NCBI RefSeq assembly: GCF_037392515.1
Contig: NC_090280.1
Coordinates: forward strand, 29,145,118 to 29,209,117
Direction of reading: 5' to 3'
DNA length: 64,000 nt
Source: Haliotis asinina
Lineage: Eukaryota; Mollusca; Gastropoda; Lepetellida; Haliotidae
Of the stretch, positions 1 through 64,000 are shown one piece after another; the first letter of the stretch is position 1, and each line of letters begins with the position of its first letter. A program made the translations under genes and the position numbers. The notes under the pieces were generated by a model that worked only from the letters and a program-made list of their open reading frames with translations, was not told where the DNA came from and made no database searches.

Positions 1-1000
1 TCCAGAATTAAATTGTGACGTGTTCCACTAAAAACTTGAAGAAATGAAGGAGCGGTTTCCTTGGCATTAAAAGAGAGTATATTTTGAGATAGCACGTGAA
101 CACTTTAAAACAGGATCGTGTCAAAATGACATCAAATGACACGGTACACATCCTGACTTTTGAAAAGATAATGTTGATAAAGGACACCTATATTATGAAT
201 CAACAAACTGTTCAACGTGTAGGACACTAATGCATATCTGTGACCTTTAGAAGGTGCCAGCCGGATCTTTTTTTATATATTTAACATATTTAATTTCATA
301 AATAGTTTAGCAGTGCTACGGGGATATCTGAGTGAGATTGGCATTAGACGTGAACATCGGATGACAAGAGATGATGTGAGATTTAAATCCCCCTAACCCA
401 TTAATGTCATGTGCGACCGCCTTTAATCTCAAAACAACTGATGATGTTCCAAAATGTTACTACAGCACTGCTCAATGACTCCGTGAGTAACACGTGAAGC
501 TGTTGTGGCAGTCACAGTAATCCCAACCCACGCCATTACTGAGCCACATCACATAGATCGTTCTGTCCAACGTTAAACAGAAGCCACAAAACACTTTTCC
601 ACATTCACAAGAAATCTGTAATAAAAGCGACAGTGCAATGATGACTATATCATGAGCATACACCTTTCAGCAACGTTAGAGCCGTATGAGAAAGGCATGA
701 AAACACCCATTTTGTCTACGTGGGACTTCGTTAGTCCACAGTAAACCTTGATTCATCCGGACATCCAAACGACAATCTGCCCATCGCTGCCGGAGTAATG
801 TGAGTGTCCGTCAACCGTGGGATACACACGTGGACTTCGGATATTTAGCCTCTATCTTTCATTATAATTTGTGGACGTCAAAGAACCATCTGTGGACTCT
901 TTGGTCCTGGTCTGGTGATACAGTTGTTTTCATGAAATGGTCCTCCTGCAACAAAGTCTTTTAGCTCTATACACTTAATCGTAAAATATGTGTTGTTGTT
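1..1000. other. No gene or recognisable repeat
   Basis: AT-rich, non-coding sequence with only short open frames. I see no splice-flanked exon, no repeat shared with the rest of the window and no RNA gene. Confidence 0.5.
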
Positions 1001-1004
1001 TTAT

Positions 1005-1255
1005 ATGGCTACCTACCAGTACAATCGCCAGTGGCCGAAGGCATGGTATAAATCCCGCTAAGGTCCATGCAAGAAGACACAGTAATGTAAGTCCCCATGG
1101 TACCTAGAGTAGTGGTCTTTTGTACATTGTATTGTCCTGATTTGAAGTCCTGTTTTAGCGATATATGCTAGTTTTGTTTATTGGCATTGTGTCGTTATAG
1201 CCAATTTTACTGTCCTTCGCTGAAATGTTGCCCATGTGACGATAAATTGTAAATC
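1005..1255 (+). mobile_element. LINE 3' UTR fragment
   Basis: Decayed copy of the 3' untranslated region of the window's LINE family. It keeps the landmarks found in every copy in order: a 'cgccag' block, 'aaggtccatgca', 'gtaagtccccatgg', a 'gtgatct'-like block and 'actgtccttcgctga'. No coding part is present. It is a 5'-truncated remnant, older than the copies near 45 kb. Confidence 0.6.
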
Positions 1256-1299
1256 ACGCGCTATGAACTGGTTCAGTAGAATCAGTACGCCAAACTGCA

Positions 1300-1665
1300 C
1301 TGTAATAATATTGCACATATAATGACGGGAAATGTTTGACATATGCAATAGATACAAATAAATAAAAACAAGTCATCGACGGACTGTAAAATAACTGGAG
1401 TATCACAAGTAGAGTTAAAAGTAGCTAGCATGTATTTCCAAAAGTAGAAAACTATTTTAGACAATACAATGTAAGCTGGGCCATTGCTCGCAAACAACTG
1501 AGGCGAGTTCACCATACTAGGGATCGGGAGGACTTACAATACCTCTGCTACCTCAATGAACCAACCTGGATTTACACCATCTCTTCAACTGCTCGACATT
1601 GTTGGCAAATTTAGCCACAATTTATAAACTGGCAATAATACTACGGGTGAAAAGGTGGAACATTA
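1300..1665 (-). mobile_element. LINE 3' UTR fragment, inverted
   Basis: Reverse-complement copy of the same LINE 3' UTR ('ttcaccatactaggga', 'cctggatttacaccatc', 'ggcaaatttagccacaat'). It lies head-on against the fragment at 1005-1255, so the two form an imperfect inverted pair. Heavily diverged. Confidence 0.6.
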
Positions 1666-2050
1666 CATTTTACTTCTACTTAATTTTACATACTTTGGGG
1701 ACTTACATATCGGCCAAGAGAGGTCGTTGGCATTGATGCAGTGGCCACATTCTTCCAAAGGTGGACACAAACGAAGTATCAAAAAATTTAAGCGCATTAT
1801 TTATTGATGTATAATTATACTTTCTACAAAATATACGACACATTAATATCGCCTACTCTTATCTGAAATCTGCCTTTAGTTGTTGGCGATATGTAAGCCA
1901 TTTTATGCTGTATTGTTAACATGGAAATAATGTCTGATGAATATATGCTAGGTTTAAGGGTGTATATTACATATGTAGGACTCAGATCTGAGGGGGCTTC
2001 TAATGTATGGCGGGTTTCCTAATCTGTGGCAGATTAGATTGCTCGATTGT
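1666..2050. other. Intergenic, no feature seen
   Basis: AT-rich spacer. No coding frame or recognisable repeat. Confidence 0.4.
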
Positions 2051-2054
2051 TGAA

Positions 2055-2517
2055 TGACGTCATCGCATAATGACGTCATAATCGATAACCATTCATAACG
2101 TTATTCGACATTATAGCTAAAATGGATAGAATTATCATTAAAACGACCGCACGTTATCAGAATTGAGCGGGCCATTGTAACTTGATAATGCCTGCAAAAT
2201 GCTTAACGACGAGCCATTATCAAGTCCGTTGTTAGGTGACGTCATAAGTAGCTCAGCTGTTGAAGTTCAATCACCTACGGTTCGATTGAACTTGGGTTCA
2301 TTATTGACCAAATATCTGGTTCACATTTGTCACATTTGCCTGTGCCATTATGCACTTTCCTGCCTGTGCCAACCATAACAATTGTACCGTAAATGATAAC
2401 ATACAGCAATGAAAATATCGACTTGAAGTCTAACGTTGTTGATCACCGAAAACAATGGCGTCTGGTAGTATGAGCAAAGGTCAAGGTCGAATGTCGTCAC
2501 TCTCAATAGTGACGTCA
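2055..2517. promoter_or_regulatory. Cluster of four CRE palindromes
   Basis: Four exact TGACGTCA octamers lie at 2055-2062, 2071-2078, 2237-2244 and 2510-2517, with a near match (TGACGTGA) at 2532-2539. TGACGTCA is the consensus site of CREB/ATF bZIP factors. The stretch also holds two perfect short inverted repeats: aagttcaatc at 2263-2272 with gattgaactt at 2284-2293, and acttgataatg near 2180 with cattatcaagt near 2215. The next recognised gene is the hydrolase at 4039, 1.5 kb downstream. Regulatory use is inference; the cluster could equally lie in an unrecognised transposon. Confidence 0.35.
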
Positions 2518-2668
2518 TCTGTGTTGTTCTATGACGTGACTATATTTGTAAAATGTGTGTCAGTGACCTCCGTCGTTTTGTTGTTGGCAGTAAATGCTAC
2601 TAAACCGATGCCGCTGTTTTTATTCTTATTTTATTAAAAATTCTATTCATTTTAGCTATAATAACGGT

Positions 2669-2799
2669 AACGCTACTTTTCAGGGCATTATCATTTGCAG
2701 AAGCCCGAGGTCTTTTCAACTGCCCTCTTTCCTCGGTCTTTTCAAGTTAATGAAAGACCTCGGGCTTCTGCAAATGATAATGCCCTGAAAAATAGCGTT
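2669..2799. repeat. Near-perfect 47-bp inverted repeat (hairpin element)
   Basis: Left arm 2669-2715 and right arm 2753-2799 are reverse complements with a single mismatch, separated by a 37-bp loop. Outside the arms, 'aacggt' before the left arm and 'accgtt' near 2812 extend the symmetry after a short interruption. This is the structure of a fold-back element or MITE. The same hairpin would form in RNA if transcribed. No ORF lies inside. Confidence 0.75.
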
Positions 2800-2829
2800 A
2801 GCCTCATACTAACCGTTCGTGGCGATAGC

Positions 2830-3860
2830 AATGTCAGGATAATCTCAGCTAAAACCTAAGAAAATGGAAACCATAGAATATGATTGTTTTGTAACTGCGG
2901 AACCACCTACAAAAAAGCCCCCCAAACCCCCAACACAACCGCACATCAATGCAGAAACAGTTTGGAACGACATGGAAATAGCACGTGAGATAACAAAACT
3001 GAAAGCGCTGAATCCGACATGAGGAAATGTAAAGATTTGGAAGATCATTGCGTTTGCAGCCAACGAAAGCTGGTGAGGAAAATGCTTGAGAATTATTTCT
3101 TTGACGAAACAGCACGTTTTTTTGTTTGTTTGTTTGTTTGTTTGGTTTTGTTTTGTTTTGTTTTGTTTTTCTTTTTTGTTGTTGTTTAAAGAAAGAGTCG
3201 ATGTAGACAGAAGATGAGCTCTAGGTGCAGGATGGACTAGGCGGTCTATTTCAGACCAAAGCCCGCGATGAACAAGGGCGTCGCTGTTTTTACGTGAGGC
3301 CTCTGGAGACCGGGGACAGTCACTGCATCTGAGGACTTTAACTGTGACCGAATGTACGAGGTGACCTCTTATCGGTTTCAGTTGAACAGGCATCAGATCC
3401 GAGATGGACAGATTTCGATGTAATATTAAATAAATGTTTTACACGTTATTCACTCAGTTGTCTCTCTTCGTGTATTGTTGAATATAAGGAAAGCAAAACT
3501 ATTCCATAATTAGCATAGCCTAAATTTTCGAAGTTCTCTTAGTTCTGTGATATTCGTGAAACATCGAATCGAAGGACAATCTTAGCGCTAACAAAGCTTC
3601 GAAAATCTATGCGTAGGGGTATCAGTAAGTTCGAAACACATAAATGAAATGAACCACTATTCTACCGAGCTCTATTGGCGATGAGTAGGAAATCCGCCAC
3701 AGATTAGCGTAGCTATGGCAACTGGTCAGGGATTTGGAAATCTGCCATGGATTTGAAACCTGCCGTGGATCCAAGTCCTGCATATAGGTAATCGAAAAGA
3801 TATCTTTACTGTCCTTTCCAGACAGATAAGTATACAAAAATGTTTTTATTCATTATACAG
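2830..3860. other. Intergenic; T/G-rich tract at 3115-3186
   Basis: No gene recognised. A low-complexity tract of (GTTT)n and (TTTTG)n runs from about 3115 to 3186. Open frames on the minus strand (182 and 88 codons) run through this tract and show no family resemblance, so I do not call them. Confidence 0.45.
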
Positions 3861-3867
3861 TCACGTA

Positions 3868-3950
3868 TTTACAACTTCCATTGTCACGATATGGCTGAAA
3901 TACTGCCAGTGTAACTCTAAATTTAGACATTGAGTTTTATCATGAACGTT
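3868..3950 (+). mobile_element. LINE 3' terminus relic
   Basis: About 80 bp matching the last part of the LINE 3' UTR ('gtcacgatatggctgaaatactgcc'-type stem-loop followed by 'actctaaatttagac'). It lacks the (ACTC)n tail. It sits immediately upstream of the gene A promoter region. Confidence 0.55.
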
Positions 3951-4038
3951 TCAAAGATATCTTGAACGCTGTCACATGCTTCACAAGGAGACCACGGCCT
4001 CGACTAAACACTCAAATTTCACTATATTTCACTGTAAA

Positions 4039-4272
4039 ATGTTTCCAAAGGTACTGTGTATTCTGTTGCTGTGGGGATCGGCGTTCTCTGACACAACGAT
4101 TACAATCTACCGCGAGTGGCTTTCCCAGGGCGGACGCGTCAATTTTGATGTTGAACGATGGAACAACGTTAATGGACTCACCAAAATCAACCTAATTCCA
4201 AATATGAAATCTATCCGAGCGGTGCCTGGACGGTGGGTAAACAGAGACTATAGGGACAGTCTCTTTCCAAAT
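4039..4272 (+). CDS. Gene A exon 1 (signal peptide and N terminus)
   Basis: 78 codons, phase 0, ending AAT before the donor gtacgt. It encodes the signal peptide and the start of the mature enzyme (DTTITIYREWLSQGG...). Gene B exon 1 has exactly the same length, the same donor hexamer and close sequence. Confidence 0.75.
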
Positions 4273-7200
4273 GTACGTATGAAGTAAGGCATCTTTCGTG
4301 TAAAACTGAAGCAGAAGTTTCACCTCCATTATTATAAAGTATAATTATTATAAGATAATGAAGGGAAATTAAAGGGGCACTGATGCGGACCAATTTCCGT
4401 GGACTGGTGTAAACTTTTGTTATTGTTTTTCTCCCGTGAGTACCCGGATGATATCCCACAATTCTTGACTGGTTCGTGACCTCAGCTGCGCAGTCCGTAT
4501 GCGCAACTGAGGGTTTAATTATTGATAGATCAACTAAGGTGAAGCCATTTTTACTTCATTACAGATATATCATGAAAACAAATGAAACACTTTGAAGGTT
4601 AATCATCTGCCAGTGGTAGAAATAGTCAAAAACTATTAGGACGGAAAAATAACGAAGCCAATGTACGTCTCTATATTTTGTCTCATAACACTAATTAGTT
4701 TATTGTCATATTTGTATGATTTTGAAAATTAATAAAAGAACACAAGGGTCTGCTTATACTTATAGTAAATTTTTAACATGAGAGCAACATTTATACATTG
4801 TATAGATTGCCAGTGTGGATCCTATTTCACACACATTCGCGATCTAGTGTGTGTTTTCTGTCATATAGATTCTGTTGAATGCTACAACAAATAAATTAAA
4901 ACAAAATACAAATAATGAATGTAAAACAGACTAATTTTATAGCAACAATGTCAGGCTACTACCTTGTTCAGGAATGTATCCATCAATATCCACATAAAAG
5001 AACGATATTCCATTCATCTGCAGCAAATAATCCTGCTCTGTGTCGTGTGTCTTACAATTTCTAATTTGCGAAAAAGTAACACATCGTTTCACGTCTTTCA
5101 CATTGGTGAAAACCTGATAAACCTCTCATTGGTCACCCAAGATAGCACACCTGGCAACTAATTGTATGATGTCCGCCATTCTAAGTAATTTAGTTAACCA
5201 ATAATGAGCAATCAATCAATCAAAGCAATGGTGGTTCATTCTTTGAATGGAGGATGTTGTTTTTACACTCGCACTTTACGACGAGGTCTAGCCAGTATAG
5301 ATTAGTACATCCACACACACTGGCTATTGACAAATCCGCTAGAAGATAAATGTAATTAATCAATCAGTGCGTTATCAGTTAATCCGTGATGGATGCTTGT
5401 TTTTGTAACTCAGCTGATAAACCCTCTTGCATCACTTTCATGCACATATTACATAACATACACTACATTTGCCATTACAGACCTTAATCAATAATGTTGA
5501 GCATTTACTCCAGAAAGGAGAAATGCCAAATGGGAACCTTTCTTGAGTAACCTAAGTGGTCTTACTACTAATTATACCTGTTATGAATTCAACTAACTAT
5601 CCAGAGAATGATGACAAATAACACGTGCAGGAGTTACAGCAAGGAAGATGTAATCTCTGTGTCGCATACAGCCTGAAAACACTTATGGGCCGAAACTGCT
5701 TTGAGGATACCAACGGAATTTCATTGCATAAGGAATGCATACAGGCATTTGCTGTGTACTTGGGTAAATAGGTGTAGTAAGTCTTTTTTTACGTGAGAAA
5801 ATTTTCAGATTTCTCTACCAAAGGCAAAGTCATCGTTTTTTAATTTACGAATTCAAATAAGTCAACTGTGTGTTTTATTATCATAAATAATAAACCAGGG
5901 TAACTACCATAGCTACCGAAATTTACGTATGATATTTGCTATCACAGCTGAACCAACACTCAAAACTATCTAAATATAAAGCTTTGCAATCTTTCGGACG
6001 AAAACAAATGGCTTGCTACGTGCCTGTAGACATCATATTTTCACACAACATAATTAAATATCGAGGTTAAAAACACAGAAATTGGATCAAATTGGATCAG
6101 TCGCTATACCATCCAAGCATCCGAAAAATACTACCCTGCTGGGATATTTTATTACGAACTGACAAGGCATACCATGGATATCATTAAATAATGGCATATG
6201 ATGGGCATCCGGCCTTCTGACTATTTAGGTGAAGAAATTCTGCTAATATGGACAAGAGCCCAGTCCCTCTGTCCGTCACGGTCGAGGGAATGGGCGCTGA
6301 CCAATTTGCAGTTTGGTTTCGTAATTAGACCGTTGGCGAGAAACATTATTCGCTCCGCATCAGTTCCCCTTTAAGGGAAGTTGTCACAAGGGATTACATT
6401 TCTTTGGATATGTTTCATCTGTATGGATATATATTACTTTTTGGCACATGTATTGGGATTGGCCAGTGGTAAGCTTCTCATGATGGAATATCCCTTGCTT
6501 TGTAATAGTATATTTCCGATTGGTAGCAGGCAATTCGTGCGTGTCTATTTTCATTTTCTAACAGTGATGATCGCTGCCATGGGCGTAACTTCTGTTACGC
6601 AAAATAGGCATTTGCTTGTAACACTTTTGTCCATCTATAATGTTTTATTTAGATTTACCCCCAAACCATATTTTTGTAATTATTTCAACCCTGATAAGCC
6701 AAAAAGGCTTTTTCACATGGCCATTGAGTGTGTCACATACTCCAAACTGTCATCTTTCGCTTTGCTTCCTATTCAACGTGATATCGTTAGAGTCATGGAC
6801 GAATTTCATGGTCAGGCTGACAGCGTTGTAATTTTGCCTTATTAGGCCGTTACTGTCTTGTGTAGTCACTATGTTAGCAATTTGAAATTTCAAGTGTTTC
6901 AGCATGTATTAAGTGACTTTCTCTTTGGAAACTTTGTATCTGTTTTGAGTTCAAAAATGACTCACACTTCAGTTTCATTTCAGCCTCTGCACATATTGAT
7001 ATTGTTTGGGAATTTCTGTTGAAATTTATCAGTATTCGTACAGTTTGACTGTAGGGATATATACTGAGATAAATCAGGATATACGATGTATATACGACTT
7101 AGTATGTGTAAGTTAAATAAAATTTAGGGGAAAATACCCAGGCCATATTAAATTATCTACAGAAATACCCTAAAGTATGTTGGTTTCTAAACATGAATCG

Positions 7201-10200
7201 TTTAAGATTATGCTAATTTGCTCTTGGAAAATATACTTCTCAAAATGAAGGGAAAAGTATTTCAGAGCATTTTCATTTCGGTCGGGTCGCTTCGAGACAT
7301 GACTCTTGCTGTTTGCATACATTTTCTCTTACCTTAGTTACGCCCTTGGTTGTTTCTATCAATGTATCAATGAAATACCTGCTGGTTCAGGTTGAATCAT
7401 GAGAAGTGAGTAAAAATATCCCAATAGAATTGCGGTTTGTGTTCAGTAGCATTGTTCTCAAAATTAGAGAATCTTCTAGCTATGCCACTTACCATCAATC
7501 AGATGCGATTCTTGACATGCACAGTATGTGCATTCGGTCTAAATGTTATGAGGCTATGAACTCTCAAAACGAGATTGCATTAGTATAGTTCCCTGGGGGT
7601 AGTGGGGCCAAGTAGTTAATGCGTTCGCTCGTCACACCCAAGATTCACGTCACCTCGATAATATCAACCGGGCCTGCAGCGTGATAAGCGGACACTTTAG
7701 CCATTACGCCTGACAGTCTTTTTGCCTCACGTATCGAACACATAAGACATGTGAAATATACATTAGGTTTTCTGCCAAATTTATTTTAATCCATGAGAAT
7801 ATTATTGTAAATTACACATACAGTTTACTTTTGAAATTAAGTTTGTCTCGACAATATTGTCCCGGGAACACTGCTGCCTAGTTTATCCTTGCATAGAAAC
7901 CTTGACAAATGAGATCATTTAGTTTAAACCAATGGTTCGTGTGTTCCGAAAACGTAATGAGTCAGAATATCCCCTCAGTTATCAACCCGTGATAACTGTT
8001 AAAATTGATCTTCAGCGACCAATTGCTGTCGTAAGAGGTGACCGATGGGATCGGGTAGTAAGGATCGCTGACTTGGTTTACGCGTCACCGTATCCCAGCT
8101 TCGTAAATCATGACTTTGATAACTGGATTGTTTGGCCCAGACTCGATCCTTTGCCGAACGCCGCCATATGAAACAGATCCTAGCCTGATGTTATGTTGCG
8201 AATAACCCGCAACCTCACACTGTTTAGTTTCAAGATCACTAGTTTATCAAAGGTTTTAAATGATTCAGTTGATGGATCATTATTTGTGGATGATTTTATT
8301 TGTGGATGATTTTTCTTGTCGTGGTAAGCATATACATACTATTGAACAACTGCAGTTATGTTTAAACAAAATAAATAATTGGTGTCTTGAAAACGGTCTA
8401 TTATATTTGCCACATCCAAAACTAATTGTATATATGTCGAAAATATAAGCCCCATAAGGACCCAGAACTATTTTTAAATTGCACACCGATCAAGGTTTTA
8501 AAGAAGGCCAAGTTCTTGGGTCTAATTTTTTTATTCACATTCAACATTCCTGCCACATATTAAATATCTCAAAACTAAATGCATGAAGGCGCTCGATTTC
8601 TTAAAGGTAGTCTCCAATTCAAAGTGGGGAGGGAATCAAACTACCCTCCTTCACTTATATAGATCAACGGCACGATCCAACCTTGATTATGGATCGATCG
8701 TATATGATGCAAAAGCAACTCTAAACTACTTGATTCTGTCTACCATCAAGGTCTAAGACTTTATCTTGGGTTTTTCAGAACTTCACTTGTTGAAAGTCTA
8801 CGCTGAGGCCGATGAACCGCCTCTTACACAACGCCGTTTAAAATTATCTTTACAATACATTACCAAATTATACTCTAATGAATGTAACCTTGTCTATAAC
8901 TGTGTTTTCAATACCCTATATAAGGATTTGTACAACACGAAACCTAATGTTCCGCCTCTAGGGCGCAAAATTAAACCATTTCTTTCTTCGACCGGCATTG
9001 AGCTTAAAAATATAGCTCCTTCCCGTCTTCTTTCTTCTCGTCCATGGCAGTTCGTTAGGCCACAAGTCGACCTAACATTAACTATATTTAAAAAATCAAA
9101 CCAATGAATTACAATATAATCAAGAATATCATCGATTGAAAAATAAATATAGCAGTTATAAATCCTTATTTACAGATGGGTCCAAGGACGGTGGCGCAGT
9201 GGCTTGTACCACTGTCATTGGATCCAGAACAATATCTTGTAGAATACCGGATAGCAGTTCTATTTTCACAGCTGAAGCAAACGCCATATTAACGGCTCTT
9301 AAATATATTCAGAAACATCCTAAACAAAAACAATATATAATCTTTTCAGATTCTCTTTCTTGTTTCAGGCTATTAAAAACCTATCATGTAATAATCCTTT
9401 TATAATAGAAATTATTGAATTGTATAATGATCTTGCTACTGGTCATTGCGACATCGTTTGTTTTGTTTGTTGGTTACTCACTCAAGTAAGCATTTCTGGT
9501 AACACTGTGGTCAGTCTTACTGCCAATACAGCTCTCAACAAATCTGTGACACCACTTCTTATTCCATACTCAGATTATAGAGCCACCATTAGATCTTTTA
9601 AGAAGTGGGACACCCAAGTACACGACAATAAATTTCATGCAAAACAAACCTATATCGGTCACACCAACTTGGGTTGTCGGTCCAGATTTGAATAGGTCAT
9701 CATCGACGACGCCGTATTGGTCACACCAGGGGGTTGAACAATTGTAAAATTATTGTCCTCCTGAGAGGGTACGCAGGTCCCAAAACATTCGATGTAAATT
9801 TATGTCCACCGAGGTTTAATTGTAGTATTCTTGTTATTTTAGTTTTGACTAGCATTTCGTATAAAATCGATGTAAAACCAACTAGGGTCCATGCAGTCCA
9901 CGTGGTCCTTGGTATTGGGGTCTACCTTTAGTTGTTGGCAGTCTATAGCCCGTGTTTTATATTGTATTGCCTGCTTTAATTACGAAGAATGTTTTACTTT
10001 TCCATGCTAGTTTTATACCTATATCAGTGATACCCTAATATTTTATTGTCCATCGTGACAGGTTATATTCTTCAAAGTGTTTTCATTTTTCTCATATGAA
10101 TTTATGAGGATTTGTACAAGAAATCGTCTCTTGTTCCGCCTCTAGGGCGCAGAATTAAACCATTTCTTTCTTCTGTCGGCATTGAGCTTAAAAATATAGC

Positions 10201-13200
10201 TCCTTCCCGTCTTCTTTCTTCTCGTCCATGGCAGTTGGTTAGGCCGCAAGTCGATCTAACATTAACTGCGTTTAAAAAAATAGATACTAATGAATTACAT
10301 TATAAACAAGAATTTAATCAGTTGAAAAATAATTATACAAATTATAAATCCTTCTGTATAGCGGCTTGTACCACTGTCACTTGATCCAGAACAATATCTT
10401 CTAGATTACCGGATAGCAGTTCTATTTTCACAGTTGAAGCAAACGCCATATTAACGGCTCTTAATTATATTCAAAGACGTCCTAAACATTAACACTATAT
10501 AACTGATTCAGACTCTCGTTCTTGTCTTCAGACTATTAAAAACCTATCATGTAAACATCCACCTTTAATAGAAATTATTGAATTGTATAATGATCTTGCT
10601 ACTGGCCATTGCGACATAGTTTTTTGTTGGTTATCCAGCCACGTAGGCATTTCTGGGAATACAGTAACCGATCTTGCTGTCAAGACAAGGCAAGCACTCA
10701 ACAAATCTGTGACACCACTTCTTATTTCATGCTCAGATTCTAAAGCTACCATAAGAACTTATATTCGTGGTCTGATTCAAAAGAAGTGGGACACTCAAGC
10801 TGGTATCAATAAACTGCATGAAATAAAACCTTATATTGATTACACCAACTTGGGTTGTCAGTCCAGATAGGAGGCGGTCATTATGCGACGTTGTCGTATT
10901 GGCCATACGCGGTGTACGCACGAATACTTGTCAAAAGGTGAGGGTCCTCCGCTCTGCATCCCTTGTGATGAAAGAATCAAGAGTCAAGCCTGTTTTGCTT
11001 GACTCTGTTGAATATTCCATCACAAGGGATAACTATTTTAACTATTTTTAACTATGAAGGATCTTTTTAGTTTCCATTTAATTATTGCATTTTTGAAAGC
11101 ATTTGTTAAATGACTTGTAAATATGTATATTTTTATTGTTGATAGTCTAGAGTAGTAACTGAGATTGTTAGTGGCTGTACCCTCAAAGGCGGTCGAAGTA
11201 TTGTAAAATTATTGTCCTCCCGAGAGGGTACGTATGTCCCAAAACATTCCGACGTTAATTCAGTTCTGCCAAACTTTTAAATGTAGGATGTTTGTTGGTT
11301 TTGATAATGTCTAAATGTCAGTATAATCGCCAGTGACCGAAATGCAAGAATGATGCAACTCCAGCTAAGGTCCGTGCAGGTATCAAAGGTACTGTAAGTC
11401 CTCATCTTGGTCCCTAGTGTCGTGATCTACCTTCAGTTGCTGGCAATCTATAGCCTATTTATATATTGTGTTATCCCCTATAGGTAAATATTTTAGAATT
11501 AATGACTAGTTTTAGTTGTATATCTGTGATATTCTAGCAATTTTACTGTCCTTTGCTGACAGGATTATATACTCAATCTTTCATTATTGTTACTCTATCT
11601 ATTGTTTTAGTCACGGTGCGGCTGAAATATTGCCAAAGTGACTTTAAATTTTAACTCACTCACTGTAAGTCCTCATGGACACAAGTATGGTGATCTACTT
11701 TCGGTTCAGCTCATATTTGATAAACGAGTTAAACAGTTGTTACATGTTACTGTCATTCAGTGGTTATAAAAATCATTTACACCATACATTGTACCAAACG
11801 CGTCTACTTTGTCTAAGTGACTGCGTACCATATTACAATATTACAATACTACAATATTAATTGTGTACAATATTAATTTCTTTTATTCAGTGGCCCCAAA
11901 GCCCTAGTCGCCATGGTTATCCGGACCCCACCTATCTCCAGGACCAATCACTGCAGAGAAGGACATTTCTAACATATCTTCGACAACTGGAAAACTATGG
12001 TCATCAGATCGACAACATGATCTGGGAAATGAAAGGTTTGCCAGCAGAAGCGTTCACATTCGAAAGCTCTACTAAATGCAGAGTCAACTGTACAAGTGTG
12101 AATATAATATGAGCATGACATCTGTTCCAGCAGTATTACATATGTATGTACGATGTTGTTTGCAAACAAATTGAGTCTGAACCAGACAATCCAGTGACTG
12201 TCACCGTGCAATGCGATGATAACGTATGGTATAATTCAAAATAGGGATTTCCATCGTTTTGTAAACGAAATCGGTTTTGGAAATGTCTTCCACATGTCTA
12301 CCTACGTTTTGAAAGCTTTACTTAACTTCTTTTAGTCTTGATTTATGTTTCGCGTGAAAAAAGACAGTGGATGTGAAACGAGCTGCTGTTGCTTGAATTC
12401 TTGAGGAGAGAACACTGATTAGTGGCCGTCATTTCAAATCTCCGAATATCACAGCCACACAACAGAGTTCAGCCACATTTGCAAGTGCCCTCAAATTACA
12501 CTCTGTCCTGAATACATCATTGACGTCTTTTCCAGTCTTTGTTGTTCCTTTCCAGGTCTGTACTGGCCCAACTGGATAGATAAATCTCATCACCAAGGTA
12601 TATTTCCAAACAATGTTGCTGCCGCATCCGAGTTTGTGTCACTGATGGTTCAGAGCTGCAAAGACTACACGGGAGGAAAACTTCCTGCTATTTTTGAAGT
12701 CATAAATGAACCTGATTGGGACGAAGACATCATTGACCCACAAACGAATATAAACTACCACAGGGCTGTCGCCGACAAACTGAAGTCTAGATTCGGAATG
12801 AAAGTTGCTGGACCAACATATACCAGTATGGCCTTACGGCAGTCAGATGAAAACAACTTCAGCTCCTGGAAGAGAACTGCTAAGTTTCTGGACATGTCTC
12901 TTGATCACTTGGACTTTTTCTCTTTCCATTCCTACAACCATCTGTATAATCTATCGAGCAACGCCTACTTTGGCATCAACGAAGCTCGTCTTTTTGCTTC
13001 TCTTGACATGGTGGAGAATTACTCTCACCTCAAGAAAGGCAAAAATGTTCAGTTGGTTAACACTGAATTCGGAGTAGGCCTACTTAACCTTGGCATTGGA
13101 CCCAGTGTTGAAAATGGACGGACTCAGTTTCATACAATTTATCAAGCAAACGGTTTCATGTTTTCTTTCCTTAACCTGAGAGAGTTTATGGACAGAGCTA

Positions 13201-14015
13201 CAATATATCTCCTCACAAATGAACAATACCCAGGCCATACATCCCTTCGAAATTCTTTATTTACCTCTGATGGTCATAGTCTTCAGGCCACCAAATTCTT
13301 CACGTTTTGGAAAAACTTTATTGACGCTCAAAAGTTTCTACGGCTTTCTGGTCAATACGATGGGCAAGAAAGAAGCGTTTCACCTCTTGCTCTTGCAAAC
13401 CCCCACACGAAAGAGCTGGTAGTTCTTCTCCATAACTTTGGCAGTAAATCTGAGAATGTAAAACTGGACTTTTCAAACAACTGGCTCAACCCTTCTTCAG
13501 GTGAACAGACATGTATTGTATTCGAAAATGGTAAACCAGCTGTCCATTCCAATACGCACTTTGACAGGTCAAAGCTTCACGGCAGTGTCACTCTTCCTGG
13601 ATTGTCAACTTGCTTTTACAAGTTCAAAACCAACTACAACTTTGCTGGACTACCCACAGACAACCAGAACACATACTATGGCAAGGACATGATCATCCCT
13701 ATCAGCAACGGACATGCAAGGACAACCATCAGTGTACCGAGTTCTGGCTACCATGAGGCTTATCTTAGAGTGGGAATCAGCCGAGCCAAGAATGATAATG
13801 CACAACCCAAGGCAGTTATGTTCAATGGCCACAGGTTGTCTTCAAGCCACATGCTGTTTGATTCTATGAAGACTAAAGGTAAAACAAAATGGAACGTGTG
13901 GGAGTTCATGGTCCCTCACTCATGGCTCCACGCAACAAACACCGTGACCTTCACCTTTGATGGAAACGGTGGCCACGTAACGTCCGTTGCACTAGTTGCT
14001 GGAAAACTTCAATAA
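4039..14015 (+). CDS. Gene A: secreted GH86-like beta-agarase/porphyranase, 3 exons
   Basis: Join 4039-4272, 11891-12035, 12556-14015; 612 residues. Residues 1-17 form a signal peptide ending ...SAFS before DTT, so the enzyme is exported. Residues 178 (E in VINEPDW) and 297 (E in VNTEFG) sit where clan GH-A retaining enzymes carry acid/base and nucleophile. FHSYNH near 250 is a typical active-site strand. The C-terminal third looks like beta-sandwich. Overall architecture resembles GH86 enzymes that cleave agarose or porphyran of red algae. The family call is from memory of motifs; GH39, GH79 or GH5-like enzymes are alternatives. Exon borders are gt-ag, and phases match gene B exactly. An upstream in-frame ATG at 3976 would extend the N terminus but spoil the signal peptide start. 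Intron 1 (7.6 kb) holds transposons; whether it still splices is unknown. Confidence 0.7.
4373..6370. mobile_element. TTAA-flanked DNA transposon without transposase (piggyBac-like?)
   Basis: A 1998-bp segment flanked by perfect TTAA target copies at 4369-4372 and 6371-6374. The ends are inverted repeats: AGGGGCACTGATGCGGA at the left and AGGGGAACTGATGCGGA (reverse complement) at the right, 16 of 17 matching. TTAA duplication is the hallmark of piggyBac, and also of Kolobok elements. The interior is AT-rich with no ORF above about 80 codons, so this is a non-autonomous derivative. It lies inside intron 1 of gene A. Confidence 0.75.
6375..7930. other. Intron 1 of gene A, no feature recognised
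   Basis: AT-rich intronic sequence. A 154-codon open stretch at 6381-6845 has no recognisable domain and begins at a non-ATG codon, so it is not called. Confidence 0.4.
7932..8185 (+). mobile_element. Degenerate SINE
   Basis: Matches the middle and 3' part of the SINE family seen intact at 60130-60398: 'ggtgaccgatgggatcgggtagtaaggatcgctgacttgg', then 'tcccagcttcgtaaatc', 'aactggattgtttggcccagactcgat' and 'ccgccatatgaaac'. The stem-loop tail is truncated and the (ACTC)n tail is lost. Located in intron 1 of gene A. Confidence 0.65.
8238..10098 (+). mobile_element. 5'-truncated LINE copy with RT and RNase H remnants
   Basis: Begins inside the reverse transcriptase, just before the catalytic FVDD motif, and runs through thumb, RNase H and the 3' UTR ('attgtcctcctgagagggtacg' near 9760). 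Readable blocks include FVDDF near 8310, PPLGRKIKPFLSSTGIELKN near 8975 and RNase H FTDGSKDGGAVAC near 9175. Frames are broken many times, and part of the C-terminal region is deleted near 9700. The FVDD-coding segment is tandemly duplicated. The element is dead and lies in intron 1 of gene A. Confidence 0.85.
10099..11664 (+). mobile_element. Second 5'-truncated LINE copy
   Basis: Starts at the LINE region reading ...YKKSSLVPPLGRRIKPFL and carries a broken RNase H, the C-terminal cysteine/histidine region, and a full 3' UTR ending TTAACTCACTCACT at 11651-11664. Several stops and frameshifts. It follows the previous copy directly, head to tail, in intron 1 of gene A. Confidence 0.85.
11665..11890 (+). 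other. Residual intron 1 sequence before exon 2
   Basis: Begins with about 55 bp resembling an internal LINE 3' UTR piece ('gtaagtcctcatgg', 'agtatggtgatctactttc'). It then continues as AT-rich intron ending in a pyrimidine-rich tract and the acceptor 'ttttattcag'. Confidence 0.5.
11891..12035 (+). CDS. Gene A exon 2
   Basis: 145 nt: 48 codons plus one base, phase 0 to phase 1. It begins WPQSPSRHGYPDP and ends ...NMIWEMK, and the split Gly codon is completed by exon 3. The acceptor is ttcag and the donor is gtttgc. Same length as gene B exon 2. Confidence 0.75.
12556..14015 (+). CDS. Gene A exon 3 (catalytic barrel and C-terminal sandwich)
   Basis: 1460 nt from the acceptor 'tttccag' to the TAA stop at 14013-14015. 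It carries both putative catalytic glutamates (NEPDW and NTEFG), the FHSYNH strand and the whole C-terminal domain ending LVAGKLQ. Open throughout, no lesion. Identical in length to gene B exon 3. Confidence 0.85.
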
Positions 14016-14016
14016 A
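14011..14016 (+). terminator. Polyadenylation signal of gene A
   Basis: AATAAA overlaps the stop codon. A second AATAAA occurs at 14115-14120. Gene B has the same overlap of stop and AATAAA. Confidence 0.5.
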
Positions 14017-14120
14017 TAAATTCTCCTTGGGAATTAACTATAGCTTGGTTGTTTTGATTCAAATGTAGCAAGAAAGCGTCACTGTTGCTGGATGCCAGAG
14101 ACACAATACAAGCTAATAAA

Positions 14121-15872
14121 ACTTAACACTTTATGGAAAAGAACGTTTCTTCTATTTTACAGACCAATGTTTTGGTTTGAATTCTGACAAAATTGTCTGG
14201 CTAACAGCAATCACTGTCATAATGATAATGTATAGTAACCAACTCCCACTGTGAAATGTGCCTGGGTCAAGATTCAAACTGAAAGATTCAAGTTACTATT
14301 ATCAGATGTGCATGTTTTATACAACCCATCAAGAGTTTAGGCTCACTTAAAATACTCACTAAATGTTAAGTGTCTACGAGTCCATGAGTTACATGTGTAC
14401 TATGTATAATCAATAAACCTCTCCATCTCTCCATCCGTGGGATATGAATGTTGGGTTTTATAGTTCATTGTTTGACACTACATTTAAATGGCACCGTTCT
14501 ACACATTTTCACGCCGTTTCTTATGTGAACGTGAATATCACATGCTTCACCTGTTTGGGGCATTTCATAAGCTCAGATAATGACATACTTGACTTCGTGT
14601 TTTCCTGTTGTAAATAATAAGTTATAGGAATCAAATAGGATTAGGACGAAAACATGCAGCAGGTTGTCAGTGCAGCAAAGTTCCCTGTTTCTACCTTTAA
14701 AGAGGGGGTGGGGTGGGGGTGTTGAGGGGTAGCCTATGCTTTGTTTTTTGTTTGTTTTGTTTTGTTTTTGTTTTTTTTTGGGGGGATGTTATTTTTTGTT
14801 TTGGTTTTTACGTTACGGTGCATTGATTGAACCCTAACATGGATACACAACTAGGAACATTGATTCCAATGGTGGACTGTACTCTGTCACGCAATACAGA
14901 TATATTACGGTATGGTACATTAAGCATATTCCTTCAAAACATTTACATTGTGAGTAGATTTCTGCTTATAATCGTGTCTTCATCAGGCAATTCACTAACA
15001 TTGCCATTTAGCTGCAATACTGCTCAGTGTGACACAAACAAAACGCAATGCTACTGCGAATTGACATGAATTGATAGTTTGTTATAAAAAGAAACATTTA
15101 CGTTTACCATTTATGATGTTTTAGAACATGAACATCTGCTGATTGCACACACACGCACGTTGTATCCAACCACACTGCAACGTTGTAGCAGCAAATATGG
15201 GCGTCTCCAGAATTACTTTCTTACAACATAACATCCAAACGATGTAACAACCAAACTGGACGTTTACAGATTTACGCCGTGACAATGTTACATCCCAACG
15301 TCTTAGCCACATATCAGGAAGTCTACAGATTCCGTTCATTGAGCGTAGGTACTTGCAAGGCAATGTTATGGCAGAATGAACACTATGCACCTCACTCAGA
15401 GGCACTCACAAATTACAAACAAAACAGTATTAACATGGACGCTCTTTAATTCGGGAACATATATGTGAAGTTATTTACACATTTACACATTTTCACGTCT
15501 ATTCTTCTTTACACATTTTCTTTTAATTTACATAGGTTTTCAATCTTCATGCTGGGCGGAAGAGGTGATTCACGTCCAAGGATAGTAAACATAGCTTTGA
15601 ATGGCTATTATGTTAAGGTCGGAGTCATGGGTGGGCAAATGTCTTATTTATTGATGGAGAACTATCTAAGCTGGCTCGACTTACCGCTGAGTCAAGAACA
15701 ACAAGGTCAAGATGACCTACCCAAGGCTGAATCATGCATGTGCTACTACACTTACATATAGCAGTAAACGATCTATTTAGTGGAGTTTCTTTTTTCTAAT
15801 TATGAGCTTCTTGAAAGACGTATCTCTCGTTCTAAAGTGTTGGTTGACAGAGTGATACATTCTATAATATTC
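14121..15872. other. Intergenic between genes A and B; G/T-rich tract 14699-14805
   Basis: No gene. At 14699-14740 the + strand carries several runs of four or five G (gagggggtggggtgggggt), a possible G-quadruplex. It is followed by (GTTTT)n to about 14805. The rest is AT-rich without recognisable elements. Confidence 0.45.
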
Positions 15873-15975
15873 TAGATTGAGTGAGTGAGTGAGTTGGGTT
15901 TTCAGCAATATTCCAGCTATGTGGCGGCGGGCTGTAATTACTCTTGTCTTGACCCGGAGCTTCACGGGTTTACTA
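15873..15975 (-). mobile_element. SINE 3' end fragment
   Basis: Starts with (gtga)n and 'gttgggttttcagcaatattccagctat', then 'ggcggcgggctgtaat'. This is the reverse complement of the tail of the SINE intact at 60130-60398. It joins abruptly to the SINE head sequence 'cttcacgggttt', so the middle is deleted. Confidence 0.7.
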
Positions 15976-16270
15976 TTCTATTTATTAATTCTACACACTA
16001 AGGCTAGTATTGAGATCGGTTCAAAGTATGTTTATCCACAATTGCTTTCATAGTAGGTCTTCCTTCTGTTACAGCTTAGCGAAATATTGCAATAATCGCC
16101 AACAGCATCAGGGCTCATTTGTGTCTAGCAGGGCGTCATGGAGGTAGGGTGTGATGTGGTGTGGTGATCTGTCTCCTGCCCGTGTGGCCATTTACTGTTG
16201 TATGTAATAACATAATGTACTTGAGTTTTTTAGCACGAATGAGTGGGTGAGCTAACCTTTAAGGGAATCT

Positions 16271-16545
16271 TGTGAGTGAGTGAGTTCATATTTAACGTCA
16301 CATCGGCAGTGTTTCAGCCATATCGTGACGAGAACATTTAACACTGAAACGAAATATATGTCTACTATAAAAACCTGTCGACGAAGGGCAGTAAAAGAAT
16401 TAGAATATCACAATTATCATTAAAACTAGCGTGGGGCTTTAGAATTAATATCGCTCTCTGGACAAAACAATATAAAAACAGGCTATAGATCTCCAACAAC
16501 CGAAGGTAGATCACCATACTAGGGACCACGGGGAAGGGAATCTTG
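16271..16545 (-). mobile_element. LINE 3' UTR copy
   Basis: Starts with (GTGA)n, then the terminal stem-loop 'cgtcacatcggcagtgtttcagccatatcgtgacg', and continues through the UTR to 'gtagatcaccatactaggga'. It is a short, 5'-truncated insertion without coding sequence. Confidence 0.8.
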
Positions 16546-16611
16546 TGACGGGGAAAGTTTTACATACGCGATAAAAGCAAGTTGTTATATATTAGCCCTG
16601 GAAAGATTGTA

Positions 16612-16962
16612 AAGTATCTAGAGTATGACAGATGGTATCAAAAACTAGCTGGTAAATGTAAAAGATATTTTATTTACGAACACAATACAATATGAAAATG
16701 GGTTATAGGTCACCAACAACTGGAGGTAGATCACCATACGAGAGGCTATGGTACCTGCATGGACCACAGTTGGACCATCCTTTCCGTCGCTGGCGACTGT
16801 AAGAATGTCATGATGACATGCTATTTTACGTCGAAATCTGTCATACACCTGTTGCTATTAATATCCAGTAAAGTCAGGTGTTGATAGCCGATTTTGTATA
16901 TTATTTTTGTAATGTATAAATGGTTCTCGTCACGAAACGGCTTAAATATTAACTCACTACCA
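16612..16962 (-). mobile_element. Decayed LINE 3' UTR remnants
   Basis: 16612-16815 repeats UTR landmarks in reverse ('ggtagatcaccatac', 'ggtacctgcatggacc', 'gctggcgactgtaag'). At 16920-16962 a + strand terminus relic ('ggttctcgtcacgaaacggctt', 'aatattaactcact') faces it. Old and diverged. Confidence 0.6.
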
Positions 16963-17253
16963 TTTGAAAAAAAGTCAAAATGACGTTTTGTATTAACAAA
17001 TTCAAAAAACCAAAAGGACACAACTGAATTGGTTTTGGGTTTTGAAAATATTTTCATATTCTAAACACAGTTAATAGATATGATCAAACAGAATGGCAGT
17101 TTCACGTAAATAGAGCGCATATCTGTACCCCGACCTTGAACATATTAAAGTACAACCCACACAATGACACCTATGTACACTCTTTATGGGAACAAAATGG
17201 CATAGATTTAGTGATAACTGCCACGTGCTATTTTCACATGGAGATTAGAAACC

Positions 17254-17261
17254 TACAAAAG
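17254..17261 (+). promoter_or_regulatory. Possible TATA-like element of gene B
   Basis: TACAAAAG, about 45 bp before the ATG at 17303. The ATG at 17282 would then lie almost at the transcription start, which favours 17303 as the start. The aligned site upstream of gene A reads cacaagga, a poorer match. Confidence 0.3.
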
Positions 17262-17302
17262 ACCTTGCTGCAAAATCCGATATGTCATTACATAATTGCA
17301 GA

Positions 17303-17536
17303 ATGATTCTCCAGGTTCTGTGCACCTCATTGCTCTTGGGAGCAGTGTTCTCGGACACAACCGTCACTATCTACAACGAGTTCCTCTCCCAGGGTGGACG
17401 TGTCAATTATGAAGTTGAACGGTGGAACAACGTTAATGGACTCAGCCAAATCAGCCTTATTCCAAATATGAAATCTATCGGAGCGGTTCCTGGGCGTTGG
17501 GTGAACAGAGACCGGAGAGAAGATCTCTTTAAAAAT
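17303..17536 (+). CDS. Gene B exon 1
   Basis: 78 codons: signal peptide and N terminus (DTTVTIYNEFLSQGG). Ends AAT before the donor gtacgt, phase 0. Confidence 0.8.
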
Positions 17537-20500
17537 GTACGTATCGCATGAAGACCTATTACATTACAAAACGTTTTATGAGTTTGGTTTCACGCCGATT
17601 ACAATAATCCAGCAATATCACCGCGGTGGGACACCAGAAATGGGCCTTCTAAACGTAGTATTCTTGTTGTTTTAATTTTGGCCAACATGTCCTACAATCG
17701 CCAGCAGCTGAAGGGATGATGTAAAGCCAACTGGGGCCCATGTAGGAAGCAAAGGAACTGTAAGTCTCCATGGTCCCTGGTATGGTGATCTACTTTCAGT
17801 TCCTGGCGATCTATAGCCTGTTTTTATATTGTATTGTCTAAATAGTGATTTTTGTTTTAACTTCCCACACTAGTTTTAAGTCAAATTGTGATATTATAGT
17901 TGTTTTATAAGACACATATATTCCATTTCAGTGTTCTCGTCACGATACGGCTGCAATATTGCCAATTTGACGTTAAAGATTAACTCACTCACTCACTCAC
18001 CTATGTGAGGAATCGAACCCGGATCCAAGCTCCACAAACTCAGACTCTGGATCGCAGCACAGATTTGCTTTGTACAATGACAATCTGGTGTGAATACTAA
18101 ATAGCTACATGTACATTGTTGTGATGTACCTTCTGAATTCAGACAACGTGCAGCCGTTTACAGCTTGAAGTCTGTTTCATAATGCCTCGTCCTGTATAGG
18201 TAAAATGTTTTAAAACTAATTACCAGGTTTAAGTATACATTTGTGATAAACTAGCTTTTTTTACCGTCCTCCACTGACAGGTGTTTGTAATTTACTTGTA
18301 ATTATTATGAATGTATATCTTGACATAGTCACAAGATCGATAAAATACCAGGGTCTTATAATAGCATGATATGACTGAATAGTGTAGAACCCATGTCCAC
18401 ATTGTGTAGTACGCATTGCTACCAATCTTGCAAAATGCTCTCAAATAAAAACACACCTCCATTGTTCTATCGCCTGACAACTTGACTTGACACAACATGA
18501 TGCATGGTTAGTAACGGAAGTTGTGAAAGAATACCCCCAGTTCTTTGTTATTGGTCACCAAATTCGAAAATACCAAACATATCGCGTTAAAATTGATCTT
18601 CGGTCAGTCTCTCTGAATTGATAGACAGATGTCATGGTATCCCAGTTGCGTAGATCGATGTCCATGCTGGTGATCACAGGGTTGTCTGCTACAGACTTCA
18701 CATCGGCAATTTTTCAGCCATATCGTCACGTAAGCAAGTTTGACCCGTGAAGGCCCGGGTCAGATAGTAACCCATGCTTGTCGTAAAAGACGACTAAAGG
18801 CATCTGGTGGTCAGGCTTGCTGACTTTGTTGACACATATCATCGGTTCCCAACTGCGCAGGGGGATGCTCATGCGCTTGATCAGTGAACTGTCTGAGGGC
18901 AATACAGTATAGAAGTGATCCAGCTGGGGTCTGCATTCAGACGTGTGGTGTATTTTGACTAATGTCTGGAAGGTACACCCTTAACTTCATACCCAGGGTA
19001 TTTTCCACGACCTTCTGACCCAAGGATTTGTTACAGTAGTGTTTCTTTTCTGCTCTTTGTCTCGGGTATTTGATGGTTCGAATCTAAAATTACATTTGAA
19101 GTTACAGAGTACAACCTCGTCAACCTTCCCACTAAATGTTTGACACAAGGAGAATCTTATAGAGTCTTTGTCACTGGTAGGAGGCGGGATGGGAGTAGGA
19201 AGGTGAACCCATGCCTTGCATCCACGATTGCCTCTCCTGTTACCAAGGAATGAGTGAGTGAGTTAATATTTATCGTCACATTGGCTATATTTCAGCCATA
19301 CGGTGACGGTGACGGGAACAATCAATTCTCATAAAAGTATACATTATGTACATATACAAATATGTTGATGATGAACAGTGAATGTACTAGAATATCACAG
19401 AGAAGGAAAACACTAGCAGATAATTTCAAAATCACCAGCAGCCTACTAGGGACCATGGGGACTAACATTACTTTAGCTACATACATTCATCCTAGTTGGA
19501 TTTACATTATAACTTCCGTTATTAGTGATTGATTAAGTTACTAAAGGTCAACAAGTGTGCGTTTCATTTGAGACGACCCCAAAGTCTTCACAGTTAATGC
19601 TAATCAATTCATGTTGTACTATTATTTTCAGTGGCCCCAAAACCCAAGTCGGCATGGTTATCCAGACCCCAAGTATCTCCAGGAGCCAGCTCTCCAAAGA
19701 AGAACATTCCTAACATATAAGAGACAGATTGACGGCTATGGAAAAGACATCGACAACATGATCTGGGAAATAGAAGGTTTTACGGCGCTTATGAAAACAG
19801 CATTTGAATTGTTTAGGGTGACTGCAAGCAAAACAGATGGAGGATAGCTATTTATGAGTGTCAAGTTGAACTGAGAACACAAGGCATGAATTACTGTGCC
19901 ATTGGTTAGAAAAGGGATTCCCATTTAGACCCTAAGATATGAATCTTAAGAATGACGCTGACCTTTCATTTAATCAGTTGGTTGCTTTGTTGCTTAACGC
20001 CACATTTGCTATATAATGACGGCCTGTAAGTAATAAAGTCTAGACCAGATAATACAGTGATAGGCATCATGAGTATCGATCCACGCAACTGGGATACGCA
20101 TGGCTATGGGTTACCGAAGATCAGTTCTAGCCCAGATCTTCAAGGGTCTCATTTGTTGTAACTGTCTACAACGTAACCTGTCCACATACAGTCTTTCTGG
20201 GATGAGGATCTGTAAACTGCAATGAATATCTTTCTTTCTCACTCCGCATCTTGTTGTTTACAGGTATGTTCTGGCCCAGCTGGATGAATATGTCTCAACA
20301 CCAAGGTAGGTTTCCAAATGACATGGACGCTGCATCAGAGATGGTGTCACTGATGGTCCAAAGCTGCAAAGACTACACGGGAGGAAAACTTCCTGCTATT
20401 TTTGAAGTCATAAATGAACCTGATTGGGACGAAAAGTATGTTAATCCACAAACGAACGTAAACTTCCACAAGGCAGTAGCGGATAAGCTGAAATCAAGAT

Positions 20501-21723
20501 TTGGAATGAAAGTCGCTGGACCATCATATACCAGTATGGCCTTACGACAATCAACTGAAAACAACTTCAGCTCCTGGAAGAGAACTGCTAAGTTTCTGGA
20601 CATGTCTCTGGATCACCTGGACTATTTCTCTTTCCATTCCTACAACCATCTGCATGACATATCAGGTCACAGTTACGCTGGCATCAATGAAGCCCGTCTG
20701 TTTGCTTCTCTTGACATGGTGGAGAATTATTCTCATATCAAAAAAGGTAAAAAAGTTGAGTTAGTAAACACTGAATTTGGATTAGGTTTAAACAGCTTGC
20801 AAATGGGGCCCAATTTTGAGAATGCAATGACAGACTTTCAGACTATTTATCAATCAAACGGTTTCATGTTTTCTTTCCTTAATCTGAGAGAGTTCATGGA
20901 CAGAGCCACCGCGTTTCTCCTTTCAAATGAACAATACCCAGGCCATACGTCCCTACGGAATTCCTTATTTACAAAAGACGGTCATCCTCTTACCGTGTCG
21001 CAGTTCTACGTATTTTGGAAAAACTTTATTGACGCTCAAAAGTTTCTCCGAGTTTCTAGTCTGTACAATGGGCAAGAGAAAACACTGTCACCACTTGCCC
21101 TTGCAAATCCTAACACCAAAGAGATGGTAGTTCTTCTCCACAACTTTGGCAGTAAATCTGAGAATGTGAAACTGGACTTTCCTAATAACTGGCTCAATCC
21201 GTCTTCGGGTGAACAAACATGTATTGTGTTCGAGAATGGTAAAACAGCTGTCCATTCCAATACGCATTTTGACAGGTCAAAGCAACATGGTAGTGTCAGT
21301 CTTCCTGCAACCTCAACCTGCTTCTACAAATTCAAAACTAACTTTAACTTTGGTGGACTACACACAGATAATCAGAACACATACTATGGCAAAAATATGA
21401 TCATCCCCATTAGCAACGGACATGCGCAGACGACCATCAGTGTACCGAGCTCTGGCTACCATGAGGCTCGTCTTAGAGTTGGAATTAACCGAGCCAAGAA
21501 TGCCGATGCGAAACCTAAGGCAGTTACGTTCAATGGAAATGCGTTGTCTTCAAGCTACATGTTGTTTGATTCTATGAAGATTGAAGGGAAAACAAAATGG
21601 AATGTGTGGGAATTCGTTGTCCCTCAGTCACAAATCCATGCGACCAACACCATCAGCATGACCTTTGATGGGAACGGTGGCCAGGTAACATCCGTTGCTC
21701 TCATTGCTGGAAAACTTCGGTAA
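17303..21723 (+). CDS. Gene B: secreted GH86-like beta-agarase/porphyranase, 3 exons
   Basis: Join 17303-17536, 19632-19776, 20264-21723; 612 residues, exactly the length of gene A. Signal peptide 1-17 (MILQVLCTSLLLGAVFS). The putative acid/base E178 is in VINEPDW and the nucleophile E297 in VNTEFG, with FHSYNH between them, followed by a C-terminal beta-sandwich region. All introns are gt-ag (2095 and 487 bp). Predicted role: extracellular hydrolysis of red-algal galactans (agar or porphyran) in the gut; the exact substrate is unknown. Start chosen at 17303 rather than 17282 because it aligns with gene A and begins the hydrophobic leader. Gene B is the least disturbed member of the cluster. 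Family name rests on motif pattern, not on a search. Confidence 0.75.
17645..18000 (+). mobile_element. LINE 3' UTR copy in gene B intron 1
   Basis: UTR-only LINE insertion with all landmarks ('gtagtattcttgttgtttta', 'cgccagcagctgaaggg', 'gtaagtctccatggtccct', 'cgatctatagcctg') and the terminal stem-loop. It ends in (ACTC)n at about 17985-18000. Confidence 0.85.
18001..19250. repeat. Intron 1 of gene B with SINE and LINE shreds
   Basis: Recognisable scraps: a reversed tRNA-type B box 'ggaatcgaaccc' at about 18009; LINE UTR at 18180-18290; SINE middle at 18605-18690 ('gatcgatgtccatgctggtgatcac'); and SINE head and middle at 18745-18930 on the + strand ('ccatgcttgtcgtaaaagacgact', 'catcggttcccaactgcgcag'). 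Nothing coding. Confidence 0.6.
19251..19520 (-). mobile_element. LINE 3' UTR copy in gene B intron 1
   Basis: Starts with 'gtgagtgagttaatatt' and the stem-loop 'cgtcacattggctatatttcagcca', then UTR landmarks to 'ctagttggatttacat'. Inverted relative to gene B. Confidence 0.75.
19632..19776 (+). CDS. Gene B exon 2
   Basis: 145 nt, WPQNPSRHGYPDP to ...NMIWEIE plus one base of a Gly codon. Acceptor ttttcag, donor gtttta. Confidence 0.8.
20036..20112 (-). mobile_element. SINE fragment in gene B intron 2
   Basis: Short reverse-strand piece of the SINE middle ('agaccagataatacagtgat', 'atcgatccacgcaactgggatac'). Confidence 0.5.
20264..21723 (+). CDS. Gene B exon 3
   Basis: 1460 nt from the acceptor 'tttacag' to the TAA at 21721-21723, which overlaps AATAAA. 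It encodes the barrel with both catalytic glutamates and the C-terminal domain ending LIAGKLR. Confidence 0.85.
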
Positions 21724-21861
21724 ATAAAGTATATTACTTCAGACTTGTTTGGTTTCATTCAAAATCGGTTTCTTCAAATAACAATTTCTTTGCTTTCAGC
21801 TTATGAATTTCTGGAAAGACAACAATGCACCTTGATTTTTCCCTAAGCATACGGCATACCT

Positions 21862-22010
21862 CATCTCCTCAGATTGTAGATGGGGAAGGCCTAATGCTTG
21901 AAGCGTCCGGGTTCGATTCCCCATATGGGTAACATGTACGAAGTCAATTTCTGGTGTTCCCTGTCGTGATAATACTGAAATATTACTAATAACGGCGTGG
22001 ACTTATGATA
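21862..22010 (+). mobile_element. tRNA-derived SINE of a second type
   Basis: Contains a perfect RNA polymerase III B box, GGTTCGATTCC, at 21909-21919, embedded in a tRNA-like context ('gggaaggcctaatgc...' before it). The body 'tggtgttccctgtcgtgata' and 'ctgaaatattactaataacggcgt' follows. That body matches the sequence at 51515-51570. The tail is lost. Confidence 0.6.
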
Positions 22011-22419
22011 AGTGTATGCATGTTTTAGGAATACATGTATTCACAGTTGATTTGTCAAATCGACATGCTACCTGTAAATTAGTATCTTGATCCTTCTGTT
22101 TCCCGTCTTCGCTCGGTAGAACGAGGTTGATTTCTCCACATGCACAAATAACCGTTTAGCCCCTGCATCAATGTCCACGGTAATATTCACGGATGAACGC
22201 ACTTCCATATTGGTGTTTCCTTCAATCCATCTCGGGTAGAGTTTATGTCGAGAAATACAGGTGTCGTCCACACATGGAACATGAAAACAAACATGGTCAC
22301 TGTGCTTGGTTTTTAGGGTCTATTTATGATAGCTGGCTTTTGTTTGTTTGTTTCTTTGTTAATTTGACCTCTGCGTGATGATTGATAGCTTTCGGTAAAG
22401 GGAGATACCTCATGTTGAG

Positions 22420-22555
22420 TGAGTGAATATTTAACGTCGACAATATTTCAGCCATATCTTGACGAGAACAATCAATGTTTATCAATAGGAACAAAAAAGA
22501 AAAATAGAACGTAAACATTTTCATCGAAGGACAGTAAAAAGAGTGTTACATGGTA
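22420..22555 (-). mobile_element. LINE 3' terminus, truncated
   Basis: (GTGA)n, 'atatttaacgtcgacaatatttcagccatatcttgacgagaac', then 'catcgaaggacagtaaaaa'. Only about 135 bp remain. Confidence 0.7.
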
Positions 22556-22758
22556 TACCTCTTGTGTAACCACCTGAGAGTTATCTCCCTCACTCTACTC
22601 GTATGACGTCGCCAGTTGGTGTGCAATGTATGTCCGCCATTAAAGCGAAGTCGAATCAACCGTCTTGTCAGTGATGTGTGACAATTATTAACACTGCATG
22701 TATTGTAGTAGTTGTCTGCAGGACAGGTAACATGGTCACTGCGTGCCCTGAACTCACT

Positions 22759-22773
22759 CTCTGTCTCACGTAA
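22759..22773 (+). repeat. Target-site duplication, left copy
   Basis: CTCTGTCTCACGTAA, repeated exactly at 24488-24502. The 15-bp pair brackets the LINE at 22774-24487. Confidence 0.85.
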
Positions 22774-24487
22774 CACCATCAAGGCCTAAGACTTTGTCTT
22801 GGGTCGTTCAGAACTTCACCTATTGACAGTCTCTACGTTGAGCCTGATGAACCATCTCTTACTCAACTGTCTTTACAATACATTACTAAATTATATTCTA
22901 ATGAATGTAATCCTACATATAATTGTGTGTTTAATCCACTTTATGAAAATTTATAGGACCAGAGGTCTTCTCTTGTTCCACCTCTAGGGCATAGAATTAA
23001 ACCCTTTCTTTCTTCGGCCGGCATTGAGCTGCAAAACATAGCTCCCTCCCGTCTTCTTTCTTCTCCTTAGCAGTTGGTTAGGCCACATGTTGACCTAACA
23101 TTAACTTCATTTAAAAAATCAGAAACTAATGAATTACAATATAAACAAGAATATAAACGATTAAAAACTAAATATAGCAATCACAAAGCCTTATTTACAG
23201 ATGGTTCCAAGCACGATGGTGCAGTAGCTTGTGCCACTGTCATTGGATCCAGAACAATATCTTCTACAATTCCAGGTAACAGCTCTATTTTTACAGCAGA
23301 AGCTAACGCCAAACTAACAGTTCTTAAATATATTAAAAGACACCCTAAACAGAAACAGTATATAATCTATTCCGACTCTCTTTCTTGTCTTCAGGCTATT
23401 AAAAATGTTTCTTGTAAATATCCACTTTTAATTGAAATTATTGAGTTGTATAATAATCTTGCTACTGACCAATACGACATCGTCTTCTGTTGGTTACCCA
23501 GCCACGTAGGCATTTCTGGTACTTCTTATTCCTTACACTGATTACAAAGCTAGCATTAGAACTTACATCCGTGATCTGATGCAGAAGAAGTGGGGCACCT
23601 AAGTAGGTATAAATAAATTGTATGAAATAAAACCGTATATTGGTTACACCTACTTTGGCTGTCAGTCCAAATTTGAAGAGGTTATTTTAAGACGATGCCG
23701 TATTGGCCACACTAGATATACTCATGTATATTTGTTAGAAGGTGAGGATCCTCCGTTTTTTATCCCTTGTGATGAGAGAATCACGGTCAAGCATATCCTG
23801 CTTGACTGTATTGAATTCTCCATCACAAGGGATAAATATTTCAATGTCAAAACTGTCAAGGATCTTTGTAACACTGTTAATTCTCATTTAATCATTGGTT
23901 TGTGAAAGTAAATTGATTTCTTGATTGAATTATGAGTAGTATGTGCTGTAAATAGATGTATTTTAATGATTGGCAGTTTATATTAGTAACTTGAATTGTT
24001 AGTGACTGTACCCTCATAGCGGGTAAAAGTATTGTAAAATTATTGTCCTCCTGAGAGGGTACGTAAGTCAAAAAAAAACATTCACAGTAAATTTAAATCT
24101 ACCAGGTTTTTAATCGTAGTATTCTTGTTGTTTTAATTTTGGTTAGCATTTTGTACACTCGCCAGCAGCTGAAGGGATGATGTAAGTCCAGCTAGGGTCC
24201 ATGTAGGTAGCAATGGTTCTGTAAGTCCCCATGGTACCTAGTATAGTGATCTACCTTCTGTTGTTGGCGATCTATAGCCTGTTTTTATATTGTATTGTCT
24301 AAATATTATATTAGTTTTAACTTTTCATGCTAGTTGTAATTGAAGTTGTGATATTCTAGTTGTTTTACTGTCCTTCGTTGACAGATATTTACAATATGCA
24401 TATATTTCATTTAATTGTTCATTTAAGTGTTCTCGTCACGATATGGCTGAGCTATTGCTGATGTGACGTTAAATATTAACTCACTCA
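22774..24487 (+). mobile_element. 5'-truncated LINE copy with intact target duplications
   Basis: Starts in the RT thumb, then carries the RNase H domain (FTDGSKHDGAVAC near 23200, TAEANAK near 23300, YSDSLSCLQAIK near 23360), the C-terminal Cys/His region and the full 3' UTR with stem-loop and ACTC tail. Frameshifts at about 22850 and a deletion at about 23520 inactivate it. Its flanks are exact 15-bp duplications, so the insertion is fairly recent. The target already contained 'aactcactct', matching the LINE tail. Confidence 0.9.
23074..23541 (+). pseudogene. LINE RNase H domain fragment
   Basis: 155-codon open stretch of ORF2 with the RNase HI acidic residues in TDGSK, TAEANA and SDSLS. 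It ends in FCWLPSHVGISG, where a deletion shifts the frame. Part of the dead LINE around it. Confidence 0.8.
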
Positions 24488-24502
24488 CTCTGTCTCACGT
24501 AA
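24488..24502 (+). repeat. Target-site duplication, right copy
   Basis: Exact repeat of 22759-22773. Confidence 0.85.
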
Positions 24503-25305
24503 ACTGTGTATCAGTTGAATGTTAACGTTGTACGAGTCCGTTTACGTGTTCACACATCGTACACCCGCTACTATCAGGCAGTCAAAAGGTCATCATCCCT
24601 GATCATTATCTCACAATACAGCTGTATGTTATCAGTGTGTAGGAAACAGTTATTGCTGAACTGGAACGAAATGCATGTCCCTCACTGTATGTTGTATCAA
24701 GGCCTATTCACACGTCAGTATTAAAGGGAATATAGCAGGAAATTGGAAGATTTCTAAACAGAAATTGACCAAATACTCTCTCCTCATCAACATTCCACAA
24801 CATGAGAGAGAACTACTCCTTCTTAGCCGTGGTGATGAAGCACCAATATATAACGGTTTTCACTTGCACATAAATTACAATCATCAACACCTGATCTGAA
24901 ATACATCTGCTCATTTTTAGCATCAAAGCTATTCATCCCAACTTTGTGAAAGGAATATAAAGTACACCATGCTCCACATCAGGAAATTAGCATCGAAGGT
25001 ATACAGCCATGGCAAATCTGTCCAATTGGCACCTCACAATCTTACACTTTATACATAACTATTGTATTGAACAATACGGTTGCAGGGTTAGCACACAAAA
25101 GTCTGAACAATATTCCAGGGATTATTCTTAAATTTCCAGGTATGAAATCATATCAATGATATAATTATGCACTTTAATTTATGCCGTACCGACATTGCTG
25201 GTACAGTCAAGTTTTCACTCGTACATAGTTTTGTGGGGGATCAAACCAAGAAGTGAAAAAAAGAATACCATGGTTTGCTCTCGGCATACGTTTTCAACCG
25301 TAACG
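24503..25305. other. Unique sequence between two LINEs
   Basis: AT-rich, no gene or repeat recognised. Small open frames only. Confidence 0.4.
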
Positions 25306-26107
25306 TTTGGCCAATGCAGGCACCCGTGGCGAGCCACCTTCTCGTGGTGGGTGCTGGATAACGCCAAGAGCCCGCCAACACCCCCGTAGTGGATCCGGGG
25401 GCATATTTGGTCCACCAACCTGTTTGCCGTGGGTTGCAGCCCGTGTCGGTGGAGGAGGGGATCCTGGTGGTTGAGGGCAATAGGAACCTGCAACCGTGTT
25501 CCTGTTGCTCAACACACCACTTTGGCCCTGACTTCACCAAGACGGGAGGTAGAATTGGCCCGATTCTATCAATCGGCTGGTCATGCCCTGTACATGGACA
25601 ACGTTTATTTGGAATCATCACAGCATGGAAATGTTGATCACAGATTTTGACAACTTTATTAAATTGAACTTATATTTTGCCTAGAGTCTTGTGCCAGAAG
25701 GCGGTCGCTCATGGGCCAATCTGGTGATATAGACCTCTGAATTCTAAGTTTCTTAGGAAGATTGTCATGGGCCAGACCAGCCTGATATTTCTTCTTTTGG
25801 ATTTCTTAGCTATTTATGTCTGTATTTCTGGAGTATAGCATCTCTGTAGCTCTGTTCTTGCAGTTTTGTTTCCACTGCAGGATCGTCTTTGTTGACACTC
25901 GATGGCGGGTGGAGATCAGGGTTGCTGAACATCCTTATAGTGCCATGGCTAAACACATTCCCCCTGGTTCAAAAACGAATAAACGGAGACATCTTTCAAC
26001 ATCTTCTGATGATGAAGTCTCTTCAGCAGTAGTGGATTCTTGGCCAAGATTCCAGGTCATTGAAACAGCAGATGGAGGTCCATTGAAATTAAATCCCTTT
26101 GCTATAT

Positions 26108-26206
26108 ACAGTCAAACCCCGTTGTGTCGAACTCGTCGGGTCCAAGGGAAAAGTTCGACTTATCCGAGTGTTCGACACATCCGTCAGCATTGAAAAGACC
26201 AAATGC
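26108..26206. mobile_element. Solo terminus of a pogo/Tigger-like transposon in ORF1
   Basis: Begins CAGTCAAACCCCGTTGTG immediately after TATATA. It is the reverse complement, almost base for base, of the right end of the element at 43873-44936. No second terminus follows, so it is a fragment or an abortive insertion. Confidence 0.7.
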
Positions 26207-26210
26207 GGAG

Positions 26211-26286
26211 GCATATGCGGAGAGGTAGCCAACGTTACACGCCTTCAAAGGCATATGCGGAGAGGTAGCCAACGTTACACGCCTTC
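26211..26286 (+). repeat. 40-bp tandem duplication
   Basis: The unit starting gcatatgcggagaggtagcc occurs at 26211-26250 and again from 26251. It lies in LINE ORF1 next to the pogo fragment. Confidence 0.8.
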
Positions 26287-27275
26287 GTTCTGGCTCACTT
26301 CTTGTTGAATGTGCCCGGAGGCAGCAATCTGTAAACTTGCTAGGATTACAAAATTTCGTTGATGCACGGGTTGTTGTCTCTGTGCACAGGACATGGAACT
26401 CTTGCAGAGGTATTGTTCGTGACCGATCTCGTTGTCTGGCGTACATGACAGAAGAAGAAATTGTTGATGCATTAAAACACCAAGGAGTAACTGTTGTTAA
26501 ACGGTTTACCAGGAAGCAGAATGCAGATATCATTAAAACTAATACTGACATGTTTACGTTTGGACTGTGTTCTCTACCAAAAGCCATTAAAGCTGGCTAC
26601 TTTAACATCCCAGTTGATGTATACATCCCAAATCCGCTGCGATGTTTTAAGTGCCAAAAATGTGGACACGGTGCCAAGTCATGCACTCGTAAAACAGTAT
26701 GCACCCGTTGCAGTGGGTCTCATGACAACACTGACTGCACAAGAGACATCCGATGTGCTAATTGTAACGGTGAGCACGTGGCATCGTCTAAAACAGGATT
26801 CTTAAAGTCAAAATCACTAACAACCTCTCCTACCAAGACGCCAAAAAGTTGATACCCGCAGTGTCTCAAATTACTCCACTCCGAACATATTCAGCCACTG
26901 TGTATTCCCTCGTTCATCCTCCTGTAACCAAAGTTTCAACTTCATGCCAGACATATCTTGGGTAAACGACAAACAAATTACAGTTAATGAATTCACTCAG
27001 TCCTCTCAAAATCAGCAAATTTCGTCGACATCTGCCTCACAGACTGAAGAACCAGAGACACAATCTAATCCAGGAAAGGTTAGTCAGTTGTCAAATAAAG
27101 AAAAGAAACAGCTGCGAAGGGCAAAGGCTCTTCAACATTTAGAGGTACCATCAACATCAGCAACATCAGTGACGGTTCATAATCCGTTTGGACCTCTTGA
27201 TATGGAGGTCACTCCTTCGCAACCAGAACGCGGGAGTAGACGTTCCTCGCGTTCAAGATCCCCGGTTCAACCGCC

Positions 27276-30200
27276 ATGAACAGCACTATTAATTTAATTC
27301 AATGGAATTGTAGAGGCCTTCGGAATAATTTTAATGATCTACAATTATTAGCTCAAGATTTTAATCCATCGGTTTTTAGTTTACAAGAGACACACTTGAA
27401 AAGTACTAACTTTGAATTGCGTCGGTACAATTCATTCCATTCCTTCTCACCTCCAGGTGATAGAGCCACCGGTGGCGCTTTTATTATCGTGAGGCAGGAT
27501 GTTATCCACAGCCCGGTTCCTCTCAAAAGCAATCTGCAAGCTATTGCTGTCCGTCTCACTTTACAGATCACCTTTACGCTTTGCTCTTTGTATATTTCTC
27601 CTTCTACAGCTCTTCGACAGTCCGATCTTCAGGATCTCTTTGACCAACTTCCTCGACCATGTATAATCATGGGTGATCTTAATGGACATAATCCTTTGTG
27701 GGGAAGTACCGACACCAACAATAAAGGAAAACTCCTGGAAGATTTCATTTCAAACAATAACTTATGCATCTTTAATGATGGATCTGTCACATATTTACAT
27801 CCTGGTTCGGGAACTTATTCTGCACTCGATCTGTCCCTCGCAGACCCAACTGTTTATAACGAATTTGAATGGTCAGTTCACGATGACCTGTGTGGAAGTG
27901 ACCATTTTCCAACAATACTTTCCTCTATAAATCAGAGTGATGACTCATCTGCCACACGGTGGAATTTTAATAAGGCTAACTGGCCATTATTTCAGACAAT
28001 GTGTGCTGGCAACTTGAACTCTGCCGTTTTTGTTAATGTTTCAGATCCGATTCAGTTGTTCTCTGACAAACTGAAAAGTATTGCCGATGAAACTATTCCT
28101 AAGGCCTCTGCTAAACCACATGTTCGTAGACCATGGTTTACGGACAGTTGCAAACAAGCTAGGAAGTGTAGAAAGAAGGCAGAAAAATATTTTCGCCACC
28201 ACCCTACAGTTCATAATTTAAATACTTTTAAAATAAACAATGCCAAGGCTCGACGTACTTTTAAACAAAGTAAACGCCAATCTTGGAAGACCTTTGTATC
28301 GAATATTAATTCACGTGCACCAATGACAAAGGCGTGGAACATGGCACAGAGAATCAAGGGTAAAGGTAGAAATTCTAGTGTTCATCATCTATTTTAAAAG
28401 ATGGACCCGAGGTTTTAACTGATAAAATTGACATTGCAAACAAATTGGGTGAAACTTTAGCTAGGCATTCTTCTTCCTCAAACTGTAATACAAAGTTTCA
28501 GAAATATAAAGATCAACAAGAAAAACGTAATATTAACTTTCATTCTGATAATGGTGAAGATTATAATGAACTCTTTTCACTATACGGCAACAGGTGCTGA
28601 TACTATCCACTATCAGCTCCTGAAACATTTACCTAATACATGTCTTGAAACTCTTCTGAACATTTGTGATCATATTTGGACAACAGGCCATTTTCCTCCG
28701 TCGTGGAGTCAAGCCATTGTTGTACCTATACCTAAGCCTGGTCGGGATCATACAGATCCATCAAACTACAGACCTATTTCACTAACTAGCTGCGTTTGCA
28801 AGACCATGGAACGCATGGTCAATAATAGATTAGTGTGGTTTTCAGAATCCAATAATCTTATTACTAACATCCAATGTGGTTTTCGCAAAAATAGAAGCAC
28901 TATTGGCCATTTGGTTCGACTAGAATCATTTGTTAAAAATTCCATTGTCCATAACCAGCATGCTGTATCAATCTTTTTCGACCTTGAAAAAGCTTATGAT
29001 ACAACATGGAAATATGTTATCTTAAGAGATTTACATGATTTTGGTTTGAGAGGCCGTTTGCCTCATTTTATATCACAATTTTTAGCAGACAGTCAATTTC
29101 AAGTCCGTGTCGGATCATCCCTGTCTGACCATTATAATCAGGATCAGGGGGTTCCACAAGGCAGTATTTTGTCTGTTACTTTGCTTAGCATACAAATCAA
29201 TAGTCTCTCGAAAGTATTACATGATTCCATAGATGGGTCATTGTTTGTGGATGATTTTAATGTTTCATGTCGTGTTAAAAATATGCATACCATTGCGAGA
29301 CAATTACAGATGTGTTTAAATGAAATTCATAAACGGTCACTTGAAAATGGATTTAAGTTTTCACAGATAAAAACCAAATGTATACATTTCTGTCGGAAAT
29401 ATAAGCCTCATAAAGATCCTGAACTGTTTTTAGATGGCTCTCCAATTACCGTTGTAAAGGAAGCCAAGTTTCTGGGACTGATTTTCGACAAACATTTGAC
29501 CCTTTTACCACATATTAAGTATTTGAAGACCAAATGCCTGAAAGCATTAGATCTCCTAAAAATGGTGTCCAATTTAAAGTGGGGAGGGGATCAAACTACC
29601 CTCCTTCATTTGTACAGATCACTCATCCGATCAAAGCTTGATTATGGTTCCATCGTGTATGGCGGGGCCTGTCGAAGCAACTTGAAACTGCTTGATTCTA
29701 TCCATCACCAAGGTTTAAGACTTTGTCTTGGATCTTTCAGCACTTCTTCTATTGACAGCATTTATGTTGAAGCCGATGAGCCTTCTTTAACCCAAAGACG
29801 TATTAAATTATCTTTGCAGTACACTACTAAACTATATTCGAATCAGACGAACATTGCATATAACTGTGTATTCCATCCCCTCAATGAGAATCTGTACAAC
29901 AAAAAATCTTCTCTTGTTCCACCTCTAGGGATAAGGATTAAACCTTTCCTTTCTGCTGCTGGCATTGACCTAGAAAATATTTCTCCTTCTAGTCTGCTGT
30001 CTTCTCCTTGGCAATTGGTTAGGCCACAAGTCGACCTAACCTTGACTATATTTAAGAAATCAGAAACGAATGAATTACAATATAAACAGGAATATAACCA
30101 ATTACAAAGTAAATATAATACATATAAATCCATATTTACAGATGGGTCCAAGTATGGTGGGGCAGTGGCTTGTACCACTGTCGTTGGATCCAAACCAGTA

Positions 30201-30836
30201 GAAGCAAACGCTATATGAACAGCCTTAAAATATACCAATAAACATTCCAGATATAAGCAGTATATAATCTTTTCAGACTCTCTTTCGTGCCTTCAGGCTA
30301 TTAAGGGTCTTTCTACCAAACATCCACTTTTAGTAGAGATTATTGAATTGTACTATGATCTTGCTACTGGCCAATACGACGTCGTCTTTTGCTGGTTACC
30401 CAGCCACGTTGGCATTTCTGGGAACACACTTGCCGCCAAAGCAGCACTCACCAAATCTATGACACCACTTCTTATTACATACTCTGATTATAAAGATGTC
30501 ATCCGATCTTACATTCGGGATCTTATGCAGAAGAAGTGGGACACCCAGGTAGGTATCAATAAATTACATGAAATTAAACCCCACATTGGTTACACCTACT
30601 TGGGCTGTCAGTCTAGATTTGATGAGGTCGTCATAAGGCGGTGTCGTATTGGCCACACTAGATATACTCATGAATATCTATTGAAAGATGAGGATCCTCC
30701 GTTCTGTATCTCTTGTGATGAAAGAATCACAGTCAAGCATGTCTTGCTTGACTGTGTTGAACATTCCATCACAAGGGATAAGTATTTTAAAACACAAACC
30801 ATGAAGGATCTTTTTAGTAATCTTAATAATCATTAA
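27276..30836 (+). pseudogene. LINE ORF2 (endonuclease, reverse transcriptase, RNase H), broken
   Basis: Endonuclease: QWNCRG near 27300, LQET near 27390, GDLNGHNPLWGS near 27680, SDHFP near 27895. RT: GFRKNRST near 28880, FFDLEKAYDTTW near 28980, GVPQGSILS near 29150 and FVDDF near 29250, where motif C is FVDD. RNase H: FTDGSKYGGAVAC near 30140 and SDSLSCLQAIK near 30280. C-terminal region: RRCRIGHTRYTHEYLL with CISC...H. All pieces but one are in the same frame; the 28390-28580 stretch is shifted. A 42-nt deletion in RNase H and TGA at 30216 add to the damage. Confidence 0.85.
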
Positions 30837-31304
30837 TTATCGCATATTTAAAAGAATTGGCTTTGTTATCCGATTAGTGAAAAGATAAATATTTTATAAG
30901 TGGTCATTTGGATTATTAACTGCGATTGTTAGTGGCTGTACCTTCAAGGGGGGTTGAATAGAGTAAAATTATTGTCCTCCTGAGAAGGTGCGTAAGTCCC
31001 AAGGCATTCAAAGGTAATTTAAATTGACCGTCTATTTTAATTGTAGTATCCCTGTCATTTTAATTTTGGCTAAAATTCACTTCATCGCCTGCAGCTGAAG
31101 GGATGATATAAAATCCAGCTAGGGTCCATGCAGGTAGCAAAAGTACTGTAAGTCCCCATGGTCCCTAGTATAGTGATCTACCTTCAGTTGTTCGACCTTC
31201 GACGGATATTTTAGATTGATTACCTTGTTTTCATCGCTATATGGCTGTAATATTGCCGATGCGATGTAAAAATTTAACTCACTCACTCACTCACTTTGGC
31301 CAAT

Positions 31305-31655
31305 ACAATTGAACCTATCAATAGTTAGAGGATACCCATTTGAAAAGCACAGTGAAAGGAAAACAAACGTTTTTACCTGTCATTTTGAACTTGACAGTGA
31401 ACCATTGCATTTAGCAATTTGATTACTATGGGGTATTTTTAACACACGTATCATTACAATGTACAGAGAGCACTTAAAATGTAAGTAAAATGAATATGTC
31501 TAACAGGACAACCTGTGTCCAGGGACACGGATGCCAGCGCTGCTGTGGAAAGAGTTCTGTACACTGAGTGTGCTCTGGTGGATAGACTTAATCCCCTATT
31601 TCACTGTCATTAGAGAGAAATTCCACAAGATTTATCTCAGTTAACATGTATCTCA
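31305..31655. other. Spacer between opposed LINEs
   Basis: About 350 bp of unique-looking sequence between the ACTC tail of the + LINE and the (GTGA)n end of the minus LINE. No gene. Confidence 0.5.
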
Positions 31656-32148
31656 GTGAGTGAATGAGTTAATATTTTACGTCACATCGGCAATGGCTCA
31701 GCCATATCCTGAACAGAACATTTAAATGAAACAAATGCATGTGGTAAAATCTGTCCACGAAGGACAGTAAAACAACTACAATATCACAATTTCAATTAAA
31801 ACTAGTAGATCACCACACTAGAGACCATGGGGACTTACAGTACCATTGCTACCTACATGGACCCTAGTTGCATTTACACCATCCTTGCAGCTGCTGGCGA
31901 GTGTACGAAAAGTTAGCCAAAATTAAAAGAACATGAATACTACGATTAAAAAACTGGTAGACTTAAATTTACTGTGAATGTTTGTGGGCTTACGTACCCT
32001 CTCAGGAGGACAATAATTTTACAATACTTCAATCCCCTTTGAGGGTACAGCCACGAACAATTCAAGTTACTAATTCAAACTACCAATCACTAAAATACAT
32101 CTATTTACAGAAACGTACCATTCAAAATTCAACCAAGAAATCAATATC

Positions 32149-32837
32149 TTATGAAAAACCTATAATAAAATGAGAATTAACGCTGGTGAAAAGATCCTTA
32201 TCCCGTGTGATGGAGAATTCAACACAGTCATGCAGAATATGCCTGACTTTGAATCTCTCATCACAAGGGATACAAAACGGGGGATCCTCGCCTTCTAACA
32301 AGTATACATGAGAATATCTAGTGTGGCCAATACGACATCGTTGTAAAATAACCTCTTCAAATCTGGACTGACAACTCGTGTAGGTATAACCAAAGTAACG
32401 TTTTATCTCATATAATTTATTGATACCCACTTGGGTGTCCCACTTCTTTTGCATCAGATCACGGATATAAGATCTAATGGTGGCTATGTAATCACTATAT
32501 CACCATAAGGAATAAGAAGTGGTGCCTTGGCAGCAAGATCGGCCATTGTGTTACCAGAAATGCCTACGTGGCTTGGTAACCAACAGAAGACAATGTCGTA
32601 TTGGCCAGTAGCAAGATTATTATACAATTCAATAATTTTATTTAAAAGTGGATATTTATAAGAAATAAATTTAATCGCACAGGCCACTGCGCCACCGTCC
32701 TTGGACCCATCTGTAAATAAGGATTTATAATTGCTATATCTATGCTTCATTTGATTATATTCTTGTTTATATTGTAATTCATTAGTTTCTGATTTTTCAA
32801 ATGAAGGTACTGGTAGGTCAACATGTGGCCTAACCAA
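32149..32837 (-). pseudogene. LINE ORF2 RNase H and C-terminal region, broken
   Basis: Minus-strand pieces: FTDGSKDGGAVACA with a deletion removing the middle of RNase H, then FCWLPSHVGISGNTMADLAA, and MQKKWDTQVGINKLYEIK leading to RCRIGHTRYSHVYLL and CIPCDERF. Frames are broken between 32454 and 32484. Confidence 0.75.
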
Positions 32838-33043
32838 CTGCCAAGGAGGAGAAGAAAGAAGACGGGAGGGAGCTATGTTTTGCAGCTCAATGCCGGCCGA
32901 AGAAAGAAATGGTTTAATTCTATGCCCTAGGGGTGGAACCAGAGAAGATTTCTTGTTGTATAAATCTTCATAAAGGGGATTGAAGATAAATGCAGGGTTA
33001 GATTCATTGGAGTATAATTTAGTAACGTACAGTAAAGCTAATT

Positions 33044-34023
33044 TTATACGGCACTGCTCAAGAGATGGTTCATCAGCCTCAACGTAGAGACTGTCAATAG
33101 GTGATGTTCTAAAAGACCGTGGTGATGGACAGAATCAAGAAGTTTCAGGCTGCTTTTGCAAGCTCCACCATACACGATGGAGCCTTTAATCGAGTTTTGA
33201 ACGAAGAAGTGATCTGTATAAATGTAGGAGAGTTGCTTGATCACCTTCCCACTTTGAGTTGGATACCACTTTTAGTAAATCGAGTGCCTTTAAGTATTTT
33301 GTTTTTAGTGATTTGATATGCGGCAAAAAGGTTAAGTGGGAATCGAAAATTAGACCCAAGAACTTCGCCTCCTTTACAACTTTGATGGGAGAACCATTTA
33401 AAAATAGCTCTGGGTCCTTATGCGGCTTATATTTTCTACAAAAGTGTATACAATTAGTTTTTGACTTAGAAAATTTAAAGCCGTTTTCTAGACACCATTT
33501 CTTTTTTTGTTTAAACACAATTGCAATTGCCGTTCAATAGTATGCATATGTTTACCTCGACGAGAAATATTTAAATCATCCACAAATAATGAGTCATCAA
33601 CTTAATCATTTAAAACCTTGGATAAACTGTTTATCGTGATACTAAAAGTGTTACAGACAAAATGCTGCATTTTGGAACACCCTGATCCTGATCATAATGG
33701 TCAGACAGGGTTGAACCCACTCGGACTTGAAACTGCCTATCTTTTAAAATTTGTGAGATAAAAAGAGGCAAACGGCCCCTTAAACCGAAGTCATGTAAAT
33801 CCTTTAAAATGTCATGCTTCCAAGTGGTATCGTATGCTTTCTCCAAATCAAAGAATATCGATACTGCATGTTGTTTATTTACTAAAGCGTTTTTGACAAA
33901 GGATTCTAGACGTACCAAATGGTCAATTGTACTACGATTTTTCCTGAAACCACATTGAATACTTGTTATAAAATTATTGGTTTCAAGATACCAAGTCACT
34001 CTATTGTTTACCATTCGTTCCAT
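33044..34023 (-). pseudogene. LINE ORF2 reverse transcriptase pieces
   Basis: Reads (from 34023 down) MERMVNNRVTWYLETNN, GFRKNRSTIDHLV, FFDLEKAYDTTW, a mutated GVPKCSILSV near 33670, then thumb pieces around 33186-33518. Motif C lies near 33580 in a broken frame. Confidence 0.75.
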
Positions 34024-34636
34024 GGTTTTACAGACGCAACTCGTTAAAGAGATTGGCCTGTAATTCGAAGGATCAGTATGATCCCGGTCAGGCCTTTGTA
34101 TAGGAACTACAATGGCATTACGCCATGAATCTGGGAAGGTCCCTGTAGTCCATATGGTGTCAAATATATTTAGCAGTGTTTCCAGGCATGATTTAGATAA
34201 ATCTTTCAGAAGTTGATAGTGAATACCATCAGAACCTTAAGGGCTGTATATAGCTCATGTAATGAAAATAGTTCATTATAGTCTTCACCATTGTCTGAGT
34301 TAAAATTTACTTTTTTCTTCTCCTGCTGTTTCTGGTATTTCTGAAACTCTGGGACGTAATTTGATGAAGACGAATGTTTGGCGAGAGTTACACCAATCTT
34401 ATTGGCAATATCACCCATATCTGTCAATACATCGTCACCATCCTTCAGATGGTGGACAGGTGATTTGGAACCTTTACCCTTTATTCGTTGAATCATATTC
34501 CACACTTTTGAAATTGGTGTTCGGGAATTTATCTTGGAAACATAATTTCGCCAAGATTGACGCTTATTCTGTCGAGAATTTTAACTTTGTCTAAATTATG
34601 TACTGTAGGATGTCGCCGAAAATACTTCTCGGCCTT

Positions 34637-35040
34637 CTACCTGTTCTTTCTGGCCTGTTTACATTCATCATTAAACCATGGTTTACGAACGTGCAGGGTT
34701 GCAGAGGACTTAGGTATAGTTTCATTAGCTATATTCTTCAGTTTATCAGAGAATACCTGAATCGGATCCAGACTATTGACAAAAACGTCATCATTCAAGT
34801 TTTCAGTGCAGAGTGTCCGCAATAATGGCCAGTTGGCCTTACTAAAATTCCACCTAGTTGCAGGTGGGTTATCAGTCGGATTTATAGCTGTGAGAATTGT
34901 TGGAAAATGGTCACTTCCACAACGGTCATCATGGACTGACCTTTCAAACTCATTGTGTATACCGGGATCTGAGAGTGACAAATCAAGTGCAGAATACGTT
35001 TCTGTACCAGGATGTAAATAAGTGGCTGATTCATCATTAA
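34637..35040 (-). pseudogene. LINE endonuclease, second half
   Basis: SALDLSLSDPGIHNEFE and CGSDHFPTILTA near 34900-35000 are the C-terminal APE-endonuclease motifs. The first half lies at 36799-37242 beyond the nested transposon. Confidence 0.8.
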
Positions 35041-36797
35041 CTCATTAAGCCCGAGAGCCACTTCACTGCTCAACACCTGGATCCCCGTGCTGATTGCCTG
35101 GCCGGCTGTGGCGAGAATGATATCCCTGACAGGTTTCGGAGATTACAGGAAAGTGTCTCGTCATACGAGCAAGTGCTGATTGTTTAATTCTTTAATTGCG
35201 TTGTAAAGGTATGTGTTGAAAGAAAGCAGGAGTGAATACATGTCATATATGTAACGTTTTTCGTAATTTTATTGCACTTTCCCTTGTAGACTTTTGGTGG
35301 CGTGTGTATTTTCTTAACACATGTTTGTATTCTTTGCATGTAAGACATACTTAAACAAATTGTCCCTCTCATATCATTGTGTGAGGTTAAATTGTTCAAA
35401 ACATCTATGTCAATGGCAGTAAAGAAGAATTTACGCACATGCCTAATACTCTTTTATGAAAGAAGCGTTTTCGCTGATAGTAGTATATACTGAATATTTT
35501 AAGGTAAGTACTAATAAGCTAATGTGTGACTTACATGGAACAGATTCACAGTTTGTCACTTTGGTTCATCTAGATTTAACGCAGAAAATATACGTTATCA
35601 CACGAACATACATGTATGCATATTGTATAAAGCTATTCCTTGCACATACATAAGACAAAGGGTCATGGGATGGGCGTCATCAAAGTTCCCAAACAGGACG
35701 TTTTGTATCTCAACTGTTCAATGTAGTGGCTGATTTGTTATCAGTGACCAATCGTATCATGAGATACCACTCACAGAGGAAATGACAGGTGATGGGGCGT
35801 GGGCTAAATTTCTGAAGAGCGCGTTTGGTCACGAGACACCTTGGATACAGATTGACTATTGGTGTGATTGTTGACCAATCGATATGCTGGATTTCGGCTT
35901 TATCAACTCTAGCTATCATGGAGAAGTTAGTGTATCGTGAACATACATAATCGTAAGGATGCCTGAAATGTACATGTAGGACAAACAAGCACTTTGACGA
36001 GTTTATTTTTCTTTGAAGCGCTCAAAGCGCTACAATCCGATTATATTTACCCTGGATAACCCAATCCAACCATTGAGTAGAGATAGCATTTATTTGCATA
36101 CACATTTTGCGCACACTACTTTTACATCAATAGTAATGGCTTGCTGAACATTTCAATATAATCTGCACATTGTTACGGATAAATATCACAATTCCAGTAC
36201 ATGTATTATAGAATTAAAATAAGTTACACGATACTGATTTATTGTGATGTATACACTTGCAGTTGAATCTTCCCAAATATTTATGAAGATGGGCATACTT
36301 ATATTTGTTTTGAAAGCAAACGCATTTCAGAAGATTGACAATGGACTCCACAAAATGAATGATTTAATTTAGAAGAAGGTTTTGTAACCTTGTCACCGCT
36401 AATTCAATCAATGTGCAAACATAGTATCTTAGTATTCACTCCCAATGACGAGTAACAAACACTTACCTCCAGTAAGAACATCTCATTATCCCCTTTCTCT
36501 CAGACATGTGTTCATTTGCCAGTTTAAGCCCCCGACATTGCAGGCAGTTGTTATCAAAACACATTAATAGTTCTTCTGATTAACACAGAAAGTAACCTCT
36601 CTCGTACGAAAAGCTAATCTTTGATCATTACTGCTAGACTGATTGAAATAATAGGTACAATACGAATTTAAAATTTAAAACCCCCAACGCGCGACTCTCG
36701 CTGAATGGGAGGTGCTTTTTATCACCCCCAATACGCGGCTGTCGCTGAGAGAAGCTAATTAATTTGCCCCACATGTGCGTCTCTCGGCCTTAAGGAG
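35041..36797. mobile_element. Nested TTAA-type DNA transposon, non-autonomous
   Basis: 1757 bp inserted in the minus-strand LINE. Left flank TTAA (35037-35040), right flank TTCA (36798-36801, one base changed from TTAA). The LINE reads through at TTAA when the insert is removed. Terminal inverted repeats are CTCATTAAGCCCGAGAG (left) and CTCCTTAAGGCCGAGAG (right, reverse complement). Near the right end a roughly 25-bp motif with a CGC...CTCTCGCTGA core recurs at 36681, 36724 and 36766. No transposase ORF. A short frame at 35062-35190 (HFTAQHLDPRADCLAGCGEN...) is open but unidentified. Likely piggyBac-like or Kolobok. Confidence 0.8.
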
Positions 36798-36798
36798 T

Positions 36799-37242
36799 TC
36801 AATATGCATACGTTGTTATTAGATATGAAGTCTTCAAGTTGAGATCACCCATGACAATACATGGTGTGGGAAGTTGGTCGTATAGATCCTGAAGATCAGA
36901 CGGCTGAACAGCTGAGGATGGTGAAATGTACAGGGAACAAAGCGTGAACGTTATTTGTAAAGAAAGCCGTATAGCAACAGCCTGAAGATTGCTTTTAAGT
37001 GGAACAGGGCTATGAGTAACACCCTGCCTCAGCAAAATAGAAGCACCACCAGTGGCTGTATCACCTGAAAACGAATGGTATGAGCTATACTGACGCAAGT
37101 CAAGACTATCTGTACTTTTCAGGTATGTCTCTTGTAAACTAAAAGCTGATGGTTTAAAATCGTGTGATAATAGGTGAAGATCATTAAAATTGTTTCTAAG
37201 GCCTGTGCAATGCCACTGGTTAACATTATGAGAGCAACTCAT
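36799..37242 (-). pseudogene. LINE ORF2 start and endonuclease, first half
   Basis: Starts MSCSHNVNQWHCTGLRNNFN at 37242 and contains LQETYLKS and MGDLN. An internal deletion removes the NGHNPLW segment after GDLN. Its ATG overlaps the ORF1 stop as ATGA, as in the + copy. Confidence 0.8.
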
Positions 37243-38447
37243 GGGGGCTCAATAGGAGAGCGTAAACGAGACGAAGTCCCTTCATGCTGGGATGACTGTG
37301 ACAGGCTTGTCTCCATATCTAGCGGTTCATCGGTGTTATGAACCTCTACAGGCACTTGTAATGGTAAAGGCACCTCAATATGTTTAAGGGCCCTGGCGTC
37401 CTTTCGTCTTTGTTGTTTCTGTTCTTTTCTGGACATTGGTGGTTTCCTTTCAGGTTTATGGTGATTTTTTTGTTCAGGCATCATGTTCTCGTATCCTCAT
37501 CAGAAATTGTATACAGAATGTTCTGTTTTTCTGAGACCCAGGAAATGGAGGTCTGGCACTCGTGATCAACTGCTGGACGGGAGGTAGATACAACAGCAGA
37601 GTAAGTTTTTGGTGTGGAGATTCTATCTGTGCCTCAGCAAAAGATATATTATTTGTGTGTTTAAGTTTGAGAATTTGAGCTTGTTGTTCAAAGACTGGAC
37701 AGGATCGTGATGAGGACATGTGATCTCCATGACAGTTTGCACATTTGACGGTATTTGTGCAGTCGGCATTCTCATGTTTCTCACCACAACGAGAACATTT
37801 TGGGGAGTTTTAGCACCGTGTCCGAACAGCTGACATTTAAAGCACCGAAGTGGATTAGGGATGTAGACTTCCACCTCAATATTAAAGTACCCAGCTTTAG
37901 TTGATTTTGGTACTGTAGCAAGCGAAACGTCAACAGATATGTGTTTGTTTTGACAATGTTATCGCAATCTTTTCTTATGAATCTTTTCACAGAGGTGACA
38001 CCTTGAAATTTAAGTTCTGCTGCGATATCAACTTCTGACATGTCAGAGAGACATTTTGCCCAATCACGAACAATGCCTCTACACGAATTCAACGTTCTGT
38101 GTGGTGACGCAGCAATCCTTTTATTTGCCAACTATCGAGCTTTAAGCAAATTAACAGCCTGTTGTTTTCTGGCACATTCCACCAGTGAGGAACCTGTTCT
38201 AAGACGAGTAACGTTTTTCACTTCGCAATATTGCTAGCATACTTAGCATATTCCTGCAATTGCTTTCGATATTGCAAAAAGGGTTCAGTTTTAATGGCTG
38301 TCCTTCAATTCCCTGTACAACCAGGCAACGGGGCCAAAAATCTAAATTTGTTGTTTCGGATTCATCATCAGAAGACGAGACAGTTTCAAAGTCTACATGC
38401 TTTCTCTTGGATTTAGATCGAGAACCAGAGAGTTGTTGGGAAGCCAT
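37239..38447 (-). pseudogene. LINE ORF1, frameshifted
   Basis: Starts MASQQLSGSRSKSKRKHV at 38447. The zinc-knuckle region reads CFKCQLFGHGAK near 37830 and then shifts frame. The Ser/Arg-rich tail ends SSRLRSPIEPP at 37239. Confidence 0.75.
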
Positions 38448-40211
38448 AATGAATGGATGTAGATTCGACATTCCACCCACCATGGAGTGTCAACAAGGAC
38501 GGCGTTAAAGTAGAAACCAACGATGAAACACCATGATCACAGGGATGTTATACTCAAGCAATACAGACACAGGTAGCCAATACTGCCAAACAGAATAAAT
38601 GTCAGGTTGCTTCCATCCATGACAATTTCTGAAGACAATTAGAACCTGGAGGTCAGTAATGCCAGATTGCCCATGAGCCACCGCCCTCTGGCATAGTGCT
38701 CTAGGCAAAACAATATCATGAATAATTTGAATTCAGAATAGCCAAGACCAGAAAAATAGATATGTGCAATAATACTAACTATGCACAGGGCCTGGCGTGA
38801 CCAGCCAATTGATTGAACCGTGTCCATTCAACCAGCCGTCTAGGTGAAGTCAGGGCCAAAGTGGCGTGTTGAGCAATAGGAACACGGTTGTAGGCCCCTG
38901 TTGCTCTCAACCACCAGGATCCCCTCCTCCACCGACACAGGGCCGCTACCCACGGCTAACAGGTTGGTGGACCAAATATGCCCCCAGGTCCACAACGAGG
39001 GGTTGGCGAGTACTTAGCATTACCCAGCACCCACCACGAGGAGGTGGCTCACCACGGGTGCCTGCCTAGTGGAACACCCTGATCCTGACTGTAATGATCA
39101 GACAGGGTAGAACCCACCCGAACTTGAACTTGCCTGTTATTTAAACATTTGGCTTTGAATTTAGGCAAACGACCTCGCAAACCAAAATCATGTAAATCTC
39201 TTAAAATGACATATTTCCAGGTTGTGCCATATGCTTTTTCAAGATCAAAAACACAGCATGTTGTTTATTAATCAGCGCATTTTTCACAAATGATTCCAAA
39301 CGCACTAAGTGATCGACAGTACTTCTATTTTTATGGAAACCACATTGTATATCTGTGATAAGGTTATTAGTTTCCAAGTACCAAGCAAGTCGATTATTTA
39401 TCATGCGTTCCATGGTCTTGCAAACACAGCTAGTTAGTGAAATAGGTTGATAATTGGATGGATCCGTATGATCACGTCCAGGTTTAGGTATTGGTACTAC
39501 TATGGCGTCACGCCATGAGGGAGGAAAGTTACCCGATGTCCAAATATCATCAAAAATATTGAAAAGAGTTTCTAGGCAGGATTCTGGTAAATGCTTCAGG
39601 AGCTGATAATGTATGTTATCAGCTCCTGTAGCAGTATCACGAGCTTGATCTAGGGCAGTATGGAGTTCATGAATAGAAAAAGTTTCATTATAATCTTCCC
39701 CCTTATCTGAGTTGAAACTAATAGTTTTGTTGTTGTCTTTGATACTGCTGGTATTTAGGTACATAATTAGAAGAGGAAGAGTGTTTAGCGAGGGTTTCAC
39801 CTAGTTTATTAGCAATACCTGATTTATCAGTAAGCAATTGATCTCCATGTTTAAGATGATGGACAGTAGATTTAGTACCTTTACCTTTGATTTTCTGGAC
39901 CTTTGATGTTCCATACCTTGGATATGGGTGGCCGAGAATTTATTTTGGATACATAATTTTGCCAAGATTGGCGTTTGTTCTGTTTAAAAGTACGCCGTGG
40001 TTTAGCATTTAAAGTCTTAAATTTATGTAAATTATGCACCATAGGATGGCGACGGAAATAATGTTCAGCTCTTTTCCTTGCCTTCCTAGCTTCTTTGCAC
40101 TCTTCGTTGAACCATGGTTTTCTTATGTGTGGAACTACAGAGGACTTTGGTATACACTCATCAGCTATGGAATTCAGTTCATCAGAAAAGCATTTAATAG
40201 CATCGGGAACG

Positions 40212-40717
40212 TCAATAAAAACGTTCGGGTTTATGTTTTTCAGCACACAGTGTTTCATATAAAGCCCAGTTAGCCTTTTTAAAATTTCGTCTTGATGATG
40301 GAGGAACATCAGATGGAGTTACAGCTTTTAATACAGTAGGAAAATGGTCACTTCCACACAGGTCATCGTGGACTGACCATTCGAATTCATTTGATAGTTC
40401 TGAATTTGTCAAAATGACAAGTCAAGAGCAGAATAGGACCCTGTACCAGGATGTAAATATGTGTTGGAACCATCATTATAAATACATAAATAATTGTCAG
40501 AACAAAAGTCCTCCAACAATTTACCTTTAGTGTTTGTACTTACACTACTCCAGAGTGGGTTTTGCCCATTTAAATCTCCCATTATAATACAGGGCTTCGG
40601 GAGCTGATCATATAGAGCTTGAAAATCAGTTTTGACAAACGCCGAAGACAGTGAAAGATAAAGAGAGCATAGTGTAAACGCTACATTTAAAGTAATTCTC
40701 ACTGCAACAGCTTGCAT
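40212..40717 (-). pseudogene. LINE endonuclease fragment
   Basis: Endonuclease core in two frames: MQAVAVRITLNVAFTLCSLY, IIMGDLNGQNPLWSS, GSYSALDLSF, then CGSDHFPTVLKAVT after a frameshift near 40410. Confidence 0.75.
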
Positions 40718-41350
40718 ATTAGTATTAAGTGGGACAGGGCTTTGAATAACGTTTTGTCTAACTAGAATGGATGATCCGCCAGTGGCCCTATCACCCGGAG
40801 GTGAAAAACAATGATATGCTTTAAAATGACGAAGGTCAAATGTATCTGTTTGTTTTAAATATGTCTTTTGGAGACATAGCTCTGAAGGTGTAAAATCGTG
40901 GACTAATAGTTGTAATTCATGTAAATTAGTCCTGATTCCTCTGCATTTCCACTGTACAATATTATTGGAATAAACTATCTTTTGGGGGGATTTATTGGGG
41001 ATCTACCCCGCAGTCTTGTGGAGGGCGACAAGCTATGTGCCATAGAATGAACGTTTTCAGAAACGCCCATGTCTTCAAGAGACCCATAATTATTGAACAA
41101 TTGAATTTTGTTCTCTGACCCTTTAGGAGCTCTACCTCTTTGTTGTTTTGAAGCATCAGGCTTTGGCTTCGGTTTACTTTTTCCAGTTTGTTGACTATCA
41201 GCTGTCGACTGAGACTTTGAGTGTGACTGAGATGATGATTTGTTATCAGAAGAAGACTTTGAGGTACTAAGAAGTGATTCCTCAGTCTGAGATGATATAG
41301 TAGGGGATAAAAGCTGTGGAGAATAGCAATTGACCCAAGTCAGTTTTTTT

Positions 41351-42295
41351 TCAGCCTGTAGGCGATTTTGTTATTTTAGATCTGGACTCAGATGGTATTT
41401 TTGCGACTGTAGCATAACTTTCGGGAAGACCAGATCTCGTTACCAGTTTTTTGGCCTCGGAAAAAGAGATATTTTGTGTAAATTTTATTTTGTTGATCTC
41501 CATTTGCTCTTTCCAAATCGGACACTGTTTAGAAAATGAAGAATGGTCGCCTGAGCAGTTGGTGCATTTTTTAAAATCACTGTCACAATCTTCCGTTGTG
41601 TGTGTCTTCTCACCACAGTGAGCACACACAACAGACAATTTGCAAGTATTTACACCGTGTCCATAATTCTGGCATTTAAAACACCTGAGCGGGTTGGGGA
41701 TGTATGTATCAACCTGACTGTTACAGTAGCCTGCCTTCACTGATTTGGGTGCATTTGGAGAGGAAAAAGTAAACAGATACGTATTGGATTTGATGGTTTC
41801 GTTGTCTCTCCGAGTTGAAAAGCGCTTGACGTAGAGTACACCGTGATCCTTCATTTCAGATCCTATATCAAGTTCAGCAAACAATCGATCTCGATCTCTA
41901 ACTATACCTTTGCTCGTGTTCAGGGTTTTCTGAGCAGACACCGTGACGGGAATGCTCACGAAAGATTTGATGTTCATCAGATTGGTGGATTGTTGTTTTT
42001 TACTACATTCAACTAACAGTGCACCCGAGCGTAATCGTCTAATGTTTTTCACATCTCCAGCAATACCTTGAATACCTTTGGAGACAGCAAAGGGGTGAAG
42101 CTTTAATGGTGTGTTATCAGGAGCCTCAATCACAACGAAACGCGGCCAATACTCAATCAATGCAGACGGTCTATGGTCAGTATCATCAGGGTCAGTTTCA
42201 AGTAAACGTTTTGTTTTTTTGGGTGGAATTTCATAAGCCATGGTTAGTTTAATTTGGTTCATCATCCGAGCTCCCCACCCACCACGGAGTATCAC
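41351..42295 (-). pseudogene. LINE ORF1 with three zinc knuckles, longest intact copy
   Basis: 314 codons, the best-preserved ORF1 in the window; the probable start is MAYEIPPKKTKRLLE near 42241. CFKCQNYGHGVNTC, CAHCGEKTHTTEDC and CTNCSGDHSSFSKQC form three CCHC-type knuckles (41530-41700). The tail (SRSKITKSPTG) stops at 41351; sequence to about 41000 looks like a frameshifted continuation rich in Ser, Lys and Gln. As part of an incomplete element it is not expected to act. Confidence 0.75.
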
Positions 42296-42797
42296 AAGGA
42301 CAATGCTAAAGCAAGCGGGCCTCCAGCCTGCAGCACCACGGATACCCGGATGATATACTCCAGTAGAAGAATTATAAGAAATTAATCTACCAGATTGGCC
42401 CTTGAGCCATCGCCTTCTGGCATAAGACTCTAGGCAAAGTTCATATGATCATAATTCACAATACTAAAATTTACAGATTAACAATAGTGCCAAGACCAAA
42501 CCTCAAAACAATTCAAAATCAGATTTCCGCAATGACACATATGTAGTCTATGCGCAGGGCTTGGCATGACCAGCCGATTGGTTGAATCAGGCCCATTCAA
42601 GCACGCGTCTAGGTGAAGTAAGGGACGAAGTGGTGTGTTGGGCAAATGGAACGCAGTTAAAAGCCCAACTGCCCTCAACCACCAGGATCCCGTCCTTCAC
42701 CGACACGGGACGCAACCCACGGCAAACAGGTTGCCCAATTTAGTCGCCTCTTACGACAAGCAATGGGGTGCTGTGGACACATTCTGTCCCGGGTCCA

Positions 42798-43846
42798 CAC
42801 GGGAAGGTATCATTAAATTACATGAAATAAGATCCGTGAAGGTCCCGGGGTAGAATAGGCCTTAAGCAACCCATGCTTGCCATAAAAAGTGACTGTGCTT
42901 GTCGTAACAGGCGACTAACGGGATCAGGTGATCAGACTCGCTGACTAGGTTGACATATGTCATCGGTTCCCAATTGCGCAGATCGATGCCCATGTTGTTG
43001 ATCACTGGATTGTCTGGTCCAGACTCGATTATTTACGGACCGCCGCCATATAGCTGTAATATTGCTGGGTGCGGCGTAAAAGTAAACTCACTTACTCACA
43101 CGAAATAAAACCATATATTGGCTACACCTACTTGGGTCCAGATTTGAAGAGGTCATTATGCGACGATGTCGTATTGGCCATACGCGGTATGCACATGAGT
43201 ACTTCTTAAAAGGTGAAGATCCTCCGTTCTGTATCCCCTGTGATGAAAGAATTACAGCCAAGCATGTTTTGCTTGACTGTGTTGAATATTCCATCACAAG
43301 GGATTACCATTTCAAATCACGAACTATGAAGGATCCTTTTAGTTATATTAGATATCATTTAATCTTTGCGTTTTAAAAGAACTAGACCTGTTATATGACA
43401 CAGCAGACCTGTTACAAACATAAATAGATAAATATGCTATGGTTTTAAGTTGAATTAGCAACTAAGTTTGTTAGTGGCTGTATCCCCGAGTGGGATTGAA
43501 GCACCGTAAAATTACTGACTCCCTGTTGAAGTCAGATTTAATCTTCCACAATTTTAGTTGTAGAATATGTGTGATTTTAAATTCTGGCTAATCTTGCATA
43601 CAGTCGCCAGCAGCTGAGGGGATGGTGTAAATCCAGTTAGGGGCCATGCAGGTAGTAGAGGTACTGTAAGTCCCCATGATCCCTAGTATGGTGATCTACG
43701 TTCAGTTGTTGGCGATCTATGGCCCTTTTTTATATTGTACTGTCGAAATAGTGATACTATTGTTTTGTAAGTTTCCATGCTAGTTTTAAATACTAACTGT
43801 GATAGTCGAGTGGTTTTCCTGTCCTTCGTCGACAGGTTCTTCATAA
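42798..43846 (+). mobile_element. LINE 3' segment interrupted by a SINE
   Basis: Begins 'ggtatcattaaattacatgaaa', the LINE region coding GINKLHEIK. It is interrupted by a SINE (42833-43100), resumes 'gaaataaaaccatatattggc', continues with RCRIGHTRYAHEYFLKGEDPPFC, and ends with the 3' UTR at about 43846 where a (TA)n tract begins. Confidence 0.85.
42833..43100 (+). mobile_element. SINE inserted in LINE, with target duplication
   Basis: Full-length member of the family seen at 60130-60398: head 'ccgtgaaggtcccggggtag', tail stem-loop 'ccgccgccatatagctgtaatattgctgggtgcggcg', then ACTC repeats. Flanked by gaaataaga (42824-42832) and gaaataaaa (43102-43110), an imperfect duplication of LINE target sequence. 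Confidence 0.8.
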
Positions 43847-43872
43847 TATATATATATATATATATATATATA
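43847..43872. repeat. (TA)n microsatellite
   Basis: About 13 TA units joining the LINE UTR to the pogo-like element. Confidence 0.9.
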
Positions 43873-44934
43873 CAGTCGAACCCCATTGTCTCGAACTCGG
43901 TTGAGACGAATTCTCGGATGTGTCGAACTGACATCGCGGTCCCTGCCGATTTCCTTATATTTATCATTATTTTTACCCTGATGTGTCGAACTAGATGTGT
44001 CGAATTTCCGGTTGTGTCGAACTCATTTTAGGGTCCCCAAAGGCTCTAACAAGTACAAATTTACCCTTTTGTCTCGAACTGTCAAAGCTGGTTGTTGCAA
44101 CTGAAAACTTCAGTCGCGCAATCGGAAGTCATCCTCATAAATGTTCTACCTAAAGATCAAAAGTAACGATTAACGGACTCAACAATCAAGTGGCATGTTT
44201 AACTACGCATCTATACACACATTGTCAGCACACTTATCAACTGAACTTTACTCAAACAATTAACCATAGTTGTTACCAGTGACACGTGTTAGCGGTCGTG
44301 TGATTTCCTTGAAAATACAAAATGAGAAGTGAGGAAAACGGAGTTGGATTATCTAAATTGATGTTGGTTTAGTATTTAAGGTGTAGGATCACCCCTACCC
44401 TAGCTGCAGCATGGGCCGCCCTCGACACCCTTATCAGATTTGTTGAAGCACGTGACATTGACGTCTGCTGTGATGCCATGCCCGAACACCAAACAGACTG
44501 TAATTTCGGGTTTTTTAAAGAGATAAATTCCCCACATGTACACGTATGTACATTCCGATTCCGTGTGTATGAACCATACAACTTTTTATACTGACTGAAA
44601 ATGAATTAGTGCTGTCAAGTAAATGGGATCGCTTGTGAGTTTGTGAAATTATTCTTGTTCTTATCTTTTTGTATGCATATTTATTTGCCATGACGAATAA
44701 AGTGATTGAATTGATTTACATTGGTATATCTTGTAATTTAAAGATCAATACTGCCGTAAACGTTTATTGCAAAGATATATTGTTCGTATGTGTATCCTAC
44801 AGCAAAATAACGATGTGTTAAGCACCGTGGTCGTGTTGGTTCTTGGTCTTTTCAATGCTGACGGATGTGTCGAACACTCGGATAAGTCGAACTTTCCCCT
44901 TGGACCCGACGAGTTCGACACAACGGGGTTTGAC

Positions 44935-44936
<2 letters not shown>
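43873..44936 (+). mobile_element. pogo/Tigger-like element, internally decayed
   Basis: Ends are related inverted repeats: CAGTCGAACCCCATTGTC (43873) and, in reverse complement from 44936, CAGTCAAACCCCGTTGTG. CAG ends flanked by TA sequence and the '-tcgaact-' subterminal repeats fit pogo/Tigger elements. Inside, near 44400-44470, a + strand frame reads AAAWAALDTLIRFVEARDID, resembling the C-terminal tail of Tigger/jerky-type transposases. No catalytic DDE region remains. The TIR arms diverge after about 30 bp, so two different elements are an alternative. Confidence 0.55.

Positions 44937-44938
<2 letters not shown>

Positions 44939-44999
<61 letters not shown>
44939..44999. repeat. (TA)n microsatellite
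   Basis: About 30 uninterrupted TA/AT units. It directly follows the pogo-like end. Confidence 0.95.
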
Positions 45000-45001
<2 letters not shown>

Positions 45002-45105
45002 TTTTTAATGTCACGTATGTTCTCGTCACGATATGGCTGCAATATTGCCGATGTGACGTTAAATATTAACTCACTCACTCACTCACTCACTCACTCACTC
45101 ACCCA
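45002..45105 (+). mobile_element. LINE 3' terminus with long ACTC tail
   Basis: Terminal stem-loop (CGTCAC 45024-45029 paired with GTGACG 45053-45058) followed by 'ttaaatattaa' and about ten ACTC units to 45102. This is the clearest copy of the terminal structure. Confidence 0.85.
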
Positions 45106-45182
45106 AAAAAAGTGACATACCAGTAGATTCTGCTTGGAGATGCCAGACAGTATTTCCTCCATAGCTTCTTCATCCTTAAGTG

Positions 45183-45783
45183 TTTCAAATCACGAACTAT
45201 GAAGGATCTTTTTAATAATGTAAGTTCTCATTTAATCATTCAATTTTTAAAAGCATTAGATTTGTTAAATGACTTGTAAATAGATAAATATTTTAGTATT
45301 GGAAGTTTAAATTCGGAACTGTGCTTGTTAGTGGCTGTATCCTCGAGGGGGGTTAAAGTACTGTAACATTATTGTCCTCCTGAGAGGGTACGAAATTCCA
45401 CAAACATTCAAAGTAAATTCAACTGTGTCTTTTTAATATATGGCTACATTTCCTAAATTGCTAACAACTGAAAGGATGATGTAAATGCAACTAGGGTCCA
45501 TGCAGGAAGCAAATGTACAGTAAGTCCCCATGGTCCCTAGTATGGTGATCTACCTTCAGATGTTGGTGATATATAGCCCGTATTTCATGTTGTATTGTCC
45601 AAATAGTGATATTAGTTTTAACTTTCTACACTAGTTTTAAATTATAACTGTGATATTCTAGTTATTGTACTGTCCTTTGACGACAGGTATTTATAGTATC
45701 TGCACATTTCATTTCAATATCAAACATGTTCTCGTCACGATATGGCTGGAATATTGCCGATGTGACGTTAACTATGAACTCAC
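45183..45783 (+). mobile_element. Short LINE 3' insertion with 13-bp target duplication
   Basis: Contains the last coding stretch of ORF2 ('cgaactatgaaggatcttttt') and the complete 3' UTR. Flanked by exact TCATCCTTAAGTG at 45170-45182 and 45784-45796. A heavily 5'-truncated, relatively recent insertion. Confidence 0.9.
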
Positions 45784-45796
45784 TCATCCTTAAGTG

Positions 45797-46218
45797 AGGC
45801 AGCTTAACTAATATTGAAGGAGTTCTAATCCTGCATCTGATCTAGCCTTTTTGTGCTGTCCTTGATTTCCGACAACAGTTGTAAAACCATTGTCTGAAAT
45901 CCTTTAAAAATGCAGCGCAATCATTATAATAAAAATCATAATGTATTTTTTCTCTCTCCCACCCTGTTCTCTCAATCTTACTTTCTATTTTTCTGACTAC
46001 TTGTAGCTGTATAAAACTATTCACAAGCTCACTCATTTTCCTCTATGGAGCTGTGAATGCAATTAATAAAATGATTGTTAATAATAAGTGTACTCACGAG
46101 CTTTTGACATAGGGAACATCGACCTAGTTCCTGATTTCGACTGTTTTGTCGTCTGGGGTGTTGTGACTAGGAGACAAGAGTGGTGATCTGGACTGCCTGT
46201 TTGATGATTGAGACCTTG
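45797..46218. other. Unique sequence, nothing recognised
   Basis: AT-rich, no gene called. Confidence 0.4.
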
Positions 46219-46338
46219 TGTCCCTTGAATGTGGCAGTTGTGACCACCTGTCGCTTGAATGTGGCGGTAGTGACCTCCTGTCCCATGGATGTGGCGATCG
46301 TGACCTCCTGTCCCTTGGATGTGGCGATCGTGACCTTG
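46219..46338 (-). repeat. 30-bp minisatellite, four units, open on the minus strand
   Basis: Units start at 46219, 46249, 46279 and 46309 ('tgtcccttgaatgtggcagt...' and variants). On the minus strand they sit in an 83-codon frame (46124-46375) giving ten-residue repeats of the form SRSPHPRDRR, an RS-like composition. No splice context proves it is an exon. It could be a chance frame through the repeat. Confidence 0.6.
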
Positions 46339-46375
46339 ACTTCAACCCCCTCGGTTCCAGACACTGTAGTGCCAA

Positions 46376-46458
46376 AGTACATGCATCACCCTACACACAC
46401 ACACACGTGTGTGTGTAGTACATGCATCACCCTACACACACACACATAATATATGTCC

Positions 46459-46556
<98 letters not shown>

Positions 46557-46698
46557 CACACACACACAATATAAGTGTCCTTCGTGTATATGTGTGTATA
46601 TATATATACATATATATACATATATACACACACACGAAGGACACTTATATTATGTGTGTATAAATATATATATACACACAGATATATATATTACATAT

Positions 46699-46763
<65 letters not shown>

Positions 46764-46790
46764 ATGCACACATACACACGAAGGACACTT
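46376..46790. repeat. Compound microsatellite: (CA)n, (TA)n, (TG)n
   Basis: A 30-bp stretch ending in (AC)n occurs twice in direct order (about 46376 and 46417). A (TA)n run of about 90 bp follows at 46461-46552 and a (TG)n run of about 56 bp at 46705-46762. The motif 'aagtgtccttcgtgt' and its reverse complement recur around these runs at 46565, 46633 and 46777. Confidence 0.9.
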
Positions 46791-47047
46791 CGTTTGATAA
46801 GGATAGGGCTTTGAATGGCGGGAAATTCTAACTCGCACATACGTTTGTTTGCACAAAGGCTCACGTGGATATTGCAAGTTTGTTTTGGAGATTTTACATG
46901 TGTTTCCAACAGGTTTCGGATATATAGTATTCCCAGAAATTATTGAGAATCATGTTGCGTCATGTAACTCATTACGTTTATTAACTTCTGGCGTTTTACT
47001 TACATAAACAGGTTAAAACATCATCCTTTCACAGTCTCAGTCTTGTT

Positions 47048-48067
47048 TTAGTACTTTGTTAGACCTCCTCGCTCAGCAATGCATGCCTGAATACGCCTAG
47101 GCACACTACCCATCAAAGTTTGTAGGTAATCGTGTGACAGGGTATCCCAATATTGGACCACCTCGGCCTTCATATCTTCAATATTTCTCAGCCCCTTTTG
47201 GTTTATTCTGTCCTTCATGACTCCCCACACATTCTCAATTGGGTTTAGGTCTGGGCTGTAACTGGGCCAGTCTAAAACTTGAACATTTTCGCCCGACAAC
47301 CACTGTTTTGTGTAGCGCGCAGTGTGTTTTGGGTCATTATCATACTGGAAAATCCAATCATCTTCATACAATGTTTGTGCTGTCGGAAGAAGGTGACCAT
47401 TTAGAATGTCAACGTATCTTTCTTTTGTCAAGTTTCCCGTGAAAACACAAAATGGCGTCACTCCGAGAGCCGATATGCCACCCCACATGTGAAACTTCGG
47501 GCTATGTTTTGGTCGCTGGTAGTTAGGTTTGACAGTATCTTTGGTCCACATTTTCACACATTTAGGGAAAAGCCAAACAGAACTTTCATCCGAAAAGAAA
47601 ACATTATCCCAATCTTGATTTTCATGAGCCCGACACCAGTTTAAACGTTTTTCCTTTTGTGCATCTTTCATCAACGGCGAGGGAATTCCACGTTTTTTCA
47701 CCCAATTAAGTCTCTGTAATTCCTGCCTAACTGTTGCATTGCATACCTGAGGACTTCCTCTGCTAATCATTTCATTTCTGATGTTCTCAACACTTTTCAA
47801 TTTTCCCCTACTCACAATCTGCCCAAGTCTTCGGCGATCCACAACACTGAATTTCCTAGGCCGACATGCCCCTGCTTTGTGCTCTATCCCGGTTCCTGTT
47901 TGAATATTCTTCAAAGTTCTGTATACTGTAGACAGAGGAATACCATGTCTACAAACTAACACTTTAGCATCAGCCTCACCCCTTTCAAAATCATCTAGAA
48001 TGAGCTTTCCTTTCTCTCTTGCTGTAAATTCTGCCATGTCAACACAGGAAGCCGTCTGCTCAGACAA
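47048..48067 (-). CDS. Tc1-like transposase, DD34E
   Basis: 339 residues, uninterrupted. N-terminal helix-turn-helix DNA-binding region (about 11-120) with an ACRPRKF GRPR-like linker at 67-73. The DDE catalytic domain has D160 (FFSDES), D243 (QYDNDPKHTA) and E278 (NPIENVW); 34 residues separate the last two, the DD34E spacing of Tc1 enzymes. The enzyme binds the terminal repeats and performs cut-and-paste transposition into TA. The start could be M1 or M11 (MAEFTAREKG). The frame fills most of the element and stops 120 bp before its left end. Confidence 0.9.
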   Translation of the reverse strand: MSEQTASCVDMAEFTAREKGKLILDDFERGEADAKVLVCRHGIPLSTVYRTLKNIQTGTGIEHKAGACRPRKFSVVDRRRLGQIVSRGKLKSVENIRNEMISRGSPQVCNATVRQELQRLNWVKKRGIPSPLMKDAQKEKRLNWCRAHENQDWDNVFFSDESSVWLFPKCVKMWTKDTVKPNYQRPKHSPKFHMWGGISALGVTPFCVFTGNLTKERYVDILNGHLLPTAQTLYEDDWIFQYDNDPKHTARYTKQWLSGENVQVLDWPSYSPDLNPIENVWGVMKDRINQKGLRNIEDMKAEVVQYWDTLSHDYLQTLMGSVPRRIQACIAERGGLTKY

Positions 48068-48125
48068 GGGAGATAACTCTTGACGTAATGAGCTGCCTTC
48101 TAAGCCTTCAAGAGTTGTCTCCCTT
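48066..48125. repeat. 17-bp inverted repeat at the transposase start
   Basis: AAGGGAGATAACTCTTG at 48066-48082 and CAAGAGTTGTCTCCCTT at 48109-48125, one mismatch, 26-bp loop. It lies just upstream of the transposase ATG inside the Tc1 element. Confidence 0.8.
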
Positions 48126-48253
48126 ATTTAGTATGCTAGTGAAAGCCCTTTTTCCAATCTTAGCATCACTAGAAAAAAACAAAGATTTTCTCAATAATTT
48201 CTGGGAACACTGTACATTCTACATTTATATATTTGGGTTTTTTTATTTAGTAT

Positions 48254-48566
48254 GTACTAAAAACAAAAAGTATGGGAACACCCTAAACGAGGAAGTATGT
48301 CTACCACATGAACTAGGCTGTTGTGCTTGGGCCTTCGAATCAAACTTAGTGCTGGTGTGTTTCAGCACCCTTGTTTTTCGCTGTTCTTAGCAATTGTTCT
48401 TTCCACTCAAACTCAACGAATATTGAATATTTTGCTTCCCCGCATGTTCCATCATGTCGTCTATAATGTCCAATAATCACACAAAAACTTGGGGTTTAAA
48501 TGACCTCATTACGTTTATATATGACTATCAATTTTAGAGTGTTCCCATCCTTTATGTTTGTAGGAT
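48254..48566. mobile_element. Probable Tc1-type MITE
   Basis: About 310 bp with imperfect inverted ends: 'aaaaagtatgggaacacc' near 48263 and 'gtgttcccatcctttatg' near 48540. TA follows each outer end. The interior is non-coding. Confidence 0.45.
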
Positions 48567-49187
48567 ATTTCCAGAGGAGCACGAGTCAATAATTCACTTG
48601 GTCCGGAAATAACACAGGTTTGACAGGAATGCCGCACCATGCCGATGTTAAAAACATAAATAAGTCACTGCCATACGCTGGTTGGCCTTGGCTCACCATA
48701 GTACATGAAGGTGCGGCTAGGCAACCTAGTTTATAAAGCGTTCAAAGGCCTGGGTGTGATTTCCTACATGGTTCAATACTTGGGGCCAATTGCTTGTGTC
48801 CCCTGCCTTGATATTGCTGAAACATTGCTAGAAGTTGGTTTTTTTGTGTTTGGGTTTTTTTTTTGTTATATGAAGCTAACCTTATTAAGTAACTGATAGT
48901 TTTTAAAACATTGGCATCCTCTTAAAATCCACATGTGGTGATATATTGCGAATACTCTTTGATAAGCAAGGTGAAAAAAAAACATCGTACCCTCACATTC
49001 GCCATTTACTGGATGTTTCTGGGTGAAGAATCTTGAGGTTGCCACATTTCCTTTTCATTTGCTAGTTCTTTTCTTATCTCAGGTATGTTTTGTAAATTAC
49101 CAAACACCTGCCATATGCTGCTTTCAGATGTAGATTATACATGACATTAAGCTTACATGTTGGTGGAAACAAGTGTTATCCTGTACA
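48567..49187. other. Upstream region of gene C, no feature recognised
   Basis: AT-rich; a SINE-like scrap 'cttgatattgctgaaacattgcta' lies near 48812. No promoter element is convincing. Confidence 0.4.
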
Positions 49188-51480
49188 ATGCTGTTTCTTG
49201 TTCTGAACATCTTTTTGCACTCGGGATCGTCTTTCTCCGACACCACTGTCACAGTCTGCAACGTGTGGCTTTCCCAGGGTGGTCCATTATGAAGTTGAAC
49301 GATGGAATAAAATTAATGGGCTCACGAACAGGAACCTAATTCCAAATATGAAATCCATCGGGACTGCCCCTGGGCGTTGGCTTCACCCTGATCTGAGCGA
49401 TCATCTCTTTCAAAATGTACGTATTAGATAAAACACAATAAATATGTACAAGTCAGAAATGTGCTGAAGGATATGATAAAACAAATGCCTAATATTAATG
49501 TACTTATACGCTTCTGAATCTGTGTATTGGTAGGTATCTGTTGTAAAGAGTCATCTGCTACATGTTAAATATCCCATAATTAACTGTTACACAATGTTCA
49601 TTTTTAAGACACTGCATCCATGTCCTCTTTCTAGAAGAAAATAGTCTGAAGTATAACTATGTTTAATATCATATGGAATGATTATGTATTGTTACAGCTA
49701 CATACATCAATTACTGTTTTGTTATTCCGGTATTTCAGTTATTTTGCATGGAAAAATTCATAGTTTCTGACACTTTCTTTATGCCAACAGGTACATAACT
49801 TGTTTTACAGAGAAACCTTGCAAATTTATTTTGTATTATTTTATTGTACTCAGTGGCCCCAAAGCCAAAGTCACCATGGTTATCCAGATTCTTCCTATCT
49901 TCAAAACCGTGCACTCGTCGTATATGATATAACTGAATTGTTACGGGAGTGTCATCGACAACATGATATGGGAATTAAAAGGTTTCTAAAGACATCACAC
50001 TAGTATAAATTTATATGCACATTTTGAAAGAATAGAAATGTGGAATGAGTGTCCTAGGCAACAATGACAAGCTGTGTAACTGGCAGGTACTACTAGTAGA
50101 CCAGAATATGATTACCCTTACTCTGACTTTCAGTGATCCATAAATTTATTTTTCGTCCTTTTCTCGTTTCATAGGATGGTCAAGTATGTTCAGTGTAACA
50201 GGTATTTGTGTTCCTGGTGCCATTTCATTCAAAATATCAATGTCAGTACAATCTCATATGTCATCAACAGCCCAACCAAATACTCGTTTACACTTATAAC
50301 TAATTTAGTTCAACACTGGATGTGTGGGCTTGCCTTATGTGTATGAACTTTCTTTACAGGTCTGAACTGGCCCAGCTGGATGGATAAGTCGCATCATGAA
50401 GATACATTCCCAAACAGTGTTGACGCTGCATCGGAGTTCGTGTCACTGATGGTCCAGAGTTGCAAGGACTTCACAGGAGGACGCATACCCCACATATTTG
50501 AAGTTCTTAATGAACCTGATTGGGTCGAGAAAGTTATTGACCAACAAACGAATATAGATTTCCCCAAGGTTGTCGCCAAAAAGCTGAAATCAAGATTTGG
50601 AATGAAAATTGCCGGACCAACGTACACCACTATGGCCCTGAGACGATCTGATGAAAATAACTTCAGCTACTGGAAAAGAACTGCTACGTTTATGGACATG
50701 TATCTTGATCACTTCCAGTAATCATTAGTGAATTTGGAAGGGGTAACATGTTTGAAGTTGCTCGTGATTTTGTAAACGGAATGACAGATTTTGAGGTCAT
50801 TTATCAAACAAACAGCTTCATGTTTACTTTCCTTAACTTAAGAGAGTTTATCGAGAGAGTTGTCGTGTTTCTTCACGACAATGAGCAACGTCCAGGACAC
50901 GATTACCTTCGAACCTCCTTGTTTACCAAAGATGGTCACTCGCTTCATGCGACCAAATTTATCACTTTTTGGAATAATCTTAGTTATGCTCAAACGTTTC
51001 TTTGTGTCTCTGGTCAGTACGATGGACAAGAAAGAACTATGGCATCTCTTGCCCTTGCAAACCCCATCAACAAGGAGATGGTAGTTCTTCTTCACAACTA
51101 TGGCAGTAAATCTGAGAAAGTAAAACTGGACTTTCTAGATAACTGGATCAACCCTTACAATGGTAAAGAGACATGCATTGTGTTCGAAAATGGCAATCCT
51201 GTTGTTCACCCCAATTATCCTTTCAACATATCTAAGGTTCATGGCTCCGTCGGTCTGCCGGGATCCTCAACCTGTTTTTACAAGCTCAAAACGAACTTTA
51301 ATTTTGGCAGAATACACACTGATAATCAGAACACATACTACGGTAAAGACATGGTCATTCCAATCAGCAGTGGACGTGCACAGACCACCATCCATCTACC
51401 TAGTTCTGGCTACAACACTGCGCATCTCAGAGTAGGAGTTAGTAGAGACCTGAATGTCAATACAAAGCCACAACGAGTGG
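49188..51480 (+). pseudogene. Gene C: decayed GH86-like hydrolase
   Basis: Third tandem copy with recognisable exons 49188-49416, 49854-49981 and 50360-51480. Lesions: a 5-bp deletion in exon 1 after LSQGG (229 instead of 234 nt); a 17-bp loss in exon 2 (128 instead of 145 nt); in exon 3 a stop at 50719 and loss of about 56 codons that removes the FHSYN strand. The C terminus breaks off at about 51480, where SINE-like sequence begins, losing roughly 45 residues. The acid/base motif survives as LNEPDW and the nucleophile motif as SEFG. Splice sites are still gt-ag. Introns are short (437 and 378 bp). No functional enzyme is expected. Confidence 0.85.
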
Positions 51481-51504
51481 CATTGGGTACAATGCGTGAG
51501 GCCC

Positions 51505-51570
51505 ATTCGTGGTGTTCCCCACCGTGATATGGCTGGAAAGTTGCTAAAAGCGGCGTAAAACCATATTCAC
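51505..51570 (+). mobile_element. SINE tail (second type) terminating gene C
   Basis: 'ggtgttccccaccgtgatatggctggaaagttgctaaaagcggcg' followed by 'taaaaccatattcactc'. This is the body and 3' end of the SINE type also seen at 21862-22010. Gene C homology ends just before it. Confidence 0.65.
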
Positions 51571-51796
51571 TCTTTTGTCGCAAGTAAATGATGGTAATAA
51601 TGTTCCAACGGATGGTCACAACTTGTCACACTTGTTATCAACTTGTGTTCTACCCCAACCTGCTCAGTATTCATGTATGTTTGTGCCTAGTACAATTGCA
51701 GTAAACACATCAACAGGTTTCGGTCAGGTGTCTGCTGTGATGTTATTCATATTCAGAAGTAATAACCGAACTCGTAATTCTATTGTTGTGACAGCG

Positions 51797-51862
51797 TGAG
51801 TGAGTGATTTACCGTCAACCTACTGGCAATAGATCAGCCATATCATGACGATACTGAAGTTC
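51797..51862 (-). mobile_element. LINE 3' terminus scrap
   Basis: (GTGA)n followed by 'tttaccgtcaacctactggcaatagatcagccatatcatgacg', a reversed and decayed LINE end. Confidence 0.55.
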
Positions 51863-52042
51863 ATTTCTTGAGGGAGGTGACAAAACAGGCGGGCAGAAGA
51901 TATATTTATATATAAATGCCATCAGCGAAAGGGAAGGCTTGATTCATAGTCTTAAAGGCTGTAAAAGAGAATACATCTACATACTGCTGTACAGATCATC
52001 ACAGAGGGGTAAAAGTAGGCTATATACAAGTCTGTAGGCAGA

Positions 52043-52298
52043 GTGAGTGAGTGAGTTTAGTTTCATGCTCAGCAGTATTCCAGCTATTTGACGGCGTCCT
52101 GAAAAATAATCAAATCTGGACCAGACAATCCAGTGATCAACAGTATGAGCATGCGCAATTGGGAACCGACGACATGTGCCAACCAAGTCAGCCAGCCTGA
52201 CCACCCGATCCCGTTAGTCGCCTCTTACGACAAGCAGAGTCCCTTTTTCAGCATGGGTTGCTGAAGGCCTATTCTACCCCGGACCTTCACACGTTGGT
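52043..52298 (-). mobile_element. SINE with 10-bp target duplication
   Basis: Reverse-strand copy from (GTGA)n through 'tgatcaacagtatgagcatg', 'gcgcaattgggaaccga' and 'ttagtcgcctcttacgacaagc' to the head 'ggcctattctaccccggacc'. Flanked by TGTAGGCAGA at 52033-52042 and 52299-52308. Confidence 0.85.
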
Positions 52299-52308
52299 TG
52301 TAGGCAGA

Positions 52309-53580
52309 TGAAATGTTTGGTGGAAGGGTGGCGAAAAAAGATGCTGGGTGTGTTTTCCCTGTGGGTGCAATGTGAAAGGATTTACTTGTGTATGAGGACA
52401 TAGCATTGCATTATCAACATAATGCATACAGATAAGACATGGTGTATAAGAATCGATTACTAAATTACTGGGTCCATACTCAAAAAGATCTAATTTATTA
52501 ATCACATTCGCCGTCGTGTTTTACTGGAACTTGTTGTATACGAAACAATATTACGTAAAGCAGAACAGAACATATCTTTTATCTACTAAACGTCGAATTA
52601 ATGGAAGTTGTCAATCATGGCTAGTACTATATCTTGAAAGATGTCATATGAATAAATTATCTGAGTGATCCTTGTCTGTATGCGTACTGGATCCTTTTTA
52701 TATTTCGCATTCTACTGAATTCTCAAAAAACAGATCTGAGTTAGACTTGGTCTTTGGCAACCCATGCTTGTCGTAAAAGGCAACAGACTCACAAATATTT
52801 GCAGACACGTCATCGTATCCCAATTGTGTAGACTGATATCTAATAGCCTCCTACAGAATGTACAGATCATGTTTGATAGTGTCTTATCCGAAACTCATGA
52901 TGCACTCATGGCAGACTGGGACGCCATTTGAATCGACATGGGCAATCATGGATATGTGTTGAGCACTTGTTCAGTGTCTCAGTCAATGTTTTCTTCTTGT
53001 AAATAAACTTAAGTAATTTCATATAATTTAAATATTTCATCAACTGGAACTTTTTTGTGGACTTTACATCCAATCCGAAACAAAGATACCCAATAATCCG
53101 TTGCACCTGTAAAGTGAAACACCTGTTACTTGACAGTTGACTACATGTGACATGAAATTTGAGTTTTACTTTGCGTGATGCAGTGCCTACTTTCTCCCAC
53201 AATCTGTCTAAATAAGGTCGGCAGATAAGCTTAATGTACTGTTAACTAGCACAAGATCATGACTCACCACGTCAGAGTCCATGGTGCTTGTAGAAACTAA
53301 GGTATAACTCACAGATTAAACCCTGCTAAAGTTTGAGTGTTTGCTCATACGTTTTATATAATATGCTATTATTTACATGCTCATAAAATTAAATCACAAT
53401 GCGAAATTCATCTTCTTTTTGAACGTCCTAGTTATTGCCTGCTCACTATGTTATCTCACAGACGGAACATCAAGGATTTTTGTTTTAGATAAACGCTGTA
53501 CATAGCTTGATACCTTTTATGAACTCCTGATGTATTAAAGAGCTACAAATTTACAAATGTATCAGTAGGTAAGGAGTTCT
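52309..53580. other. Intergenic; SINE scrap at 52758-52850
   Basis: Only a partial + strand SINE ('caacccatgcttgtcgtaaaaggcaac', 'gtcatcgtatcccaattgtgtag') is recognisable. A 98-codon minus-strand frame (52906-53202) has no known features and is not called. Confidence 0.45.
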
Positions 53581-53800
53581 GTGAAGATCCGGATTAGAAA
53601 TGTTCTTCTGCAACCCATGCTTAGTATAAGATTCGACCACCGTGATAGGGTGATCAGACTCGCCATCATATCCAAAATGCGTAGATCGATGGTCATCCGG
53701 TTGATCACTGGACTATCGGATCCAGACCCAATTATTTACAGCCCACCGTCAAATAGCTTAACATGGCTTAGTTAAACTAAAAATGATCTTCACGGGTAGA
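53581..53800 (+). mobile_element. Degenerate SINE
   Basis: Head 'tgtgaagatccggattagaa', then 'caacccatgct', 'gatagggtgatcagactcgcc', 'gtagatcgatggtcatccggttgatcactgg' and a tail 'ccgtcaaatagctta'. All landmarks are in order but diverged. Confidence 0.7.
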
Positions 53801-54140
53801 ATTCAAGTAAATGTATCGTCCTGAAAATCAAACAAAAACCTGCTCTACAGCAGCCTAACAGGTGACTATATAGAAGGGTTGTTATGGTAGCCGACGTAGC
53901 TGACGCATTTCACCGTAAGCCAGTTTGTTGTGTAGGGGAATAGCTGGAATATGGCGTCAACAACACCTGTGCGACATCATTTCACTCACGGCAACGACCC
54001 TGGAGAACACCTCATTTTCATAGAGGTTCAGTGGCCTTGAGCTGCCCTCACGTACGTATTTTTAGATCATGTGCATAGCAACCGAGAGACATCACAGAAT
54101 TCAGATAGATCAACTAGTTTCATCTGGTTTCCAACTTTAC

Positions 54141-54147
54141 TATAAAA
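54141..54147 (+). promoter_or_regulatory. TATA-like box before the CARD-like gene
   Basis: TATAAAA, 89 bp upstream of the ATG at 54230. A pyrimidine-rich leader (tctctctccctgttg) lies between. Confidence 0.35.
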
Positions 54148-54229
54148 CCACTTCATGACGCATAACTTTCATCCGTGACTACACAGACGACATCCAGGTC
54201 TCTCTCCCTGTTGGTTGTTTATCTTGAAG

Positions 54230-54575
54230 ATGGAAGCCATTCACTGTGATATTCTGAGGAAGATACACTCCGTCCTAGTGCAAGCTATTCAACATGTACA
54301 AGAGGTGGTCGACAAATTCATGCTCTTTAAAGTCCTTACCATCTTCATGAAGGCAGAGATTATTGAAAAGCCTCAAACCTCCCTTGGCCGTGTCAGAGAA
54401 CTACTCACCATCTTACCTAGTCGAGAACCCTAAGCTGACACCCTTTTCTGTAAAACACTGGAAGAATGCAGATAGGCATGACATTGCTGGGACTAGAGTG
54501 GAGAACGAGGAGTTCACGTATAAAAGCATAGTGTGTGTCCTAGTGGAAAGTCCATTCCTACCGGTATTGTCCTGA
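54230..54575 (+). pseudogene. CARD-like death-fold gene fragment, broken
   Basis: From ATG 54230 the frame reads MEAIHCDILRKIHSVLVQAI, then LGRVRELLTILPSREP and a stop at 54431-54433. After it the same frame gives ADTLFCKTLEEC and another shifts to RHDIAGTRVENEEF. The order (amphipathic helices, R.RELL.ILP.R, then F...LEEC and DIAG) is that of a CARD, the roughly 90-residue adaptor fold of caspases and innate-immune receptors. The stop after codon 67 and a frameshift near 54460 make a pseudogene. A non-CARD identity is possible. Downstream sequence to 54880 stays open in pieces but is unrecognised. Confidence 0.5.
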
Positions 54576-54879
54576 CTTTGAAACATTGGCTGGAACTTCG
54601 AGGAGTCCTTTGCAAGCTTCCGGAGGCCCTCGAGCAAGGAAGGACCCATGGTTTTGCTCGTGTGGGAGGCAATATGTATGCTACTTTGGATCCAAATGGT
54701 GGTTTGGATCTACGACAGCCAAGGCATCTTCCTGTCCAAACAACAAAGGCAGAAACTGAGAGATTGTTGCGATATGATGACAGACTTTGTGCCCGAGTTC
54801 AATGACATGGCTCCCTGTTTACTTCAGGAAGATCATCAAAACCAGAATCGGCTTCCTCGAGTGTTCCTTCTGTAATCTC

Positions 54880-55190
54880 AATGACTATGAATGTTCACTA
54901 TTCTTCTAACACAGAAAGGCTTTGAAAATGTTTTGGAAACGTTTCCATATGGTTTTAGAAAACTTAAAGAAACGTTTTAAACCCGTTTTGACGAAATGTT
55001 GACGAGAAGCATTAGAAACTTCCTAAAAGGTTTCAGAAAGGTTTGGGTTGAACGATATCATCTTGATGATGAATCCCATCCAATAATTACACACACGTAA
55101 TGATATTTGTTAATAATGCCATCCGTTATTATCAGTGAAAATGAAAACAAAGAAATATATGTTTTAAAGGATACTTTATTTCATCAATAC
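54880..55190. other. A/T-rich spacer
   Basis: Repetitive 'gaaacgttt' and 'aaacttaaagaaacg' words at 54910-55050. No gene. Confidence 0.4.
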
Positions 55191-57760
55191 ATTTCATCAA
55201 TAAATAGTCAGGCACCTGACGGGTTCAGTGATAGATTTCATACACTTTTGAATTTTGTAACTCTTTTCAAGAACTTTGGTTAACTCTGGAAGGCACCATG
55301 TCCCACTGAAGCTGCATTTTTCCTCAATGTGCTGACATGGTTCTTGTTGCTCTGAATCTGCACAGGGCAGGATCTTGACTTTGGCAATGCCAAAATACTG
55401 ATCCTATGATTTGAAGTTTATGGTTATGGTTAGACGATGCTCAACTGAATACTGACTATACTTGTTGACCCAAAGGTACAAGGAGGTGCAATCATAATAG
55501 AGAATGTCCTCATCAAACCCTGCCTCATAATTTGGAGGCATTGGTACATCCATCGAAAAATGAATCTGTGGGATCTACATGTTCCTGAAGATCTAACGTG
55601 GACACAAACATTTTCAATTCAGGCTTAATTTTCAGTTCTTTCCTGAACTCATGTTCCCAGTGGGTCGTTAACTTGTAACACGTCTGTTTGATGGCTACAT
55701 GGTTAACGCATATAACTCACTGACTGACTGCTTGGTGTGAGGCAGTTCTGGTTTGTCTCTGTCATGAGGACATGTGGTACATCCATGACAGAGACAACCA
55801 TCAAACTGGTCGACAGTGTTGCTGTCACGACAGTACCCATCCACCTTATACTTTGTCACTGGGATCAGCTATTCCCCCTTCATTCAATGCATGCTGAATG
55901 TGCTTGTGTTGGGAGTGGATCAATTATTCCAGACAGTGTATGGAGATCAGACTGTATTGATGCTTGGAGTATCCATCTCTCACCTTGGCAATGGTACAGG
56001 GAACCTTTTCTTTTGCATGAATGACAGTCCCTACATTCGGTATACTCGTCACTGTCAGCCACTAACCAGGTTTGACTTCCACCCAGTCTTGATTTTCATG
56101 CACTTTGAAAGGCAGCCATGGAGCCACAATGTCTTGCCAAAGTAGTTTGACATGAGTGTATTATGGCAAGACCTTGTGCGTGAATATTCCATGACACACA
56201 CTGGAAATAGTAATGTAATCTGCAGGATTGGTGCGGCGAAACTCTTTCTTTGGAGTGAGTTTACTGAGTTTAAGGGTCTTTGGTGTAAGAGGTAATCTCA
56301 TTCTCAGTTCATGAGAGCTTGCCTGAACATTTGAACATCGGACCGGCAATAGGCTCCCATTTCTTGAGCAAAGTCAAAGATGTTTTCTTTTTGCTCTGGA
56401 TGCCACTCCTACATACTGTTCATCCCATAGAAAAAAAGCCTCAGGATAAGGCTGGTTGGCCTTAAAGTAATTAGGGAAAGACCCTGGGAACATTCAAACT
56501 CAAACACAATAAACTTCTTGACGCTCTGTTTGTCATCAACTGTGCATTGCGTATAGTAGCAATTATGATTTAAGGGCACCCTCTTACCACAAGGCTGACA
56601 CATGTAAGTGTCACAATCATGTTGACCATCTTTGTTTTGAATAATGTTCCGCAAAGTGAAACACTGAGACCAGGGCCGGCACGATTTACTTTCAGGGGGG
56701 AGGTCATCCTTTTTGGACATTTTTGCTTGTGCCTGTGTGCACTGAAACAATCTTGAGATTGGCACTGCATGTGACCGTCATCACAGGTCCTTGCTGTATC
56801 ATTTCTCTTATATATAATATCCTCTTGCAGACCCGACAATAATTTTTACATCTACGTTTTTCTATTTTTTATTATTATTATTCTCTTTTTTGGAACGGGT
56901 AAGCCAGTGGTGACAAAAATAACTTTGCACCGAAAAAAAGCCAAAAGTGTTTGGGATCGCTGAAAATGATTGCCATCAAACAAGTATACAACCAATTGCT
57001 TACTGTCATCATTGTGTCCTTTGTGGTGCATCCCAGTGATGCACTGATCGGGTATATTTGACAATTCAACACTGCTTCGAATTTTGGAATATCAGCCAAA
57101 CTGGCCTTTCTGTCGTTACACAGTCCTGCCTTATCAGAGAGGAGATTGGCAAAGAGGGTGTGTTGTTTACTTTTGGAATCTTTAATGTTTATGTACTGTG
57201 TGGGTGGATATTTCTTATGTTCCAGTGCCAAATGAGCCATATAAGTAATTTTTCGACTGGGCTGAGATAAATGTAAGTGACAACATTGACACTGATCTAC
57301 TGGATGAGCCCTGAAAGGTCTGTCCATTCAGCTATAGATGAGTGATTAGTTTTAGCAAAACGCCCAGAGAGAGCACAAGCGAGAACAAGTGATCTATATC
57401 TTTTATTTCCACAATACTATGTTTTAGTTTGACACACTCTGGAACATTGGTGACGTTATAATTTCGTTTTCCTCCTTTAAGGACATCAGTTATTCCTATA
57501 TTGAAATCAAAGGCTAAATTGTGGTGCCTTTTCATCACATTTTCCACATGGCTTAAAATGACGTCTGCATCAAGATAATCCAATGGTCGGAAACTTCCAT
57601 GAAACGTTTTGAATAAAAATGGCCCAGGAGCAGCACTCACTGTGGCGGCAATTCAATGAACATGGGGTCAATTCTTTGGCAAAGCATGTGGAGTACTTCC
57701 TGGACACTACGTTTGGAAATTGTCGAAGCTCTGGAGCTTAGCACATTTGGCTAGCAAACG
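55190..57760 (-). pseudogene. Polinton/Maverick DNA polymerase B, 5' half, decayed
   Basis: Fragments in order on the minus strand match protein-primed family B polymerases of Polintons. N-terminal region (57332-57640); IPKFEAVLNCQI (about 57070); a Cys/His-rich region (56570-56840); exonuclease motif region FEFECSQ near 56490, where the first acidic residue is E rather than the usual D; YCRSDVQMF near 56330; ADYITISSVC near 56215; VDGYC and HGCTTC near 55790-55830; and DCTSLYLWVN near 55460, corresponding to palm motif A. Stops and frameshifts separate them. The later palm motifs are missing, and no capsid, ATPase, protease or integrase gene is nearby. It is an old integrated fragment, not a live element. 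Confidence 0.75.
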
Positions 57761-58110
57761 ACTCAGAAAACTCCTTAAAACATAGCTAAAAGTGTAAAAC
57801 AGCTGTACCTGCTAAACGGTCCATGTGCGCGACTTGACCCTTCCCTGCACAATTGTTGGGAATTCGATTGTGCATCTGTATCTGCAAATGGGGTGTGGAA
57901 ATCTTTGATCCCTTAGTTATTCGCTGTCAAACTTTGCACAATTACTTTTGAATTGCAAATGACTCTAGTCTGGAGCTTTTGGTGTAATGAACTTCGAAAC
58001 AATGGACACCTGATTTGAAGCGATTCTGAGCTATATTTGGTACCAAGAAAACGGCGGAATAATGCATAATACTAATAATCCAAATGATGACAATGGGTTG
58101 CGTTGGCTTG
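57761..58110. other. Intergenic, nothing recognised
   Basis: No coding or repeat signal seen. Confidence 0.4.
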
Positions 58111-58300
58111 AGGCTTGGAAAAACCTAGATACTTGATTCTATCCAGAACCAAGGTCTGGAACTTTTCTGACGCTCTCTTATTGACAGACGAATGTAAGGA
58201 ACCTGTTTTCAAATAAGACCAACCCTGCACACAAATGTGCGTTTAATCGCCTATGTAAGGATCAGTATGATAAAATATCTTCGCCCGAGAAACAGATGTT
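58110..58300 (+). mobile_element. Old LINE ORF2 relic
   Basis: 'cttgattctatccagaaccaaggtc' followed by 'ctcttattgacag' and 'caaataagaccaaccctgc'. These match the RT thumb region of the LINE (LLDSIHHQGLRL...SIDS...TN.A) with heavy divergence. Confidence 0.5.
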
Positions 58301-59115
58301 CTATGTCCGCTTTTACTAGTTTTGAGATATGGCTGTTTCAAAGTTTGGCACACTAGGTTTTCTTTTCTGAATGAGATAATGAACAAATGTTAACCAATCT
58401 AAACCAAGCAATCATCTCTGTTATAAGTTCTTAATCTAATACTTGCTTATCTCTGAAGGAATGCTACCAGAATCATACAAAGATACAGGTGTTTGTTACT
58501 CTAGACTAAAAGCATCACTTTGCTGCCATACCTGTATGATAAATTTTTAACGGGCAAACATCTTTCGTTAAACATAACTGCCGATAATAACTATGAATAA
58601 AACTTATAAACTGGCAAATCAACTCCAACACAACATAACGTGATCAACTTGTCAAACACTAATGCTAAACTTTGAAAATTTCCTCATGAAATACCATCTT
58701 ACGTAAACAATTTCAAAAAGTGAACTTTGCCCCATTAGGCAATCTTAACAGTCAATCTTTTGCTTCCATATACTTGAAACCTTACCAAGCTGGAGAAATG
58801 TGGTCATTGAATCTTCGGTAAGGATTCTGCTTTCTCTTCAGGGTAAGCATGCCTATATAGATCTATGGAAAATGTGGACTGAAGATCACTTATTTACTGT
58901 CTTAAACAGCAAAAGGTAAAATAACATCACCTAAAACATTGACAGAAACCATGTCTCATTCTGAACGTCATTGGTTTTGTACCTTGTAATGAAATCATTG
59001 TCAATTGCTGGCAAATGTCACATGGAAAAACACCCTCCTAAAATCAAAAACAATCAAATTTTCAGAATCCTTAACGTATTCCCTATCATTTTGTCAGTTT
59101 CAAATGTCAAAGGAA
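58301..59115. other. Intergenic, nothing recognised
   Basis: AT-rich. Possible further LINE decay near 58960 ('ttggttttgtaccttgtaatgaa') cannot be supported firmly. Confidence 0.35.
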
Positions 59116-60116
59116 TTATTTGATCATATTATCCATATACTTTCTATCTGCTGGGGGCATGAATTTGAGCATGCCTTTATGTCCTTGCATTTTTTGTTAG
59201 ATGGTTTTGGGTTTGAGGTACTTTTCTTCAACTTTGACCAATCATTTGACCTGGGACATATTGGAGCTGACGAATGGAGAAGTTGTGTTTCACTTTGGCG
59301 CACATCAACCCTGGTCATCTGTGACTGAAAATCTAATCTATAGGAGATGTTTGTAACATCTTCCAAAGTATATTTAAGGTGTTTGACTCTTGTGAAAGGA
59401 ACCCGAGAGAAGTTGAGGTATTTAGAACACTCAAGGTACTTGGCAAAAATCGTGTTGTTGTAGCTGTATTATGTGTAAGGGGTGCCTTACCATTGCAGTT
59501 TTGATGCACTGCACTACTCCTGTTCGGCTAAAACTCTCCCTTTGCTTCAAAGACTGCTCGATATGGCTGTGTATATTATCCACTTCCTGGATATTAGAGT
59601 GCCCAGGTTCACAGAACTTTTGCTCAGTACATGAAATTGATGTTTTTCTCATAAAATCAAGAAGTGCAAATGACATCCCTGAGACACAGGAATCTGACCA
59701 CAGTGTCAGTTCTTCTGGTTTCTGTTTTTCAACCACTGCCGCTAATATTGCTATCAGCGCAATAGATATTTCACTGGCACCCCTTCCAGCAACCTTTTCT
59801 ATCCAAAGAGCACATATCCTGTTCTGTCAAGTGAACAATGTGCTGTTAGATTATACATGCTTAATTTTCTTCTATAATAAAAGCTTGAAACGCTGGCTCT
59901 TGGTAGTGTCAAAACATTTTCAAGATCAAAACATACGACTGCCGTCGCTGAGGCCCCGTCGCTGAGGCAAGGTGAACCATAGTTTTCATCTATAACTTCA
60001 AACCTCTCTTGCATGCGAAATTCTTCACATTTGTCTTTTTGGGCTTGTTAAAAGAAATGTTGAAATCAATGTTAAATATCTCCCGGTAAAAGCTTTCATT
60101 AACAGGCTCGGTTCCT

Positions 60117-60129
60117 TCTGCTGAGCATG
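60117..60129 (+). repeat. Target-site duplication of SINE, left
   Basis: TCTGCTGAGCATG, repeated exactly at 60399-60411. Confidence 0.9.
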
Positions 60130-60398
60130 GACCCGTGAAGGTCCCGGGGTAGAATAGGCCTTCAGCAACCCATGCTTGCCATAAAAGGCGACTCAGCTTG
60201 TCTTAAGAGGCGACTAACGGGATCGGGTGGTCAGGCTCACTGACTTGGTTGACGCGTGTCATCGGTTCCCAATTGCGCAGATCGATGCTCATGTTGTTGA
60301 TCACTGGATTGTCTGGTCCAGACTCGATTATTTACAGACCGCCGCCATATAGCTGTAATATTGCTGAGTGCGGCGTAAAACTAAACTCACTCACTCAC
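60130..60398 (+). mobile_element. Full-length SINE, reference copy for the window
   Basis: 269 bp: head 'gacccgtgaaggtcccgggg' and 'tagaataggccttcagcaac'; 'gaggcgactaacgggatcgg'; a B-box-like 'catcggttcccaattg'; 'gttgatcactggattgtctg'; terminal stem-loop CGCCGC (60340-60345) with GCGGCG (60370-60375); tail AACTCACTCACTCAC. Flanked by an exact 13-bp duplication. It interrupts the coding sequence of the decayed gene around it. Confidence 0.92.
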
Positions 60399-61507
60399 TC
60401 TGCTGAGCATGCCTTTAATTAAAGCCGATACATCTAAGAGACTGAAAGATCTTGTTCTAAATTATGTCTACCTGTGGAAGCTCTACAACAGTGTGATTCA
60501 ACACGAGGGAATAAGTTTATATGCTTTGTGGCAGACCCTCTTCCTTCGTTTGGTATTTTCGAAGTACTGTGCTTACCGCGATCGTCACCAGAGCCAGGAA
60601 GGCCAGTTGTAGAATCATAGTAATGAATTCTTTTTTGAGAAATATCCAATGTTGATAAGTAGAAGTCTTTGCAACCCCGTACTTTTGACTCACTGAATTT
60701 GAAGTTGTAGGAGGGGGACTTCTGTTTTCTTGGATTCTCATTGTTTGTTCTCCTTCGTTTGACATCATTTCGGTCTATGGTTGTGACATAAAAATGATTC
60801 TTCTCATTATCTGCTAAACTCCAGAAAGATTGGAAGATGCATTTCCTTTCATTGCCATTGCTGTTTCTTGAACACTTGAAGCGACATGTGCCATTGCAGT
60901 CCTTTTTGGTTTTGATTTGTGTTTCTTTAACTTCCTTTTTAGCTGATTGTTGCTTTCTTTTTCTTATGTTTTGTTTCCAGGTATCAGGGTCACGTTTTCT
61001 TTTCCGACTTCTTTGAGCTTTATCTTCGAAATCATCAGATTCGTGTTCTTCGGTTGCTGCTACATCAACCGTTTTAGCTACTGGAATTGACTCACCATGC
61101 TGGATGTCAGAGCTGTTCAACAACATATTTTTGCCCATGTCAACCTCTTCGTCAGACGATTCACTCACATTATCTACTTCAAAATGGACTGTTGAGTCAC
61201 CTCTTTCATCATCTTCAGTAGTTTGTTCTGAATCAGCTGTCTATTCAGAGGCCATGATATTGTAACAAATTTCATGATCATGTTCCACTCCTGTTCCTAA
61301 ATCTCCACCAACAGCTTCATTTGCAAGAGGGATATCAACAATTTCTGGAATCACTTCTAGTATTTCGTTTCCTTCAGAATCAGAAACATCACGAGATGCA
61401 TCAATAGAATCAAGTAGTTCCACAGCCTTTTCTACACTCAACATTGTTGCTTATTCTAAAGGAACATTTAGGGTAATGACTTTCAACTAGACTATGAAAT
61501 AAATCAT

Positions 61508-62408
61508 GAGTGAGTGAGTAAATCGTTAACGTCACATCGTCAGTATTGCAGCCATATCATGACGAGAACGATTGATGATAAAAATACAAATGAATTAATA
61601 GCACATACGTTGTAAAAACCTGTCAACGAAAGACAGTAAAACTAACTAGAATATCACAGATTAGAATGTAAAACTAGTGATTAGACCTAAATCAATGTGC
61701 CTACGGAGGACAATACAATACAATAATGAACTATATATTGCGAACAACCGAAGGTAGATCACCATACTAAGGACCATGGGGACTTACAGTACATTTCCTT
61801 CCTGCATGGACCCTAGCTGGATTTACATCATACTCTCAGCTGCTAGCAATTTAGACAAATCTAGCCATACTGTAAAAGAACAGTTATTCTACGATTAAAA
61901 ACCTGGAAAACCTAACTTTACATCAAATGTTGTGGGACTTACGTACCCTCTCAGGAGGACAATCATTTTACAGTACTTCATCCTCCTTTGAGGGAGGTAC
62001 TGATTTAATCTTCCAGTTATAAAATATTTATCCATTTACAATTCATATAACAAATCTAACCCCTTTACAAATGCAATAATTAAACGAGGACTAATATTGC
62101 TAAAATGATTCTTCATAGTTCATGAATTACTGATCCCTTGTGATTCAATACTCAATACAGTCAAGCAGGATATGCTTGACTGTGATTCTTTCATCACAAG
62201 GGATACAAAAACGAGGATCCTCACCTTTAAGTAGATATTCATGAGTATATCTTGTGTGGCCAATGTGACATCGTCGCATGATTACCTCTTCGTAACCAAT
62301 GCAGGGTTTTATATCATGTGATTTATTAATACCTACTTGAGTGTCAAACCTCTTCTGCATCAGATCTCCAATGTAAGATCCGATGACAGCTTTATAATCA
62401 GAGTATGG
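61508..62408 (-). mobile_element. 5'-truncated LINE copy
   Basis: (GTGA)n at 61508, stem-loop, complete 3' UTR ('accctctcaggaggacaat' near 61950) and the last coding part (MQKRFDTQVGINK to CDERITVKHILLDCIEY at 62145-62360), with a deletion in the GYTYLGCQSRF segment. Confidence 0.85.
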
Positions 62409-62675
62409 GTGAGTGCGTTAATATTTAACGTCACATCGGCAATGCCTCAGCCATATCGTGACGAGAACATTTAATTCTGCAATGAAATATATGTATAGTA
62501 TAAAAACCTGTCAACGAAGGACAGTAAAACAACTAGAATATCACAATTACAAGTAAAACTAGCGTGGAAAGTTGAAACTAATATCACTATTCGGACAACA
62601 CAATATAAAATCAGGCTCTAGAATGCCAACAACTGAAGGTAGATCACCATACTAGGGACCATGGGGACTTACAGT
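62409..62675 (-). mobile_element. LINE 3' UTR-only copy
   Basis: Starts (GTGA), 'cgtcacatcggcaatgcctcagccatatcgtgacg', and runs to 'gggaccatggggacttacagt'. It lies directly between two other LINE pieces. Confidence 0.85.
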
Positions 62676-64000
62676 GCCTCAAGCAGGATATGCTTGACCG
62701 TGACTCTCTCATCACAAGGGATACAAAACGGAGGATCCTCATCTTTCAATAGGTATGCATGTGTATATCGTGTATGGCCAATACGACATCGTCTTAAAAT
62801 AACCTCTTCAAATCTGGACTGACAGCCCAAGTAGATGTAACCAATATACGGTTTTAGTTCATGTAATGTATTTATACCTACTTGGGTGTTCCACTTCTTG
62901 TGCATCAGAACACGGATGTAGGTTCTAATGCTAGCTTTGTAATCAGAGTATGGAACAAGAAGTAGTGTCACAGATTTGTTGAGTGCTGCCTTGGCAGCAA
63001 GATCGGCCATTGTGTTACCAGAAATGCCTACGTGGCTTGGTAACCAACAGAATACGATGTCGTATTGGCCAGTAGCAAGATTATTATACAACTCAATAAT
63101 ATCAATTAAAAGTCGATGTTTACATGATAATTTTTTAATCGCCTGAAGCGAGAAAGAGAGTCTGAATAGATTATATATTGTTTACGTTTAGGGTGTCTTT
63201 GAATAAATTTAAGAGCCGTTAGTTTGGCCTTAGCTTCAGCTGTGAAAATAGAACTATTATCTGGTAATCTGGAAGATATTGTTCTGGATCCAATGACAGT
63301 GCCACAAGCTACTGCGCCACCATCCTTGGACCCATCTGTAAATAAGGATTTATAATTGCTATATTTGTGTTTTAATTGATTATGTTCTTGCTTATATTGT
63401 AATTCATTACTTTCTGATTTTTTAAATGTGGTCAATGTTAGGTCTACTTGGGGCCTGACCAACTGCCAAGGGGAAGAAGAAAGAAGACGGGAGGGAGCTA
63501 TGTTTTCCAGCTGAATGCCAGCAGCAGAAAGAAAGGGTTTAATTCTATGTCCTAGAGGCGGGACAAGAGAAGACTTTTTGTTGTATAAATCCTCATAAAG
63601 GGGATTGAAAACACAGTAATATGCAGGGTTAGAATGATTAGAGAATAATTCAGTGATGTACTGTAATGTACTAACTTTATAAGGCGCTGCTCAAGAGATG
63701 GTTCATCAGCCTCAACGTAGAGACTGTCAATAGGTGAAGTTCTAAACAGACAGAATACTGCCTTGTGGAACACCATGATCCTGATTGTAATGAACAGACA
63801 GGGTAGAACCCACACGGACCTGGAATTGTCTGTTATTTAAAAAGTTGGCAATAAATTCAGGCAAACGACCTCGCAAGAAAACGTCGTGTAAATCTCTCAA
63901 AAATGCCATATTTCCAGCTTGTGTCATATGCTTTTTCAAGATCAAAAAGATAGACACAGCATGTTGTTTATTAATTAGTGCGTTTTTAACGCACTAAGTA
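62676..64000 (-). mobile_element. LINE copy with internal RT deletion, leaving the window
   Basis: From the C-terminal Cys/His region through RNase H (FTDGSKDGGAVACG near 63320, FTAEAKAK near 63230) to the thumb. It then jumps at about 63750 directly to the RT block QDHGVPQGSILSV. The palm motif C (FVDD) and most of the thumb are deleted. RT upstream blocks (LRDLHDVFLRGRLPEF) continue to the window edge. The 3' UTR is absent. Confidence 0.85.

Follow-up and report, generated by a model that had tools for sequence, protein, structure and literature searches.

A 3' stem-loop common to an I-superfamily-like LINE and two SINE families of Haliotis asinina, maintained by compensatory changes in its outer stem

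The window analysed here is a stretch of 64,000 nucleotides from Haliotis asinina (assembly GCF_037392515.1, contig NC_090280.1, positions 29,145,118 to 29,209,117 of the forward strand), and it contains a near-full LINE. The coding part of this element comprises:

26229..27279 (+): ORF1 pieces, two overlapping open frames, with a CX2CX4HX4C zinc-knuckle motif recognized by eye
27240..28397 (+): endonuclease part of ORF2 (Pfam Exo_endo_phos_2, 5.5e-23; Exo_endo_phos, 2.1e-14)
28461..30218 (+): reverse transcriptase part of ORF2 (Pfam RVT_1, 3.3e-32)
30219..30836 (+): remaining RNase H and C-terminal part of ORF2, in a different frame; the equivalent region of another copy matches RNase_H

No Pfam family was found on the two ORF1 pieces tested, including 26229-26852, nor on 30219-30836, and the pieces of this near-full copy, at 31 kb, gave no RNase H match of their own. 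The domain was detected in a second copy of the LINE, at 23071-23541 (1.1e-5; 26.1 bits against a cut-off of 25.8), and more weakly, under the cut-off, at 63106-63690 (20.6 bits). As RNase H accompanies an endonuclease and a reverse transcriptase in this family, its domain order (endonuclease, reverse transcriptase, RNase H) suggests an I-superfamily-like LINE and not an L2 element. L2 elements are not known to carry RNase H, and the match in the copy at 23071-23541 speaks against the L2 clade. A search with the reverse transcriptase yielded 3984 relatives at E<=0.001 out of 7990 candidates scored; the few that bore names belonged to a sea slug, a spider and the assembly of a clam symbiont.

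Other genes are also present in the window. Three related open frames lie in tandem on the plus strand (12423-14015, 20206-21723 and 50347-51527), with repeated pieces 73-86% alike; the first carries a Pfam beta-porphyranase C-terminal domain and the second matches the glycoside hydrolases 5ta0/5ta1 of the PDB. Judging from these first two frames, the three appear to form a small cluster of enzymes for the breakdown of polysaccharides from red algae, which we take to be of family GH86. On the minus strand, 47048-48127 is a nearly whole open frame for a Tc1/mariner-type DDE transposase (Pfam DDE_3, HTH_Tnp_Tc3_2).

The 3' end of the near-full LINE forms a hairpin, and the same kind of tail is found in other LINE copies and in two SINE families, called here SINE1 and SINE2:

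31232..31266 (+): LINE 3' hairpin, arms 31232-31237 and 31261-31266, stem CATCGC/GCGATG (letters, fold); at least one sister copy of this stem form exists, L043
31277..31292 (+): (ACTC)4, 3' of the LINE tail
45024..45058 (+): LINE 3' hairpin with the common stem CGTCAC/GTGACG (letters, fold)
45069..45100 (+): (ACTC)8, 3' of the LINE tail
11609..11643 (+): LINE 3' hairpin, stem AGTCAC/GTGACT (letters)
60130..60400 (+): SINE1 copy, from GACCCGTGAAGG through (ACTC)4, flanked by TCTGCTGAGCATG at 60117-60129 and 60399-60411
60340..60375 (+): SINE1 3' hairpin, arms 60340-60345 and 60370-60375, stem CGCCGC/GCGGCG (letters, fold)
43041..43076 (+): hairpin of a second SINE1 copy (42831-43099), also CGCCGC/GCGGCG (tail profile)
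51520..51555 (+): SINE2 3' hairpin, here CACCGT/GCGGCG; the usual form elsewhere is CGCCGT/GCGGCG
51516-51572, 48801-48833 and 21958-22003 (+): SINE2 copies with the shared tail (tail profile)
17579-17627 (-): SINE2 copy with the shared tail (tail profile)

Re-reading the window confirmed all the hairpin letters and coordinates that a preliminary description of this DNA had given for the elements at 31232, 45024 and 60340. In the tail, an internal loop separates an outer stem of six pairs from a short inner stem, which closes on the nearly invariant loop TGNAATATT; TAAA or TTAAA and then (ACTC)n come after the hairpin. Written out, the usual LINE tail is CGTCAC GATAT GGC TGCAATATT GCC GAT GTGACG TTAAATATTA (ACTC)n. 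The three hairpins fold as had been claimed, with minimum free energies of -12.1 to -14.9 kcal/mol over 35-36 nt (z -2.66 to -3.15), and no Rfam family reached its gathering score anywhere in the window. Searched with a profile of the 60-bp tail, the window gave 26 matches with E<0.01, 17 of which were put with the LINE by eye. The common stem had been attributed to most LINE copies; in the window it is exact in only six of the 17 LINE tails, and in the genome sample described below in 46 of 72 LINE-type rows. Likewise, the rule that (ACTC)n follows every hairpin is true of well-kept copies, but several old tails in the window are devoid of it; ten (ACTC) arrays of at least three units are present there. 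The window tails and the sampled copies place in the SINEs and the LINE a common 3'-terminal sequence with the short tandem repeat (ACTC)n at its 3' end.

Both kinds of element carry traces of their insertion. Among 32 SINE1 rows, 13 had no recognizable head and three no clear end; 15 of the 16 copies tested showed a flanking match of at least 7 bp, as against 2% of shuffled flanks, and SINE1 copies are precise insertions. For five of 12 LINE copies of the window, 13-15 bp of the 3' flank were matched upstream, versus eight of 300 random places; one of the five, at 11608, is ambiguous as it lies inside LINE sequence. The flanking duplications of SINE1 and of some LINE copies are the mark of target-primed reverse transcription. 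The majority sequence of SINE2 shows A- and B-box-like TAGCCTAGTGG and GGTTCGATTCC by eye. ARAGORN, with default settings, predicted no genes in the SINE1 and SINE2 majority sequences, and Rfam detected no tRNA in one SINE1 copy nor in 51380-51600; a tRNA origin of SINE1 was therefore unsupported by Rfam on that copy and by ARAGORN on the majority sequences.

The proposal that the stem is kept by compensatory changes originally relied on a few elements. The chance of six Watson-Crick pairs surviving four random substitutions on 12 arm letters is 0.004-0.013, depending on the transition bias, so that one chosen example is suggestive and a larger sample of copies bears the case. The core ATATNGCTGNAATATTGC occurs in 52,306 exact copies in the genome assembly (1.143 Gb, its first 16 contigs being of 50-106 Mb), against none for the reversed control. 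Copies were collected from 18 stretches of 10 kb spread over the genome and from 98 short stretches taken from the first 100 of the 52,306 core places, all within C1:0.4-3.4 Mb and hence not genome-spread. We kept 183 rows, setting aside 99 with no recognizable 3' flank; removal of rows with a poor core, and of those that merely mirrored the near-palindromic core on the reverse strand, left 135, and the 130 whose 3' internal loop measured 3 or 4 nt were used. These filters act on core and flank, not on pairing, and they favor well-kept copies.

In this sample the outer stem was fully paired, G.U allowed, in 80 of 130 copies, 56 among the 72 of LINE type and 24 among the 58 of SINE type. Two or more copies were seen for each of eleven arm pairs, and eight of them are fully paired with G.U counted: CGTCAC/GTGACG (46 copies), CGCCGC/GCGGCG (12), CGTCGC/GCGACG (4), CATCGC/GCGATG (2), AGTCAC/GTGACT (2) and three further G.U variants with two copies each. 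AGTCAC/GTGACT in the LINE and CGTCGC/GCGACG in SINE1 are two-sided stem forms beyond those noticed previously. The latter marks a SINE1 subfamily (L072, L075, L079, L082 and 1854 genome places) whose copies, among those listed, differ very little from one another, as would be expected of young elements. Each of the three recurrent arms that do not pair (CGTCAC/GTGACA, CATCAC/GTGACG and CACCGC/GCGGCG) is one CpG transition off a paired form, and a single CpG transition likewise separates 11 of the 50 copies with a broken outer stem from some recurrent paired form. We take these broken stems as decay after insertion. A SINE family amplified with a disrupted stem would have spoken against the proposal, and no disrupted form in the 130 copies resembles an amplified family. 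The hairpin loop was TGGAATATT, TGAAATATT, TGCAATATT or TGTAATATT in 112 of 135 copies, most sampled sites having been picked by this very core. With respect to the inner stem, covariation had been claimed between GGC/GCC in LINEs and AGC/GCT in SINEs. This stood for the LINE and SINE1; SINE2, however, carries TGC/GCT, with a U.U mismatch at the first inner pair, and T-T stands at this position in 16 of the 135 copies sampled, the majority of them SINE2. The inner-stem claim is therefore right in two of the three families.

Paired-site covariation was evaluated against a phylogenetic null, in which the tree was built from unpaired columns and flanks only and the parsimony changes of each stem column were re-placed randomly on its branches. 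Over the 130 copies, same-branch double changes preserving the pairing of the outer stem numbered nine, against a null mean of 1.96 (0 of 1000 replicates), and five fell on internal branches, against 0.51 (0 of 1000). The paired cells amounted to 85.5% versus 51.6% under the null, and the covariation score was 0.37 versus 0.18 (4 of 1000), while a control with slid partners gave no internal double changes on the tree. The result stands with equal branch weights, with LINE rows alone and with the 121 rows that have a near-consensus loop (internal changes, 3 of 500). Within the SINE rows alone, total double changes were in excess (2 of 1000) and internal ones were not (1 versus 0.19; 178 of 1000). 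The number of further pair types showed no excess on the tree (12 versus 13.3; 824 of 1000), nor in an alignment of seven family members (8 versus 7.8; 304 of 500). From these seven members RNAalifold recovered the helices unaided; all 42 outer cells were paired, 98.4% of all cells were paired in the named structure, two-sided cells numbered 11, compared with 2.8 after shuffling and 0-2 when partners were slid, and at least two Watson-Crick forms occurred at four of the six outer pairs. The stem-loop is thus maintained by compensatory changes in its outer stem, the first inner pair failing in SINE2.

Genome-wide counts, which are of copies and not of events, point in the same direction. With the LINE core fixed, the outermost LINE pair was C..G in 4698 copies, A..G in 114, C..T in 141 and A..T in 309, whereas independent change of the two arms would predict about 3.4 copies with A..T (about 90-fold fewer); the A..T list contains some shifted or decayed arms and apparent segmental repeats. 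SINE1 searches in which the inner five pairs were all specified gave, for pair 3, 4979 C-G, 1854 T-A and 321 T.G. Six sites of the A..T list, in C4:44303373-45947405, have identical hairpin letters on one strand at a spacing of about 0.3 Mb; they are perhaps a segmental duplication or an assembly repeat.

We consider it likely that this hairpin is the 3' recognition tail of a LINE of the stringent type and I-superfamily order, borrowed by two SINE families. The view that it is what a reverse transcriptase would recognize was put forward in the preliminary description, and it is supported, as far as sequence goes, by the covariation and by the position beside the terminal repeat; in elements with target-site duplications, this is where target-primed reverse transcription would start. 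By analogy with zebrafish and eel L2 elements, we infer that the LINE protein grips the hairpin. In the mechanism we propose, this protein would bind the stem by its shape and the loop by its letters, position the (ACUC)n end at the nick in the target and begin reverse transcription there, and a SINE transcript bearing the tail would be copied by the LINE machinery. If the stem is read chiefly by shape, its letters would be free to change pair by pair, with the loop staying constant. In support of this idea, the cited parts of a study on zebrafish L2 report that a swapped stem was tolerated, but a broken stem or an altered loop was not (PMC4176376).

The resemblance of the tails could also reflect ancestry alone, the SINEs having taken LINE tails whose matched changes arose by chance or CpG decay with no selection on pairing. 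One-sided CpG changes are indeed common, as the broken copies illustrate, two CpG decays could have turned G-C into A-U at pair 2 in the copy at 31232, and shared descent inflates the copy counts. This explanation is nevertheless contradicted by the tree null. Furthermore, C-G becomes A-U at pair 1 only through two transversions, and CpG decay therefore does not account for copies about 90-fold above expectation, and the C-G to T-A change at pair 3 of SINE1 lies outside CpG; we regard ancestry alone as very improbable. Tail swapping, by template switching or gene conversion, would carry both arms at once, and most double differences would then be a few old events spread around, as might be suggested by sampled LINE copies in which one hairpin follows upstream sequences that are very different. 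Swapping spreads paired stems but cannot create new ones, and four of the six outer pairs occur in at least two Watson-Crick forms; swapping would reduce the number of independent events and leave the conclusion intact. We assign it a small but appreciable probability.

It is unlikely, in our opinion, that the pairing serves another RNA step, such as stability, 3' processing, nuclear export or ribonucleoprotein assembly, instead of recognition by the reverse transcriptase. Sequence cannot tell which protein reads the hairpin, and the L2 data come from another clade. On the other hand, the hairpin is common to a coding LINE and non-coding SINEs and adjoins the terminal repeat where reverse transcription starts, and a comparable L2 hairpin is bound by the ORF2 protein, according to the cited sections of PMC4176376. 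An inverted repeat acting as DNA after insertion, as a cruciform or a protein-binding palindrome, would be preserved by Watson-Crick changes as well. However, the common SINE2 form CGCCGT/GCGGCG (exact in 3 of 135 copies, and in more with decay) has a T-G pair, which fits RNA and not DNA, the loop and flank are strand-specific, and dead copies decay freely, all of which makes a role as DNA extremely improbable.

A recognition tail of this kind has precedents. Judging from the cited passages of PMC4176376 and PMC3747384, it resembles those of zebrafish ZfL2-1 and ZfL2-2 and of eel UnaL2 with UnaSINE1/2, where LINE and SINE have in common a 3'-terminal stem-loop with a conserved loop, a tolerant stem and a short terminal repeat. 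In contrast to our case, those L2 elements have another loop and repeat and their recognition has been shown by experiment, while the abalone LINE has RNase H. Hairpins of plant L1-clade LINEs and monocot SINEs, with compensatory LINE-SINE stem changes and conserved loop letters, were reported earlier, as the part of PMC3747384 cited here indicates; they differ in belonging to the L1 clade and to plants and, going by a figure legend, in having fewer variants. The tail that the Gecko SINE has in common with Aedes I-clade LINEs (MosquI and others) is listed in Table 1 of PMC3747384; this is an insect system, likened by its description, and the Gecko account within the cited part mentions no hairpin. 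Among mollusks, the cited portions of PMC11203168 and PMC10294476 document Nimbus (Nimb) and Ingi LINEs of the I superfamily in gastropods and bivalves, and in these portions "hairpin" and "stem-loop" have no occurrence and no 3' hairpin is described. MetaSINEs, the V-SINE RUDI and the gastropod and bivalve SINEs are, like SINE1 and SINE2, short retroposed molluscan elements, and either of our families may already be named among them. We found no earlier account of this hairpin in the literature searched, a comparison outside which the two main molluscan SINE papers lie (doi 10.1093/gbe/evv257, evw029).

A relative of the tail was identified outside the abalone. The LINE alignment retrieved six loci in bacterial genomes, three of them 54-56% identical (L001-L003), of which only L002 reaches the 3' end. 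These three are animal-type LINE sequences on contigs filed as bacterial: L001 is on a Sulfurovum MAG (JALTVI010000075.1), and L002 (NZ_JRAA01000003.1) and L003 (NZ_MPRK01000159.1) are from Solemya gill symbionts; they are probably host contamination. L002, a bivalve-type LINE on a Solemya velum gill-symbiont contig, with a reverse transcriptase that is 54% identical, is probably host DNA within the symbiont assembly. About 370 nt past its RNase H stop, at 8760-8793 and beyond, its tail reads TGTCCC AATAT AGC CTTTCTGT GCT GAC GGGACA TTAAACCC (ATTCC)3. All six outer pairs form, and two of them, U-A at pair 1 and C-G at pair 5, depart from the common LINE stem; this single sequence has a modest fold by itself (z -1.8). 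The layout common to both LINEs is stem, ATATRGC, loop, GCYGA, stem, TTAAA and short repeat. The tail pattern had no match in bacterial genomes, and three patterns gave none in viral contigs, where searches with the LINE protein and the LINE alignment also yielded no confirmed hit. The bivalve-type pattern occurred in five viral contigs with neither hairpin nor repeat around it by eye, and was taken as chance.

This relative makes it conceivable, although somewhat short of probable, that the tail is an old recognition module of molluscan I-superfamily LINEs, whose layout outlasted the split between gastropods and bivalves while its stem was rewritten pair by pair and its repeat switched between ATTCC and ACTC. 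Two SINE families would have taken the tail, with the loop as the code read by the protein and the stem as a drifting handle that marks lineages.

In summary, the pairing of LINEs with SINEs through a 3' stem-loop was already known, and so were compensatory changes between the stems of plant L1 and SINE tails, as the cited parts of PMC3747384 attest; our work adds an I-superfamily-like case in a mollusk, in which a single tail is borne by two SINE families and the stem occurs in a series of natural variants. A LINE partner is known for few molluscan SINEs: the sections cited of a 2023 study of bivalve SINEs give donor LINEs for three of eight described families (PMC10294476). Recognition of hairpin tails has been dissected in L2 elements, as set out in the cited text of PMC4176376. 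As a single genome supplies 52,306 exact copies of the core, and the stem occurs naturally in at least five forms, the rule that the stem is read by shape and the loop by letters would be directly testable in these molluscan elements.
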